From positions 1 through 51,055 of the forward strand of contig JAMOZS010000014.1 in assembly GCA_023667765.1 (NCBI GenBank): DNA of 51,055 nucleotides, in the 5' to 3' direction. Position numbers and translations under genes: made by a program. Under the pieces are notes generated by a model. The model searched no databases. It had not been told where the DNA came from and saw only the letters and a list, made by a program, of their open reading frames with translations. Shown one piece after another: positions 1 through 51,055 of this stretch. The stretch is from Roseburia sp. Lineage in GTDB: Bacteria > Bacillota > Clostridia > Lachnospirales > Lachnospiraceae. Position 1 is the stretch's first letter, and every line of letters starts with the position of its first letter.

Positions 1-239
1 CTGTACAGTGACTTGTCGTCAGTTTTCTAACTTGACATTCGCTCCACGGAAAACCCGATTATCATTGCTGATAACCGGCAACCTCACGTTTCACAGCTAT
101 CATGCCACAGCAAATGTTATTGTACACAACTTCCCCGTAAAATGCAAGCTATTTTTTAAAATTTTTGCGTTTTTTGGTAATCATTTCATGATTGGAGTGC
201 CCTCACATGAAATAAAAGATGAGCCGCCCAGCCACAACC
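1..239. other. Intergenic stretch at window edge
   Basis: No credible gene is seen here. An open frame runs over it on the plus strand, but it continues antisense into the EamA gene and has no ribosome binding site. An inverted repeat, ATTTCATG at 183-190 and CATGAAAT at 206-213, lies just downstream of the minus-strand EamA gene. It has no T-run on that strand, so it is not a convincing terminator. Confidence 0.5.
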
Positions 240-1115
240 TCAGGCCACCAGAAAACAGGAAAGCAGCACCAAAATCATCCCCGCTGCTCCCAGAGGCGGC
301 ATCGCTTCTTTATATAGAAGGAACCCAACTGCCGAAGCCATCACCGGCTCCACGGAAGCTATAATGGACGCCTTGCTGTTCTCCAATCCCTTCAGGCCCG
401 CCGTATATAAAAGGTAAGCCGCCACTGTCGTCACAATGGCCATAAAAGTAGCAAAAGGCAATATCCCCGCACCCATCCTCATGCATTTCACAAAATGCCC
501 TGCATCCATAAAAGGCATCGTCCCAAGCAGGGCAAACAGAAAGGTATAGGAGGTTATGGTATAAGAAGAATAGCCCTTTTGCAGCGCATAACGTCCAAAT
601 ATACTATAAAGGGCATAGCCAAAGCCTGCCCCCAGACCCGTAAGCAGCCCCGCCATACCGATTCCCGTCCCGTCAAAGCCCCCGGACACCAGTACACAGC
701 CCGCAAACGCAAGCCCCAGCGCCAAAAGCTTCCTGGGCGTCAGCTTCTCCCGAAACAAAAGAGCCGACAGTACCATCACAAAAGAAGGCGCTGTATACAG
801 AAGAATTGCCGCCACCGACAGAGTCGTATGATTCATACAGGAAAAATAACACACATTAAAAAATGTGATGCTGAGAACGCCCGTGCCCACAAAGCACCAG
901 ATATCCCTCCCTCTGATTTTTAATTCCTCTCTTTTGAATAGAAACATTCCCCCAAACATAAGGACTGTCGTTACAAAAGAACGGAAGGCGGTTACCTCCA
1001 GAGAGTCAAACCCGCCTTCCTTCATTGTTCTCACCAGGATTCCCATACAGCCCCATAACATTCCTGCCGCAAGAACACATAACACTGATTTCCTTGACTG
1101 TCGCTTCTTTTCCAT
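240..1115 (-). CDS. EamA/DMT-family membrane transporter
   Basis: Integral membrane protein of about 291 residues with roughly ten hydrophobic segments in two similar halves, the usual drug/metabolite transporter layout. The first segment follows a short basic N-terminus (MEKKRQSRKS) and includes the family-typical AAGMLWGCMG. The second EamA half begins near the GMAGLLTGLGAGFGYALYS stretch. The substrate cannot be read from sequence; family members export amino acids, nucleosides or drugs. The ATG at 1115 is preferred because it gives the normal N-terminus, though its RBS (GGCAGG) is weak. A GTG at 1196 directly abutting the putP stop codon would add 27 basic residues and is the alternative. 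It is probably the second gene of a putP-led operon. Confidence 0.85.
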   Translation of the reverse strand: MEKKRQSRKSVLCVLAAGMLWGCMGILVRTMKEGGFDSLEVTAFRSFVTTVLMFGGMFLFKREELKIRGRDIWCFVGTGVLSITFFNVCYFSCMNHTTLSVAAILLYTAPSFVMVLSALLFREKLTPRKLLALGLAFAGCVLVSGGFDGTGIGMAGLLTGLGAGFGYALYSIFGRYALQKGYSSYTITSYTFLFALLGTMPFMDAGHFVKCMRMGAGILPFATFMAIVTTVAAYLLYTAGLKGLENSKASIIASVEPVMASAVGFLLYKEAMPPLGAAGMILVLLSCFLVA

Positions 1116-1196
1116 TTGCCTGCCATCCCGCCGTACACTCACTGTCTTATGCTTCCCATTACCGCCACGGCTACTGTTTTTCACTCTGCTTATCAC

Positions 1197-2744
1197 TTAT
1201 TTCGCAGCATCCTGAGCGGTTTTCTTCACGGCGTCAAATATATCCGTAACCTCCTTAGCGGGAGCCTTGTCCGCCAGAGAAACCACGACTGCCGCCACGA
1301 GACTTGCCAGAAAACCGGGAATAATCTCATAAAGCCCTGTAGGGCCGGAAAGAAACGCATACCAGAGCGCATCCACCACAAAACCAGTCACAATACCTGC
1401 CACAGCTCCCTTATAAGTGAATCTCCTCCAATACAGAGAAAGGATAATCGCAGGGCCAAAAGCCGCTCCAAAAGCCGCCCAGGCGCACTCTACCAATGCC
1501 ATGATACCCTTACAGTCAGGATTCACCGCAATCAACAGGGCAATAACGGAGATAATACCCACTACAATACGCCCCGCCCAGAGCATTTCCTTATCCGAAG
1601 CATTCTTCCTCAGCACAGGCTTATAAAAATCAGAGGCGAAAGCCGAGGAGGAGGCTAACAGCTGGGAATCCGCGGTACTCATGGACGCTGCCAGAATGGC
1701 AGAAAGCATAATACCCGCCAGCAAAGCAGGGAATATATTCCGAACCAGAACCACAAATACCAGACTCTTGTTACTGTCATCCAGATATGTTCCCAGATAC
1801 TGATGTCCTACCAGTGCTACCACCGAAGCCATGGTCAGAATCAGAGCCGTCCAGCAGATACCGATAACCCTGGACTTCTTCATTTCCTTTTCCGATTTAA
1901 TGGACATATAGCGAATTAGAATATGAGGCATGCCAAAATACCCAAGTCCCCAGCCAAAGCCGCTGAGTATATCCGCAATGCTCGCCCAGTCCAGTCTGCC
2001 GCTGGATAGCGGATTATAATAATTCTCACCCGTAACTACCTGAGCCAAGGGCACAAAATCCGGCGCTTTCATGGCGAACAATACCACGATAGGCGTAGCC
2101 ATAAGCGCCGCCAGCATCAATAAGCCCTGGAAAAAATCCGTCCAACATACCGCATTAAATCCGCCCAGGAAGGTATATAACAGAATAATCACCGTAGCAC
2201 ATACCATATAGAATAAAGCGTTTAAAGTAATCTGCATTCCAAACAGACTTACTTCCCGCACCCCGAACACCGTGGTAAACAAATCCCCGCATGCCACAAT
2301 GCTGGAGGCCGCATAAATACAATAGGCCACAATAAAAATCACTGCACAGATAATCTGAAGGGCCGGATTCTTTGAGCAAAAGCGCTTTGCCAGATACTGG
2401 GGTATCGTAATGGCGTCTCCTGCCTTAATCGAGTATCTTCTGAGTCTGGGCGCCACAAAAATCCATGCGCAAACCGTTCCTATCAACAATCCCACAGAAA
2501 TCCATACCTGTCCCATTCCATACAGATAAATAGAGCCCGGAAGCCCCATCAACACCCAGGCGCTCATATCGGAAGCTCCGGCGCTCAAAGCCGCCACCCA
2601 TCCGTTCATCTGTCTGCCGCCCAGAAAATATTCCTTGTCACCGCCCTGCCTGCTTCTGCCCTTTACAAAAAAATAAATACCTACTGTCAGTACAAGCGCC
2701 AGGTAAATAATAAATGCTGCTACTTCCAAAATATTGTTGTTCAT
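1197..2744 (-). CDS. putP: Sodium/proline symporter (PutP-like, SSS family)
   Basis: Sodium:solute symporter of about 515 residues with 12 to 13 hydrophobic segments. It imports proline, or a close substrate, with sodium across the cytoplasmic membrane. PutP-like features include the early YFLGGRQMNGWVAALSAGAS segment (sodium-site region), the ASDMSAWVLMGLPG stretch, and GYFGMPHILIRYMSIKS in the middle. The length matches PutP (about 500). The ATG at 2744 is chosen over one at 2762 because it gives the standard N-terminus (MNNNILEVAAF). A promoter at 2777-2805 lies upstream, and EamA follows with no gap. Substrate specificity is inferred from family resemblance only. Confidence 0.88.
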   Translation of the reverse strand: MNNNILEVAAFIIYLALVLTVGIYFFVKGRSRQGGDKEYFLGGRQMNGWVAALSAGASDMSAWVLMGLPGSIYLYGMGQVWISVGLLIGTVCAWIFVAPRLRRYSIKAGDAITIPQYLAKRFCSKNPALQIICAVIFIVAYCIYAASSIVACGDLFTTVFGVREVSLFGMQITLNALFYMVCATVIILLYTFLGGFNAVCWTDFFQGLLMLAALMATPIVVLFAMKAPDFVPLAQVVTGENYYNPLSSGRLDWASIADILSGFGWGLGYFGMPHILIRYMSIKSEKEMKKSRVIGICWTALILTMASVVALVGHQYLGTYLDDSNKSLVFVVLVRNIFPALLAGIMLSAILAASMSTADSQLLASSSAFASDFYKPVLRKNASDKEMLWAGRIVVGIISVIALLIAVNPDCKGIMALVECAWAAFGAAFGPAIILSLYWRRFTYKGAVAGIVTGFVVDALWYAFLSGPTGLYEIIPGFLASLVAAVVVSLADKAPAKEVTDIFDAVKKTAQDAAK

Positions 2745-2776
2745 AATCACACCACTTCCCATAAGCTTTTCTTAGC

Positions 2777-2805
2777 ATTTTACAGAGGATTCTCCAAAAA
2801 AGCAA
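2777..2805 (-). promoter_or_regulatory. Sigma-A promoter for putP-EamA
   Basis: On the minus strand TTGCTT (2800-2805) and TAAAAT (2777-2782) are separated by 17 bases. The -10 differs from consensus at one position. It lies about 35 bases before the putP start and is back to back with the methyltransferase promoter. Confidence 0.6.
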
Positions 2806-2812
2806 GGACTTC

Positions 2813-2840
2813 TTGCAAAAAAGATATTTTATGTTACTAT
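2813..2840 (+). promoter_or_regulatory. Sigma-A promoter for the methyltransferase gene
   Basis: TTGCAA (2813-2818), 16 bases, then TACTAT (2835-2840) preceded by a TGn extension. It lies about 50 bases before the ATG at 2892 and points away from the putP promoter. Confidence 0.5.
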
Positions 2841-2891
2841 TACATAGGAAACCCGTGGATTCGGAGACATGAAAAGACAAGGAGCATTACC

Positions 2892-3812
2892 ATGTGGATT
2901 GCAGATAATTGGACAGATTATGAGGTGTTAGACACCTCCGGAGGGGAAAAACTGGAGCGCTGGGGAAACTATATTCTGGTGCGCCCCGACCCTCAGGTTA
3001 TCTGGGACACCCCTCACCAGCACAGGGCCTGGAAAAACAAGAACGGTCATTACCACAGAAGCGCCAGGGGCGGAGGCGAATGGGAATTTCAGGGGCTGCC
3101 GGACGAATGGAGCATCGGGTATGAGGGAACCGGCTTTGTAAAGGCCTCCCAAAACCGGCTGACCTTCCATCTGAAACCCTTCAGCTTTAAGCACACCGGC
3201 CTGTTTCCGGAACAGGCCGTAAACTGGGACTGGTTCTCCGGCCTCATCCGCACCGCTCTGGAAAAAGAGCCCCAAAGACAACCAAGGATCCTGAATCTGT
3301 TCGCCTATACCGGCGGCGCCACTCTGGCTGCCGCTGCCGCCGGAGCCGCCGTTACCCATGTGGACGCCGCCAAAGGCATGGTTGGCTGGGCCAGAGAAAA
3401 CGCCGCCTCATCGGGTCTTGCGGACGCTCCCATCCGCTATCTGGTAGACGACTGCGTAAAGTTCGTGGAACGCGAACTGCGCCGGGGCAATCGCTACGAC
3501 GGCATTATTATGGACCCTCCCTCTTACGGCCGGGGCCCGAAAGGAGAAATCTGGAAAATCGAAGAAAACATCTATCATCTTATCCGGCTGACCAGCCGGC
3601 TCTTAAGTCAGGATGCTCTCTTCTTTTTGATAAATTCCTACACCACAGGCCTCCAGCCGGCGGTTCTGTCCTATATGATGAATCTCTGCATCACAAAGCA
3701 GCTGGGGGGCAGCGTAGCCGCCCGGGAAATCGGACTTCCCGTTACCGAGAGCGGCCTGATTCTGCCCTGCGGCGCCTCAGGACGCTGGACGTCCCCAAGG
3801 ATAACCGGCTAA
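2892..3812 (+). CDS. Class I SAM-dependent methyltransferase, RlmI-like
   Basis: Protein of 306 residues resembling the catalytic part of 23S rRNA cytosine methyltransferases of the RlmI/RlmK group. The SAM-binding motif I is LNLFAYTGGATLAAA (about 134-148), and the catalytic-loop motif DPPSYG is at 208-213. The N-terminal 110 residues form the usual lead-in with FKHTGLFPEQAVNW. It lacks the N-terminal PUA domain of E. coli RlmI and is shorter (306 against about 396). The RNA target is therefore inferred. The RBS AAGGAG lies just before the ATG. It is monocistronic and converges on the acyltransferase gene with a 13-base gap. Confidence 0.85.
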   Translation: MWIADNWTDYEVLDTSGGEKLERWGNYILVRPDPQVIWDTPHQHRAWKNKNGHYHRSARGGGEWEFQGLPDEWSIGYEGTGFVKASQNRLTFHLKPFSFKHTGLFPEQAVNWDWFSGLIRTALEKEPQRQPRILNLFAYTGGATLAAAAAGAAVTHVDAAKGMVGWARENAASSGLADAPIRYLVDDCVKFVERELRRGNRYDGIIMDPPSYGRGPKGEIWKIEENIYHLIRLTSRLLSQDALFFLINSYTTGLQPAVLSYMMNLCITKQLGGSVAAREIGLPVTESGLILPCGASGRWTSPRITG

Positions 3813-3825
3813 AACACTCCCTCCT

Positions 3826-4926
3826 TTACAGCACATATCTGTGAAGCAGCGGAATTTTATGAAGCAGAAAGGCCGTGATAAAGGAGCCCGCAAGCGCCAA
3901 TCCATATATCATAACGAAGGATAGCATCAGCGAAAGGGGAAGCCCGATAGGGATAGACAGCCTTTCAAACAAATTCAAGGGGGTAATCCCCATAAACTTA
4001 TATAATAGATTCAGGAAAACCGGATGCACCAGATACACAGCAAAGCACAGCTCTCCCGTTCGTCTAAAGAGAGCCGTGTTTTTTTGTCGCAACGTGTTCT
4101 CTCCTTCCCGGGCCAGAACCATCAGCAAAAGAGAAAGCGCCACCGTAAACGGATAGTTATAAGCCATCTGTACACTGTAATTGCCAATCAGCCGACTGAG
4201 TACCATACCTGCCGCCAAAGCAAGCACACTTCCCTGCGCCAGGCGCCGCTCTCCACGTTTTAAAGGCCTCGTCCTTCCCGAAAACAGATACCCCCATATA
4301 TAATAGAAGAAATAAATTCCTTCGTCCGGCAGCACCGGCAGGCCGGACAGTCCGAAGGCTTTCTTCAGGAAGGGAAAAATACTGCTGCCAAGAGCTATGA
4401 CAGCCAGAACAAAATATATGGCTCCCTTCGGCATTTGAAACAGTCCCCGCCGAAGCAGAGGAGTCAACAGATACAAAAGGAATATCAAATACAGATACCA
4501 CATATGAGACCAGCTGTGTCCGGTGCATACCCTCCACACGCTGTCCCACAGCATAGAGATGCGAAAACTTCTCTGCTCCACCAAAAGCTCCAGCAGGGCA
4601 TAAGGAACCCCGAAACAGAACAATGCCAGTAGGATTCTGCGACAGTACTTCCCCAGCATCGTATGCCAGGTAAGCTTTTTACGGGAATCCAGGAACAACA
4701 TACCGCTTATCATGATAAAAACCGGCACACACCAAGTGACCAAATCCATGCCTACCAAAAATACCGTCTTTTCCACCGGGTAAAGGCTCATATCCCTGGT
4801 ATCCGTCACACCGGTTATGGTGTGCAGCAAAACTACCGCACAGGTAGCCGCCACCCGCAAAAAATCCAGGAAGCACTGTCTGTTCTCTTTATTCCATTCC
4901 TTCATCTCTATATTTTCTTTCAGCAC
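3826..4926 (-). CDS. Acyltransferase 3 family membrane protein
   Basis: Multi-spanning protein of 366 residues (about ten hydrophobic segments) of the OafA/WecH type, which O-acetylates or otherwise acylates surface polysaccharides or small molecules. The N-terminal DFLRVAATCAVVLLHTITG carries the family's conserved histidine after an R-x-hydrophobic stretch. YLVHPVFLN near the C-terminus is also typical. The start is uncertain: a GTG at 4926 has AGAGGAG 12 bases upstream, while an ATG at 4905 has a poorer site. The gene lies 23 bases downstream of the sigma partner gene and could be co-transcribed. The substrate is unknown. Confidence 0.8.
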   Translation of the reverse strand: MLKENIEMKEWNKENRQCFLDFLRVAATCAVVLLHTITGVTDTRDMSLYPVEKTVFLVGMDLVTWCVPVFIMISGMLFLDSRKKLTWHTMLGKYCRRILLALFCFGVPYALLELLVEQRSFRISMLWDSVWRVCTGHSWSHMWYLYLIFLLYLLTPLLRRGLFQMPKGAIYFVLAVIALGSSIFPFLKKAFGLSGLPVLPDEGIYFFYYIWGYLFSGRTRPLKRGERRLAQGSVLALAAGMVLSRLIGNYSVQMAYNYPFTVALSLLLMVLAREGENTLRQKNTALFRRTGELCFAVYLVHPVFLNLLYKFMGITPLNLFERLSIPIGLPLSLMLSFVMIYGLALAGSFITAFLLHKIPLLHRYVL

Positions 4927-4949
4927 CGTCTGTGTCTGCTCCTCTTATT

Positions 4950-5933
4950 TTATTCCATCTGGCAAAACAGCTCCCATACCTGCTCCGGGGGCAAATCTCC
5001 GTTAAATTCCACCAGCACATCCCCATATAAAACGCCGAAGCGTCCTGAGGGAGTTTCCGTATCTCCCGCATCTACTATTATCTTCATTCGGGACTGTATT
5101 AATTCCGGCGTCAAATCCGCAGCCAGGAACACAGGATGGTCAAAAACCTCCCGGTATTCCTCAGGCACCGTCTCTGCATAAGGAATTTCATACAGAGATA
5201 CATCATAGGTTTCCGGCTCTTCCACATCCGCCATTCTTAACTGCCCTGTATGCGCCGCAAAAACACTGTCCACATCCACACGCCTGATACTCAGGAAAAT
5301 ATCATCCAGGCCCTTCGTCCAGCAAACCGACAGAGAAATATTTTCCTGCAAATCGGAATCATAATGAAGAATTGCATTTTCAAAGATATAACCCTCGGGA
5401 ACCTGCTCGGGCACATAGCCTCCCAAAAACTCCACAGCCCTGGCCTCCTCCAGGACAAGCTTCTCTCCCTCTCCTGCAAGACAGCTGCCTAAATCTTCTA
5501 TTTCGCCAGACGCCTCCGCAAAACCGGACTGCCTTTGTGCCATATCGTAAGAACCTCCGTCTCCCGTAACGTCAGTTCTGTCGGTGGTCGTATCCTCCGG
5601 CATGGTATCGTCGCCCCAGGAAGCACCGCCCGCCCCGTTCTCATTTTCCGGAGCCGCTTCATACATTGCGGCCTGCTCCTGCATCAGGGAAGCCCCCCCT
5701 GCCGACGACGACGATTGATTCATCCCACCCTCTGCAAATTTCATCCGATATACGCCCCCTGCCAGAGCCCCCAGTACTATCAGACAAAAGCAGGCTGCCA
5801 GCGCTCTGCTCCATCGAACAGGAATCGTCGCCGCCCTTTTGCTGCTCTTCTCGCTTCGCTCTAAAAGCTCACTATCCACGCCGGACAGAGCTTCAAATAT
5901 CCGCATGGCCTTGTCTCTGTTATCCGACCTCAT
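4950..5933 (-). CDS. Membrane-anchored partner of the ECF sigma factor (probable anti-sigma)
   Basis: Protein of 327 residues. The short cytosolic N-terminus RIFEALSGVDSELLERSEK is typical of clostridial proteins paired with ECF sigma factors. One membrane segment follows at about 44-62 (ALAACFCLIVLGALAGGVY), then a low-complexity Ser/Gly/Glu-rich external linker (about 70-150) and a folded external domain (about 165-327) resembling DUF4367-type domains (VPEQVPEGYIFENA). Its ATG overlaps the sigma gene stop in an ATGA, indicating translational coupling. Inferred role: holds the sigma factor inactive until an envelope signal arrives. No zinc-binding HxxxCxxC motif is present, so it is not a ZAS-type anti-sigma. 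Confidence 0.75.
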   Translation of the reverse strand: MRSDNRDKAMRIFEALSGVDSELLERSEKSSKRAATIPVRWSRALAACFCLIVLGALAGGVYRMKFAEGGMNQSSSSAGGASLMQEQAAMYEAAPENENGAGGASWGDDTMPEDTTTDRTDVTGDGGSYDMAQRQSGFAEASGEIEDLGSCLAGEGEKLVLEEARAVEFLGGYVPEQVPEGYIFENAILHYDSDLQENISLSVCWTKGLDDIFLSIRRVDVDSVFAAHTGQLRMADVEEPETYDVSLYEIPYAETVPEEYREVFDHPVFLAADLTPELIQSRMKIIVDAGDTETPSGRFGVLYGDVLVEFNGDLPPEQVWELFCQME

Positions 5934-6490
5934 AATACCACTCCTTCCTGCTCCAAAAAGCTGCGGAGCTTTCCCCTGGTTCTGAATACTGAGGTTTTGA
6001 CCGAATTTAATTTCATATGATACCTCTTGGCTATCTCGTTGTACTCCTCAGCATACCAATAACGGCGCAAAAACACATTACACTCCTTCTCGGGAAGCGT
6101 ATGTAAAAAGGCGTTAATCATCCGCTCCAATTCCGCGGCCTCCACAATATCCTCAGTGCTCTGTCCTGACGGAATACACTCCTCCAGCTCCTCCAACGCT
6201 GCATTCATCTCACCCTTCCCCCTTTTCGCCGCATTCTTTCGTTTCCATTTATCAAAAGAAAGATTTCTTGTAATTGTCCCAAGAAAAATACCCAGACGTT
6301 CCGGCCTGTTAGGCGGTATGGCATTCCACGCTCTCAGCCAGGTATCATTCACACACTCGTCTGAATCCTCCCGATTCTTCAAAATATGATGGGCTATGCT
6401 AAAACAATAGTTTCCGTATAGACACTGTGACTGGACAATCGCTTCCTCGTCCCGCGCCCAGTATAAATTCATTATTTCCTCGTCCCTCAA
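5930..6490 (-). CDS. ECF-type RNA polymerase sigma factor
   Basis: Sigma-70 family protein of about 186 residues with only regions 2 and 4. Region 2 contains EDSDECVNDTWLRAWNAIPP and the LGTITRNLSFDKWKRK helix that reads the -10. Region 4 contains LPEKECNVFLRRYWYAEEYNEIA and the recognition helix around MKLNSVKTSVFRTRGKLRSFL. The TTG at 6490 is preferred because GGGAGG lies 7 bases upstream and the resulting N-terminus (RDEEIMNLYWARDEEAI) matches relatives. A TTG at 6520 would add ten residues, and an ATG at 6472 is also possible. Coupled to its partner gene through ATGA; probably autoregulated (6541-6566). Confidence 0.88.
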   Translation of the reverse strand: MRDEEIMNLYWARDEEAIVQSQCLYGNYCFSIAHHILKNREDSDECVNDTWLRAWNAIPPNRPERLGIFLGTITRNLSFDKWKRKNAAKRGKGEMNAALEELEECIPSGQSTEDIVEAAELERMINAFLHTLPEKECNVFLRRYWYAEEYNEIAKRYHMKLNSVKTSVFRTRGKLRSFLEQEGVVL

Positions 6491-6540
6491 GGCTTTTCCT
6501 CCCTCCCGCGTCCGGTACAAATCGTCTGTTCATAACGATA

Positions 6541-6566
6541 GACGATAATTTTCCTTGCAAGTTACC
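6541..6566 (-). promoter_or_regulatory. Probable ECF-sigma autoregulatory promoter
   Basis: On the minus strand GGTAAC (6561-6566) is followed, after 16 bases counted from AAC, by CGTC (6541-6544). AAC-N16-CGTC is the arrangement many ECF factors recognise. It lies about 50 bases before the sigma start, and no good sigma-A promoter competes nearby. Confidence 0.5.
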
Positions 6567-6600
6567 TGCCTTCTGTTATTTTATGCTCCGAAAATATTAC

Positions 6601-6632
6601 CAAAAAAGAGACAGGTTAAAAACCTGCCCCTT
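6601..6632 (-). terminator. Rho-independent terminator after the diguanylate cyclase gene
   Basis: Read on the minus strand: GGCAGGT, TTTTA loop, ACCTGTC, then a run TCTTTTTT. It lies about 70 bases past the diguanylate cyclase stop, beyond a repeat-family hairpin (6639-6703). Confidence 0.6.
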
Positions 6633-6638
6633 GTAAAC

Positions 6639-6703
6639 CTCTAAGGAAGCGCTGATGCAAACAATCCTTCCTTAGAGCTTCTGACGGATGCACATGGATT
6701 TCC
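6639..6703. repeat. Dispersed hairpin repeat, copy 1
   Basis: CTCTAAGGAAG and CTTCCTTAGAG arms enclose GCTGATGCAAACAATC, followed by a less conserved tail ending in GGATTTCC. Related copies lie at 14358-14398 and 28154-28216. All are intergenic. Confidence 0.6.
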
Positions 6704-8605
6704 TTATAAAGCCTTCTGCCTCTCATGCTGCTGTTTCTTCATCTGGTACATGGATGCATCCGCCTTCTTGAAGCATTCCTCCATGCTCAGCGTCTGGCTG
6801 TCCTCCACCAGAACCACTCCCACGCTGACAGAAAGGTCAAAGTCAATTTTTCTCTTCTCAATCTCCTGCCGCAGTACCTCATTTATTTTTTGTTCCAGCT
6901 GCCAGACCTGTTCCTGCGTCCTGCAGGCCCCCGCCGCCAGAAACTCATCTCCGCCGTAACGCACCACCACTGAGCCCGCAGGCATAGCCTTCTGTAATAC
7001 CGAAGCCACCGTACAGATAGCAACGTCTCCCTGAAGATGCCCATGTCTGTCATTGATAAGCTTCATATGGTTGATATCCGCAAAAACCATCACTCCATAA
7101 ATCCCCTGCTGACGGCATTGCTCCAGATAGGGAAGCGCATACCTCTCATAGCCCATTCTATTATACACGCCTGTCAGAGTATCTCTCACAGAAAGCTCCA
7201 TCAGCTTCCTGTTTAATTCCTCCAGACGAATGTTCTGTCTTGCCTGCTCAAGACACTGATCCATGTGCCTGGTCCAGGTAAACAGCATATAGTTATCTAT
7301 CACATCATCCTTGTCACGGAAAACTGCATAACCCATACACTTTTCCTCGCTGTGCAGGGGAGCAAAAATATAAATATGCTCCTTTGAGGACTCCCCGTCA
7401 TAATCCGGCACCAGCTGTGTTGTATCAAACACGGTTCTCGGCAGCAGCACATTGTCCTTTATATAACACAAAGTCTGCATCGTCTCGCTATATCCGTCAA
7501 CGCTGAGCTTCTCCCCGGACTTAATCGTGAAAAAAAACTCCTGATCCAGACAGAGAATAAAATTATCCCCCTCATAGATATGAGAATTTGCGAAATAATT
7601 GTCCATTGCCTGATAGAGTTCCTCTTCTGTGTTGATTCCTCTTATCCATCTGTAAAGCGCCCTGTTATGGCTGTCAAAATCCATGTTATCTCTCTTTTTG
7701 CCATAGGTACTGTGAGAAATCATAGGCTTCGCCGCCCCGTTCTTGCTGTTCAGGCACCCACAGCTTTCCCCCACAACAAACTTAGAGGGCATTGCCATTT
7801 TCGCCGGGACATCCTTCCCGGAAATCCTGTCCAGAAGATGCTGCAGCCCCTTATATCCCGACAGCTTTCCCTCACGGGCGACCGTCGTAATGGAAGGGAA
7901 ACAAAAACGCGCCGACTCTATGCAATCATAGCCTGTCACTCTCACATCCTCCGGCACGCTGTAACCATGTTTCTGCAACCACAGACAAGTCCCCATCGCC
8001 ATCACATCATTCGCACAGACAATAGCGTCCGGAAGCCTCCTGTTTTTATCCATCCACTCTTCCAGAACCTCCTGCACGCGAAGGTCCGAAAAATCTCCAT
8101 AAATAATATCCTTTTCCTCCAGAGTCAACCCATGCTCACTCATGGCGTCCTTAAGAGCCTGCCCCCTGATTTCGCTCTCCTGATTACCCTGCAGGCCGCC
8201 GATAAACAAAATATCTCTGGCACCATGACATTCTATCATATGTACCGCCAGGTCATACATACCGGGATAATTCTCCGTACCCAGGAAATCAATATCTTCT
8301 ACTTCATATTCCAGACTCATGGCCGGTATATCAGCCCGTTTGATTTCCTCCTGCAAATACCGCAGTACCTCCAGTCGATTAAAGGTATTCGCCAAAAGCA
8401 TCACCCCGTCAAAATTCTTAAGGTCAGGAAGCTTTACAATATTCATCTCGCCAATGTTTTCCACCTCGGTGTCACCCGATGTAAATTCAAGAAACACAAA
8501 CACATCCACATTGTTTACATGGGCGCACTCACGAATACCTTCCAAAATCGTCCTGATATACTCGTCACTCCAGCCATTAGCAAAAACTGCAATCTTTTTC
8601 TTCAC
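6704..8605 (-). CDS. Diguanylate cyclase with N-terminal LacI-type ligand-binding domain
   Basis: Protein of 633 residues. Residues 1-270 form a periplasmic-binding-protein type 1 fold of the LacI/GalR regulator kind (KIAVFANGWSDEYIRTILEGI, later DAIVCANDVMAMG and VRVTGYDCIESARF), but without the DNA-binding helix-turn-helix. A middle region (about 300-460) is unassigned, a short coiled coil follows (QARQNIRLEELNRKLMELS), then a GGDEF domain (about 470-633) with GGDEF at 551-555. The product is expected to be cyclic di-GMP from two GTP. The RxxD inhibitory site usually just before GGDEF is absent. There is no signal peptide or membrane segment, so it should sense a cytosolic ligand. GTG start with GAGGTG upstream. 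Ligand unknown. Confidence 0.88.
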   Translation of the reverse strand: MKKKIAVFANGWSDEYIRTILEGIRECAHVNNVDVFVFLEFTSGDTEVENIGEMNIVKLPDLKNFDGVMLLANTFNRLEVLRYLQEEIKRADIPAMSLEYEVEDIDFLGTENYPGMYDLAVHMIECHGARDILFIGGLQGNQESEIRGQALKDAMSEHGLTLEEKDIIYGDFSDLRVQEVLEEWMDKNRRLPDAIVCANDVMAMGTCLWLQKHGYSVPEDVRVTGYDCIESARFCFPSITTVAREGKLSGYKGLQHLLDRISGKDVPAKMAMPSKFVVGESCGCLNSKNGAAKPMISHSTYGKKRDNMDFDSHNRALYRWIRGINTEEELYQAMDNYFANSHIYEGDNFILCLDQEFFFTIKSGEKLSVDGYSETMQTLCYIKDNVLLPRTVFDTTQLVPDYDGESSKEHIYIFAPLHSEEKCMGYAVFRDKDDVIDNYMLFTWTRHMDQCLEQARQNIRLEELNRKLMELSVRDTLTGVYNRMGYERYALPYLEQCRQQGIYGVMVFADINHMKLINDRHGHLQGDVAICTVASVLQKAMPAGSVVVRYGGDEFLAAGACRTQEQVWQLEQKINEVLRQEIEKRKIDFDLSVSVGVVLVEDSQTLSMEECFKKADASMYQMKKQQHERQKAL

Positions 8606-8650
8606 CTAATCACCTCATCGATTGTACCACAGTATCCCTAAACTAACTTC

Positions 8651-8679
8651 ATTATAATATATGTTATCTGTAATTGCAA
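8651..8679 (-). promoter_or_regulatory. Sigma-A promoter for the diguanylate cyclase
   Basis: TTGCAA (8674-8679), exactly 17 bases, TATAAT (8651-8656) on the minus strand. It gives a 5' leader of about 40 bases before the GTG at 8605. Confidence 0.7.
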
Positions 8680-8742
8680 TAACAACATCCATACAATTAC
8701 GCCTTCGCATCATAATTCTGCCTGTAGAATTAGAAGGGATTA

Positions 8743-8936
8743 TGGGGTGGCGGTTGGCAGCCGGCACACAAGGACACACGCTGTCTGCTGCGTCAAATGG
8801 ATTTTCTAAATGTTACGATGAGATTTCTGCCATTTATGTAACCGGCGTAACATTAAGAAAATCTCATTTGTCTGCGCATATAACAGCTTTGCATCCTTGT
8901 GTGCCGATTGCCAACTTTGAACCGTCAATTCCCCAC
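8743..8936. repeat. Long imperfect inverted repeat, possible MITE or structured RNA
   Basis: Two arms of about 75-90 bases (8743-8817 and 8846-8936) are inverted copies with indels. GGCACACAAGGA (8763-8774) pairs with TCCTTGTGTGCC (8894-8905), GTTGGCA with TGCCAAC, and AATGTTACG near the centre with CGTAACATT. The loop is about 28 bases. It fills the gap between the diguanylate cyclase promoter and the DHH gene terminator. An open frame crosses it but has no RBS, and its codons are dictated by the repeat. The element type is not known to me. Confidence 0.65.
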
Positions 8937-9050
8937 TTCCTTTCAACCATTTTACGCCGAAAAGTTTTTAGCAATATCTGTCTCATCAGAAATTGCGGAA
9001 ATTTATATACTTTAACCCTTCACAGTAACACAGCATTTTCTATGATATAA

Positions 9051-9081
9051 TAAAAAAACTGCTGTCCTAAACAAGCAGTTC
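9051..9081 (-). terminator. Terminator of the carB-DHH operon
   Basis: On the minus strand AACTGCT and AGCAGTT form a stem around TGTTTAGGAC, followed by TTTTTT. The 5' arm lies inside the last codons of the DHH gene and the stop codon is in the loop. Confidence 0.75.
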
Positions 9082-10029
9082 TTTTAAAAATCTATCCCTT
9101 ATAGTATTTTCATAAAAAGGCCCCAGCTTCCCAATATTTTCTTTGGGAATCATTCCTCCTGCCATGGAAGCATGACCGCCGCCGCTGCCGAATCCTTCTA
9201 AGACCCTGCGAATCAGTTGACCTGCATGCACCTCCTTAAATTCTGAGCGCACTGACAGCTTAATACCGTCCTCCCTGCTGGAAATGACGGCCGCCGCCTC
9301 CACCTGGTCCAACGACAGAATAAAATCAGCCAATGTGGCAACCAATGCGTCGGGACAGGCAAAGGGAATGGCCGTAAACCCAAAGGTTCCGTATACCTGG
9401 ATGTTTTCTATGGCGGCTCCATAAGCCTTCAAATCCTGAAACTCTATATGATTGTGCTCCAGCCGCGACAGCTTGCTCTGATTACACAGAGGAAACAGAA
9501 AATGAAAGGCCTGAATATCCAGCTGTGTCACTCCCCGGGTAAACTGCAGCGTATCCATTTTCAAGCCATACAGAAGCGCCGTTGCCGTATCCTCGTCGGG
9601 AAGCCTGCCCAACTCCATATAATAGCCTGCAATCAGAGTTGCACAGGCGCCCGTAATCCGAATATCCACATATTGATAGGTTTCCTTCACATAAGTGGGA
9701 TGATGATCCACACAGGCAATCTCATCCCCGATAAAATCCGTGATATTGCCATTGTTTTTCTGACTGTCCACACAGATAATCGGGTCGCCCTCCTTCATAG
9801 TCCGACATATCTCCTCATAAGAGTACATGCGAATACCGATTTCCTTCAACATTCGGGAAGTGCTCAGATTGTCAATACTCCCCTCATAGCAGAGTATCGA
9901 GCTAATCCCATAGGGTAACAGCAGCTGCTGCAGGCCATATGCGGAGGCAATGGCATCCGGGTCGGGAACATTGTGCGTCTGTATATAGATTTTTCTGCCT
10001 TCGCAAAGCCGTATCAGCTCCTGTACCAT
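9067..10029 (-). CDS. DHH/DHHA1 phosphoesterase, NrnA-like
   Basis: Protein of 320 residues with DHH motifs: HNVPDPDAIAS (about 19-29, metal ligands), VCVDSQ-type aspartate (ICVDSQ, about 90), CVDHHP (about 106-111), and the C-terminal DHHA1 substrate-binding motif GSGGGHASMAGG. Related enzymes (NrnA, GdpP catalytic part, PDE2) hydrolyse nanoRNA, pAp or linear dinucleotides such as pApA and pGpG. Which substrate applies here cannot be read. A role in clearing pGpG from cyclic di-GMP turnover is possible but speculative. It starts one base after the carB stop, with its RBS AAGGAG inside the end of carB, so the two are co-transcribed. Confidence 0.85.
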   Translation of the reverse strand: MVQELIRLCEGRKIYIQTHNVPDPDAIASAYGLQQLLLPYGISSILCYEGSIDNLSTSRMLKEIGIRMYSYEEICRTMKEGDPIICVDSQKNNGNITDFIGDEIACVDHHPTYVKETYQYVDIRITGACATLIAGYYMELGRLPDEDTATALLYGLKMDTLQFTRGVTQLDIQAFHFLFPLCNQSKLSRLEHNHIEFQDLKAYGAAIENIQVYGTFGFTAIPFACPDALVATLADFILSLDQVEAAAVISSREDGIKLSVRSEFKEVHAGQLIRRVLEGFGSGGGHASMAGGMIPKENIGKLGPFYENTIRDRFLKELLV

Positions 10030-10030
10030 C

Positions 10031-13000
10031 TTATTTCTCCTTTATCTGTCCATGCAGGCTCTGCAGCGAATGCACTTCTCCGTTACCGGCGGCCTGTACA
10101 TACAGAATGCCTTCCGCCGTAGCCTTCGCAGCGGCTATCGTAGTCATATAAGGAATCTTAGCCTTAATCGCCGCCTTGCGCAGATAACTGTCGTCATGCA
10201 TGCTGTCTGCTCCCACAGGGGAATTAATAATCATGTCTATTTCTCCGTTGGTTATCATATCCAACACATTGGGACGGCCTTCATAAAGCTTTCTGACAAG
10301 CTGAGCCGGAATACCCGCCTCACAAATCAACTCGCAGGTATTTCCGGTAGCCACGATTCTAAAGCCCGCATTCTGGAAAGCCTTCGCTACCTCCACTACC
10401 TCCTCCTTATCCTTGCGGTTTACGCTAATCAACACCGTACCGCTTAAGGGAAGCCTTGTCTGCGTTGCCTCCTGCGCCTTGAAGAAGGCTTCTCCCACAG
10501 AAGCGGAGAGACCTAATACCTCGCCTGTAGAACGCATTTCCGGTCCCAGAATCGGGTCAACCTCCTGGAACATATTAAAGGGAAATACCGCTTCCTTCAC
10601 GCCATAATAGGGAATATCCTGCTCCTTTAAGCCGGGAACCGGAGAGGGACGGCCGGTAATATCAGCCGTAATAATCTCTGTTGCCAGAGGCACCATACGA
10701 ATGTCGCATACCTTGGACACCAGAGGAACCGTACGGGAAGCTCTGGGATTTGCCTCCAGCACATATACCTTGTCGTTTTCTATGGCATACTGCATATTCA
10801 TCAGGCCCTGTACATGCATCTCTTCCGCAATCCTGCGGGTGTATTCCTTAATTACGGCTACATTCTCCTCGGAGATATGACGGGAGGGAATGATACATGC
10901 CGAGTCGCCGGAATGCACACCGGCCAGCTCTATATGCTCCATGACCGCCGGTACGAAGGCATGGACGCCGTCGCTGATGGCATCCGCCTCACATTCGGTC
11001 GCATGGTTCAAGAATCTGTCTATCAAAATCGGCCTGTCCGGGGTAACGCCGACTGCCGCCTGCATATAACCGGTCAGGTTGTCGTCATCATATACTACCT
11101 CCATGCCCCGGCCTCCCAGCACATAAGAGGGCCGCACCATAACGGGATATCCGATTTTGTGGGCAATATCCAGCGCCTCCTGGGTAGTGGTGGCCATACC
11201 GGATTCCGGCATGGGAATCTCCAGCTTCTCCATCATGGCCCGGAACAAATCTCTATCCTCCGCCAAATCAATGACAGAGGGAGCCGTACCCAGAATACGC
11301 ACGCCGTTTCTCTCCAGGTCCGCCGCCAGATTCAGCGGCGTCTGTCCGCCGAACTGCGCAATCACGCCCACCGGCTGCTCCTTCTTATAGATGCTCAGCA
11401 CATCCTCCAGGGTAAGCGGCTCAAAATACAGCTTGTCGGAGGTATCGTAATCCGTGGACACCGTCTCTGGGTTACAGTTTACGATAATCGTCTCAAAGCC
11501 CAGCTTCTTTAAAGCCAGCGAAGCATGGACGCAACAATAGTCAAATTCGATTCCCTGACCGATACGGTTAGGGCCGCCGCCTAAAATCATCACCTTGGGC
11601 TTATCGTTTTTCACCGGGTTCTTATCCTCGGCATTATAGGTAGAATAATAGTATGCGCTGTCCGGCGTTCCACTTACATGCACGCCCTCCCAGGCCTCCT
11701 CTACGCCCAATGCCATTCTTCTTGCCCGGATATCGCTCTCCGGAATATCCAGCAGAATACTCAGATATTTATCAGAGAAGCCGTCCTTCTTCGCCCGGCA
11801 AAGCTGCTCGTCAGAGGGCAGGCCTCCCTTTACGGCCAAAAGCTCCTCCTCTTCCTCAACCAGTTCCTTCATCTGCTCGATAAACCAGCTCTTTACATGG
11901 GTAATCCGGTGAAGCTCCTCCACGGAGGCGCCTTTTTTCAAAGCCTCATACATGGCAAAATGACGCTCACTGGAGGGAGTTGCCAGCATATTCAGCAGCT
12001 GCTCCTTTGTCTTTTCCTGGAGCTTCGGTATCTGGCCCAGACCATAACGCCCTGTTTCCAGACTGCGAATCGCCTTCTGAAAAGCCTCCTTATAGTTCTT
12101 ACCGATGCTCATAACCTCGCCTACGGCGCGCATCTGCGTCCCCAGCTTGTCCTCCACGCCCTTAAACTTCTCAAAGGCCCAGCGGGCAAATTTAATAACC
12201 ACATAATCGCCGTCCGGTACATATTTATCCAAGGTCCCATACTTACCGCAGGGAATATCCTTTAGGGTGAGGCCGGCTGCCAGCATAGCGCTCACCAGAG
12301 CAATGGGAAAGCCCGTAGCCTTGGATGCCAACGCTGAGGAACGGGAAGTACGGGGATTGATTTCGATGACAATAATGCGGTCGCTGACCGGATCATGGGC
12401 AAACTGTACATTCGTACCGCCAATCACCTGTACGGATTCCACGATTGCATAAGCCTGCTTCTGCAATCGCTTCTGCAAATCCTCAGAGATGGTCAGCATC
12501 GGCGCCGCGCAGAAGGAATCTCCCGTATGTACACCCATGGGGTCGATATTCTCGATAAAGCAGACCGTAATCATATTTCCGTCCGCATCCCGCACCACCT
12601 CAAGCTCCAGCTCCTCCCAGCCCAGGATGGACTCCTCCACCAGCACCTGACCTACCAGAGACGCCTGCAGACCTCTGGCACAGACCGTCTTAAGCTCCTC
12701 CTTGTTATATACCAGTCCGCCACCGGCGCCGCCCATGGTATACGCGGGACGCAGCACCACCGGATAACCCAGCCTGTCCGCAATGTCCAACGCCTCCTCC
12801 ACACTGTAGGCCACCTCGCTGCGGGCCATCTCGATTCCCAGCTCATTCATGGCTTTCTTAAACTCTATCCTGTCCTCGCCGCGCTCAATAGCATCCACCT
12901 GCACGCCGATAACCTTTACCTGATATTTATCCAAAATACCGGCCTTTGCCAGCTCTGCGCATAGATTCAGGCCGGACTGTCCGCCTAAATTCGGCAGCAC

Positions 13001-13255
13001 CGCATCCGGGCGCTCCTTGGCGATAATCTGCTCGAGACGCTCCTTATTCAAGGGCTCAATATAAGTGACGTCCGCCGTCTCCGGGTCAGTCATGATAGTA
13101 GCCGGATTAGAATTTACCAGCACAATCTCATAGCCCAGCTTCTTCAAGGCCTTGCAGGCCTGCGTACCGGAATAATCAAACTCACAGGCCTGTCCGATAA
13201 TAATCGGGCCGGAGCCTATGATAAGTACCTTATGGATATCCGTTCTCTGCGACAT
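10031..13255 (-). CDS. carB: Carbamoyl-phosphate synthase large subunit
   Basis: Synthetase subunit of 1074 residues, almost exactly the E. coli length (1073). It makes carbamoyl phosphate for arginine and pyrimidine synthesis from ammonia delivered by CarA. Two homologous ATP-grasp halves begin at KVLIIGSGPIIIGQACEFDYSG (about 9) and at PKVMILGGGPNRIGQGIEFDYCC (about 555). The C-terminal allosteric MGS-like domain starts near SGTVLISVNRKDKEE. The ATG at 13255 is chosen because GGAGGT lies 7 bases upstream; the frame is open further but shows no homology there. carA is not next to it, and a glycosylase gene lies upstream. Ornithine carbamoyltransferase, a user of the product, lies in the same window (48559). 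Confidence 0.97.
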   Translation of the reverse strand: MSQRTDIHKVLIIGSGPIIIGQACEFDYSGTQACKALKKLGYEIVLVNSNPATIMTDPETADVTYIEPLNKERLEQIIAKERPDAVLPNLGGQSGLNLCAELAKAGILDKYQVKVIGVQVDAIERGEDRIEFKKAMNELGIEMARSEVAYSVEEALDIADRLGYPVVLRPAYTMGGAGGGLVYNKEELKTVCARGLQASLVGQVLVEESILGWEELELEVVRDADGNMITVCFIENIDPMGVHTGDSFCAAPMLTISEDLQKRLQKQAYAIVESVQVIGGTNVQFAHDPVSDRIIVIEINPRTSRSSALASKATGFPIALVSAMLAAGLTLKDIPCGKYGTLDKYVPDGDYVVIKFARWAFEKFKGVEDKLGTQMRAVGEVMSIGKNYKEAFQKAIRSLETGRYGLGQIPKLQEKTKEQLLNMLATPSSERHFAMYEALKKGASVEELHRITHVKSWFIEQMKELVEEEEELLAVKGGLPSDEQLCRAKKDGFSDKYLSILLDIPESDIRARRMALGVEEAWEGVHVSGTPDSAYYYSTYNAEDKNPVKNDKPKVMILGGGPNRIGQGIEFDYCCVHASLALKKLGFETIIVNCNPETVSTDYDTSDKLYFEPLTLEDVLSIYKKEQPVGVIAQFGGQTPLNLAADLERNGVRILGTAPSVIDLAEDRDLFRAMMEKLEIPMPESGMATTTQEALDIAHKIGYPVMVRPSYVLGGRGMEVVYDDDNLTGYMQAAVGVTPDRPILIDRFLNHATECEADAISDGVHAFVPAVMEHIELAGVHSGDSACIIPSRHISEENVAVIKEYTRRIAEEMHVQGLMNMQYAIENDKVYVLEANPRASRTVPLVSKVCDIRMVPLATEIITADITGRPSPVPGLKEQDIPYYGVKEAVFPFNMFQEVDPILGPEMRSTGEVLGLSASVGEAFFKAQEATQTRLPLSGTVLISVNRKDKEEVVEVAKAFQNAGFRIVATGNTCELICEAGIPAQLVRKLYEGRPNVLDMITNGEIDMIINSPVGADSMHDDSYLRKAAIKAKIPYMTTIAAAKATAEGILYVQAAGNGEVHSLQSLHGQIKEK

Positions 13256-13366
13256 TTTAGAACCTCCTTCATTGACATGTTGCTTCAAGACTGCCCTCCT
13301 GACAATCCTCCTTTTCCATATAAATGACCGTCGACAACCGGCGGTCATTCCCTGTTCAACAGTATA
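13256..13366 (-). promoter_or_regulatory. carB promoter and structured leader
   Basis: An extended -10 (TGCTATACT; TATACT at 13361-13366) has only a weak -35. The leader contains a perfect 8-base stem, AATGACCG/CGGTCATT (about 13323-13349), and then a possible 16-codon frame that starts ATGGAAAAGGAG and ends in TGA immediately before the carB RBS. No PyrR-binding consensus or terminator hairpin is seen. The uORF lacks an RBS, so its translation is doubtful. Confidence 0.4.
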
Positions 13367-13408
13367 GCACATCTCTATTAAAAAATAAATTTCTTTTTAG
13401 CAAATTTC

Positions 13409-13936
13409 CTAAAAGGCCTCCGTCTCTTCCCGGCATGCCCTACCTATATGTGCTCCCCATATCTGTGCCAGTCTGTCCGGTCCAAATGCGGCATTGGCCG
13501 GGCTGGTAGAGGGAAGCTTACAGATTTTTGCGTTTGTGACAGGATAAAGATATTTCATATACAACTGATACGCCTTTTCCCCATTGGCATAAACCGCTTC
13601 AATGGGAGCCTCCTCTAAAATACGGCCGATATCCGCGGGAATTACATTTTTAATAGAACTGTCACTGGAACCGATAATATCGCATTCCGCAATCACATCC
13701 CAGACGGCAATCTTATGACGCAGCAGAAACGCTTTCTTTTCCTCTATGGTTACCGGCGGCCGCTCCTGTCCGAAAATTCGGGCAAGCACCTTCCAGAAGC
13801 GGTTTTGGGGATGTCCGTAATAGAAATGCTGCTCCCTGGACTTTACAGAGGGGAGCGTTCCCAATATCAATATGCGGGACTGTTCATCATAGACAGGCTC
13901 AAATTCATGCCTGATATGCCGATATTCCTGATTCAT
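13409..13936 (-). CDS. DNA-deoxyinosine (hypoxanthine) glycosylase, uracil-DNA glycosylase superfamily
   Basis: Protein of 175 residues. The UDG-superfamily motif A is RILILGTLPSVKSREQ near residue 20, followed by FYYGHPQNRFWKVLARIFG. KIAVWDVIAECDIIGSSDSSI and the C-terminal motif KLPSTSPAN match the family that removes hypoxanthine or uracil from DNA in base-excision repair. The ATG at 13936 has AAGGAG upstream and overlaps the stop of the YjbR gene (ATGA). The frame is open 41 codons further, but that part is not homologous. The exact base preference is inferred. Confidence 0.85.
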   Translation of the reverse strand: MNQEYRHIRHEFEPVYDEQSRILILGTLPSVKSREQHFYYGHPQNRFWKVLARIFGQERPPVTIEEKKAFLLRHKIAVWDVIAECDIIGSSDSSIKNVIPADIGRILEEAPIEAVYANGEKAYQLYMKYLYPVTNAKICKLPSTSPANAAFGPDRLAQIWGAHIGRACREETEAF

Positions 13937-14328
13937 AGCTGCTCGCCGCTCCTTGATTTCCTTTTCTTTTTTCCCTTCTCCGTCAGGGCAAAGCTCATAT
14001 CTATCAGATTTCTGATATCCTGCTTTGACATAGCGCCGTCCAATTCTACCGTAAGCCACTGTGATTTATTCATATGATACGCCCTGTGACAGCCCTTTTG
14101 CCGCACAAGAGAATCAATCAGCATCGGCTCTGATTTCATCGTTATGACAGCTATCCTTTCCTCACTGTCGTAACCCAGCCTGTCTCCCCGGACATACATC
14201 ACCAGGGCAAACCATTTGCCGGTATCTCCATGCCGCAGAACCGCGGACTCAAAATCCCTGTCAAAGGGATAATCCGGCTCCACCCCGTATTCCTCTTTCA
14301 CATACGCAAAAATCTCATCTCTGGACAT
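13933..14328 (-). CDS. MmcQ/YjbR family protein
   Basis: Small cytosolic protein of 131 residues. It opens with MSRDEIFAYVKEEYGVEPDYPFDR and contains KWFALVMYVRGDRLG and the closing HMNKSQWLTVELDGAMS stretch, all characteristic of the YjbR/MmcQ family. That family has a CyaY-like fold and is suggested to bind DNA; its biochemical role is not established. It is translationally coupled to the glycosylase downstream, which is a common pairing by location and hints at a DNA-related role. The lysine-rich tail (EKGKKKRKSRSGEQL) overlaps the next gene's RBS. Confidence 0.85.
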   Translation of the reverse strand: MSRDEIFAYVKEEYGVEPDYPFDRDFESAVLRHGDTGKWFALVMYVRGDRLGYDSEERIAVITMKSEPMLIDSLVRQKGCHRAYHMNKSQWLTVELDGAMSKQDIRNLIDMSFALTEKGKKKRKSRSGEQL

Positions 14329-14357
14329 CTTCCTACCTCACCGACCGCCTCTTAAGC

Positions 14358-14398
14358 CTCTATAGGGAAATGCTGATGAAAGCAGCGCTTCCTTAGAA
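14358..14398. repeat. Dispersed hairpin repeat, copy 2
   Basis: A degenerate copy of the 6639 and 28154 repeats: CTCTATAGGGAAATGCTGATG followed by GCGCTTCCTTAGAAG. It lies between the divergent YjbR and lipoprotein genes. Confidence 0.5.
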
Positions 14399-14469
14399 GA
14401 ATATAGCATAAATCCATGGTACCGTCATTATTTTTCTTGCATTTTCTTTCCCCGGATAGCTATTTGTTG

Positions 14470-14475
14470 TATAAT
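14470..14475 (+). promoter_or_regulatory. -10 element for the first propeller-SBP lipoprotein
   Basis: A consensus TATAAT lies 40 bases before the ATG at 14516. No clear -35 is seen at 16-18 bases. The RBS AAGGAGG is 11 bases before the ATG. Confidence 0.5.
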
Positions 14476-14515
14476 CTATGGTAACAATACTTACGAAAAG
14501 GAGGCCTGCATCCAC

Positions 14516-16723
14516 ATGAGAAAAAAATCCCATGACCTTAACAGAAACAGGAAGCTTTGGCTGATTGCCTTTTGTGTCTGTCTGACGGCTCTGATTGGAT
14601 GCCACCCTAAAGAACAGCTTAAGAAGGAAGAAGAGCTTCCTGAATATTCCGAGAGTTCTCTGGTTTTTCGCCTCCCGGCAGAGCACTGTCCCTTCACGCT
14701 GATGGGAAGCAGCGATACCCATTTCTATTACTATTATCGGGAACCCACCGACGACACTATCTTCTTTTACCGGCAGACGCTGGAAAAAGAGAGCCAACCG
14801 GTCAGATTAAAGCTCCCCTCAGAGCCGCTTTTTTTCAGAAGCTTTTGCATCTTTACGGATTCGGAGGGAAACGACAGTATTTATCTCCTGCTGCTAAACC
14901 AGGAGACAACGGAAATCTCCCGCTTCTCTCTCGTGGGCTATGATGCGGAGGGCACGCTTCTTACGAAGCTTGCCCTCCCGGAAACAGGCTTGCCCGAAGA
15001 TTATCCCGACGCCTTTCTCAGGCTGTCTGACGGCGGATTCGCCATAATCACAAAAAAGAGTTTCTTTGTGACGGATGACAAGGGTCAAGCTTTGTTTTCA
15101 CTTCCCTGCCCCGGCGCGGAATTTCGGGGACTTGCGGAAATCTCAGATAAGAAAATCGGCGTGACCTATGCGGAAGCGGATGCCGACAACGCCCGTCTGG
15201 CCATTGTGGATTTAGACGCCAAAACCATGTCCGGGGGTACCGCTATCACGGGGGACGGACGCCGGCTATGCCCGAATCGGGAAACTCTTGCTTATGTGGA
15301 TGAATCCGGCATCTGTCTGTACGACCCGACAACAGGAACCATAAGCAAGGCTGTCACACTAAAGGGACGCAATATGGAGCTCCACCAGCTTGCGGCCATG
15401 CGGGCCTTAGGGGATTCTTTCTGTCTGCTTGGCTACAGCGGGGATGCAACCGCCGCAAAATATATAATCTATTCCCCTAAGCAGGAAACCTCTGCCCCGG
15501 AGGAATGGGAGGCGTTTTCGGATGGGGAAACATATGACGCCTACGGAAGGCGTTATATTTACCTGTATGATTATTCAGGCGACTGGCTCAGGGACAGCTC
15601 CGACCCTATTGATGCGTTCAACGAGCAGAGCGACTCCTATCAGGTGGTTTTCAAGGATTACGGATATGACCATGCCTACGATGATACCTACGACACGGCA
15701 AAAATAGTGGCGTCAGGGGATTATCCCGACCTGATTTATTCTACTTATAATTCATTGATTGCCGCGCTGTCGGAAAAAGGCGCCCTAGAGGACCTCACTC
15801 CTTATATCAACAGCTCCGGGAAACTGTCCTTAGAGGACTTATCCGAACCTATTGTAGCTGCCTATACAGACCGGGGCAGACTTTTCGCGCTTCCCAATTA
15901 CTATGCTCTGGACGCTCTCTGGGGAGACCGGGCCCAGCTGGGCGAGGCCGGATGGACAGTAGATGGGTTTCTTGACTGGATGGCACAGGAGCCGAATGCA
16001 GGCGCACCGCTGTTGGGTACCAGGAGAGAAATTTACAATGCCTGTATACCGGCTGTTCTGGAAATGTGCATCGACAGAGAAACCGGAGAGGCTTCCTTCG
16101 ACGGGGAGGTATTCCACTCCTTTATCACCAAACTGAAGGCCCTGAACAGAAAAGACGTCTATACCCGGGAAGAAGCATTGCAGGCACTGGAGGATATGGA
16201 AGAGAGTGTTTACCGCCTGCAGACCGGCGTCAGTCTTCATACCATTGCTAAAGAAGAATACGCATCAGGGCGCAAGCTGGTAATCAAAGGGTATCCCAGC
16301 GCAGACGGAAAACCGGTGGCCTATATCACCACTCCTGCTCTCAGCATCCTTAGCACCAGTGAGGTCAAAGAGGGAGCTTACGAATTTCTGGAGTTCTATC
16401 TGCTCTATCAGAGCGACGCCATGGTTCGGTTGAAGCAGGAGGGTTCTTCTTTCTATGGCATATGGACCGTAAACCGATATAGGGAGCAGCACGAAGCGGG
16501 AATCGAAGCTTCCTCCATCTACCCCTGCTCAAAGGAGCAGCTGGAGGAAGTGACGAATATCATTCCCTATGCAGTACTGAAAGATAATTCCCAAGACTCT
16601 TTGATTCATCTGATTTATGAAGAACTGGAACCCTATTTTGAGAATCAGAAGGATGGGGATACCGTATGCGGCATCATCCAGAGCAGAATACAATTATATC
16701 TGCAGGAACAGGGCGAAAAATAG
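14516..16723 (+). CDS. Lipoprotein with propeller-like N-half and solute-binding C-half (I)
   Basis: Exported lipoprotein of 735 residues. The lipobox LIGC puts the lipidated cysteine at residue 29. Residues about 45-340 are a run of short beta-rich repeats (for example RLSDGGFAIITKKSFFVTDDKG and ETLAYVDESGICLYDPTTG) like a beta-propeller. Residues about 345-735 resemble an ABC solute-binding protein of the sugar type: DAFNEQSDSYQVVFKDYG, ASGDYPDLIYST, GRLFALPNYYALDALWGDR and a C-terminal helical region. No permease is adjacent. Two paralogues of the same architecture lie at 19991 and 25744. The ligand is unknown; it could be a sensor or scavenger instead of a transport component. Confidence 0.75.
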   Translation: MRKKSHDLNRNRKLWLIAFCVCLTALIGCHPKEQLKKEEELPEYSESSLVFRLPAEHCPFTLMGSSDTHFYYYYREPTDDTIFFYRQTLEKESQPVRLKLPSEPLFFRSFCIFTDSEGNDSIYLLLLNQETTEISRFSLVGYDAEGTLLTKLALPETGLPEDYPDAFLRLSDGGFAIITKKSFFVTDDKGQALFSLPCPGAEFRGLAEISDKKIGVTYAEADADNARLAIVDLDAKTMSGGTAITGDGRRLCPNRETLAYVDESGICLYDPTTGTISKAVTLKGRNMELHQLAAMRALGDSFCLLGYSGDATAAKYIIYSPKQETSAPEEWEAFSDGETYDAYGRRYIYLYDYSGDWLRDSSDPIDAFNEQSDSYQVVFKDYGYDHAYDDTYDTAKIVASGDYPDLIYSTYNSLIAALSEKGALEDLTPYINSSGKLSLEDLSEPIVAAYTDRGRLFALPNYYALDALWGDRAQLGEAGWTVDGFLDWMAQEPNAGAPLLGTRREIYNACIPAVLEMCIDRETGEASFDGEVFHSFITKLKALNRKDVYTREEALQALEDMEESVYRLQTGVSLHTIAKEEYASGRKLVIKGYPSADGKPVAYITTPALSILSTSEVKEGAYEFLEFYLLYQSDAMVRLKQEGSSFYGIWTVNRYREQHEAGIEASSIYPCSKEQLEEVTNIIPYAVLKDNSQDSLIHLIYEELEPYFENQKDGDTVCGIIQSRIQLYLQEQGEK

Positions 16724-16731
16724 AGCCTGAC

Positions 16732-17331
16732 TCACAATAGCAGTTTCCACTTTATGTAGAAATTATGGCTTCTTATCATGTTGCCGTAGCTGATGATAAA
16801 ATCCCCTATCAGCAGGAACATACCGACCAGCGCTATCGCTTTTACAAGCCCCGGATTCATGCCGCTGACCCAGTTCATTATCGGATGAAACACATGCCCC
16901 ATAAACATACTGATAATAAAGGAAAAACCTATGCTGGTGGGTACCGACGTATAGATGGTGATATGCAGGGGAAGCTCGGAATAATTCCAATACTGAATAT
17001 GACAGAGCTTCTCCGTCACTATCCCCAGCAGAATTTCACCCACACTCACAAAAAACATGGCACAGATAAAGTACAGAATCCATCTTATCCATTTAGAAGC
17101 CTTCACAGGGAATTTCCCCATAAGTACCATTTCTGAGGGCGTACCAAACAAAAAATACATAAACACAACAATCAGGCCATAGCCCAATAAAAAGGGAAGA
17201 TTCATATTACGGTTATTGATATACCCCTTCGTGATTGCAAGCCATATATTTTCCAGTACAAAGCCCAGAAATGAAACTATCATCATCAGAATACTCAGCG
17301 CATAAATATTATACTTCCTTTTTACTGCCAT
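16732..17331 (-). CDS. Membrane protein, putative ABC permease-like (CmpB/PF06541-like)
   Basis: Protein of 199 residues with about six hydrophobic segments. The block VGEILLGIVTEKLCHIQYWNYSELPLHI resembles the YWxYSxLPxNI signature of the family annotated as putative ABC transporter permease (PF06541), whose function is unknown. The ATG has GGAGG ten bases upstream. It lies 51 bases downstream of the cardiolipin synthase gene on the same strand and converges with the lipoprotein gene at 16723 (8-base gap). The family assignment is from motif resemblance and is not certain. Confidence 0.65.
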   Translation of the reverse strand: MAVKRKYNIYALSILMMIVSFLGFVLENIWLAITKGYINNRNMNLPFLLGYGLIVVFMYFLFGTPSEMVLMGKFPVKASKWIRWILYFICAMFFVSVGEILLGIVTEKLCHIQYWNYSELPLHITIYTSVPTSIGFSFIISMFMGHVFHPIMNWVSGMNPGLVKAIALVGMFLLIGDFIISYGNMIRSHNFYIKWKLLL

Positions 17332-17382
17332 TTTATTCTTTCCTCCGATTCCTTTATGACCGGGCGCGCTTTTGCCCCTATC

Positions 17383-18921
17383 CTATAACAACGGTGCAAT
17401 CAGCCGCAGGATACACTGGGATATTCGAAGCGGCTTACTTCTATCCCTTCCATAATGCTCCGTGACCTCCGACGATACCGTCAGAAGATTCTCAAAATCC
17501 TCCGCAATCCTTTGTATGGCCTTATATCCATACAGAAAAACGCCATTCTCAAAATGATGATACAGGCTCCGATAATCAAAATTAATTGTTCCTACTATCG
17601 CTGTCCTGTCATCACACAGCACCTGCTTCTGGTGTATAAAACCCGGCGTATACTCATAAATTCTCACGCCCCGCTGTACCAGGGGCGCATAGTAAGACCT
17701 GGTCAGCTTATATACCATTTTCTTATCCGGGATTCCCGGCGTTATGATCCTGACGTCTACCCCACGCTGGGCCGCCAGATAAAGCTCCCTTATCATTTCA
17801 TCACTCAGCACCAGATACGGCGTTGCCAAATACAATTTATGTTTCGCTTCCTTTATGATATTTAAATAGACATTCTCACCCACATATTCATTATCCAGAG
17901 GACTGTCCCCATAGGGAAGCACATATCCCTTCTCCTGAGCCTCATAGGGCGAGGCTTTAAAATAGCGGGAAAAATCGGTGTCGCTCTCCTTCTCTATGTT
18001 CCACATCTCAAGAAACATTGCCGTAAGATTCCTCACCCCGTCTCCGGTCAGCTTCACTCCCGTATCCTTCCAATGCCCGTAGGGATGCGTGATATTAAAA
18101 TACTCATCCGCCAGATTATAGCCCCCGGTAAATCCCACCTTACCGTCAATGATTGTCAGCTTTCTGTGGTCTCTGTTATTCATAAAAATATTCAGAACCG
18201 GAACCACCTCATTGAATACCTTACATTGAATACCTGCGCTTTTCATCTTCTCTATAAACTTCTTATTGATAAAGACCACGCTTCCTATATCGTCATATAG
18301 AAGCCTTACTTCAACCCCTTTTGCGGCGCGCTCCGCCAATACCTCCCGGATTCTGGCAAACGCGCTTCTGTCCTGAACGGCAAAGTATTCCATAAAAATA
18401 AAATGCTCCGCCTTGCTCAGCTCCTCCAGCTGCGCCTCCAATCCCTCCTCCGCTATGGGATAAAACACCACGTCCGTATTCTGACACAGGGGATATTTCC
18501 CATAATTCTGGATATATCTGCATTGATTCGCAATACCGAAATCCTCCTGCTCCAGACGGCTCAGTATCGCCCCGTCTGGCTCCATCCATTCAGAAAGCTT
18601 TTGACTCATATGTACGGATTGTTTTCGCATCCTCTGACTGGCATAATTATATCCGATTAAAAAATACAGACAAATTCCCAGTATCGGAACGGTCAGTATC
18701 AAAATAATCCACAGCATTTTCACAGCCGTATTTCCATATCTGGCATAAATTCTCAATACCAGCAGCAGAGCCACCAGCTGAAAGGCTATATGACAAATAG
18801 TGGAATACTCGTTAAAGCGCAAAAATATCAACAGCACCCAGGAAATTTGCAGCAGCAATGCCATCACTACCACCACAAGTCTTTTGATACTGTTTCCCAC
18901 CTGCATTCCTTCCGTGCTCAT
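17383..18921 (-). CDS. cls: Cardiolipin synthase, phospholipase D type
   Basis: Membrane enzyme of 512 residues that joins two phosphatidylglycerol molecules into cardiolipin. N-terminal membrane segments (about 12-34, 40-58 and 68-88) are followed by two HKD motifs: HRKLTIIDGKVGFTGGYN and, near the C-terminus, HQKQVLCDDRTAIVGTINFD, each with the HxK(x)4D pattern. The ATG at 18921 is preferred because GGAGGG lies 8 bases upstream and the length then fits the family (about 480-510); an upstream in-frame start at 19008 would add 29 residues. It is probably transcribed with the downstream membrane protein. Confidence 0.92.
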   Translation of the reverse strand: MSTEGMQVGNSIKRLVVVVMALLLQISWVLLIFLRFNEYSTICHIAFQLVALLLVLRIYARYGNTAVKMLWIILILTVPILGICLYFLIGYNYASQRMRKQSVHMSQKLSEWMEPDGAILSRLEQEDFGIANQCRYIQNYGKYPLCQNTDVVFYPIAEEGLEAQLEELSKAEHFIFMEYFAVQDRSAFARIREVLAERAAKGVEVRLLYDDIGSVVFINKKFIEKMKSAGIQCKVFNEVVPVLNIFMNNRDHRKLTIIDGKVGFTGGYNLADEYFNITHPYGHWKDTGVKLTGDGVRNLTAMFLEMWNIEKESDTDFSRYFKASPYEAQEKGYVLPYGDSPLDNEYVGENVYLNIIKEAKHKLYLATPYLVLSDEMIRELYLAAQRGVDVRIITPGIPDKKMVYKLTRSYYAPLVQRGVRIYEYTPGFIHQKQVLCDDRTAIVGTINFDYRSLYHHFENGVFLYGYKAIQRIAEDFENLLTVSSEVTEHYGRDRSKPLRISQCILRLIAPLL

Positions 18922-19029
18922 AGCTATCCCTCCGAAGCTTACCTTTTGTAGTTCCTCTTCCTGCCTGGGGCAGAAGCTCATTTGAACAGTCTGCTTATAG
19001 TTTACCACATAATACCGTTTTGTACCAGT

Positions 19030-19076
19030 AAAAAACGGGAGGTTTCCGAACTGCCCGAAAACATCCCGCCTTTTTT
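19030..19076 (-). terminator. Terminator after the secreted protein gene (bidirectional)
   Basis: On the minus strand CGGGATGTTTTC and GGAAACCTCCCG form an imperfect stem around GGGCAGTTC, followed by TTTTTT. The plus-strand reading also ends in TTTTTT. It separates the 19075 gene from the cls gene. Confidence 0.75.
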
Positions 19077-19839
19077 AAAATTCCACTAACTTCATTTTCT
19101 TTTTCGTAATGTCTTTCTCTCCCCACTGGTGCAGGAAGCTCGCCTTAGTCGCTTTGGAAAAGTTATCCGTTATAAGCGTCTTGCTTTCGTTTTTCATCGT
19201 AATATCATCCACATACACCTTATAGGTACCGTCTATAGAAATACTTCCGAAGCTAATGCCCGGATGTATATAATACTTGGTCTTACTATCCAGCTTCTTT
19301 CCCGTCTCACCTATCTTTGTCTGTGCGGGAACATTCTTAATATCCAGAATATAATAATCCTTATAAGCGCCCTTTCCTTTCTTAATGGAAAAGTATTTGG
19401 AGGCCTTTACATTCTTTTCTTTCAGGGTGTCCCACACATAAAGAACAGGCTTGTTACCCTCCACTGTCACAGACGGCACATATCTCCAGCTTACTCCCCC
19501 CACATATTCATATTTTTTATTATGCAAATCATAAAAACCGCTTATATCCAGGTGTGACCCTTCCTGAGAAAGCATCTTCCTGGGGATATAAATCGTAGCC
19601 GACGCTGTCAGCCCCTTGGCAATCTGTCTCTTCTTAATAGCGCCTGCACCATAATACAGAACGTAATCATTCTTCTTACGCGTTTTATCATTGTCTGCGC
19701 CTGACTTAAAGGTTATCGATAATCTGGCGGCTTTATTCTTCTTGGCGGCTTGTGCCGGAATCGCCGTTCCGATAAGAACCAAAAAGACAAGCGCCAACGC
19801 CAAAACTCTTTTGAATGATATGACCCTTCTCACTTTCAT
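19075..19839 (-). CDS. Secreted protein of unknown function, beta-rich
   Basis: Protein of 254 residues with a Sec signal peptide (basic MKVRRVISFKR, hydrophobic core to about 25, AQA cleavage near 29). The mature part is lysine-rich and beta-rich, with SITFKSGADND, ATIYIPRKML, LDISGFYDL and a late YKVYVDDITMKNES segment. This layout is reminiscent of carbohydrate-binding modules, in which VYVDDI often occurs in the last strands, but I cannot assign a family. The ATG at 19839 follows AAGGAG by 7 bases. It is flanked by a terminator downstream and lies between the lipoprotein and cls genes. Confidence 0.7.
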   Translation of the reverse strand: MKVRRVISFKRVLALALVFLVLIGTAIPAQAAKKNKAARLSITFKSGADNDKTRKKNDYVLYYGAGAIKKRQIAKGLTASATIYIPRKMLSQEGSHLDISGFYDLHNKKYEYVGGVSWRYVPSVTVEGNKPVLYVWDTLKEKNVKASKYFSIKKGKGAYKDYYILDIKNVPAQTKIGETGKKLDSKTKYYIHPGISFGSISIDGTYKVYVDDITMKNESKTLITDNFSKATKASFLHQWGEKDITKKKMKLVEF

Positions 19840-19990
19840 CCATATTCTCCTTTTCTGCGTCGTCCTCCGCCTTGGGATAATCTCTGTGCAGGACAACGCA
19901 TAAACACAAAGCACCCTTTCAGAACTGTTTCCCTCATTTTACCAGTTTTCCTCCCTATCGTCAATCATTTCCCTTTGTCCCTGTTTTAGT

Positions 19991-22330
19991 TTACTCGTTT
20001 CTGCCCTGGCGTTCCGCCAGATAAAGCCCCACACGCTTCGTCAGCCGTTCAATCAGAATGTCCTCTGTGATGGCTCCGGCGGCGTATTCCTGCAGCTCTT
20101 CTACCAAAATAGAATTGAGCTCTCTGGGGAAACCCTTTTTAGGCCGGGCCGTCTCTAACAGTTCATACAAAAGGGCGGCGTCAAGCTCCCTGTCATATCT
20201 GTCCCCCAGCATTATCTGGGGAAATCCGTAAACAGTCGGGTATGACCATTCATTTACCTGATTTATCTGCTCCTCCAGCACATCCCGTCGCACACTCAAC
20301 CAGAAATTCGAACTGTTGGCGCTGCTCTCCAGCTGACCTTCCCGGGAAAGCAATAGCCGTATAAAGGCGCCCGCCACTCTCTTTTCCTCATCTGATGCAG
20401 TAACCCGAATGGCCAGAGGCGAAAGACTGTCCATGTAATGCGCCGCTCCGTCTTTGGAGGGATATCCGATATAATGAATATCCTCCCCGTAAATATAGCG
20501 GTACAAATCAATCAGCTCCGGTCTTGTAATACTGACGGTATTACAGAATACCTTTCCCTCCAGCAGAGACTCTCCCGGCTCTATCCACGCCTCTTCGTCA
20601 CAGTAAGCCATTCCCAGCCGCAGCACCCTGCGGAATTCGTCGCTGTCAAAATTGACTGTCCCGTTTTCTGCATCCAACAGATAATTGTCCTCCAGCCCAT
20701 GTATCAGAAAGTTCACCACAAAAGAAGCCAGTCCGTTTTGGCCGTTAAACACAGCCTGAAGGGAATCACGGTTCTCAATACCATCCAAAAAGGCTTTATA
20801 GTCCCAGTCCTCCGGCTCCTCTTGAGCGATTACCACTGTATCCAGAGCAAAGCTGTTTACCACTCCGTACAGCGTCCCGTCGATTTCTCCCATCTCCATA
20901 GCCTTCGGCAGCAGAACATCTTCCCATTCCTCCCCCTGAAATAATCCCTCCAGAGGGGTCCACAGCTTTTTATGCTCCTCAAAGCCCGTAAGCTGCGTGT
21001 CAATCAGTACCGGCCCCGTCCCCGATATCAGCTCTGTCAGAAGCGCCGTCTCCTCATAATCCGTTTTCATCTCAATATGATAGGCCGGATATCTTTTATT
21101 AAATTCCGCCACGGAAAAGCTGTATATCTCCTTCATATAGGGCTGCACCGCAAAGACAATCCGCTTAATCTCTTCCCTTTCCTCCGTGGGCTTTAAACAC
21201 AGCAGATTCCCGCCCTTACTGTCGGAATAAATCAGGCTGATACATCCGTTCTCCTGTATCTGCAGCTCCTCCATCTGAGAAAACTGTACTCCGTGCCTGA
21301 GCCAGGTATAAATGTCTCCTGTTATGTTTCCTGACAAATCGGCAAAATGAAGCCCCTTGCTGTCCGCATACAGCAAGGTTTTCTCATCCCAAAGCGTGTA
21401 ATAAACCTGGGATGCTTTCTCCTCCCATTCCACCAGGGAGACAAGCTTCCCCGTCTCCCTGTCCATGCATTCCAGACGACTGCCTGTCAGTTTGCCCTCG
21501 TTATTTACAAGGGAGGACCCTATGGCAACTCTGCCGTCATATAGAGCTGTCAGTCTGGTAGAAATACCTGAATAATCATATTCCGCCAGAAGCGTTCCGT
21601 TCGAATCCACCACGTAATAGCCGCTTTGATTCTCCAGGGGAGGCTTCTCCTCTTCTCCACCCTCATACAAGTGGGAGGTAATAAAATGAATGTTTCCGGC
21701 CTTGTCTACCATAAATTCACCGGGAATTTCCTGTTCCGACAGAAAATCGATAAAAACTCTGCGCACTATCTGAAGCTCCTCATCGATTTCAAAGAAATAA
21801 TACCCTCTCCCGCCCTCTGCATCCCCGGGCGTCTCCCAATCCAGCATCATAAAATGGTCGCTTCCGATGATGCTGCCTATGCCCCAGGCCTGATTATGCG
21901 TATCCTCCCGAAAGGCCAGTCTGACAGAGTTTTCTTCTCTCTGATTCGTAACGGTCTTTAGTTCATCCCAGCAATCTTCTACCGGATTCAAAAGATGCTT
22001 TCGAAAAAGCGCTCCCCGGGTGTTTCCCAGGGCAAAACCCATGCTGCCGCCGGCAATTTCGCCCTCACTTTGCTCCGAACGCAGAGGCACGTGTATCGTA
22101 GCCGTATAGTCATCCAGGGTATTATCCCGCCATTCCTCCTCAAGGGAAAGCTCTGTGGCGAATACATCCTCCGTCGAAACCGTTTCTTCTACGGGAGCTG
22201 TGCGGCTTTCCTCAGAAGCCTCCTGCCCCTTCGGGAGTTCTTCCCTTCCGGCCACATCCTTCCCTCCACATCCGCTAAATGACATCATCAGAATCATGCA
22301 AATCATCATAGACATCCCGGTTATTCTCAT
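19991..22330 (-). CDS. Lipoprotein with propeller-like N-half and solute-binding C-half (II)
   Basis: Exported lipoprotein of 779 residues; the lipobox FSGC gives a lipidated Cys at 21. After an acidic linker (about 25-55), residues about 90-390 show repeated beta strands (GYYVVDSNGTLLAEYDYS, LYDGRVAIGSSLVNNEGK, TLLYADSKGLHFADLSGN). From about 405 a solute-binding-protein-like domain begins (SFSVAEFNKRYPAYHIEMKTDY), with GEIDGTLYGVVNSFALDT and a C-terminal helical bundle. It has the same plan as the proteins at 14516 and 25744. The ATG at 22330 has AGGAGG upstream and its own promoter (22392-22420), although the gene follows the adaptor gene by only 119 bases. Confidence 0.75.
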   Translation of the reverse strand: MRITGMSMMICMILMMSFSGCGGKDVAGREELPKGQEASEESRTAPVEETVSTEDVFATELSLEEEWRDNTLDDYTATIHVPLRSEQSEGEIAGGSMGFALGNTRGALFRKHLLNPVEDCWDELKTVTNQREENSVRLAFREDTHNQAWGIGSIIGSDHFMMLDWETPGDAEGGRGYYFFEIDEELQIVRRVFIDFLSEQEIPGEFMVDKAGNIHFITSHLYEGGEEEKPPLENQSGYYVVDSNGTLLAEYDYSGISTRLTALYDGRVAIGSSLVNNEGKLTGSRLECMDRETGKLVSLVEWEEKASQVYYTLWDEKTLLYADSKGLHFADLSGNITGDIYTWLRHGVQFSQMEELQIQENGCISLIYSDSKGGNLLCLKPTEEREEIKRIVFAVQPYMKEIYSFSVAEFNKRYPAYHIEMKTDYEETALLTELISGTGPVLIDTQLTGFEEHKKLWTPLEGLFQGEEWEDVLLPKAMEMGEIDGTLYGVVNSFALDTVVIAQEEPEDWDYKAFLDGIENRDSLQAVFNGQNGLASFVVNFLIHGLEDNYLLDAENGTVNFDSDEFRRVLRLGMAYCDEEAWIEPGESLLEGKVFCNTVSITRPELIDLYRYIYGEDIHYIGYPSKDGAAHYMDSLSPLAIRVTASDEEKRVAGAFIRLLLSREGQLESSANSSNFWLSVRRDVLEEQINQVNEWSYPTVYGFPQIMLGDRYDRELDAALLYELLETARPKKGFPRELNSILVEELQEYAAGAITEDILIERLTKRVGLYLAERQGRNE

Positions 22331-22391
22331 AGGTTCCTCTTCCTCCTGCATGGGGCTTTTGTTGGTCATTTCCTGCCTCAAATATGGACTT

Positions 22392-22420
22392 ATTATACCA
22401 TAACCCCTGGAATATGGAAA
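22392..22420 (-). promoter_or_regulatory. Promoter for lipoprotein II
   Basis: TTTCCA (22415-22420), 17 bases, TATAAT (22392-22397) on the minus strand, with a TGG extension before the -10. It lies between the adaptor and lipoprotein II genes, so lipoprotein II can be expressed separately. Confidence 0.6.
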
Positions 22421-22449
22421 TCGGAAATTTACTCTTGCCCCGGAAGGAA

Positions 22450-23925
22450 TCAATCCCTATCTTCCGTAAGCCGAACCGTATCTTCCGGAGCAAGCTCCCT
22501 GTCGGCGCTGATTACGAACTGTTCCTCCTCGCTCAGGCTTCCCTCCTTCAATGCGGCATGGGAAGTATTTTGGTCTGTGACCTCCACCTGCCTTTTTACG
22601 ACCTGAAGCTCCGTCCCCAGTATCGTATCCTTTTCCCGCAGCACATAAAGGAACTGTTTATCGTCCACTGTGTGCAGGGCAGACAGCGGAACACAACAGG
22701 AATAAGGCCCCTCCTGTTTTACAAACCTTAAAGTGCCCATCTGCCCGGGAGACATCTTATCCCCATTCCCTTCCACCGTCACCAGATAATTATCTTCGTC
22801 CACTTTGTGAATGGCGGCCAGCGGCAGGTTATTCAGGGTTTTTCTGCCATTCTGGAACTGCAGGGTTACCATATCCTCCCTATTTAACAGAAGCATCTGC
22901 TCCTCGTTTAAGGTTGCCTCAAACACCCATCCCCGGGAAGTATCCGCCAGTACCATTGCCGCCGTATCCGAGGTTCTTCCCCCGGTAGAGATATAGATGG
23001 CCTTCACGCTTCCTTCCACCTGACTGAGAATCTTTCCCTCCTGCTCCAACAGGGTACGGCATTCTTCTACTTCTTTTTGCAGGGTCTCATACGCCTGCTC
23101 CTCTTCCATAACACCGCTTTTCCCCTCCACGGTCTCCCGTTCCCTGTCCTCCAGATTGCGTTTTGCCTGTAAAATCGCCAGGTTCTTGTCATTATCTGCC
23201 ATCTGCAAGGCCGCCGTCGCCTCTTTTACGGATTGTTCCAGCATGTTCCGTTCCTCCGCCCACGCCTCCTGCAAAGATAATTTCAGACTGTTTGCATAGA
23301 TTGCAAATGCTTCCTCCTGCTCCGGGTCATTTAACAATCTCTGATATTCACTGTCCTGACGAAGCTTGCTGTCATAATAGGCTTCCCAGGAGGGATATTG
23401 ATTCCATGCGTTCTGGGCGTCCTCATATTGCTGTCTCGCCCTTGCCACAGATAGTTCCCCGGTTCTTTCGACATTCTCCAAATCCTCTCTTGCCCTGGCT
23501 GCTGCCACCTGCCTTTCCTGCGCGGAAAGCTTCTGCGCCGCCCGATTCTCTTTCAGTCTCTGTTCGCACAGCGCCGTCTGCTTTTTAAGCTCCTCCATTT
23601 TCTCTTCCAGCTGCTCCGTGTTCAGACGAAACAGAAGCGTATCCTTCTGAATCGGTTCCCCTTCCCGTACACAGATTTCCTCAATCAGGACGCCCTCCGA
23701 TACCCATACCGCCTCTTCCCGGGCTGCGGTAATGCATCCTCCTGCCTCCACCACATGGTCGATGGTTTTTTTCTCCATTCTGCCCACCTCCACCCGGGGC
23801 ATCAAATAAGCATAAATTCCCCTGGAAATTATGGTACACAATAGCATCCATACCAGAAAAACGCCAAACCCCTTTACTGCCTTGCTTCTATATTTTTGAA
23901 TCTGCTCCCTGATTGTTGTCTCCAT
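22450..23925 (-). CDS. HlyD/MFP-type membrane adaptor protein
   Basis: Protein of 491 residues with one N-terminal membrane segment (about 20-43) and no lipobox. Then comes the first half of a lipoyl/barrel-sandwich domain (AGGCITAAREEAVWVSEG, about 61-78; CVREGEPIQKDTLLFRLN), a long charged coiled coil (about 100-300) and the second half (VEGSVKAIYISTGGRTSD), followed by beta-barrel parts with LSPGQM-like MSPGQMGTLRF. This is the layout of periplasmic adaptor proteins, which in Gram-positives usually work with MacB-type exporters. Here it follows two importer-type permeases with a 21-base gap, and no exporter is nearby. How it functions is not known. Confidence 0.85.
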   Translation of the reverse strand: METTIREQIQKYRSKAVKGFGVFLVWMLLCTIISRGIYAYLMPRVEVGRMEKKTIDHVVEAGGCITAAREEAVWVSEGVLIEEICVREGEPIQKDTLLFRLNTEQLEEKMEELKKQTALCEQRLKENRAAQKLSAQERQVAAARAREDLENVERTGELSVARARQQYEDAQNAWNQYPSWEAYYDSKLRQDSEYQRLLNDPEQEEAFAIYANSLKLSLQEAWAEERNMLEQSVKEATAALQMADNDKNLAILQAKRNLEDRERETVEGKSGVMEEEQAYETLQKEVEECRTLLEQEGKILSQVEGSVKAIYISTGGRTSDTAAMVLADTSRGWVFEATLNEEQMLLLNREDMVTLQFQNGRKTLNNLPLAAIHKVDEDNYLVTVEGNGDKMSPGQMGTLRFVKQEGPYSCCVPLSALHTVDDKQFLYVLREKDTILGTELQVVKRQVEVTDQNTSHAALKEGSLSEEEQFVISADRELAPEDTVRLTEDRD

Positions 23926-23946
23926 CCTTTGACCTAACCTTTTCTT

Positions 23947-24888
23947 CTACGCTTTCATGCCTGATAAAGCTATGCCCTGCTCCAGATAATCCTGTCCGAT
24001 TATAAACACAAACACCGCAGGAATCAGGGTAATCACCGACGCCGCAAACGCCCTGCCCGCCATTGCAGCATCTATCTGGGGCAAATACAGGGACAGGGGC
24101 CACAATGCTTTTGTCCGAAGAAAAGCCAGCGGCTGCTCCATCATATTCCAATAGTCTAAAAAACCCAGCACCAGTGCGGACATCATCTGCCCCGACCCCA
24201 GCGGAACCCCTATTTTCCAAAAAGAAGTCCACTCACCCGCTCCATCCATTTTCGCCGCCTCCAACAATTCCCGGGGAATTCCCGCGAATCCCCTGTAAAT
24301 CAGGAATACGGGAAAGGTGGAGAAAATAGCAGGAATAATAACCGCTCCCTGCGTATTTATCAAATGAAGCTTCTGGAGCACCAGATACGAGGGCAGCATT
24401 GTCACCTGAAAGGGCAGAAGCATCAACAAAATATACAGCGTAAACAACACACTCCTTCCCCGAAAACGAAATGTCGCAAACGCCCAGGCCGCAGGTACCG
24501 CTGTCACAAGCTGTCCCACCAGAATCAGACTGACTATTTTCATAGAGTTCCAGAAAACGGTAAAAAATTCCGGGCTATAAAACAAAAGGCGCAGATAATG
24601 TCTCCCGGTGGGATACAGGGAAAGAAAATTCCATGTCACATCCTCCGAAGAGCTGCCATAGAGTGGCGCCATAATTGCCGCCAGTTCGTTGCCGCTCTTG
24701 ATGGAACCACATAAGACCATGATAACGGGAAGACAAACAGGTACTGCAAAAAGACTCAGACAGCTCATATTCCGGATACTCCTGACTGCGCTTCGCAGAT
24801 GCTTCCCCAGCGCATTGATTCTTCTGCGACTCTTACTTCTGTGATTAGTACTCTCCTCGGCTTTCTTTCCGCCCCTGGTATCTTTCAT
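23947..24888 (-). CDS. Carbohydrate-type ABC transporter permease (MalG-like)
   Basis: Inner-membrane permease of about 313 residues with six hydrophobic segments. The cytoplasmic EAA loop LLEAAKMDGAGEWTSFWKIGVPL, which docks the ATPase, is intact. Family members pair with a MalF-like partner, here the gene just upstream. The N-terminus is unusually long and basic (KSRRRINALGKHLRSAVRS). The ATG at 24888, with AGGAAAG upstream, is preferred over a GTG at 24948 that has no RBS and overlaps the upstream gene. No ATPase gene is in the operon. In Firmicutes a shared MsmK/MsmX-type ATPase often serves such permeases. Confidence 0.85.
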   Translation of the reverse strand: MKDTRGGKKAEESTNHRSKSRRRINALGKHLRSAVRSIRNMSCLSLFAVPVCLPVIMVLCGSIKSGNELAAIMAPLYGSSSEDVTWNFLSLYPTGRHYLRLLFYSPEFFTVFWNSMKIVSLILVGQLVTAVPAAWAFATFRFRGRSVLFTLYILLMLLPFQVTMLPSYLVLQKLHLINTQGAVIIPAIFSTFPVFLIYRGFAGIPRELLEAAKMDGAGEWTSFWKIGVPLGSGQMMSALVLGFLDYWNMMEQPLAFLRTKALWPLSLYLPQIDAAMAGRAFAASVITLIPAVFVFIIGQDYLEQGIALSGMKA

Positions 24889-24929
24889 ATCTCTTTCCTG
24901 CCTTTCATAGAGTTTCTCCCTGACCTGCC

Positions 24930-25796
24930 TTAACTTGGTCTGTCCCACAGACGCTGCAAAATCACTACGCCTACCAAAAAGACAAACGTCATGCAGACGG
25001 CTGCCGCCGCCATTTTATCCATCTCCAGATTGGTAAACCAATTATTAAATAAATGCTGCAGCAGATACATTTTCTGCTGGGGATATGCGCCTGCCACCAG
25101 ATATGCCTCCCGAAATACCTTAAAGGAATTTAAGAAGGACAATACCGTGATGGTATACATCATGGGCTTTAATTCCGGTAAAACCACCCGGAAAAAGCAC
25201 TGTCTTTCGGATGCGCCGTCCACTCTGGCGGCCTCCTTCTGCTCTATGGGTACACTGTGCAGCCCCGCCAGCCACAAAACGATGGTATAGCCCATGTTTT
25301 TCCAGAGATAACTGAAAATCAACACCATAAAAGACGCATCGCCTCCCAGCCAGTCCACGGCGCTCAGCCCACATTGCTCCAGCATTCCGTTCAACAGGCC
25401 ATTCTCATGAAAAAAAAGCTTCCAGACCAATACCACGGTAGCCGTGGGTACTGCCATGGGGAACAGATAAACAGACTTCCACCTCTGGGCATGCCTGCAC
25501 CGGTCAATCATCAGCGACAGACACAGCGAAAGAATCAAAAGCAGCGGCAGCCCCACCGCCACAAACCTTACGGTATTTTTCAGAGCAAGCAGAAACGCCT
25601 GATTACGGAAAACAGTCAGATAATTATCTATACCGGTAAATTGTTTTGTAACCGCCGTCCGAAAAGACCTCCTCCCCACATCCAGGAAGGGCAGGAGCAC
25701 AAACAGCCCTACCCCTGCCAGACTGGGCAGTAAAAACAAAACTCTACTCCTGCATACGCAGCGATATTTTCTGTACGATTTCTTCCACACATTCAT
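24930..25796 (-). CDS. Carbohydrate-type ABC transporter permease (MalF-like)
   Basis: Permease of about 288 residues with six hydrophobic segments, opening with a basic region then LFLLPSLAGVGLFVLLPFLDV, typical of sugar importers. The EAA loop EAARVDGASERQCFFRVVLPELKP is present. It overlaps the end of the solute-binding lipoprotein gene by 53 bases if the ATG at 25796 is used. An alternative TTG start just after the lipoprotein stop (AGGAG, 7 bases, TTG) would remove the basic N-terminus and seems less likely. It pairs with the permease at 23947. Confidence 0.85.
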   Translation of the reverse strand: MNVWKKSYRKYRCVCRSRVLFLLPSLAGVGLFVLLPFLDVGRRSFRTAVTKQFTGIDNYLTVFRNQAFLLALKNTVRFVAVGLPLLLILSLCLSLMIDRCRHAQRWKSVYLFPMAVPTATVVLVWKLFFHENGLLNGMLEQCGLSAVDWLGGDASFMVLIFSYLWKNMGYTIVLWLAGLHSVPIEQKEAARVDGASERQCFFRVVLPELKPMMYTITVLSFLNSFKVFREAYLVAGAYPQQKMYLLQHLFNNWFTNLEMDKMAAAAVCMTFVFLVGVVILQRLWDRPS

Positions 25797-28083
25797 CAAT
25801 TTCTTTCTCTCCCGTCAATGCCTTCACGCCGATAGCGATGATATCATCCTCCAGCAGACTGTCGGTTCCCACAGGGGTGTGAGACGCCTGAATGATTTCA
25901 CGCAGCTCTTCCACCTCTCCCTCATTTGGCCATACAATTTCCAGACCCAAGTACGCTCCGTCCGGTCCCGAGAAACCAAGGGAATACGTCTCATTGGGAT
26001 TGGCCTGTGTGGTAAATATTTCAAAGGCGTCCTCATTGACAGGGAAACCGTCTCCCAAATCCACCTTCTGTACATCCTCACGAAACAAGGTCCGCAAAAA
26101 GGCTTTTGCCGTCTCCGGATCCTTTGTATTGGCGCTCAGTCCTATGATTCCCGTGGGGCAAAACGTACCAGCGCTCTGCCCGCTCCACGCCTTAATCCGG
26201 TAAGCCTCCGACGTATCCTCCCATTGCCTGCCGACGGAAACCACCGCCTTGTAATCGCTCATACTGCGCAGATAACCCGCGCTCAGAATCTGTTCCCCCA
26301 TTAATTGATTGATTACCTGGTCATAAACGCCAAGCCGCCTTAGCTTCATCTCCTCCTCCGTATAAAAGCTCTGTAACCTGCGTCGGGACTCCTCGTGCCC
26401 TGCTTTGGCCTCTTCCTTCAGATTCGCCTGCTCAGATGTATAAATCCGCTTTGCATCCGTCAAAAATTCCCCCAGCTTTTCCTTATCCACACTACCGTTT
26501 TCCGTTATCCAGGAATCCGCACATAAACGGTATATTTTCTCTAATAATTCCTCTCCCGTATACGTTCCCAGTATGGTCTCTTTGACATTGCCCTCTGCCG
26601 CAATACGCTCTACGGCATCCGCCAGGGTACCTAAATCTACAACGGAAGAAACCTTTCCCTCTGCACCGCTTAAGCAGGGGATCTCATATCGAAACGGCAG
26701 AGCATAGATTCCTTTATCATCACCATAGCCTTCCAGAACACCTTCAAAAAAGGCATTTGTGGATTTCAGGCTTTCCGTCTCCCCCTTCAGGTCTGCAAGG
26801 ATGCCCTTCTCCTTATAAGAATCCAAGGGCAGTCCGTTTAGCAGAAGTAAGTCCGGTCCCTCATCCGCCAGCAGTCTGGTGTTCAGATTGTGGATGGCGT
26901 CATTTTCCGTCATGCCGTCCTCACCGGAAATTCCTATCTCAAACCGCACAAAAACATCGGGATTTTCTTTGCGGAAAACACTGACGGCCCGTCGAACCGT
27001 CTCGTTATCATATAAACCGTAAATGCTTATCTGCTCCTCCGGTACTGCTAAGGCCTCAGGGTCATAGATATAGGAATACAGTTCTCCGTCATCATAGAGA
27101 ATCAAAAATGCCTTCTCATCCATCTGCAGCATACTGATGGGTGTCTTCGTAGGGTCGCCCAGATTATTCAAAGCACCGTCCGCCAACTGCTCCATCACAC
27201 TACCGCCGGCGACATGACAATAGATACCGCCCACCGACGCCAGAAATACGGTATCTTCTCCCTGCTCTCCTTCCCCACTACATAGTACAATTCCTGTCTT
27301 TTGGCTGTTTTGTTCTTTAATAAAATCATTTAAAACGGCATCCTCCGTATGGTATTCTCCGGTATCCAAAGAATAAAAATATACTTGCTGTCCGTCCTGC
27401 AGCATCAGCCGCTTACTGTCCGCCCACATGGCCAGATCCCATGCCCCCGCCAGTTCAAACAGTTTTTTTGCGCTCCGGTTTTGTATATCAATCTCATATA
27501 CCACATCACTGTTGGTTGCGGCAAACAACCTCCCCCGGGTACTAAACGCCATCTTTGTCACAGAGGCATGATATTCCTCCAGTCCCAGCTCAAACTCCGT
27601 CTCGCTTCCGTCCGGCGCCACATAAAGAAATTTCTCCGGATAGAGCTTCTCCTCACTGGATTGGTACCAATCTATATATTCTATGAAGATTCCGCCATCC
27701 GGCGCAATCGCCGTCCGGTACTCTCCCTCAACGGCGGAAAGCACTCTCTGCAAGGCCGCTATCTCATCTTCCTGCCAGGTCTGCCCCTCATCCGACGAGG
27801 TATACTTGATTCCTGCCAGCGTATCAACTACTGCCAGCGTACCGTCAGACAGCTTTGCCATACACCCGCCTCTTTGAAAATCTGTCGGTATGTCCAACTG
27901 GGTTTCCATATATCTGCCCTTCGCCGTCGCACCTGCGCTGCCGTCTCCTCCCATAGCGCCCACAGACGAACCGCCGTCTCCTTCTGTTCCTGTTTCTTTT
28001 GGGCTGCCGCCGCAGCCCAGGGCAGTAAATGCCAGTGCCGCGGTCAAAATCATGGCGATTCCTCTTCGCTGCCATTTCTTCAT
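25744..28083 (-). CDS. Lipoprotein with propeller-like N-half and solute-binding C-half (III)
   Basis: Exported lipoprotein of 779 residues; the lipobox ALGC gives a lipidated Cys at 24, then a Gly/Ser/Ala linker. Residues about 50-345 are beta-repeat, propeller-like, with a BNR/Asp-box-like IKYTSSDEGQTWQEDE and repeats such as FSTRGRLFAATNSDVVYEIDI and DSKRLMLQDGQQVYFYSLDTG. From about 355 (ISIYGLYDNETVRRAVSVF) an SBP-type domain follows: LADEGPDLLLLNGLPLD, DKGIYALPFRYEIP, and GIIGLSANTKDPETAKAFLRTLF, the usual C-terminal SBP helix. It heads the operon with the permeases and adaptor, so it is the likely substrate receptor. ATG at 28083 with AAGGAG upstream. Confidence 0.8.
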   Translation of the reverse strand: MKKWQRRGIAMILTAALAFTALGCGGSPKETGTEGDGGSSVGAMGGDGSAGATAKGRYMETQLDIPTDFQRGGCMAKLSDGTLAVVDTLAGIKYTSSDEGQTWQEDEIAALQRVLSAVEGEYRTAIAPDGGIFIEYIDWYQSSEEKLYPEKFLYVAPDGSETEFELGLEEYHASVTKMAFSTRGRLFAATNSDVVYEIDIQNRSAKKLFELAGAWDLAMWADSKRLMLQDGQQVYFYSLDTGEYHTEDAVLNDFIKEQNSQKTGIVLCSGEGEQGEDTVFLASVGGIYCHVAGGSVMEQLADGALNNLGDPTKTPISMLQMDEKAFLILYDDGELYSYIYDPEALAVPEEQISIYGLYDNETVRRAVSVFRKENPDVFVRFEIGISGEDGMTENDAIHNLNTRLLADEGPDLLLLNGLPLDSYKEKGILADLKGETESLKSTNAFFEGVLEGYGDDKGIYALPFRYEIPCLSGAEGKVSSVVDLGTLADAVERIAAEGNVKETILGTYTGEELLEKIYRLCADSWITENGSVDKEKLGEFLTDAKRIYTSEQANLKEEAKAGHEESRRRLQSFYTEEEMKLRRLGVYDQVINQLMGEQILSAGYLRSMSDYKAVVSVGRQWEDTSEAYRIKAWSGQSAGTFCPTGIIGLSANTKDPETAKAFLRTLFREDVQKVDLGDGFPVNEDAFEIFTTQANPNETYSLGFSGPDGAYLGLEIVWPNEGEVEELREIIQASHTPVGTDSLLEDDIIAIGVKALTGEKEIDECVEEIVQKISLRMQE

Positions 28084-28126
28084 ATGCTCCACGCTCCTTT
28101 TTACGATGTGATTTGTCGACATACGA

Positions 28127-28140
28127 AATATAACATGGTA
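28127..28140 (-). promoter_or_regulatory. Extended -10 promoter for the SBP-permease-adaptor operon
   Basis: TGTTATATT on the minus strand (TATATT at 28127-28132) lies about 45 bases before the ATG at 28083. There is no good -35. Confidence 0.35.
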
Positions 28141-28153
28141 TTCTCTAATTTTT

Positions 28154-28216
28154 ATCTAAGGAAGGGCTGATGTATCATCCTTCCTTAGAGCCTCCGGCGG
28201 TGTACACGGATTTGCA
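28154..28216. repeat. Dispersed hairpin repeat, copy 3
   Basis: TCTAAGGAAG, GGCTGATGTATCATC and CTTCCTTAGAG, then a tail (CCTCCGGCGGTGTACACGGATTTGC) that also matches copy 1 at 6676-6703. Confidence 0.6.
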
Positions 28217-28256
28217 GGGGAATTAAGAAACCAAGTCATTTAAGGATTGCCTTACT

Positions 28257-28390
28257 TGTTATAATGTGTTCCCTTACGTTATATCATTTTATATGCTTCC
28301 GAAATACCTCTTAACTGCCCCGGATAAGGATTAGCAGTCAGCCGAAAGGCTCAACCGGTTCCGGAGAGCAGCGCCGCCGGAAGAAGAAAC
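28257..28390 (+). other. Possible promoter and structured RNA segment
   Basis: TGTTATAAT (28257-28265) is an extended -10 on the plus strand. Downstream are an AGCC-GAAA-GGCT tetraloop hairpin and a GGTTCCGG/CCGG pairing region (28330-28390). It ends where the antitoxin promoter begins. I recognise no RNA family and see no open frame with an RBS. Confidence 0.25.
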
Positions 28391-28393
28391 CAC

Positions 28394-28422
28394 TTGAAAC
28401 CCACCGCGGATTGTGGTATATT
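28394..28422 (+). promoter_or_regulatory. Antitoxin RNA promoter
   Basis: TTGAAA (28394-28399), exactly 17 bases, TATATT (28417-28422). It has no gene-sized reading frame after it and points at the 3' end of the toxin gene. Confidence 0.7.
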
Positions 28423-28425
28423 GAA

Positions 28426-28460
28426 CATAAAGAAGGACACCTGCTGGTAACAGGTGCCCC
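28426..28460 (-). terminator. Terminator of the toxin mRNA
   Basis: On the minus strand GGCACCTG, TTACCAG, CAGGTGTC, then CTTCTTT. A second hairpin (GGCTATT/AATAGCC) overlaps the toxin stop codon. Confidence 0.55.
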
Positions 28461-28545
28461 GTAGGAGCTACCGATAGACGGTTAGCCCGGAATATGTTAA
28501 GCTAGAATAGCCTCTCAGTTTTCCAGACCAGGGCGGCTATTTCTG
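28429..28545 (+). ncRNA. Antisense RNA antitoxin (type I toxin-antitoxin)
   Basis: Inferred transcript of about 115 bases from the promoter at 28394-28422. It contains three hairpins: CACCTG/CAGGTG, GCTACCG/CGGTTAGC and AATAGCC/GGCTATT (28506-28541), the last acting as a probable terminator. It is complementary to the 3' untranslated region and last codons of the toxin mRNA, the arrangement known from TxpA/RatA-like systems. Ends are estimated from promoter and hairpin positions, not measured. Confidence 0.6.
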
Positions 28546-28635
28546 CGTCTCGTTACTATCTTTACCAAAAGAGTATCCGATTCCAAAGCAGGTCAAACCG
28601 AAGCTCAGCACTGCAATCAGTCCCAAAATATCCAT
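28537..28635 (-). CDS. Holin-like hydrophobic toxin peptide of a type I toxin-antitoxin locus
   Basis: Peptide of 32 residues. Residues 3-22 form one membrane helix (ILGLIAVLSFGLTCFGIGYS), followed by a charged tail (GKDSNETQK). This matches the small putative holin-like toxins common in Lachnospiraceae, which insert into the cytoplasmic membrane when not silenced. The ATG at 28635 has GGGAGGG 9 bases upstream. The mRNA has a leader of about 100 bases from the promoter at 28745-28773. An antisense RNA is transcribed toward it. It is too short for routine gene calling, which is why it is easily missed. Confidence 0.8.
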   Translation of the reverse strand: MDILGLIAVLSFGLTCFGIGYSFGKDSNETQK

Positions 28636-28744
28636 ATGGCTCAGCCCTCCCTTCCCAGATTCCCTTGCGGGTTTCTATGTAAACGGAGGGTCACAGTCCC
28701 TCCGGAGAGGGCTAACCGCCTACCATCCTGGTAGTCCCAAAGAA

Positions 28745-28773
28745 ATACTACCACAGTTCGACAGGAATTTCAA
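28745..28773 (-). promoter_or_regulatory. Toxin promoter
   Basis: TTGAAA (28768-28773), exactly 17 bases, TAGTAT (28745-28750) on the minus strand. It leads into a long structured leader with GGACTACCAGGATGGTAG and CCTCTCCGGAGGG hairpins before the toxin RBS. Confidence 0.65.
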
Positions 28774-28928
28774 ACAGATTCTCTTTTCATGGAATAGGTG
28801 GAAAGTGTTTGAAAATCAATCTCACGGAGCAAAAAGAAAGACTGGATTTTCAATTTCGTATTTGATTTTATCTTACTACTTCCCTGTTGCCAAAGTGTTA
28901 TAATAAATTATGATTCCCATTAAATATT

Positions 28929-29492
28929 TTATTCCCTAACAATAACTTCTTCTAGGTTAGGACAATCCGAATACCAATCAATACCTGCTGTCTTAGCATT
29001 TTCATCCATCTGATTTGGAATAGACATTATACTAACCCCTTCTATATTTGAATAAGTGAAAGGATCATAATAAATATCATCCGAAACAACTCTTAGATTA
29101 CTAACATACAAGAAGCAACCTTCCATGATATCACCTATTTCCTCATCTTTTTTTGCATAATTGGTAAGACTAAATACACATTCAAGTCCCCCCGGAATAT
29201 CGGAATAAACATACACTGAGATTTTTCGGCGCTCATCTTCCATGCACTTGCTGATTATTTTTATAAACTTTGAGATTGCCTCTGCATTTTTGTTTTTTAT
29301 TTGATATTCATAACAGGTTCCATATAACTCGGTATCTCCTTTTCCATGATAGTAAAATTCTTCGCCCAGCATTTCCTGCACAGAGCGTGATAATTCATCA
29401 TCTGGATTCAAATTGTAATCTTTATTCCTTCCGCAACTACAAACGAACACCATAGCTAAAATAAGTAGAATTATAAAACAAGTATTCCTCAT
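28929..29492 (-). CDS. Small lipoprotein of unknown function
   Basis: Protein of 187 residues with a lipoprotein signal (hydrophobic core 5-18, lipobox VCSC, Cys at 20). The body is mixed alpha/beta (YHGKGDTELYGTCYEYQIKNK, KFIKIISKCMEDERRKISVYVYSDI). The end, GIDWYSDCPNLEEVIVRE, looks like a single leucine-rich-repeat turn. No family is recognised. Its base composition is more A+T-rich than the genes at 14-28 kb. It stands alone beside the toxin-antitoxin locus, and no neighbour suggests a role. Confidence 0.6.
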   Translation of the reverse strand: MRNTCFIILLILAMVFVCSCGRNKDYNLNPDDELSRSVQEMLGEEFYYHGKGDTELYGTCYEYQIKNKNAEAISKFIKIISKCMEDERRKISVYVYSDIPGGLECVFSLTNYAKKDEEIGDIMEGCFLYVSNLRVVSDDIYYDPFTYSNIEGVSIMSIPNQMDENAKTAGIDWYSDCPNLEEVIVRE

Positions 29493-29816
29493 TATTTTAT
29501 CTCCAGAATATTTTCCGATATCTCCCTATCAACATGGATATATCGTTACATGGACAATTAGTCTCTCCCCATCCACAAGAACATATTTTAACATAATATT
29601 CTTATCTGGTAAATGTATTATTAGGCTCTGTAATCACTCTTTCCCTTATCAATCATTTGTAAGGGCAGAAACAAGGGAAACGATAAAACAGTCAGTAGGC
29701 AAAGTGGAATTTGCCGCTTTGCAGGAAAATAAAAAATCATAAAATTTAAAGATAAATTAGAGCTATTGGTGTTACAATAGATTATAAAAATCAGAATCGG
29801 AAAAAGGAGGTTTTTC
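29493..29816. other. A+T-rich intergenic region between divergent genes
   Basis: No gene is seen. A TGTTACAAT extended -10 (TACAAT at 29773-29778) faces the response regulator, whose RBS AAAGGAGG lies just before its ATG. The -35 is weak. Confidence 0.4.
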
Positions 29817-30497
29817 ATGCGTATATTATTGATAGAAGACGACCCTGAACTATGTTTCTCCCTTGCTTTTCAATTACAGAAAAACGGATTTCTGGTGGAT
29901 ACCTGCGAGGACGGAGAGGACGCCTCCTATTATACCGACCAGCCCATTTACGACTTGATTCTGTTGGACCGTATGCTGCCCCATGTGGACGGAATAACCA
30001 TTCTGCGGAAGCTGCGTTCCTCCGGCAATATGGTTCCGGTTATTCTGTTGACGGCACTGGGAGAAATAAATGATAAAGTAGACGGACTGGACGCCGGGGC
30101 CGATGATTATCTGGTAAAGCCCTTCGCCTTCGAGGAGCTGCTTGCCCGCATCCGCTGTATCCGCAGACGACCGCGAACCTGGGAAACCGGAAATATCCGT
30201 TCCTTTGAAGATATCACCTTAAAGGCGGAGGAAAATATCCTCACCGGGCCTTCCGGCTCCTGTACACTTTCCAAAAAAGAGGGAGCGCTGCTGGAATGCC
30301 TTCTGACAAACTCCTCACAGACGCTTCCCCGCATGACGCTTCTGACAAAGGTCTGGGGACCGGACGCCGAAGTGGAGGAAGGCAATCTGGATAATTATAT
30401 GTACTTTATACGGCGGCGTCTCAAAAGCGTAGGCTCCGCTGTCACTATCAAGACCATTCGGGGCGTGGGTTACAGTCTCGCCGAGAACCGCCGATAA
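29817..30497 (+). CDS. OmpR-family response regulator
   Basis: Two-domain regulator of 226 residues. The receiver domain (1-120) has acidic D8/D9, phosphoacceptor D51 (LLDRMLP), T79 and K101 (LVKPF). The C-terminal winged helix (about 130-224) has the OmpR-type RMTLLTKVWGPDAEVEEGNLDNYMYFIRRRLKS and the closing IKTIRGVGYSL. It is phosphorylated by the kinase 84 bases downstream and should regulate transcription. Strong RBS (AAGGAGG). Target genes are unknown. Confidence 0.93.
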   Translation: MRILLIEDDPELCFSLAFQLQKNGFLVDTCEDGEDASYYTDQPIYDLILLDRMLPHVDGITILRKLRSSGNMVPVILLTALGEINDKVDGLDAGADDYLVKPFAFEELLARIRCIRRRPRTWETGNIRSFEDITLKAEENILTGPSGSCTLSKKEGALLECLLTNSSQTLPRMTLLTKVWGPDAEVEEGNLDNYMYFIRRRLKSVGSAVTIKTIRGVGYSLAENRR

Positions 30498-30581
30498 AAG
30501 GCTGTCAGAGCCTGTCGAACCATTACTGCCTTTATCCCGGTCTACTTATGAAAAGGAAAACGAAAAAGAGGTATCTCATTT

Positions 30582-31883
30582 ATGTATGGAAAAATACACC
30601 GCAGGCTGGCATTTTTATTCGCAGGAATCACATCCCTGATTCTGGTTATCCTATCTGTCAGCTACCAGTTTTTGTCGGAAAGAGAAATGCGAAACAGCAG
30701 TTTTCCCGCCTTTGCCGGAGAAATGAATACGATTCTCTCCAACCTGGAAAACCAGAAAACCATTACCTACGAATGGCTTTCCAAAATCAGCGCAAACGAA
30801 AAATATATCATTGCCCTATATGATAACCAGCTTCCCCTTTCCTACACCACTACTGTACTTACCGATAAGGAGCAGGCTCTGGTTACGGAGCTGTTGCAGG
30901 CAAAAAAGGAGATTATTGACGCCATATCCTCCTATGCCTATTACGGCTCCATCCATAGGGAATTTACCTGGCGTGCCCCGGACCGACAGCTCTATTATGT
31001 CTGCTACAGCAATATCCATCGTTTCTCCTCCACCCTGACCACCGTTATTCTCTTTTCCACCAAGGATTTGGACAATCGGCTGATGCGTCAACGAATTTGG
31101 CTGACAGGACTGAATCTCGCGGGAATCACATTGCTGTTTTTGTTTTCTTATTTTTTTACCGGATATCTTCTGCGCCCCCTTCAGATATCTCAGGAACGGC
31201 AGAGCGCTTTTATTGCGGCAGCCTCTCACGAGCTGCGCACCCCGGTATCTGTCATACTCTCCTCCATCTCCGCCCTGAAATATGCGGACGCCCAGGAGCA
31301 GGAGCCATTTTTTACCATCATTGAATCCGAGGGCGCCAGAATGTCCCATCTGATTCATGAGCTGCTCACCCTGGTGCGCTCCGACAACCATACCTGGTCA
31401 TTTTGCATGGCGGATACCGAATTGGATACCCTGCTTTTGAATGTCTATGAGGCATATAAGCCTCTTGCGGCAAAAGAACAGGTCCGACTGTCTCTGGAAC
31501 TGCCAGAACAGACCTTTCCGCCCTGTCGCTGCGACAAAGAGCGCATCACACAGCTCCTGGAAATCCTGCTCTCCAATGCAATCAGCTACAGCAACGAGAA
31601 GGGCCTTGTGGTTCTGCGCCTGACCTGCAGACACCATACCTTCCGTCTGGAAGTGGCGGATAACGGCATCGGTATCTCCCCTGACGCCAAAGAACATATA
31701 TTTGAACGATTTTATCAGGAGGACCCTTCCCGCTCCCAAAAAGAACATTTTGGTCTGGGGCTCAGTATTGCAAAGGAAATCGTTACCGCCCACCACGGCA
31801 GTATACAGGTATCTGACACCCAGGGCGGCGGCGCCACGTTTACAGTAATCCTTCCCGAAGCACGCTTTTTTCCGACAGAATAA
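30582..31883 (+). CDS. Membrane sensor histidine kinase
   Basis: Kinase of 433 residues. Membrane segments at about 8-30 and 173-193 flank an external sensor of about 140 residues with no recognised fold. There is almost no HAMP linker (RPLQISQERQSAF) before the H-box SHELRTP with His216. The catalytic domain shows the N-box (LLSNAISYSNE), DNGIGISPDAKEHIFERFYQ and GLGLSIAKEIV. It is the cognate partner of the preceding regulator. The missing HAMP is typical of compact Firmicute kinases. The signal is unknown. Confidence 0.92.
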   Translation: MYGKIHRRLAFLFAGITSLILVILSVSYQFLSEREMRNSSFPAFAGEMNTILSNLENQKTITYEWLSKISANEKYIIALYDNQLPLSYTTTVLTDKEQALVTELLQAKKEIIDAISSYAYYGSIHREFTWRAPDRQLYYVCYSNIHRFSSTLTTVILFSTKDLDNRLMRQRIWLTGLNLAGITLLFLFSYFFTGYLLRPLQISQERQSAFIAAASHELRTPVSVILSSISALKYADAQEQEPFFTIIESEGARMSHLIHELLTLVRSDNHTWSFCMADTELDTLLLNVYEAYKPLAAKEQVRLSLELPEQTFPPCRCDKERITQLLEILLSNAISYSNEKGLVVLRLTCRHHTFRLEVADNGIGISPDAKEHIFERFYQEDPSRSQKEHFGLGLSIAKEIVTAHHGSIQVSDTQGGGATFTVILPEARFFPTE

Positions 31884-31906
31884 GGAAAGCGTTCCAAAAT
31901 GAACGG

Positions 31907-31935
31907 TTGTTAAGTCTGCCAAAATATGATAAACT
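31907..31935 (+). promoter_or_regulatory. Possible promoter for the hemerythrin gene
   Basis: TTGTTA (31907-31912), 17 bases, TAAACT (31930-31935); four of six matches in each box. It lies 77 bases before the ATG at 32013. Confidence 0.4.
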
Positions 31936-32012
31936 ATTCCCATTGACTGGTACAGCAGTTTCCAATCGCTCGGCTGTCTATGCAACGCATTGCTTACAGG
32001 GAGGAAATCCAC

Positions 32013-32900
32013 ATGGTGAATGAAGTAAAATGGAATGACCGCTTTAATCTTGGCGTGGCAAACATTGACAAGGCACATCAACGGCTTTTTTCGATTGTCG
32101 GCAAACTACTTGTCTTAAACGAAGATGAGGCAAAGCAGCAGCATGCCTGCCGGGAAGGCGTCAAATACTTTAAAAGTTATACCATAAAGCATTTTGCAGA
32201 AGAAGAGGCCTACATGCAATCCATCCATTATAGCGGATATGAAATACATAAAAAGCTGCACGACAATATGCGGGATAATACCATTCCTGCTCTGGAACAG
32301 GAGCTGGAGGAGCAGAATTACTCCATAGAGTCCGTCCGCCATTTTCTGGGAATCTGTGTCGGATGGCTGACCGGACATATTATGATTGAAGATTGTGCCA
32401 TTGCAGGGCGCACCACCAACAAATGGGTGCATCGTCCGTCGGAGGATGAATTAATGTCCCTGGAAAAAGCCATCATCCAGGTTTTGCACGATATATTCAA
32501 GATTGACGCCCGGATTATCAGCGAACATTACAGCGGGGAAGATTTTTCTTTTGGAAAGACTATCTGCTACCGTTTGACTTACCTCGCCCAGGACGGCAAA
32601 CACTTTCAGGTCTTTCTGACCTATGAGGAACAAATGGTGCTTAACGCACTTGGCAGCATGCTGGGCAAACAAATCAAGAGAGCAGACCAGACAGTGCTTT
32701 ACGCCATGAGGATTCTCTCCCAGCAATTTATGGACTGTGTGGGGAAGCACTTTGCCCTTACAAAGGGGTGCCGGCTTGACAAAACCGATTTGCTGACCTT
32801 CGAACAGCTTCTTCGAACCTTTGACAAAGAATATCCTACCTACAGCCTGCTGTTCAACACGGAGGGAAAGGGGTATTTTGCATTCTGTGTCAGGAAGTAA
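32013..32900 (+). CDS. Hemerythrin domain fused to a CheX-like domain
   Basis: Protein of 295 residues. Residues 1-140 form a bacteriohemerythrin (NDRFNLGVANIDKAHQRLF with His22, KHFAEEEAYM, HKKLHD, HIMIED), which binds oxygen at a di-iron site. Residues about 155-295 (EKAIIQVLHDIFKIDARIIS through a final FNTEGKGYFAFCVRK) resemble CheX/CheC-type chemotaxis phosphatase folds, but I do not see a clear ExxN catalytic motif. The ATG at 32013 has GGGAGG upstream; an in-frame ATG at 31980 has none. Inferred role: oxygen sensing linked to a signalling output in an anaerobe. No chemotaxis genes are nearby. Confidence 0.75.
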   Translation: MVNEVKWNDRFNLGVANIDKAHQRLFSIVGKLLVLNEDEAKQQHACREGVKYFKSYTIKHFAEEEAYMQSIHYSGYEIHKKLHDNMRDNTIPALEQELEEQNYSIESVRHFLGICVGWLTGHIMIEDCAIAGRTTNKWVHRPSEDELMSLEKAIIQVLHDIFKIDARIISEHYSGEDFSFGKTICYRLTYLAQDGKHFQVFLTYEEQMVLNALGSMLGKQIKRADQTVLYAMRILSQQFMDCVGKHFALTKGCRLDKTDLLTFEQLLRTFDKEYPTYSLLFNTEGKGYFAFCVRK

Positions 32901-33000
32901 ATAGCCCCCTGCAAAGGGCGGGGTATTGACGTCCGCCTGACTCATAAAGCCCCCATTCCCTATACTTTGTGTTAATTTCATGTGGCAAATATCGTTGTGT

Positions 33001-33112
33001 TCAGCCGTTTAGAACACGTCTGATTTCCTGACAGAGTTTATCCGTGTCTATAGGCTTGGCGACATGACCATCCATGCCTGCGGCAAGGCAGGAAACAATT
33101 TCAAAAGTTCCG
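33001..33112 (-). pseudogene. Remnant of a response-regulator receiver domain
   Basis: On the minus strand the frame ending at 33001 reads CLAAGMDGHVAKPIDTDKLC followed by QEIRRVLNG and a stop. This is the typical last quarter of a receiver domain, with the conserved K in AKPI. Upstream the frame is broken: a short in-frame-looking piece (ILLEELRNF) ends in TGA one base out of phase, and no start or phosphoacceptor region remains. It is probably the tail of a former hybrid kinase whose PAS part may survive at 33180. Confidence 0.7.
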
Positions 33113-33179
33113 CAGTTCCTCTAACAGAATCCCAACCCGGCTCATACAAAAGAGTATGTCCGTAATCAAATAAAAGCAA

Positions 33180-33572
33180 TTAAATATCATACATCTTCAT
33201 AGTTTCCCTATCCCGATACTCGTGTTTTTCGTAGTATCCTATCAATTTACCATTGTCACGCAATGCGACCATATAAACATCCTTATTCTGCTTCTCATTA
33301 TGAAATGTATAAACAAGGTTATGCTCCTCAGATTCCCGAAACCATACTAAAACCTGCTCTATCTTATTTCTCGATTCTAAATTATGACATTCCAAAAGGC
33401 TTCTGCCTATTAACTTATCTCCTCCCCATTTCTCATAATTCTTTATAGAAGCAGGGTTCATATAAATAATTTCATGCTCCAAATTACATATCACAACGGA
33501 ACTCCTGTCCTGATCGATGATGCTCTTATAGAAAGCATCCAGCTTTTTATGTATCTCTGTTTTTTCTCCCAT
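33180..33572 (-). CDS. Single PAS-domain protein
   Basis: Protein of 130 residues, nearly all one PAS domain: DRSSVVICNLEHEIIYMNPASIKNYEKWGGDKLIGRSLLECHN, followed by the beta strands NLVYTFHNEKQNKDVYMVALRD and GKLIGYYEKHEYRDRE. There is no output domain. It may be a free-standing sensor or the truncated N-terminal part of a kinase, since a receiver remnant lies just downstream. The RBS GGAGTG precedes the ATG, and it follows the YbaK gene by 17 bases on the same strand. Confidence 0.75.
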   Translation of the reverse strand: MGEKTEIHKKLDAFYKSIIDQDRSSVVICNLEHEIIYMNPASIKNYEKWGGDKLIGRSLLECHNLESRNKIEQVLVWFRESEEHNLVYTFHNEKQNKDVYMVALRDNGKLIGYYEKHEYRDRETMKMYDI

Positions 33573-33589
33573 TTTGTCACTCCAACTCT

Positions 33590-34192
33590 TTAAAATTCTG
33601 CTACCGTGTCTTTATGGTCTGAGGGCTTTTTGTCAAGATAGTCTTCCTCATACCTTGGCAGCGCCACCATCGTATAATCATGCTTCATTGCCGGTATGAT
33701 TTTCTCCGTTAAATCCTTCGTAGCAAATTTGATACTTGAAGTATTGATACACGGGTGGCAGCCTACCTCTGCCCCCTGCAACACTTCTTCGTCAATGACA
33801 AGCCTTACCTTGTTTTCCTTGTCGTTCATAAGCCCCATAACGCTGACGGAACCCGGTGTAATATCAAGATATTGCTCCATATAACTTTCCTTTGCAAAGG
33901 AAAGCCTTGATACGCCCAGCTCCTTTGACAGGTCCTTTGTCTTAAATTTCTTATCTCCCGGCATCATCAACAGATAAAAGTCTGTTTCCTGACGGTTGCA
34001 TAGAAATAGATTCTTGCAGATTGTCGCCTGCAATGCCTTATCTATCTCCTCACAAACCTCCATTGCCATGGCCGCCTCATGGTCAAGCCTCTTATATTCT
34101 ATTCCGAGTTTGTCGAGAAAATCATAGGTTCTGACTTCCTTTTCCAGTCTCCCATTACAATCCACGGGGCGACCATTTTTAAGCTCCAACAT
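33590..34192 (-). CDS. YbaK/ProX-type aminoacyl-tRNA deacylase
   Basis: Protein of 200 residues of the prolyl-tRNA-synthetase-associated (INS/YbaK) family, which hydrolyses mischarged tRNA such as Ala-tRNAPro. Family features are YKRLDHEAAMAMEVCEEID near the start, CKNLFLCNRQETDFYLLMMPGDKKF with the conserved lysine of KNLFL, GVSRLSFA, and the GSVSVMGLMND loop (G-S-V-S/T-x-x-G-L). It is slightly longer than usual (about 165-180) because of a C-terminal tail. The RBS GAGGA lies upstream of the ATG. The misacylated substrate is inferred from family only. Confidence 0.85.
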   Translation of the reverse strand: MLELKNGRPVDCNGRLEKEVRTYDFLDKLGIEYKRLDHEAAMAMEVCEEIDKALQATICKNLFLCNRQETDFYLLMMPGDKKFKTKDLSKELGVSRLSFAKESYMEQYLDITPGSVSVMGLMNDKENKVRLVIDEEVLQGAEVGCHPCINTSSIKFATKDLTEKIIPAMKHDYTMVALPRYEEDYLDKKPSDHKDTVAEF

Positions 34193-34287
34193 TTGTAAGT
34201 CCTCTTAATCTCTATATTCTGAAAAGCAATTCCCACATGGTATATTGCCTTCGTTCCTTGAATCGCGAATACTTGCCATACCGCCGC

Positions 34288-34617
34288 CTACTGTTCCGGA
34301 ACTACCGCAAAAAATACCAATTCATCATCGCCCACGTTGATAAGGCTATGACTGTGCCCCTTTGGACAATAATGACAGTCACCCTTTACAAGCTCCTCCT
34401 CGCCATCATCATACAGACATTTTGCCACACCATCTAAAATATATATTATTTCGCTGTTTCCATCATGTTTATGATAGCCAATAGAAGAGCCAACAGGAAG
34501 CTTCCCATACATAATCTTTCCCAGCTCATCCACACGCATTTTGGCAATCAATTCTCCCTTGCCACCCTTAAACTCAGGTATTCTTGTTTCATCCATTTTA
34601 TCAAATTCTATTTTCAC
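34288..34617 (-). CDS. Small cupin-domain protein
   Basis: Single cupin barrel of 109 residues. Motif 1 is IGYHKHDGNSEIIYILDG (G-x5-H-x-H-x3,4-E pattern), and motif 2 is DCHYCPKGHSHSLINVGDD (G/D-x5-P-x-G-x2-H), so a metal site is likely. GTG start with GAGGAGG ten bases upstream. Such proteins act as sugar isomerases, dioxygenases or ligand sensors; the role is unknown here. It lies between the phosphatase and deacylase genes on the same strand. Confidence 0.85.
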   Translation of the reverse strand: MKIEFDKMDETRIPEFKGGKGELIAKMRVDELGKIMYGKLPVGSSIGYHKHDGNSEIIYILDGVAKCLYDDGEEELVKGDCHYCPKGHSHSLINVGDDELVFFAVVPEQ

Positions 34618-34697
34618 TTCGCTGCTGCCTCCTCAAGACATATGCTCTACAAAATTTTTTCGCACCTTCTTAAAATTCATATTCTCTTATCTCACCC

Positions 34698-35393
34698 CTA
34701 TTGGTTCCCAAATTTTAAACGGTTCGACCATGCCGACATTCCCCTAAGAACCGGCAAAATCGGTTCCATATATTCGCTTTTTGCCAAAAAAGCATTTCTC
34801 ACTTTATTTGCTAAAATCTCATTCCCACTTTTTTCAAGTGCCTTCTGATAATACATTTCAGCTCGCTTTTCTGCTGTTTCATTTGTTTTCAAATAATCAC
34901 GCATAATTGCCTCATCATCCGCACCAAGCGTCATCATATACAAGGCTGATATGATACCACACCGGTCTTTTCCCTCCGTACAGTGCCAAAGAACCGCTCC
35001 CTCTCTGTCTGAAGCCAGGATAATTTTCATCACCTTTTTTATCTGTTCTACCGATGAATCCGTAGTTACAATATCCCGGTACAACCCCGCCATATCCGGC
35101 ACAGCCCCTGCCCCTGCCATAGAATCGGTATTCTTTTCGTGGGATATTCCAATCATAGCCTCGTCAAACAGCGGAATAGAATAATAACAAACACCATCAA
35201 CCACTCTGTCCGGTGCTTCTTCCCGCTCCATACCGGTTCGCAAATCAATCACGGTTTGCAAATGACATGTATTCCTTAAAATTTCCACATCCCCATCCGT
35301 CATATCATGCAGATGGGCAGCTCTGATGCACAATCTGTTACCATATTCTGAAAAATCTCTGGCATTTCTAATGCCTTCAAACTGTAAAACCAT
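34698..35393 (-). CDS. Tyrosine-protein phosphatase (Y_phosphatase3 family)
   Basis: Protein of 231 residues. The signature HCTEGKDRCG contains the CX5R loop (Cys138, Arg144), the active site of cysteine phosphatases. The N-terminus FEGIRNARDFSEYG and VIDLRTGMEREEAPD match the family of secreted or cytosolic tyrosine/lipid phosphatases related to Listeria LipA and M. tuberculosis PtpB. No signal peptide is seen, so it is probably cytosolic. The ATG follows AGGAGACAGGGAATC. A good promoter lies at 35543-35571. Confidence 0.88.
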   Translation of the reverse strand: MVLQFEGIRNARDFSEYGNRLCIRAAHLHDMTDGDVEILRNTCHLQTVIDLRTGMEREEAPDRVVDGVCYYSIPLFDEAMIGISHEKNTDSMAGAGAVPDMAGLYRDIVTTDSSVEQIKKVMKIILASDREGAVLWHCTEGKDRCGIISALYMMTLGADDEAIMRDYLKTNETAEKRAEMYYQKALEKSGNEILANKVRNAFLAKSEYMEPILPVLRGMSAWSNRLKFGNQ

Positions 35394-35542
35394 GATTCCC
35401 TGTCTCCTGCGTTATCCTTAAATTTTGTGTGTTCAGCAACTCGCATCATCCACCTGTACGTTCCTTTGCCGTCGAATATTTGGCATACCGAAAACACCAG
35501 ATAATGGTCAACAGGCATCGCCCTCAGGCCCCTGCCAGATAT

Positions 35543-35571
35543 ATTATACCAATATGTACATACAATAGCAA
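35543..35571 (-). promoter_or_regulatory. Sigma-A promoter for the phosphatase gene
   Basis: TTGCTA (35566-35571), 17 bases, TATAAT (35543-35548) with a TGG extension, minus strand. The leader of about 140 bases carries an ATG at 35518 that could begin a short overlapping frame. Confidence 0.6.
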
Positions 35572-35652
35572 TGCGGTTTTACTTTGATGTCTATCCGCTC
35601 CTCCAAATGCTCACTCATCCAAATGATAATGCAAAAATAGTATCTCCACCTA

Positions 35653-37899
35653 TTACTTACTTAACCTTTCCTTTAGCAGCGTATTTCTGTTTACCACCGT
35701 AACATTCCGCACCGCATAGCTTAATGCCTTCTTCGTTCCCACCAGCACCAAAATCTTCTTCGCTCTTGTGATGCCGGTATAAATCAGATTGCGCTGTAGC
35801 ATAACATAATGGTTCATCAACACCGGCATCACTACGATTGGATATTCAGAACCCTGGGATTTATGAATCGTGGTTGCATAGGCATGTACCAGTTCATCCA
35901 GCTCCGTCACGTCATACTCCACCAGCCGATGATCAAAATTAACCGTCAGCGTCCTATTCTCAGCATCCACCGATTCTATCATGCCGATATCGCCATTGAA
36001 AACTTCTTTGTCGTAATTGTTCTTAATCTGCATAACCTTGTCTTCGGCTCGGAAAGCATAACCGCTTCTACGCAGTATTTCTTTCGGCATCATCACCGCA
36101 CCACGTCCTCGCATAAAGATTTCATGCTCAGTCGGATTAAGTGCTTCCTGCAATGCAAGATTAAGATTTGTGGCGCCAACCACACCTCTCTGCATCGGTG
36201 TCAGCACCTGTATCTGCTTGGAATCCACATGATAAAATCTTGGCAGCTTTGTCTTTACAAGCTCCACAATCTGCGAGACTACAGCCTCTGCATCCTCATT
36301 TTCCATGAAGAAAAAGTCAGCATCCCTGCCATTTGAGATATCCGGCATCTTACCTTCGTTAATCCGATGCGCATTCATAATAATACGGCTTGTCTGCGCC
36401 TGCCTGAAAATTCTGGTAAGACGAATCACAGGAAAGCTTCCCGAAGCTATGATGTCCCTTAATACATTCCCGGCTCCTACGGAGGGGAGCTGGTCAATAT
36501 CTCCCACCATAATCAGTCGCATATTCTGCGGAATTGCTTTTAACAGGGAATTCATAAGCACTACATCAATCATGGAACATTCATCCACAATCAGCACGTC
36601 ACCTTCTAAAGGATTTTCCTCATTCTTCTGATATCCCTCCGGCGGCTTGCACTCCAACAATCTGTGAATGGTCTTTGCTTCTAACCCAGTGGCTTCTGTC
36701 ATACGTTTTGCCGCACGTCCCGTAGGCGCTACCAGGAGAATCCTAAGGCCATATGCCTTGTATGCAGAAATAATACCGTGGGTAGTAGTTGTTTTTCCCG
36801 TACCCGGTCCTCCGGTAAGCACCATAACCTTTGCCGTAGCAGACTGACGAATAGCATCTCTTTGCACATCATCGTAAGTCATGCCCACCTTCTTTTCAAT
36901 AGCCTCCACATCCACAGAAAGCGCTTGATTTCCACTCTCCGCTCTGGCTTTCATAAGACCTGTCCACAATCTGTCCGTTGCAGGCGAGGCTGCCAGTTTT
37001 TTCATTTTTCCGGCAATCCCGATTTCCGCATAATAAAACGGCGGCAAATAAATTGCCTCTACTGCATTACCCTCTTCATCCAACTTAACAATATCCTTTT
37101 CCCGGATGAGTTCCTCTGTTTTCAGCATCTCATCCATAGTCATAATAATATATTCTTCATCTGCCTCTAAAAGCTCACTTGCCGCCTTTATCAGTTGCTG
37201 CTTTCTGGCATATACATGCCCTTCGTTACTGAGTTCCGACAAAGTATACATGATTCCACTTCGAAGACGCACAAAGGAATTTTTTTCAAATCCAAGCTTG
37301 CCTGCAATCTGGTCCGCCGTTTTAAAACCAATACCCCAAATATCATCCGCCAGCTTATAGGGATTTTCCTTTACTATCGGAATACTGTCGTTGCCGTATT
37401 GCTTATATATCTTCGCTGCATAAGATGTACTTACCCCATGGTCTTGCAGAAAAAGCATAACATTCTTAATCTCCTTCTGCCTCTCCCAAGACTCAGCTAT
37501 CATCTGCACACGTTTCCTGCCAATGCCTTCTACTTCGATTAAAAGCTCCACATTATCCTCGATAATGGTAAAGGTATCTGCGCCATATTTTTGCACAATA
37601 CGCTTGGCAAATTTCGGCCCCACACCCTTTATCAGGCCGGATCCAAGATATTTCTCCATGCCATAAACGGTTGCCGGCAGCGTTTCTTCCCAGGATTCTG
37701 CCACAAACTGTCTGCCATATTTCGCATCCACCTTCCAGTTTCCGTCCACCAAAAGAACAGAACCCACGTTAACATCCAACAGGTTCCCGATGACCGGCAC
37801 AAGCTCTGCATAATCCTTCACATGACACTTTAGAATGGTGTACCCATTCTCCGGATTCTGATATGTAATTCGTTCTACCACACATCGTATTTTGGTCAA
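35653..37899 (-). CDS. recD2: RecD2-type ATP-dependent DNA helicase
   Basis: Helicase of 748 residues, superfamily 1B, 5'-3' polarity, acting in DNA repair outside RecBCD. An N-terminal OB-like domain (1-75) is followed by tandem helix-hairpin-helix repeats (GSGLIKGVGPKFAKRI about 87-102; VEGIGRKRVQMIAESW) and then the motor: Walker A GGPGTGKTT at 363-371, Walker B LIVDECSMID, and the C-terminal VHAYATTIHKSQGSEYPIVV and LIYTGITRAKK motifs. The length matches the family (about 720-750). TTG start with AGGTGG nearby. It is probably transcribed after the AlkZ-related gene, 50 bases upstream. Confidence 0.95.
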   Translation of the reverse strand: MTKIRCVVERITYQNPENGYTILKCHVKDYAELVPVIGNLLDVNVGSVLLVDGNWKVDAKYGRQFVAESWEETLPATVYGMEKYLGSGLIKGVGPKFAKRIVQKYGADTFTIIEDNVELLIEVEGIGRKRVQMIAESWERQKEIKNVMLFLQDHGVSTSYAAKIYKQYGNDSIPIVKENPYKLADDIWGIGFKTADQIAGKLGFEKNSFVRLRSGIMYTLSELSNEGHVYARKQQLIKAASELLEADEEYIIMTMDEMLKTEELIREKDIVKLDEEGNAVEAIYLPPFYYAEIGIAGKMKKLAASPATDRLWTGLMKARAESGNQALSVDVEAIEKKVGMTYDDVQRDAIRQSATAKVMVLTGGPGTGKTTTTHGIISAYKAYGLRILLVAPTGRAAKRMTEATGLEAKTIHRLLECKPPEGYQKNEENPLEGDVLIVDECSMIDVVLMNSLLKAIPQNMRLIMVGDIDQLPSVGAGNVLRDIIASGSFPVIRLTRIFRQAQTSRIIMNAHRINEGKMPDISNGRDADFFFMENEDAEAVVSQIVELVKTKLPRFYHVDSKQIQVLTPMQRGVVGATNLNLALQEALNPTEHEIFMRGRGAVMMPKEILRRSGYAFRAEDKVMQIKNNYDKEVFNGDIGMIESVDAENRTLTVNFDHRLVEYDVTELDELVHAYATTIHKSQGSEYPIVVMPVLMNHYVMLQRNLIYTGITRAKKILVLVGTKKALSYAVRNVTVVNRNTLLKERLSK

Positions 37900-37948
37900 A
37901 AAGCCACCTACATCCTAAATCCATCTACTGTTACTACTGAATTCCCAA

Positions 37949-38725
37949 TCACTTTTTGTATTTTCTCTCTTTTTTGACCGGTTCCCCGGCAGGCGCACCC
38001 ATTACCTTGCGAATCTGCTCCGCTGTTGCAATGGGATATACCTCCATCATGTGTTTTACAATTCTTTTACCGGACTCAATCGGTTCTTCCTGATAAGCTG
38101 CTGTCACATGCTCATATCCAAATATATGCTCCGGTGTGGCGTACACTGCAATTGACCAGCCATAAGCTTCGCCCTTTTTATTCCTTCGCTGACGGAAATC
38201 ACGAATGCATAGATAGGTTTTCATCTCCAAATCCGTAACAGTACCATCAAAATTCTTCTCGCCGTCTTTTCCGAAGCCCGCTCTCTGCTTTACCTCAAAG
38301 GAGTACAGCTCTGCATCCGCATTTGCCTCTGCAAATAAATCCATAATCTTCTTCTGCTTCATGGACGCTTTCTCATCATCCCACAGGGCGTCAAAATCAT
38401 ATCCAGCCCTGCGATAATTTGCAAAATACGGTAGCCATTCTTTAGAAACAAATCCAGCCTTCTTATCAAAGAACTTGCCATACGCTACCTGTCCGGTTCT
38501 GGCAATCATCTCTCTCCATTCCCATGGATCACGCTCTATATCGCCACTCCACCAGTACTCAGGTACCGTCCGCTCCTCCAGAGAAAATCCCGGAATTACA
38601 TTCTTAAATAAAGGCAAAAATCCGATTTCATTTATGTATTTCATTGCCTGCTCCACTGTATGAATGCACTCAGGGTCATCTTCTGATACTCCATACATAA
38701 TCCATGTTCCGGATTCGTTACCCAT
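37949..38725 (-). CDS. AlkZ-related protein of unknown function
   Basis: Protein of 258 residues, mostly alpha-helical with many aromatic and charged residues: PEYWWSGDIERDPWEWREMIARTGQVAYGKFFDKKAGF and a C-terminal ATPEHIFGYEHVTAAYQEEP. It resembles proteins annotated as AlkZ-related (distant winged-helix DNA glycosylase kin), but the catalytic Q-x-Q/D motif of AlkZ is not visible. The start at 38725 is set by GGAGGTAATC; a 12-base upstream ATG overlaps that RBS. The basic tail (KKERKYKK) and its position before recD2 fit a DNA-related role, which is inference. Confidence 0.65.
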   Translation of the reverse strand: MGNESGTWIMYGVSEDDPECIHTVEQAMKYINEIGFLPLFKNVIPGFSLEERTVPEYWWSGDIERDPWEWREMIARTGQVAYGKFFDKKAGFVSKEWLPYFANYRRAGYDFDALWDDEKASMKQKKIMDLFAEANADAELYSFEVKQRAGFGKDGEKNFDGTVTDLEMKTYLCIRDFRQRRNKKGEAYGWSIAVYATPEHIFGYEHVTAAYQEEPIESGKRIVKHMMEVYPIATAEQIRKVMGAPAGEPVKKERKYKK

Positions 38726-38944
38726 GATTACCTCCATCTTTGTTTATTTCACGCCAGACTACTTCTACCGGCATCTTCTATCCCTCATTGGATTTTAGAA
38801 ACAATCGTTCCATCCTGCATAAGTGTTTGCAAACACTCACCAGCACAATTTTTATTTATATGATATCTCTTTTTTCCTCTTATTTCAACAAATTCATTTT
38901 CGCATTAGTGAAATATTATAGGTTTTTAAAAATGGCAATTCCTA

Positions 38945-38973
38945 TTGACATGATTGTTATTACTGTATATAAT
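38945..38973 (+). promoter_or_regulatory. Consensus promoter and probable operator of the GntR-ABC operon
   Basis: TTGACA (38945-38950), 17 bases, TATAAT (38968-38973): perfect in both boxes. An imperfect dyad, CTGTATATAATG to TATATTAACAG (about 38963-38985), covers the -10 and start site. It is a likely operator for the YtrA-type repressor encoded next. Confidence 0.8.
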
Positions 38974-39004
38974 GTATATTAACAGAATTGAGGAGGGAGG
39001 TCAT

Positions 39005-39373
39005 ATGAACCTTTTTATTGACAATAAAAGCGGTTGCCCAATTTATGAACAGATATATACGCAGATTAAAGCACAAATTATAAGCGGAGCGTTAAAAGAG
39101 GATGAAGCCCTGCCTTCCATTCGTAATTTGGCCAAGGATTTGCGAATTAGCGTAATCACAACTAAGCGAGCTTATGACGAACTTGAAAAGGATGGCTTTG
39201 TATACACGGTTGCTGCTAAAGGATGCTTCGTTGCTCCTAAGAATGTAGAATTACTTCGGGAAGAAAATCTTAAGAAGATTGAAGGACATATTGAGCAGAT
39301 TATGCAACTTGCTGCTACCTGCAATCTCAGCAAAAACGATATTATCGAAATGATAAAGCTTTTAACGGAGGAA
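39005..39373 (+). CDS. GntR-family repressor, YtrA type
   Basis: Regulator of 122 residues. Residues 10-75 form the GntR winged helix (CPIYEQIYTQIKAQIISGALKEDEALPSIRNLAKDLRISVITTKRAYDELEKDGF). Only a short helical dimerisation tail follows (about 80-122), as in YtrA-type regulators that control adjacent ABC transporters, often responding to cell-wall antibiotics. The ATG at 39005 has GGAGGGAGG upstream. A consensus promoter with a dyad precedes it, so autorepression is likely. It is directly followed (5 bases) by the ATPase gene. Confidence 0.9.
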
Positions 39374-39378
39374 TAAAT

Positions 39379-40227
39379 ATGAATGCGATTGAAATAAAAG
39401 GGCTTACCAAGGTGTATAAGGATTTCGCTCTTGATAACCTAAATTTATCTTTGCCACAGGGCACGATTATGGGATTGATTGGCGAAAACGGCGCCGGTAA
39501 AAGTACCACCATTAAACTTATTCTTGATATGGCAAAAAGAGATAGCGGAACGATTACACTACTCGGCAGGGACAACAAGGATAATCTTCACTTGACAAAA
39601 GAAGATATTGGCGTGGTTTTTGACGATGTGGGCATACCAGAGTGTCTAACTCCAATTCAGGTTGGCAAAATTATGAAAGCGACTTTTGGAAACTGGAATC
39701 AGGATGCTTATAAAAACTATTTGAATCTTTTCAAATTACCGCTAAAGAAAAAGTTTAAGGAATTTTCCCGTGGTATGAAAATGAAGCTTGGGATTGCTGT
39801 TGCACTCAGCCACAATGCAAAGCTACTGATTCTTGACGAAGCCACATCGGGTCTTGACCCCGTAATCCGTGATGAAATTCTTGATATATTCTGTGAGTTT
39901 ACACGAGATGAAACACATTCCATTTTGATTTCGTCACACATTGTCAGCGATTTGGAGAAAATTTGTGACTACATTGCTTTTCTCCACAAGGGAAAATTAC
40001 TTTTGTGCGAGGAAAAAGACGTACTGAAGGAGAAATATACCCTTGTTCATTGCTCTGTTGAACAGCTATCAGAACTTAATACCTCTGCCATTATCGGTAC
40101 AAAAAAGAATGCTTATGGCATAAAAGCTCTGGTAAGAAAAAATGAGATTCCGACGGATCTGGAAAAAAGCCCGGTCGATATAGAGCAGTTGTTTATATTT
40201 ATGATAAAGGAGGCAGATGTAAAATGA
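39379..40227 (+). CDS. ABC transporter ATP-binding protein
   Basis: ATPase of 282 residues. Walker A GENGAGKST at 35-43, Q-loop region DIGVVFDDVG (a variant lacking the usual Q), signature FSRGMKMKLGIA (LSGG variant), Walker B LLILDEATSGLD and switch His in ILISSHIV. A C-terminal extension (about 215-282) follows the nucleotide domain. It works with the membrane protein encoded next, with which it overlaps by 4 bases. It probably moves a lipid-like or peptide antibiotic, or responds to envelope stress; that is inferred from the YtrA context. Confidence 0.92.
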   Translation: MNAIEIKGLTKVYKDFALDNLNLSLPQGTIMGLIGENGAGKSTTIKLILDMAKRDSGTITLLGRDNKDNLHLTKEDIGVVFDDVGIPECLTPIQVGKIMKATFGNWNQDAYKNYLNLFKLPLKKKFKEFSRGMKMKLGIAVALSHNAKLLILDEATSGLDPVIRDEILDIFCEFTRDETHSILISSHIVSDLEKICDYIAFLHKGKLLLCEEKDVLKEKYTLVHCSVEQLSELNTSAIIGTKKNAYGIKALVRKNEIPTDLEKSPVDIEQLFIFMIKEADVK

Positions 40228-40856
40228 AAGGACTTTTGTTAAAAGACTGGTATGCAATAAATGCCTACTGCCGTGCTTATATTATTTTAATCGTGACGTT
40301 CTCTATTGCAGGTGGTGTAATGGAAGAAAATATCCTGTTCACATATTATCCTTGTATTTTTGCAGGTGTTATAGCAATGAGCTTGCTTGCATATGAAGAA
40401 AAGGAAAAGTGGGAGCAATATGCCGCTACTTTGCCCTACACAAAAGCACAGATGGTATCCTCAAAATACATTGTAAGCCTATGTTTTGGAGTAGTCACAA
40501 TTCTGCTGAATATCATTGCGCAGCTTATACGTATGATTTTTCTGAACTCCTTTGCTATTGAGAGATTACTATCCATGCTACTGGCATTCATTCCGCTTAC
40601 ATTAGCTTCTACCGCCTTTCTGCTTCCGTTTATTTATAAGTTTGGCGCAAATAAAGGACGAATCGCATATTACATTCTGTTTGCTGTCTTTGGGGGTGCC
40701 ATCGGCGTGCTGGCATCTAATCAGACGATAGGACTGTTAGACAAAGTTTCTGTACCTCAAACGAGTGTCAGCATCATTGTATTTGTTGTGTCATTGGCGG
40801 TATACGTATTCTCTTGGGCACTGTCAATTCATTTTTATAAAAATCGGGAATTTTGA
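40224..40856 (+). CDS. ABC-2 type transporter permease subunit
   Basis: Membrane protein of 210 residues with six hydrophobic segments (about 14-31, 38-55, 82-105, 110-135, 145-163 and 178-198) and the short cytosolic loop EEKEKWEQYAATLPYTKAQMVSSKY. This loop is typical of ABC_2-type permeases such as those of bacitracin- or lantibiotic-linked transporters. The start overlaps the ATPase stop (ATGA). It is the membrane half of the transporter. Confidence 0.85.
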   Translation: MKGLLLKDWYAINAYCRAYIILIVTFSIAGGVMEENILFTYYPCIFAGVIAMSLLAYEEKEKWEQYAATLPYTKAQMVSSKYIVSLCFGVVTILLNIIAQLIRMIFLNSFAIERLLSMLLAFIPLTLASTAFLLPFIYKFGANKGRIAYYILFAVFGGAIGVLASNQTIGLLDKVSVPQTSVSIIVFVVSLAVYVFSWALSIHFYKNREF

Positions 40857-41135
40857 TGGGGGTGTCTTCTGCCCTCATTTCCTGCATAATACTCTTATAA
40901 GCATCCTCCCCTGTCTACAAATCAAGGGAAAAGGAAAAGGAGAACAGCTTTACGCTTTCCTTATGGATTTACGCACCACACTGGGAACAACCCGGCTGGC
41001 GCACGGATTGCTCCCCAAAGGAAGTCAATCAAATAATAATGCTAAAACTGACATATACTATTAATATAGATTTTTTCACTGTTTTGTATTAATATAATGA
41101 TATTAGCAAATCGAGAGTTAACGGAGAAAATGTAG
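40857..41135. other. Intergenic segment with promoter for the CPBP gene
   Basis: No convincing gene. A frame ending near 41064 (LYAFLMDLRTTLGTTRLAHG) has no RBS and may be a degraded coding end. TATAAT at 41093-41098 lies 38 bases before the CPBP ATG, with a T-rich, weak -35. Confidence 0.35.
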
Positions 41136-41777
41136 ATGAAAAATTATACAAGAACAAATATTTTCCCAATTATCATAGAAGTGATATTTATTATATCATG
41201 CTTTATTGTTCCAAGAGAGTATTACATATACACCAATTTTTGCTTTTATTTAATATTAGCAATATATTTTTTGCATAGAAAAGATTTTTCGTTAAAGAAA
41301 TGGTTACATAACCTAAAAAGTGGGAAAAAGTTTTGGAAGAATGTTATTTTGACGGCATTAGGATTTATTAGTGCGTTTGTAATAACAATGGTTTTAGAGA
41401 GTATATTCTCGGATTTCAATACGGGAATGATAGGATTAAGGCGTAATTCGTGGATAACGTTGATAATATTTTCTATATCTACGATTTTACTTCCGCCAAT
41501 TGTAGAAGAAACTTTTTTTAGGAAAAATATAATTTCTTTTGAAAACAAAGTTGTACTAATCATTACAACTTTATTGGGGATGTTAATGTATGCTCTTGAA
41601 CATTCGCTTGCCGTTTGGGGAATTTTCTTGACAATGATTTGGTCATTGCCTTTAAGTATTTCATATATCAAGACAAAAAATGTTTATGTACCGATAACTG
41701 CACATTTTATAGGTAATTTACTTGGTAATGGAATAGATATTATTTTAACAATTATTGCAATGATATCAAATAAGTAA
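41136..41777 (+). CDS. CPBP-family intramembrane protease
   Basis: Membrane protein of 213 residues with about six hydrophobic segments. The CPBP/Abi motifs are present: EETFFRK (Glu124-Glu125, Arg129), a His in ALEHS (156) and HFIGNLLGN (His190, Asn194). Family members are intramembrane glutamic peptidases related to Rce1, often linked to bacteriocin immunity or peptide maturation. It is A+T-rich compared with the housekeeping genes and lies next to a YtrA-type ABC operon, which suggests an acquired defence or immunity block. The function of this protein is inferred. Confidence 0.85.
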   Translation: MKNYTRTNIFPIIIEVIFIISCFIVPREYYIYTNFCFYLILAIYFLHRKDFSLKKWLHNLKSGKKFWKNVILTALGFISAFVITMVLESIFSDFNTGMIGLRRNSWITLIIFSISTILLPPIVEETFFRKNIISFENKVVLIITTLLGMLMYALEHSLAVWGIFLTMIWSLPLSISYIKTKNVYVPITAHFIGNLLGNGIDIILTIIAMISNK

Positions 41778-41818
41778 GTCATGCGGAAATTCCAGTTTGT
41801 CAAAATAATAATATAAGC

Positions 41819-41858
41819 AATCAAGGGATTGATTAAAAACCATCAATCCCTTATTATT
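41819..41858 (+). terminator. Terminator of the CPBP gene
   Basis: AAGGGATTGAT and ATCAATCCCTT form a perfect 11-base stem around TAAAAACC, followed by ATTATTGTTTG. The reverse strand is also T-rich after the stem. Confidence 0.75.
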
Positions 41859-41884
41859 GTTTGTATTACACTTTGCCTATTTCA

Positions 41885-42100
41885 ATGTGTGTTCGGTAAA
41901 TCACAAAAATCCCCATTTTATAAGGTTTTCAGAACATCTTCACTCATATTGATTACATTTTTCAATAATGTTCGGTAAAAGTCCTATTTTTCAAGCATTC
42001 CAGCCATTTTTATCTCAATTTATCTAAAATACAAATTTCTCAAAAAGCCTTATTTTCCAGGCTTTTTCAATATAAACACTTTTTTACCATAGTTCGGTAA
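41885..42100. repeat. Three spaced GTTCGGTAA direct repeats
   Basis: GTTCGGTAAA at 41891-41900 and 41970-41979, and GTTCGGTAA at 42092-42100. The first two are each preceded by TTTCAAT a few bases upstream; the third has TTTTTCAAT about 20 bases further away. Spacings are 79 and 122 bases, so they are not CRISPR-like. Confidence 0.55.
42042..42067 (-). terminator. Probable terminator of the argF-lysS operon
   Basis: AAAAAGCCT (42042-42050) and AGGCTTTTT (42059-42067) form a perfect 9-base stem with T-runs on both strands. It lies 315 bases past lysS, and no nearer hairpin is seen. Confidence 0.55.
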
Positions 42101-42382
42101 TTATTTCAGAAAATGCTGTGTGAAACAATCATATATACCATTTCGACACTTTCCCAAATCTACTTGATAAATGAATCCATCAGATATACCTTTATCATAA
42201 AACACTGCTGCCAATCAAATGTAAACTATCCCGACACCCCAAAAGACACCACCACCTATATCACTATAAGTAACGATGTCTCAAATTTTTACTATATCAA
42301 GGCTCACCATTTGTCGTAACTCTGTCGTAAAACACAAATATAAACCTTCCAAATCACTTGAAAATGCCTTATTTAAGCCCTT

Positions 42383-43879
42383 TTACTTATCAAGACTCTT
42401 CATCGTCGGGAACAGCAGCACATCTCTGATGGCCGGTGCATTCGTGAGAAGCATAACCAATCTGTCAATGCCGTAACCAATGCCGCCTGTGGGAGGCATA
42501 CCGATTTCCAGGGCGTTCATGAAGTCCTCGTCAGTAGTGTTGGCTTCCTCGTCGCCTGCCGCCAGCGCAGCCTCCTGCGCCTTGAAACGCTCTCTCTGGT
42601 CAATCGGGTCATTTAATTCGGAATAAGCGTTACACATTTCTCTGCCAGTGATAAAGAGTTCAAAACGCTCTACATAATCCGGCTTGTCCGGCTTTCTCTT
42701 GGTAAGGGGAGACACTTCTACGGGATGGTCCATCACAAAGGTAGGCTGGATTAAATGCTCCTCCACGAACTCCTCAAAAAACAGGTTCAGGATATCGCCC
42801 TTTGCATGACGCTCCTCGTAATGTACGCCCTTCTCATCGGCCAGCTTCTTTGCCTCGGCGGTATCCGCTACCCGGTCAAAATCAATACCGGTATACTTCT
42901 TCACCGCATCCATCATAGTCAGGCGCTCAAAGGGCTTACCCAAATCTATCATTTCCTCCCCATAGGGAACCAGTGTCGTACCACAAACCTCCTGCGCCAC
43001 ATAGCGGAACATATTCTCCGTCAAATCCATCATCCCGTAATAATCGGTGTACGCCTGATAAAGCTCCATTAAAGTGAACTCAGGATTATGTCTGGTGTCC
43101 AGGCCCTCATTTCGAAATACGCGCCCGATTTCATATACCCGTTCCATACCTCCTACAATCAGTCTCTTCAAATACAGTTCCAGAGAAATACGCAACTTTA
43201 CATCCTCATCCAACGCATTATAATGCGTTTCAAAGGGACGCGCCGCCGCACCGCCGGCATTCGCCACCAGCATGGGAGTCTCCACCTCCATAAAACCCTG
43301 TCCGTCCAAATAACGGCGGATAGCGCTGATAATACGGGAACGCTTCACAAAGGTATCCTTTACCTCGGCGTTCATAATCAAATCCGTATAACGCTGACGA
43401 TAGCGGACGTCCGTATTGGTCAGGCCATGGAACTTCTCCGGCAGAATCTGCAGACTCTTGGATAAAAGGGTAAGCTTCTTCACATGTATGGAAATCTCTC
43501 CTGTCTTTGTCTTAAAGACAAAGCCCTCTATACCCACAATATCGCCTACATCATATTTCTTAAAATCCGCATAGGATTCCTCTCCGATTTCATCTCTCGC
43601 CACATAACACTGGATATTACCCGGCAAATCCTGAATGTTGCAGAAGGACGCCTTTCCCATGATACGCTTGGACATCATTCGGCCGGCAATGCGTACAGTC
43701 TCCCCCTCCAATTCCTCATAATTCTCTTTAATATCCATACTGTGATGGCTCACGTCATATTTCGTAATCTGAAACGGGTCCTTGCCCGCCTCCTGTAACG
43801 CCGCCAGCTTCTCTCTTCTGACCTTTAATAATTGATTGATATCCTGCTCCTGTACCTTTGTGTTTTGTGCTTCTGCCAC
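42383..43879 (-). CDS. lysS: Lysyl-tRNA synthetase, class II
   Basis: Synthetase of about 498 residues charging tRNALys. An N-terminal OB anticodon-binding domain ([23 protein letters not shown]) is followed by the class II core: motif 1 around [21 protein letters not shown], motif 2 [29 protein letters not shown], and motif 3 [13 protein letters not shown]. The GTG at 43879 is preferred because AGGAG lies 8 bases upstream and it gives the normal length; an ATG at 43906 lacks an RBS. It is the last gene of the operon that begins at argF, 132 bases after greA. Confidence 0.96.
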
Positions 43880-44011
43880 TTTTTTCACTCCTACTCTTCT
43901 ATGCATACCGCCATTTCGGACCATCCTTTTTCAACGGCATTTGAATTTACAGCAACGCTCCTGCCCACAGACGATTCACGCCTCCACAGCCAGGAATGCC
44001 ATATGGGTATC

Positions 44012-44494
44012 TTAATTACTTCTCTGGATTTCCAGCACCTTGTATGTGAATGTTCCCGCCTGGGTCTCAACGTCTACACTATCACCCACCTTACAGCCAA
44101 TAAGCGCTTTTCCCACCGGGCTTTCATTGGATATCTTGCCCTTCAGGCTGTTGGCCTCTGTAGAACCCACAATCTTGTACTCCAACTCCTCGCTGTATTC
44201 CAAATCCAGAATTCTCACCTTGCAGCCAATATTGATTTTATCTAAATCTACCTCGTCCTCGACCACAACCTCTGCGTTTTTAAGGATTTTCTCCAGTTCC
44301 TCTATTCTCGCCTCGATATCACGCTGCTCATCCTTCGCTGCATCATACTCAGCATTTTCGGACAAATCGCCCTGCTCTCTCGCCTCTTTAATTTTCTGAG
44401 CAACCTCCTGACGCTTTACCACCTTAAGCTCGTGCAGCTCGTCCTCATACTTTCTAAGTCCCTCATAAGTCAAAATATTCCTTTTTTCCTGCAT
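44012..44494 (-). CDS. greA: Transcription elongation factor GreA
   Basis: Protein of 160 residues. An N-terminal antiparallel coiled coil (about 1-76) carries the tip acidic pair in the GDLSENAEYDAAKDEQ motif, which reaches the polymerase active site and triggers cleavage of backtracked RNA. The C-terminal FKBP-like domain (about 80-160) includes ISNESPVGKALIGCKVGD. Full family length. GGAGGG precedes the ATG. It is followed by lysS, a pairing common in Firmicutes. Confidence 0.97.
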   Translation of the reverse strand: MQEKRNILTYEGLRKYEDELHELKVVKRQEVAQKIKEAREQGDLSENAEYDAAKDEQRDIEARIEELEKILKNAEVVVEDEVDLDKINIGCKVRILDLEYSEELEYKIVGSTEANSLKGKISNESPVGKALIGCKVGDSVDVETQAGTFTYKVLEIQRSN

Positions 44495-44523
44495 GATACC
44501 GTACCCTCCTGAATGTTTCTGTT

Positions 44524-45507
44524 TTATTTATCATCTACGTTAGAGCCCTCTGCTTGCGAGTTCTCAAAATAACCTTGATTAACTAACGTATTATACCCAT
44601 TTTTATGTGTAGTGTCAAGGGCGGCAATGCTGTTTTGCCACTCCTTCCACTGTTTTTTCATAGAGAAATAGCGAATCGGCAATCCTCTCTCCTCTATTAG
44701 CCTTCTTTTTTCTTTTAAAGAACACATATCCAAATAACAGCTTCCCCCGGCAAGTTCCGAGAGCTTCAGCCCCGTTACCTCGGTAAAATCCAGCACATTC
44801 ACCGGCAAGGCGCTTTTCAGCCGCCTTTTGTGATATTCCTCCTCACCCTCCAGCAGCTGCACATCCGCTATCAGTCCGTACTCCATGGACAGTTCTTCTA
44901 TAAATTCCTGCAGCTCCTTTGTATATTGCCTCTTTGTCAGGAACCATTGCAGGCTCTTTATATGAGACGCTCTCTGCCACAGGGGCCTTATCAATGCCTG
45001 GACGCAGCCCAGAATCATATAATGATTATATTGTGCCTGGGAAAGCAGCTCCTCCACCCAGGGGCTTTTGACATAATCCTCCGCCCGCAGCTCTATAAAA
45101 TCACAATGCTGCTGCCAGAGCTTCGCAAAGACATGTATGTCCAGTCCATCCTCATACACATAACTGCACTCATTCGGGAAGTCCACCAGCGGACAGACAA
45201 GCTCCGCCAAATCCCCGACCCTGTCATGCAGACAATTCAAATGCTCTATATATTCCCTCTCTTTTTGCCTCCTCTGCCTTTTCCCGAACAGACGCTCCCT
45301 CAGATTTTTCTTCTGAGAAAGGAGCCTGTATTCTTCCTCCCGGGAAAGAGCCCGGTGATATTCCGCGTCCAGCTCTTTGAGATACGACCTTTGAATCCCC
45401 GCCCGTACCAGACAATAATTCTGCCGACTGATACGCTCCAGCTGAATCGGCAGTTCTCCGTAGGGAGCCCTTTTGTCCATTGTATAAAAATACAGTATCG
45501 TTTCCAT
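44524..45507 (-). CDS. Uncharacterised protein between dusB and greA
   Basis: Cytosolic protein of 327 residues with no recognised domain. The first 30 residues look like a compact beta-alpha unit (ETILYFYTMDKRAPYGELP). A charged helix follows (about 45-90, RALSREEEYRLLSQKKNLRERLFGKRQRRQKEREY), then mixed alpha/beta with aromatic pairs (VKSPWVEELLSQAQYNHYMILG) and ALPVNVLDFTEVTGLKLSELAGGSCYLD near the C-terminus. There is no signal peptide or membrane segment. It is embedded in an operon of translation and transcription genes, so a housekeeping role is possible, but nothing in the sequence fixes it. Confidence 0.75.
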   Translation of the reverse strand: METILYFYTMDKRAPYGELPIQLERISRQNYCLVRAGIQRSYLKELDAEYHRALSREEEYRLLSQKKNLRERLFGKRQRRQKEREYIEHLNCLHDRVGDLAELVCPLVDFPNECSYVYEDGLDIHVFAKLWQQHCDFIELRAEDYVKSPWVEELLSQAQYNHYMILGCVQALIRPLWQRASHIKSLQWFLTKRQYTKELQEFIEELSMEYGLIADVQLLEGEEEYHKRRLKSALPVNVLDFTEVTGLKLSELAGGSCYLDMCSLKEKRRLIEERGLPIRYFSMKKQWKEWQNSIAALDTTHKNGYNTLVNQGYFENSQAEGSNVDDK

Positions 45508-45546
45508 GCTCTAGTCTATGCAAAGATTCAGACAAACATGCGCCGC

Positions 45547-46527
45547 TCAATTCCCAAAAATAACAGACACGCTTTCCCTAAGCTGCTCCATACATTCCAT
45601 CTGATTAATCTGCTGTCTGAACCGGGCGGAACCGGGCATCCCCGCCGTATACCAGGACAAATGCTTGCGCATCTCCCGGACAGCGGTATATTCTCCCTTA
45701 TACTCCAAAAGCAGCTCCCCATGCCGCAGAATCATCTCTTTTTTCTCCCGATTATCGGGAGCCGGAATCAGGCGCCCTGTCTCCAGATAGGCTTTTACCT
45801 CCCGAAATATCCACGGGTTCCCCTGGGCGCCCCTTCCAATCATAATGCCGTCACAGCCGGTAGCCTCCAAAAGCTCCCGTGCCCGCGCAGGGGTATCCAC
45901 ATCACCGTTTCCGATAACCGGTATACGCACCGCCTCCTTTACGGCGCGGATGATATCCCAGTCAGCCCTTCCGCTGTAATATTGCTCCCTGGTGCGCCCA
46001 TGAACCGCTACCGCCGCAACGCCGCACTCCTGGGCAATATGGGCTATCTCCACGGCATTTACATGCTCCTCGTCAAAGCCCTTGCGGATTTTCACAGTCA
46101 CCGGCTTTTTCACCGCCCTCACAAGACCTTCCAGAATCCTGCCGGCCAGCGCCGGATTCTTCATCAACGCGGAACCCTCCCCGTTATTGACCACCTTGGG
46201 CACCGGACATCCCATGTTAAAGTCAATAATAGCAAAAGGACGCTCCTCTATACGCTTTGCCATCTCAGCGATAATCGCTGGATCCGAGCCGAAAAGCTGC
46301 AAAGATGCAGGGAATTCCCGGGGATGCACTTTCAGCAGCTCCTCCGTGTTTTTGTTATGATAATAAATGGCCTTGGCGCTCACCATTTCCATACAGACCA
46401 GCCCTGCTCCCTGTTCCCGGCACAACAAACGAAATGGCAGGTCTGTCACGCCTGCCATAGGAGCCAGTATGATATTATTGTCCAAAACCACATTTCCGAT
46501 TTTTAAACCGCTCATTGCCAACCTCAT
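45547..46527 (-). CDS. dusB: tRNA-dihydrouridine synthase (DusB-like)
   Basis: FMN-dependent TIM-barrel enzyme of 326 residues that reduces uridines in the tRNA D-loop. Signatures: [18 protein letters not shown], the [21 protein letters not shown] segment with the catalytic Cys, [30 protein letters not shown] and [14 protein letters not shown]. The first ATG overlaps the coaX stop (ATGA). A second ATG at 46515, with GAGG six bases upstream, may be the true start. It sits in the operon between coaX and the uncharacterised gene. Confidence 0.95.
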
Positions 46528-47294
46528 CGATGATTCTTCTCGTAAATGATACGCAATCCCTCCAATGTAAGGGAACTGTCATAAATATCGATAGAATCCG
46601 TCTCGTCTGCGATAATCCTGCCCAGACCTCCGGTAGCCACTACCTTTAAATCCGCAATACCGCTCTCTTCTTTCACCTTTTTGATAATATATTCCGTCTG
46701 TCCGATTTGACCGTAGACCAGTCCGGCCTGCATACTGCTGATGGTCTCCTGGGCCAGAATCGATTTCGGCTTTTTAATCTCGATATTAGGCAGCTTTGCC
46801 GTCTGCGTCCAGAGCGCTTCCGAACAGATACGGATGCCCGGCGCCGTAATACCCACACTAAAGCTGCCGTCCGCCGTCACCAGGTCATAGGTAGTCGCCG
46901 TGCCGAAATCCAACACCAGCACAGGCCCCCCGTATTTCTCATAAGCCGCCACCACATCCGCGATACGGTCGGCCCCAATCCCCTTAGGGTCCTCTCCCGC
47001 CACCCTGATGCCGGTCTTACTTCCAGGGCCTACAATAAAAGGCTTCGTGCCTGTATAGCGCTTCAACGCTCCCGTCAGAGAATGCATGACGTCCGGCACG
47101 ACACTGGCAATAATGGAGCCTTCCAGCTCCTCCACGGATATTTTTCTGTTTTTCAGTATCTCTGTTATCATGACCCCATACTCATCGGAGGTACGGGGAG
47201 TTTTCGTCATCATACGGAAGGTTGCCTTAAGCTCCTGCCCGTCATAGACTCCCATCGTCAGATTCGTATTGCCTACATCTATTACCAAAATCAT
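46524..47294 (-). CDS. coaX: Type III pantothenate kinase
   Basis: Kinase of 256 residues catalysing the first step of coenzyme A synthesis. The phosphate-binding [14 protein letters not shown] is at the N-terminus. [42 protein letters not shown] (acidic and DFGTATT motifs) and [11 protein letters not shown] near the end are type III (CoaX) hallmarks. Full family length. It starts inside the stop of the DUF6145-like gene and overlaps dusB by four bases, so the three are translationally coupled. Confidence 0.96.
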
Positions 47295-47650
47295 GGCTCG
47301 TCGTCCTCCTCCAAAAGTGCCGACACATCCTCCTTCAGCACAAACACTCTGTAGTACAGGCTTAAGGATTCCAGAAGCTCCTGCCGCTTTCTGCGAATTT
47401 CCGACACCAGAAGCCCGCTGGAAATCTCATCATAATAAATATCATTTTCCTCTGCGGCCGTCTCCAGGGACAACGTACCGTCCTCCTCAAACACAATGGT
47501 AAAAACGCCGCCCACCTCCTCGGTAAACAGCACGCATATAATATGCAGTTCATCCTTGATGGAATCAGGCATCCCCTGAAAGGCCTCGTTAAAATAATAC
47601 TTTTTCTCATAGGCATTGGCGCCGCAAAGCACCACTCTTTTACCGCTCAT
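47291..47650 (-). CDS. DUF6145-like protein
   Basis: Small cytosolic protein of about 119 residues, beginning [47 protein letters not shown], which I recognise as the DUF6145-type family of Lachnospiraceae. The rest is acidic ([20 protein letters not shown]) and ends EEDDEP. Function unknown. The ATG at 47650 with AAGGGAAAG upstream is preferred; an in-frame start at 47689 would add 13 residues of unlikely sequence. It is coupled to coaX by a four-base overlap and lies 57 bases after birA. Confidence 0.8.
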
Positions 47651-47707
47651 GTTTTCTTTCCCTTCGTTTTCCTTCCACCTTACAGACATGCCATTTCCCT
47701 ATGCGCC

Positions 47708-48550
47708 TTATACATAGCCATAGATTCCCCGCACGGAAACCTCTCCTGCATAGACCCGCTGCACGCTGCCGTCCGGCCGCTCCACCAAAAGCTCTCCTGT
47801 ATTTGTAATTCCCCGGGCCACACCATCAAAGCCTCCCCCGGGCTCCAGCACCCGCACCGCACGGCCATAATTTACCAGCATAGCCTCATATTCCTCTCGA
47901 AGATACGTTAAATCCTGACATTTCAGGAAAGCCTCATAATGTCTTTCAAAGGACTGCATAATATCCGCCAGCAAGCGGCTGCGAGAGAGAGGCGCGCCCA
48001 GAAGCTCCTCCAAAGATACCGCTTTATCCAGAAGCTCCTTCGGAAACTCCTGCTTTCCCACATTGATACCCGCGCCGATTATCACATATTGTATTCCGTT
48101 CTGCTCCGGCTCCAGGCTCATCTCCGTCAAAATACCGCAGACCTTCCTTCCGTCCAGCACAATATCATTGGGCCATTTAATACCGGGCCGCAGGGAAGCC
48201 TCCCTGCCCTCCTTCCGAAGGACGCCGCCGATTCCCTCCGCCACGGCCAGCGCCATTACCAGCGTCAGCATAGACGCCTTGTCCACAGCCACACCGGGCC
48301 GCAGAAGAAGCGTAAAATATAAATTTCGGCCTGCCGGACTCTGCCAGGCTCTGCCCCGTCTGCCTCTTCCGGCAGTCTGCTCATCCGCCACAAACAATGC
48401 TCCATGGGGAGCATTCCTCTCTGCCTCCTGCTTTGCCCGGACATTCGTGGAATCCGTCGTCTCATAATAATATAAGGTCTTACCGGCCCAGGCTGTATGC
48501 ATCAAACCTTCCGCAGCTATCTTTTCCTTCAACAAATATTCTTCCTTCAT
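47708..48550 (-). CDS. birA: Biotin-acetyl-CoA-carboxylase ligase, no DNA-binding domain
   Basis: Ligase of 280 residues that attaches biotin to carboxylase carrier proteins. ETTDSTNVRAKQEA and the adenylate-binding ADEQTAGRGRRGRAWQSPAGRNLYFTLLLRP are diagnostic, as is IKWPNDIVLDGRKVCGILTEM. A small C-terminal domain follows (YGRAVRVLEPGGGFDGVARGI). Residues 1-25 are too short for the helix-turn-helix of repressor-type BirA, so it should not regulate biotin genes. It begins 8 bases after argF. Confidence 0.93.
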   Translation of the reverse strand: MKEEYLLKEKIAAEGLMHTAWAGKTLYYYETTDSTNVRAKQEAERNAPHGALFVADEQTAGRGRRGRAWQSPAGRNLYFTLLLRPGVAVDKASMLTLVMALAVAEGIGGVLRKEGREASLRPGIKWPNDIVLDGRKVCGILTEMSLEPEQNGIQYVIIGAGINVGKQEFPKELLDKAVSLEELLGAPLSRSRLLADIMQSFERHYEAFLKCQDLTYLREEYEAMLVNYGRAVRVLEPGGGFDGVARGITNTGELLVERPDGSVQRVYAGEVSVRGIYGYV

Positions 48551-48558
48551 TCCGTTTC

Positions 48559-49542
48559 TTACAGCGTGGCCGCCATCACAGCCTTAATGGTATGCATACG
48601 GTTTTCAGCCTCCTCAAATACCAAAGACCTGGGTGACTCAAACACCTCGTCGGTTACCTCCATTTCCGTGATACCAAAACGCCTGCCCATCTCGGCGCCG
48701 ATTTTAGTATTCAGGTCGTGGAAGGCCGGCAAACAATGCAAGAAAATTGCCTGTTCCCCGGCATTCTCCATCACCTTCCTGTTCACCTGATACGGGGACA
48801 AGTCCCGAATCCGCTCCTCCCATACCTCGTCAGGCTCACCCATAGACACCCATACATCCGTATAGATGACCTCCGTCGCCTTTGTTCCTTCCGTCACATC
48901 CTCCGTCAGCGTAATACTGCCGCCGGTCTGCTTTGCAATTTCTCTGCACCGGGCTGTCAGTTCAGATTCCGGGAAATATTTAGAAGTCGTACAGGCAGTA
49001 AAGTGCATGCCCATCTTCGCGCAGGCTACCATCAGGGAATTCCCCATATTATAGCGGGCGTCTCCCATATAGGTGAGCCGGATTCCCTTCAGATATCCGA
49101 AATGCTCTCTGATTGTCAAAAGGTCTGCCAGCATTTGCGTCGGATGAAATTCATTCGTCAGCCCATTCCATACCGGCACCTTTGCATATTTGGCCAGCTC
49201 CTCCACTATCTCCTGCCCAAAGCCCCGATATTCAATACCCTCAAACATACCGGAAAGCACTCTGGCAGTATCCGCAATGCTCTCCTTTTTCCCTATCTGA
49301 GAACCCGCAGGGTCAAGATAGGTGCTGCCCATCCCCAAATCATGGGCGGCTGTCTCAAAAGCACAGCGAGTACGGGTACTGGTCTTTTCAAAAATCAGCG
49401 CCACATTCTTTCCCTTCAGGGTATCCACCGGAATGCCCTTCTTCTTTTTCTCCTTTAAATCCGCCGCTAAATCCAGCAAATATAAAATCTCCTCAGAGGT
49501 AAAGTCCAGCAGTTTCAAAAAATCCCGTCCCTTTAAATTCAT
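48559..49542 (-). CDS. argF: Ornithine carbamoyltransferase
   Basis: Enzyme of 327 residues that makes citrulline from ornithine and carbamoyl phosphate. The carbamoyl-phosphate site STRTR is at 55-59. The ornithine-binding region includes [18 protein letters not shown] and the catalytic [22 protein letters not shown] follows. It could act in arginine synthesis or, in reverse, in arginine catabolism. No other arginine gene is adjacent, but carB is in the window. AAGGAG precedes the ATG. It is the first gene of the long operon, with a promoter and about 170-base leader (49720-49748). Confidence 0.95.
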
Positions 49543-49712
49543 ATCTCATTTCTCCTTTATTCTTTATCCTTCCGGGCGTCCGACAAGTTTCATGATACCC
49601 CATAACTCCTAAGCCCTGCCGTGCCAACAAAGGAATCAAACGATTCTTCTTACAGGTCTCGACCTGTAGCCTACCAAAAAAGCGTACATCCTGTCAAAAG
49701 TCTGCTTCTTCC
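49543..49712 (-). promoter_or_regulatory. argF 5' leader with hairpins
   Basis: Inferred untranslated leader of about 170 bases. It has a perfect TACAGGTC-GA-GACCTGTA hairpin (about 49651-49668), then GAATC/GATTC and GTTGGCACGGCAGGG. The last is faintly T-box-like but lacks the full conserved box and a terminator. No ARG-box is seen. Confidence 0.35.
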
Positions 49713-49719
49713 TTATAAT

Positions 49720-49748
49720 AATATACTGGATATGCCCAAGTTTTTCAA
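49720..49748 (-). promoter_or_regulatory. Promoter of the argF-lysS operon
   Basis: TTGAAA (49743-49748), 17 bases, TATATT (49720-49725), minus strand. A second -35-like TTGACA about 45 bases further downstream has only a weak -10. Confidence 0.65.
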
Positions 49749-49781
49749 CCCCCTCCGGATAACAAAGGGGCGCCAACCGCA

Positions 49782-49813
49782 AACAGCCGGAAGGAATCCT
49801 CCTTCCGGCTGTT
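49782..49813 (-). terminator. Terminator of the NfeD-SPFH operon
   Basis: ACAGCCGGAAGG and CCTTCCGGCTGT form a perfect stem around AGGATT. The minus-strand tail is short (TTTGCG). It lies 22 bases past the SPFH stop and just before the argF promoter. Confidence 0.65.
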
Positions 49814-49834
49814 ATTATCATCCTTTTTATCCTG

Positions 49835-50746
49835 TTACTTTACAGTCTCTTTTAAAGCGGCCCCAATACTTGCAATACCCTGCAGCTCTGCGGGAAGCAA
49901 AATCGTGGTTGCCTGACCGTCCGCTATCTTTTCAAAGGCTTCCAGACTCTTCATCTTCAATACCGCCTCATCGGCATTGGCTTCCTTTAACATCCTGATA
50001 CCGTCGGCGTTTGCCTGCTGCACCTTCAGAATCGCTTCGGCCTGACCTTCTGCCTCACGTATCATCTTTTCCTTCTCTGCCTCTGCACGCAGGATGGCAG
50101 ACTGCTTATCCGCCTCTGCGCGAAGAATTGCGGATTCCTTTTCACCTTCTGCCTCCAGAATGCGGGCTTTCTTTTCACCTTCCGCACGGGTTACGGATTC
50201 ACGTCTCTCACGCTCCGCTTTCATCTGCTTCTCCATGGCATTCTGAATTTCAGCGGGCGGAATAATATTCTTCAGCTCCACACGATTTACTTTGATACCC
50301 CAGGGGTCCGTAGCAATATCCAATGCCGCGCGCATCTTAGTATTGATGATTTCACGGGAGGTCAGAGTCTGGTCCAATTCCAAATCACCAATAATATTAC
50401 GAAGCGTTGTCGCCGTCAAATTCTCAATCGCCATCATCGGGTTCTCAACGCCGTAAGTGAAAAGCTTGGGGTCCGTAATCTGATAAAATACAACGGTGTC
50501 AATTCTCACGGATGCATTATCCTTGGTGATAACGGGCTGGGGCGGGAAATCAGCCACCTGCTCCTTCAGATTCACCCGTCTTGCCACCTTGTCGAAAATA
50601 GGCATCTTAACATGAAAGCCTACCGACCATGTTCCCTGATAAGCGCCCAGTCTTTCCACCACATAGGCCTGCGCCTGGGGAACAATTTTAATACAGGAAA
50701 CAAATACACATAATACTACAATGATAAGTCCAATAATAAACGGCAT
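49835..50746 (-). CDS. SPFH-domain (stomatin/prohibitin-like) membrane protein
   Basis: Protein of 303 residues. An N-terminal membrane segment (about 2-20) is followed by the SPFH domain (about 22-185: VPQAQAYVVERLGAYQGTWSVGFHVKMPIFDKV, VEN-type loops, DPWGIKVNRVELKNIIPP). A long Ala/Glu-rich coiled coil (about 190-262) with near-repeats of ILRAEADKQSA type follows, then a hydrophobic tail. Such proteins build oligomeric scaffolds in membrane microdomains (QmcA/stomatin group). The upstream NfeD gene is its usual partner. The RBS GAGGTG precedes the ATG. Confidence 0.93.
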   Translation of the reverse strand: MPFIIGLIIVVLCVFVSCIKIVPQAQAYVVERLGAYQGTWSVGFHVKMPIFDKVARRVNLKEQVADFPPQPVITKDNASVRIDTVVFYQITDPKLFTYGVENPMMAIENLTATTLRNIIGDLELDQTLTSREIINTKMRAALDIATDPWGIKVNRVELKNIIPPAEIQNAMEKQMKAERERRESVTRAEGEKKARILEAEGEKESAILRAEADKQSAILRAEAEKEKMIREAEGQAEAILKVQQANADGIRMLKEANADEAVLKMKSLEAFEKIADGQATTILLPAELQGIASIGAALKETVK

Positions 50747-50810
50747 ACTTCACCTCTTTCTGTGCTGATTGTGCAGCACGCACTTTTTTTATAAATCCCT
50801 TTTTACAGGA

Positions 50811-51055
50811 TTATGATACTTCGTTTTGCTCAGGGGCGTCCATCCTATGATTCTGTACGTTCTCCCTGACAATCAGCTTAACGCCGCTGATTGCCACAAC
50901 ATCCACCACTGCTCCCACAGGCAGGTTGATTGTATCGTCCACACTCCTTGCGCTCCACTCCTGACCGCCTACCGTGACCTGGCCGATGCCCTGCAAATTA
51001 TCAATCTCACTGATTACGATTGCCTGTCTGGCCACCAGACTTTCCACATTCGTTC
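50811..51055 (-). CDS. NfeD-like protein, 5' end beyond the window
   Basis: The C-terminal 81 or so residues of an NfeD protein: an OB-fold domain (DNLQGIGQVTVGGQEWSARSVDD, then LPVGAVVDVVAISGVKLIVRE). The reading frame is open to the window edge, so the membrane-spanning N-terminal part lies outside. NfeD partners with SPFH proteins, and the SPFH gene starts 64 bases downstream. A GTG at 51047 is in frame but would make an implausibly short protein. Confidence 0.85.
   Translation of the reverse strand, partial: TNVESLVARQAIVISEIDNLQGIGQVTVGGQEWSARSVDDTINLPVGAVVDVVAISGVKLIVRENVQNHRMDAPEQNEVS

Follow-up and report, generated by a model that had tools for sequence, protein, structure and literature searches.

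The window, the whole stretch of 51,055 nucleotides analysed here, carries a cassette of five genes encoding a lipoprotein (SBP1), a MalF-like and a MalG-like permease (together MalFG), an MFP adaptor and a second lipoprotein (SBP2), with a two-component system beside it (Table 1). The ORF calls bear out the order that an earlier note had given for these five genes; from SBP1 through MalF and MalG to MFP, all on the minus strand, they overlap or are separated by short gaps. The open frame of SBP1 covers 25744-28122 and that of SBP2 covers 19991-22453, with probable starts at ATG 28083 and, for the SBP2 lipoprotein, ATG 22330.

Table 1. Features of the cassette and its surroundings, in positions of the window
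Feature	Position	Strand	Basis
SBP1 lipoprotein, N-terminal beta-propeller and C-terminal CUT1-type solute-binding domain	25744..28083	-	ORF; Pfam SBP_bac_1; N-terminal profile matches; lipobox TALGC read directly
MalF-like permease, EAA loop, signature FKVFREAYL..YP..LQH.FNN	24930..25799	-	Pfam BPD_transp_1; alignment; PDB profile matches SugA, MalF
MalG-like permease, EAA loop, signature WNMMEQP	23947..24948	-	Pfam BPD_transp_1; start GTG 24948 or ATG 24888
MFP, MacA/YknX-like adaptor	22450..23925	-	NCBIfam RND_mfp E 1.1e-10 (below cut-off); profile ZneB/MacA/EmrA; TM 16-34
SBP2 lipoprotein; C-terminal part CUT1-SBP-like, propeller weakly supported	19991..22330	-	Family profile
Promoter-like site 5' of SBP2, TTTCCA-17-TATAAT	22392..22420	-	Not clearly above chance
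OmpR-type response regulator, divergent from cassette	29817..30497	+	Pfam
Sensor histidine kinase	30582..31883	+	Pfam HisKA and HATPase_c

Both permeases pass the Pfam cut-off for BPD_transp_1 (26.4) with 65.8 and 47.6 bits, and in both of them the EAA loop, already noticed before, was read directly (EAARVDGAS and EAAKMDGAG). The operon does lack an ATPase, as none was named among the five cassette genes by Pfam or NCBIfam, and a MacB/YknZ-type permease is absent beside the adaptor in the window. A search of positions 17000-32500 against Rfam gave 0 matches. SBP2 had been thought to possess its own promoter: a site matching at 10/12 positions is indeed present, but the region contains 24 such sites versus 18.2 +/- 4.6 in shuffled sequences, a frequency not clearly above chance.

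Both lipoproteins had been described as propeller-SBP proteins. For SBP1 this description stands, since its N-terminal part of 313 residues, used as a family profile, matches PQQ-type and designed propellers and, more weakly, a sialidase, and it contains one Asp-box, SSDEGQTW, at residue 109; the protein also exceeds the SBP_bac_1 cut-off of Pfam (28.7 vs 26). The C-terminal part of SBP2 is likewise CUT1-SBP-like when used as a family profile (CbpC, E 7e-30), and the protein stays below the cut-off of SBP_bac_8 in Pfam. Its putative propeller is suggested by one weak match of the N-terminal profile to a designed propeller (E 1e-4, among the 60 matches listed), and SBP2 as a single sequence gave 0 matches against the PDB. 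A close homologue of SBP2 lies near the cassette of another genome (L037, 3139-5466, E 2e-293). The SBP domain profiles match the CUT1 binding proteins CbpC and YesO.

The adaptor had been called HlyD-like. We observed such a likeness, with 37.8 bits (E 1.1e-9) against type_I_hlyD (TIGR01843), and an equal likeness to MacA/YknX, with 41 bits (E 1.1e-10) against RND_mfp (TIGR01730); the respective cut-offs of 208.65 and 94.9 are not reached. As a family profile, MFP matches the structures of ZneB, MexJ, MacA and EmrA. It is composed of one predicted N-terminal TM helix (16-34), two lipoyl halves and then the barrel and the membrane-proximal part, with segment borders drawn by eye on the alignment. 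Between the lipoyl halves of the window protein lies a stretch of ~190 residues, taken as a helical hairpin. Across full MFPs this stretch varies from 119 to 456 residues whereas the C-terminal lipoyl half is constant (27-32 residues), a pattern that would fit better with a stalk of adjustable reach than with a sealed tip-to-tip duct. The adaptor had been imagined as a conduit or a spacer across the wall; with such hairpins the spacer is plausible, and a sealed conduit is not favoured given the 137-residue mini-protein of a paralogous cassette, described below, and two relatives of that cassette with no MFP label.

The earlier note considered that the linkage would be accidental if the adaptor accompanied these permeases only in this strain, or if it were consistently paired with a MacB-like exporter in related genomes. 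GTDB species genomes were scanned with the MalF alignment alone, and the best 80 of the 568 stretches encoding a relative were examined. An MFP is present in 76 of these 80 loci; in the remaining four (L100, L145, L159 and L175) the contig runs out 640-933 bases past MalF, before an MFP could be read. The neighbourhood of adaptor and permeases is thus conserved across relatives, which rules out a chance linkage in one strain. The 76 loci include Blautia, Roseburia, Eisenbergiella tayi, Hungatella hathewayi, Clostridium asparagiforme, C. symbiosum, C. citroniae, C. celatum, Coprococcus catus and Niameybacter.

ORF calling keeps the longest of overlapping frames, so that an antisense frame at times masks a genuine gene; six-frame re-reading was applied to 12 doubtful loci, and the counts use this correction where stated. 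A MalF frame was called in 77/80 MalF-selected loci, 71 of which have an MFP label. The MFP of L108 and L134, hidden by ORF calling, was recovered on six-frame reading, and in L120, L137 and L138, which have no called MalF frame, an MFP frame follows downstream of the matched MalF stretch. Among the 76 loci the MFP is short or split in L102, L157 and L165, cut by the contig end in L129 and L155, and located 3.4 kb from MalF in L110. In the named loci the median gap is 0 bases between MalF and MalG (n=75) and 12 bases between MalG and MFP (n=63).

As a control, we inspected five other MalFG-type pairs of the window's genome (L176, L177, L179, L181 and L182), each flanked on either side by 2.0 kb or more of visible sequence, and none has a label for MFP or for PCD, the MacB/YknZ-like protein presented below; a sixth pair (L178) stops at a contig edge. 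Loci L031-L070 were picked mostly by MFP similarity and are excluded as evidence of co-occurrence, for which only the MalF-selected and PCD-selected sets serve (the PCD set being 40 loci picked by hand). Fusions of cassette parts were not found in the loci inspected for them, which contain only RR-HK hybrids. In a phylum-wide sample of 398 genomes, with at most 5 candidates scored per genome, a narrower profile matched in 2 cases at 1e-12, including the window's own genome.

MFP and MalFG are also inherited together. Trees were built after removal of near-identical pairs (at least 95%), which reduced the set from 116 to 104 members, 5 of them controls, and the mirror-tree comparison used the 89 cassettes with an MFP of at least 380 residues. 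The distances correlate with r=0.89 (maximum of 999 permutations, 0.16), a value inflated by the species history common to both trees. The window's genome holds both a type A and a type B cassette, and in both trees each of them groups with its own kind, which argues against species history as the whole cause of the correlation. Moreover, the MFP tree recovers 24 of the 29 strong MalFG splits and strongly contradicts 1.

The adaptor is often followed by a further protein, PCD, an ATPase-less membrane protein resembling MacB/YknZ, whose label occurs in 44 of the 80 MalF-selected loci, mostly directly 3' of MFP. The two genes usually overlap, with a median gap of -4 bases (n=43, named loci). The PCD family profile matches the outer domain of YknZ (E 2.8e-7); its matches to MacB are weak, none better than 0.01. 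Pfam places MacB_PCD above cut-off in two members (L062 and L065), below cut-off in two more (L046 and L069), and gives no match in L055, L136 and L170, whose membership rests on an in-house profile; an ATPase domain was reported in none of these seven scanned members. Among eight full-length PCDs, four have four predicted TM helices, as in MacB, and the others five, three, two and two. The second condition of the earlier note therefore applies by half: a MacB-like partner is frequent, but no ATPase domain was found in it, its gene belongs to one operon with MalFG, and cassettes that lack it still keep the MFP.

In the MalFG tree, the clade whose members have a full-length MFP begins with branches of PCD-bearing cassettes, and the window's branch is devoid of PCD except for L097 and L098 (and the dropped near-copy L099), where the PCD-labelled frames have 224-251 residues and one predicted TM helix. 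Elsewhere, some single losses of PCD correspond to contig edges or possibly to missed labels. When 17 genomes with a PCD-less cassette were compared with the PCD profile, 7 gave no match (1e-6), 8 gave weak matches (1.2e-7 to 7.8e-14, 6 of them confined to a short stretch of the profile) and 2 gave strong ones; three PCD-bearing control genomes gave 3e-91 to 1e-103. Most genomes with a PCD-less cassette thus keep the MFP without a clear cassette PCD. Reading the order of events from the tree, we infer that PCD is ancestral and was lost in the window's branch while MFP stayed. The window's own genome contains a PCD in its second cassette, the type B set on contig 32 (L094), present besides the type A set of the window, and this PCD could in principle be shared with the window cassette.

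The six-gene form looks near-core in the window's genus. A strong match to the PCD profile (E 1e-34 or better) exists in 117/121 same-genus genomes, the window's own included. In the 40 hand-picked neighbourhoods of this genus, ORF calling gave a PCD in 38, most being ordered SBP-MalF-MalG-MFP-PCD-SBP, and after six-frame re-reading of the incomplete ones MalF, MalG, MFP and PCD were found in 40/40; MalF is split in one of them (L221) and short in two others (L215 and L218), where it meets the edge of the locus. In the Hungatella type, MFP and PCD come before MalFG.

A third cassette, type C, lies on contig 9 of the window's genome (L180) and encodes a 668-residue lipoprotein, MalF, MalG and, in the adaptor's place, a protein of 137 residues, too short for the lipoyl and hairpin parts. 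Residues 2-44 of this mini-adaptor, the anchor, match the MFP profile with 25 bits, and its C-terminal end matches weakly (4 bits). Among 195 other genomes we found six weak matches to it, in frames of 507-572 residues; residues 47-134 are similar to a portion of a frame of 507 residues in G170 (E 2.8e-5). The closest relatives of the L180 MalG at E 1e-50 occur in 2/116 other genomes (L199 and L200), where no MFP label is found beside MalF/MalG; the lipoprotein is weakly labelled in L199 and visible in pieces, by eye, in L200. The type C cassettes form the sister branch of all others in the MalFG tree, which leaves two possible histories: a later recruitment of the MFP, or its reduction and loss.

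This cassette also bears on the signatures of the permeases. The type-specific sequence sits in the loop after the EAA loop: the MalF motif occurs in 91/96 cassettes, in 3/3 of type C and in 0/5 controls, and the strict MalG motif in just 67/96 cassettes. Regex counts of the EAA loop itself were too strict for use, matching 0/5 control MalGs. The assumption that the MalF/MalG loop signature is the docking site of the MFP is weakened, because type C cassettes without MFP retain it; judging from its distribution, it may be a contact mark for the lipoprotein rather than for the adaptor. That type C keeps the MalFG signature with a mini-protein or with no adaptor at all also indicates that the adaptor is not indispensable.

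Concerning the ATPase, a shared MsmK-like protein had been suggested. A MalK-type ATPase is encoded inside the cassette in five loci, after PCD in L065, after MalG in L136 and L140 and at the same place in L139 and L151; in the three that were tested (L065, L136 and L140), Pfam found both OB_MalK and TOBE_2. In addition, OB_MalK was found in 171/196 genomes, a distant MsmK-like ATPase being the usual case outside these five loci. However, the window's own assembly has no OB_MalK match at E 1e-3. This assembly, which holds three cassettes and six further MalFG-type pairs, is 93.7% complete and in 101 contigs, and the simplest reading is perhaps that the MsmK-like gene falls in an assembly gap. 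Judging from the relatives, a shared MsmK/MalK-type ATPase is likely to serve the permeases.

We also screened the loci in which a MalF frame was called for ABC motifs, along their same-strand runs, and found four further ABC proteins. In L094, the type B locus of the window's genome, a 254-aa ABC ATPase is encoded just upstream, then a 1155-aa FtsX/MacB-like protein with a MacB_PCD match; in L067, also of type B, a 234-aa ABC ATPase just upstream is followed by a 1147-aa protein. A MacB-type link is possible in these two loci; in L048 and L106 the ABC proteins are more distant from the cassette. An ABC-ATPase cluster touches 22 of the 79 clustered loci, which is not surprising since the window's 2.8 Mb genome has 75 PF00005 matches. 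No YknY/MacB-type ATPase was found inside a cassette, either in the window operon by Pfam and NCBIfam or in the motif-searched same-strand runs. A routine MacAB pump merely adjoining a sugar importer is an insufficient explanation, as the cassette-internal ATPases are of MalK type in five loci, with L094 and L067 as a caveat.

Several known systems resemble the cassette in part. It has in common with CUT1 importers (MalFGK2, LpqY-SugABC, those served by MsmK) the MalF/MalG fold, the EAA loops, an SBP lipoprotein and, probably, a MalK/MsmK-type ATPase often encoded elsewhere; it differs from them by SBPs with an N-terminal propeller, sometimes paired, by the MFP and often a MacB-like protein in the operon, and by its own motifs after the EAA loop. 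The MacA-like MFP and the PCD, by its relation to the outer domain of YknZ and its helix number in half of the cases, recall YknXYZ of Bacillus and Spr0693-0695 of S. pneumoniae, Gram-positive MacAB-like pumps, whereas their type of ATPase was not found inside the cassette, the permeases are MalF and MalG and, in the window, PCD is absent. An OmpR-type two-component system near the transporter is shared with BceAB-BceRS modules, from which the permease fold, the SBPs, the MFP and the ATPase type set it apart. According to a MacB review (PMC5985334) and a Legionella paper (PMC11559062), many Gram-positive adaptors share operons with macB homologues and YknX is a hexamer of the MacA fold; the review poses the role of an MFP in cells without outer membrane as an open question. 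None of the titles and abstract openings listed by searches of the open-licence literature describes the combination of importer permeases with an MFP, in agreement with the earlier note, which knew of no described function.

We propose, with a probability of roughly 0.47, that the cassette encodes a type I importer of the CUT1/MalFG fold that is powered by ATP and carries an extracytoplasmic MFP stalk, variable in length, which a MacB-like scaffold joined in the ancestral form. At the cell surface, the ligand would be captured by the propeller-SBP lipoproteins. Fixed in the membrane through its TM helix, the MFP would form a stalk or cage whose membrane-proximal part sits on or beside MalFG (a putative contact); its hairpins would extend across the sub-wall space, where they may keep the large lipoproteins, or the wall, aligned with the permease. 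A MalK/MsmK-type ATPase would bind the EAA loops and drive uptake. In the ancestral form the ATPase-less PCD would belong to the scaffold, and the window's branch would work without it. Import is the probable direction because of the CUT1 relatives of the SBP domains and of the permeases. In the PDB, the MalF profile matches SugA and MalF, both of which are importers. The substrate is perhaps an oligosaccharide or a wall-derived molecule; sugar-catabolic neighbours, inspected by eye, are not evident among the 14 largest neighbour clusters, which is unusual and speaks against a sugar importer. The nearby two-component system, judging from its proximity, probably controls expression in many relatives.

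Other readings of the same genes were weighed. It is unlikely, in our opinion, that two machines simply share one operon, namely a CUT1 importer made of SBP and MalFG and a separate MFP(-PCD) device, the latter perhaps with a MacB-type ATPase from elsewhere, both answering the same ligand or stress with no contact between them. The resemblance of MFP to MacA and of PCD to YknZ, which cooperate elsewhere, the position of MFP and PCD ahead of MalFG in the Hungatella type, and the short ABC ATPase and large permease-like protein just upstream in L094 and L067 would all be accommodated by such a separation; it accounts badly for the co-inheritance of MFP and MalFG, for the MFP that remains with MalFG where PCD is missing, and for the fact that the five MalK-type proteins are the only cassette-internal ABC ATPases in the motif-searched loci. 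A stronger form of unity, in which a MalFGK importer and the extracytoplasmic half of a MacAB-type pump make one machine, is possible though doubtful: MalK strokes relayed through MFP and PCD would move or release the ligand of the lipoprotein across the sub-wall space, and such a Gram-positive trans-envelope importer would be near-core in a large gut genus.

The large lipoproteins and the regulators invite the idea of an envelope sensor, a complex that binds a wall fragment or an antimicrobial and signals to the two-component system, with transport secondary, as in BceAB-BceRS. Of the loci with sufficient sequence upstream, 44 of 62 named and 13 of 29 unnamed ones do have a response regulator and histidine kinase pair close to the cassette; we nevertheless hold this idea improbable, as the pair is mostly absent where there is no SBPA-type lipoprotein (present in 4/9 named and 1/9 unnamed such loci) and as the EAA loops and the MalK genes argue for transport. 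We give still less credit to an exporter, in which MFP and PCD would have turned the MalFG-type permease into an outward pump or membrane extractor with the SBPs as receivers. The MFP systems treated in the consulted passages of the MacB review (PMC5985334) serve efflux, detoxification or protection, which favours export and counts against the importer reading. On the opposite side stand the relationship of the SBP domain to CbpC and YesO and that of MalF to two importers. To our knowledge, there is no exporter with the type I fold.

An MFP paired with importer permeases and, in some relatives, with a MalK-type ATPase would separate this protein family from export and provide a case open to testing. 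In gut commensals such as Blautia, Roseburia, Eisenbergiella and Hungatella, such a unit would bring under a single function genes that are likely to be named 'efflux adaptor' and 'sugar permease', names pointing at different processes.

We did not find any MalK/MsmK-type ATPase in the genome that contains the window (G000), despite the presence of nine MalFG-type permease pairs, three of which sit in cassettes; this absence is perhaps due to an assembly gap. At four loci (L136, L139, L140 and L151), the genes form a Hungatella-type operon in the order SBP, small protein, adaptor (MFP), ATPase-less MacB-like membrane protein (PCD), MalF, MalG, MalK. In L136, a 211-aa lipoprotein-like protein is encoded before the MFP and a VanZ-like protein (203 aa) after the operon.

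Other variants were observed in relatives. Proteins of about 470-530 residues are encoded 3' of the MFP in L047, L049, L057 and L115, as if a second ABC system had been joined to the cassette; three of these proteins carry weak ATPase-profile labels. Several propeller-SBP genes stand in tandem within each of the cassettes L103, L110 and L132.

Further genes of the window and the other cassettes of its genome are listed below. The 735-aa protein has no adjoining permeases, and the 187-aa protein gave neither Pfam nor NCBIfam matches.

Further window genes and other cassettes of the same genome
Feature	Location	Strand	Remark
Additional SBP-family protein, 735 aa	window 14516-16723	+	SBP_bac_1 above cut-off
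Small lipoprotein-like protein, 187 aa	window 28929-29492	-	between SBP1 and two-component system
L180, third cassette	contig 9, 6474-10541		137-residue protein in adaptor position
L094, six-gene cassette	contig 32, 336-10113		two SBPs, MalF, MalG, MFP, MacB-like PCD
Short ABC ATPase and 1155-aa FtsX/MacB-like protein	contig 32, 10238-14463		directly upstream of the L094 cassette

The 137-residue protein of L180 possesses an MFP-like membrane anchor and a weakly MFP-like end, and the lipoyl and hairpin parts cannot fit in it. The six-gene cassette type represented by L094 looks near-core in the genus.
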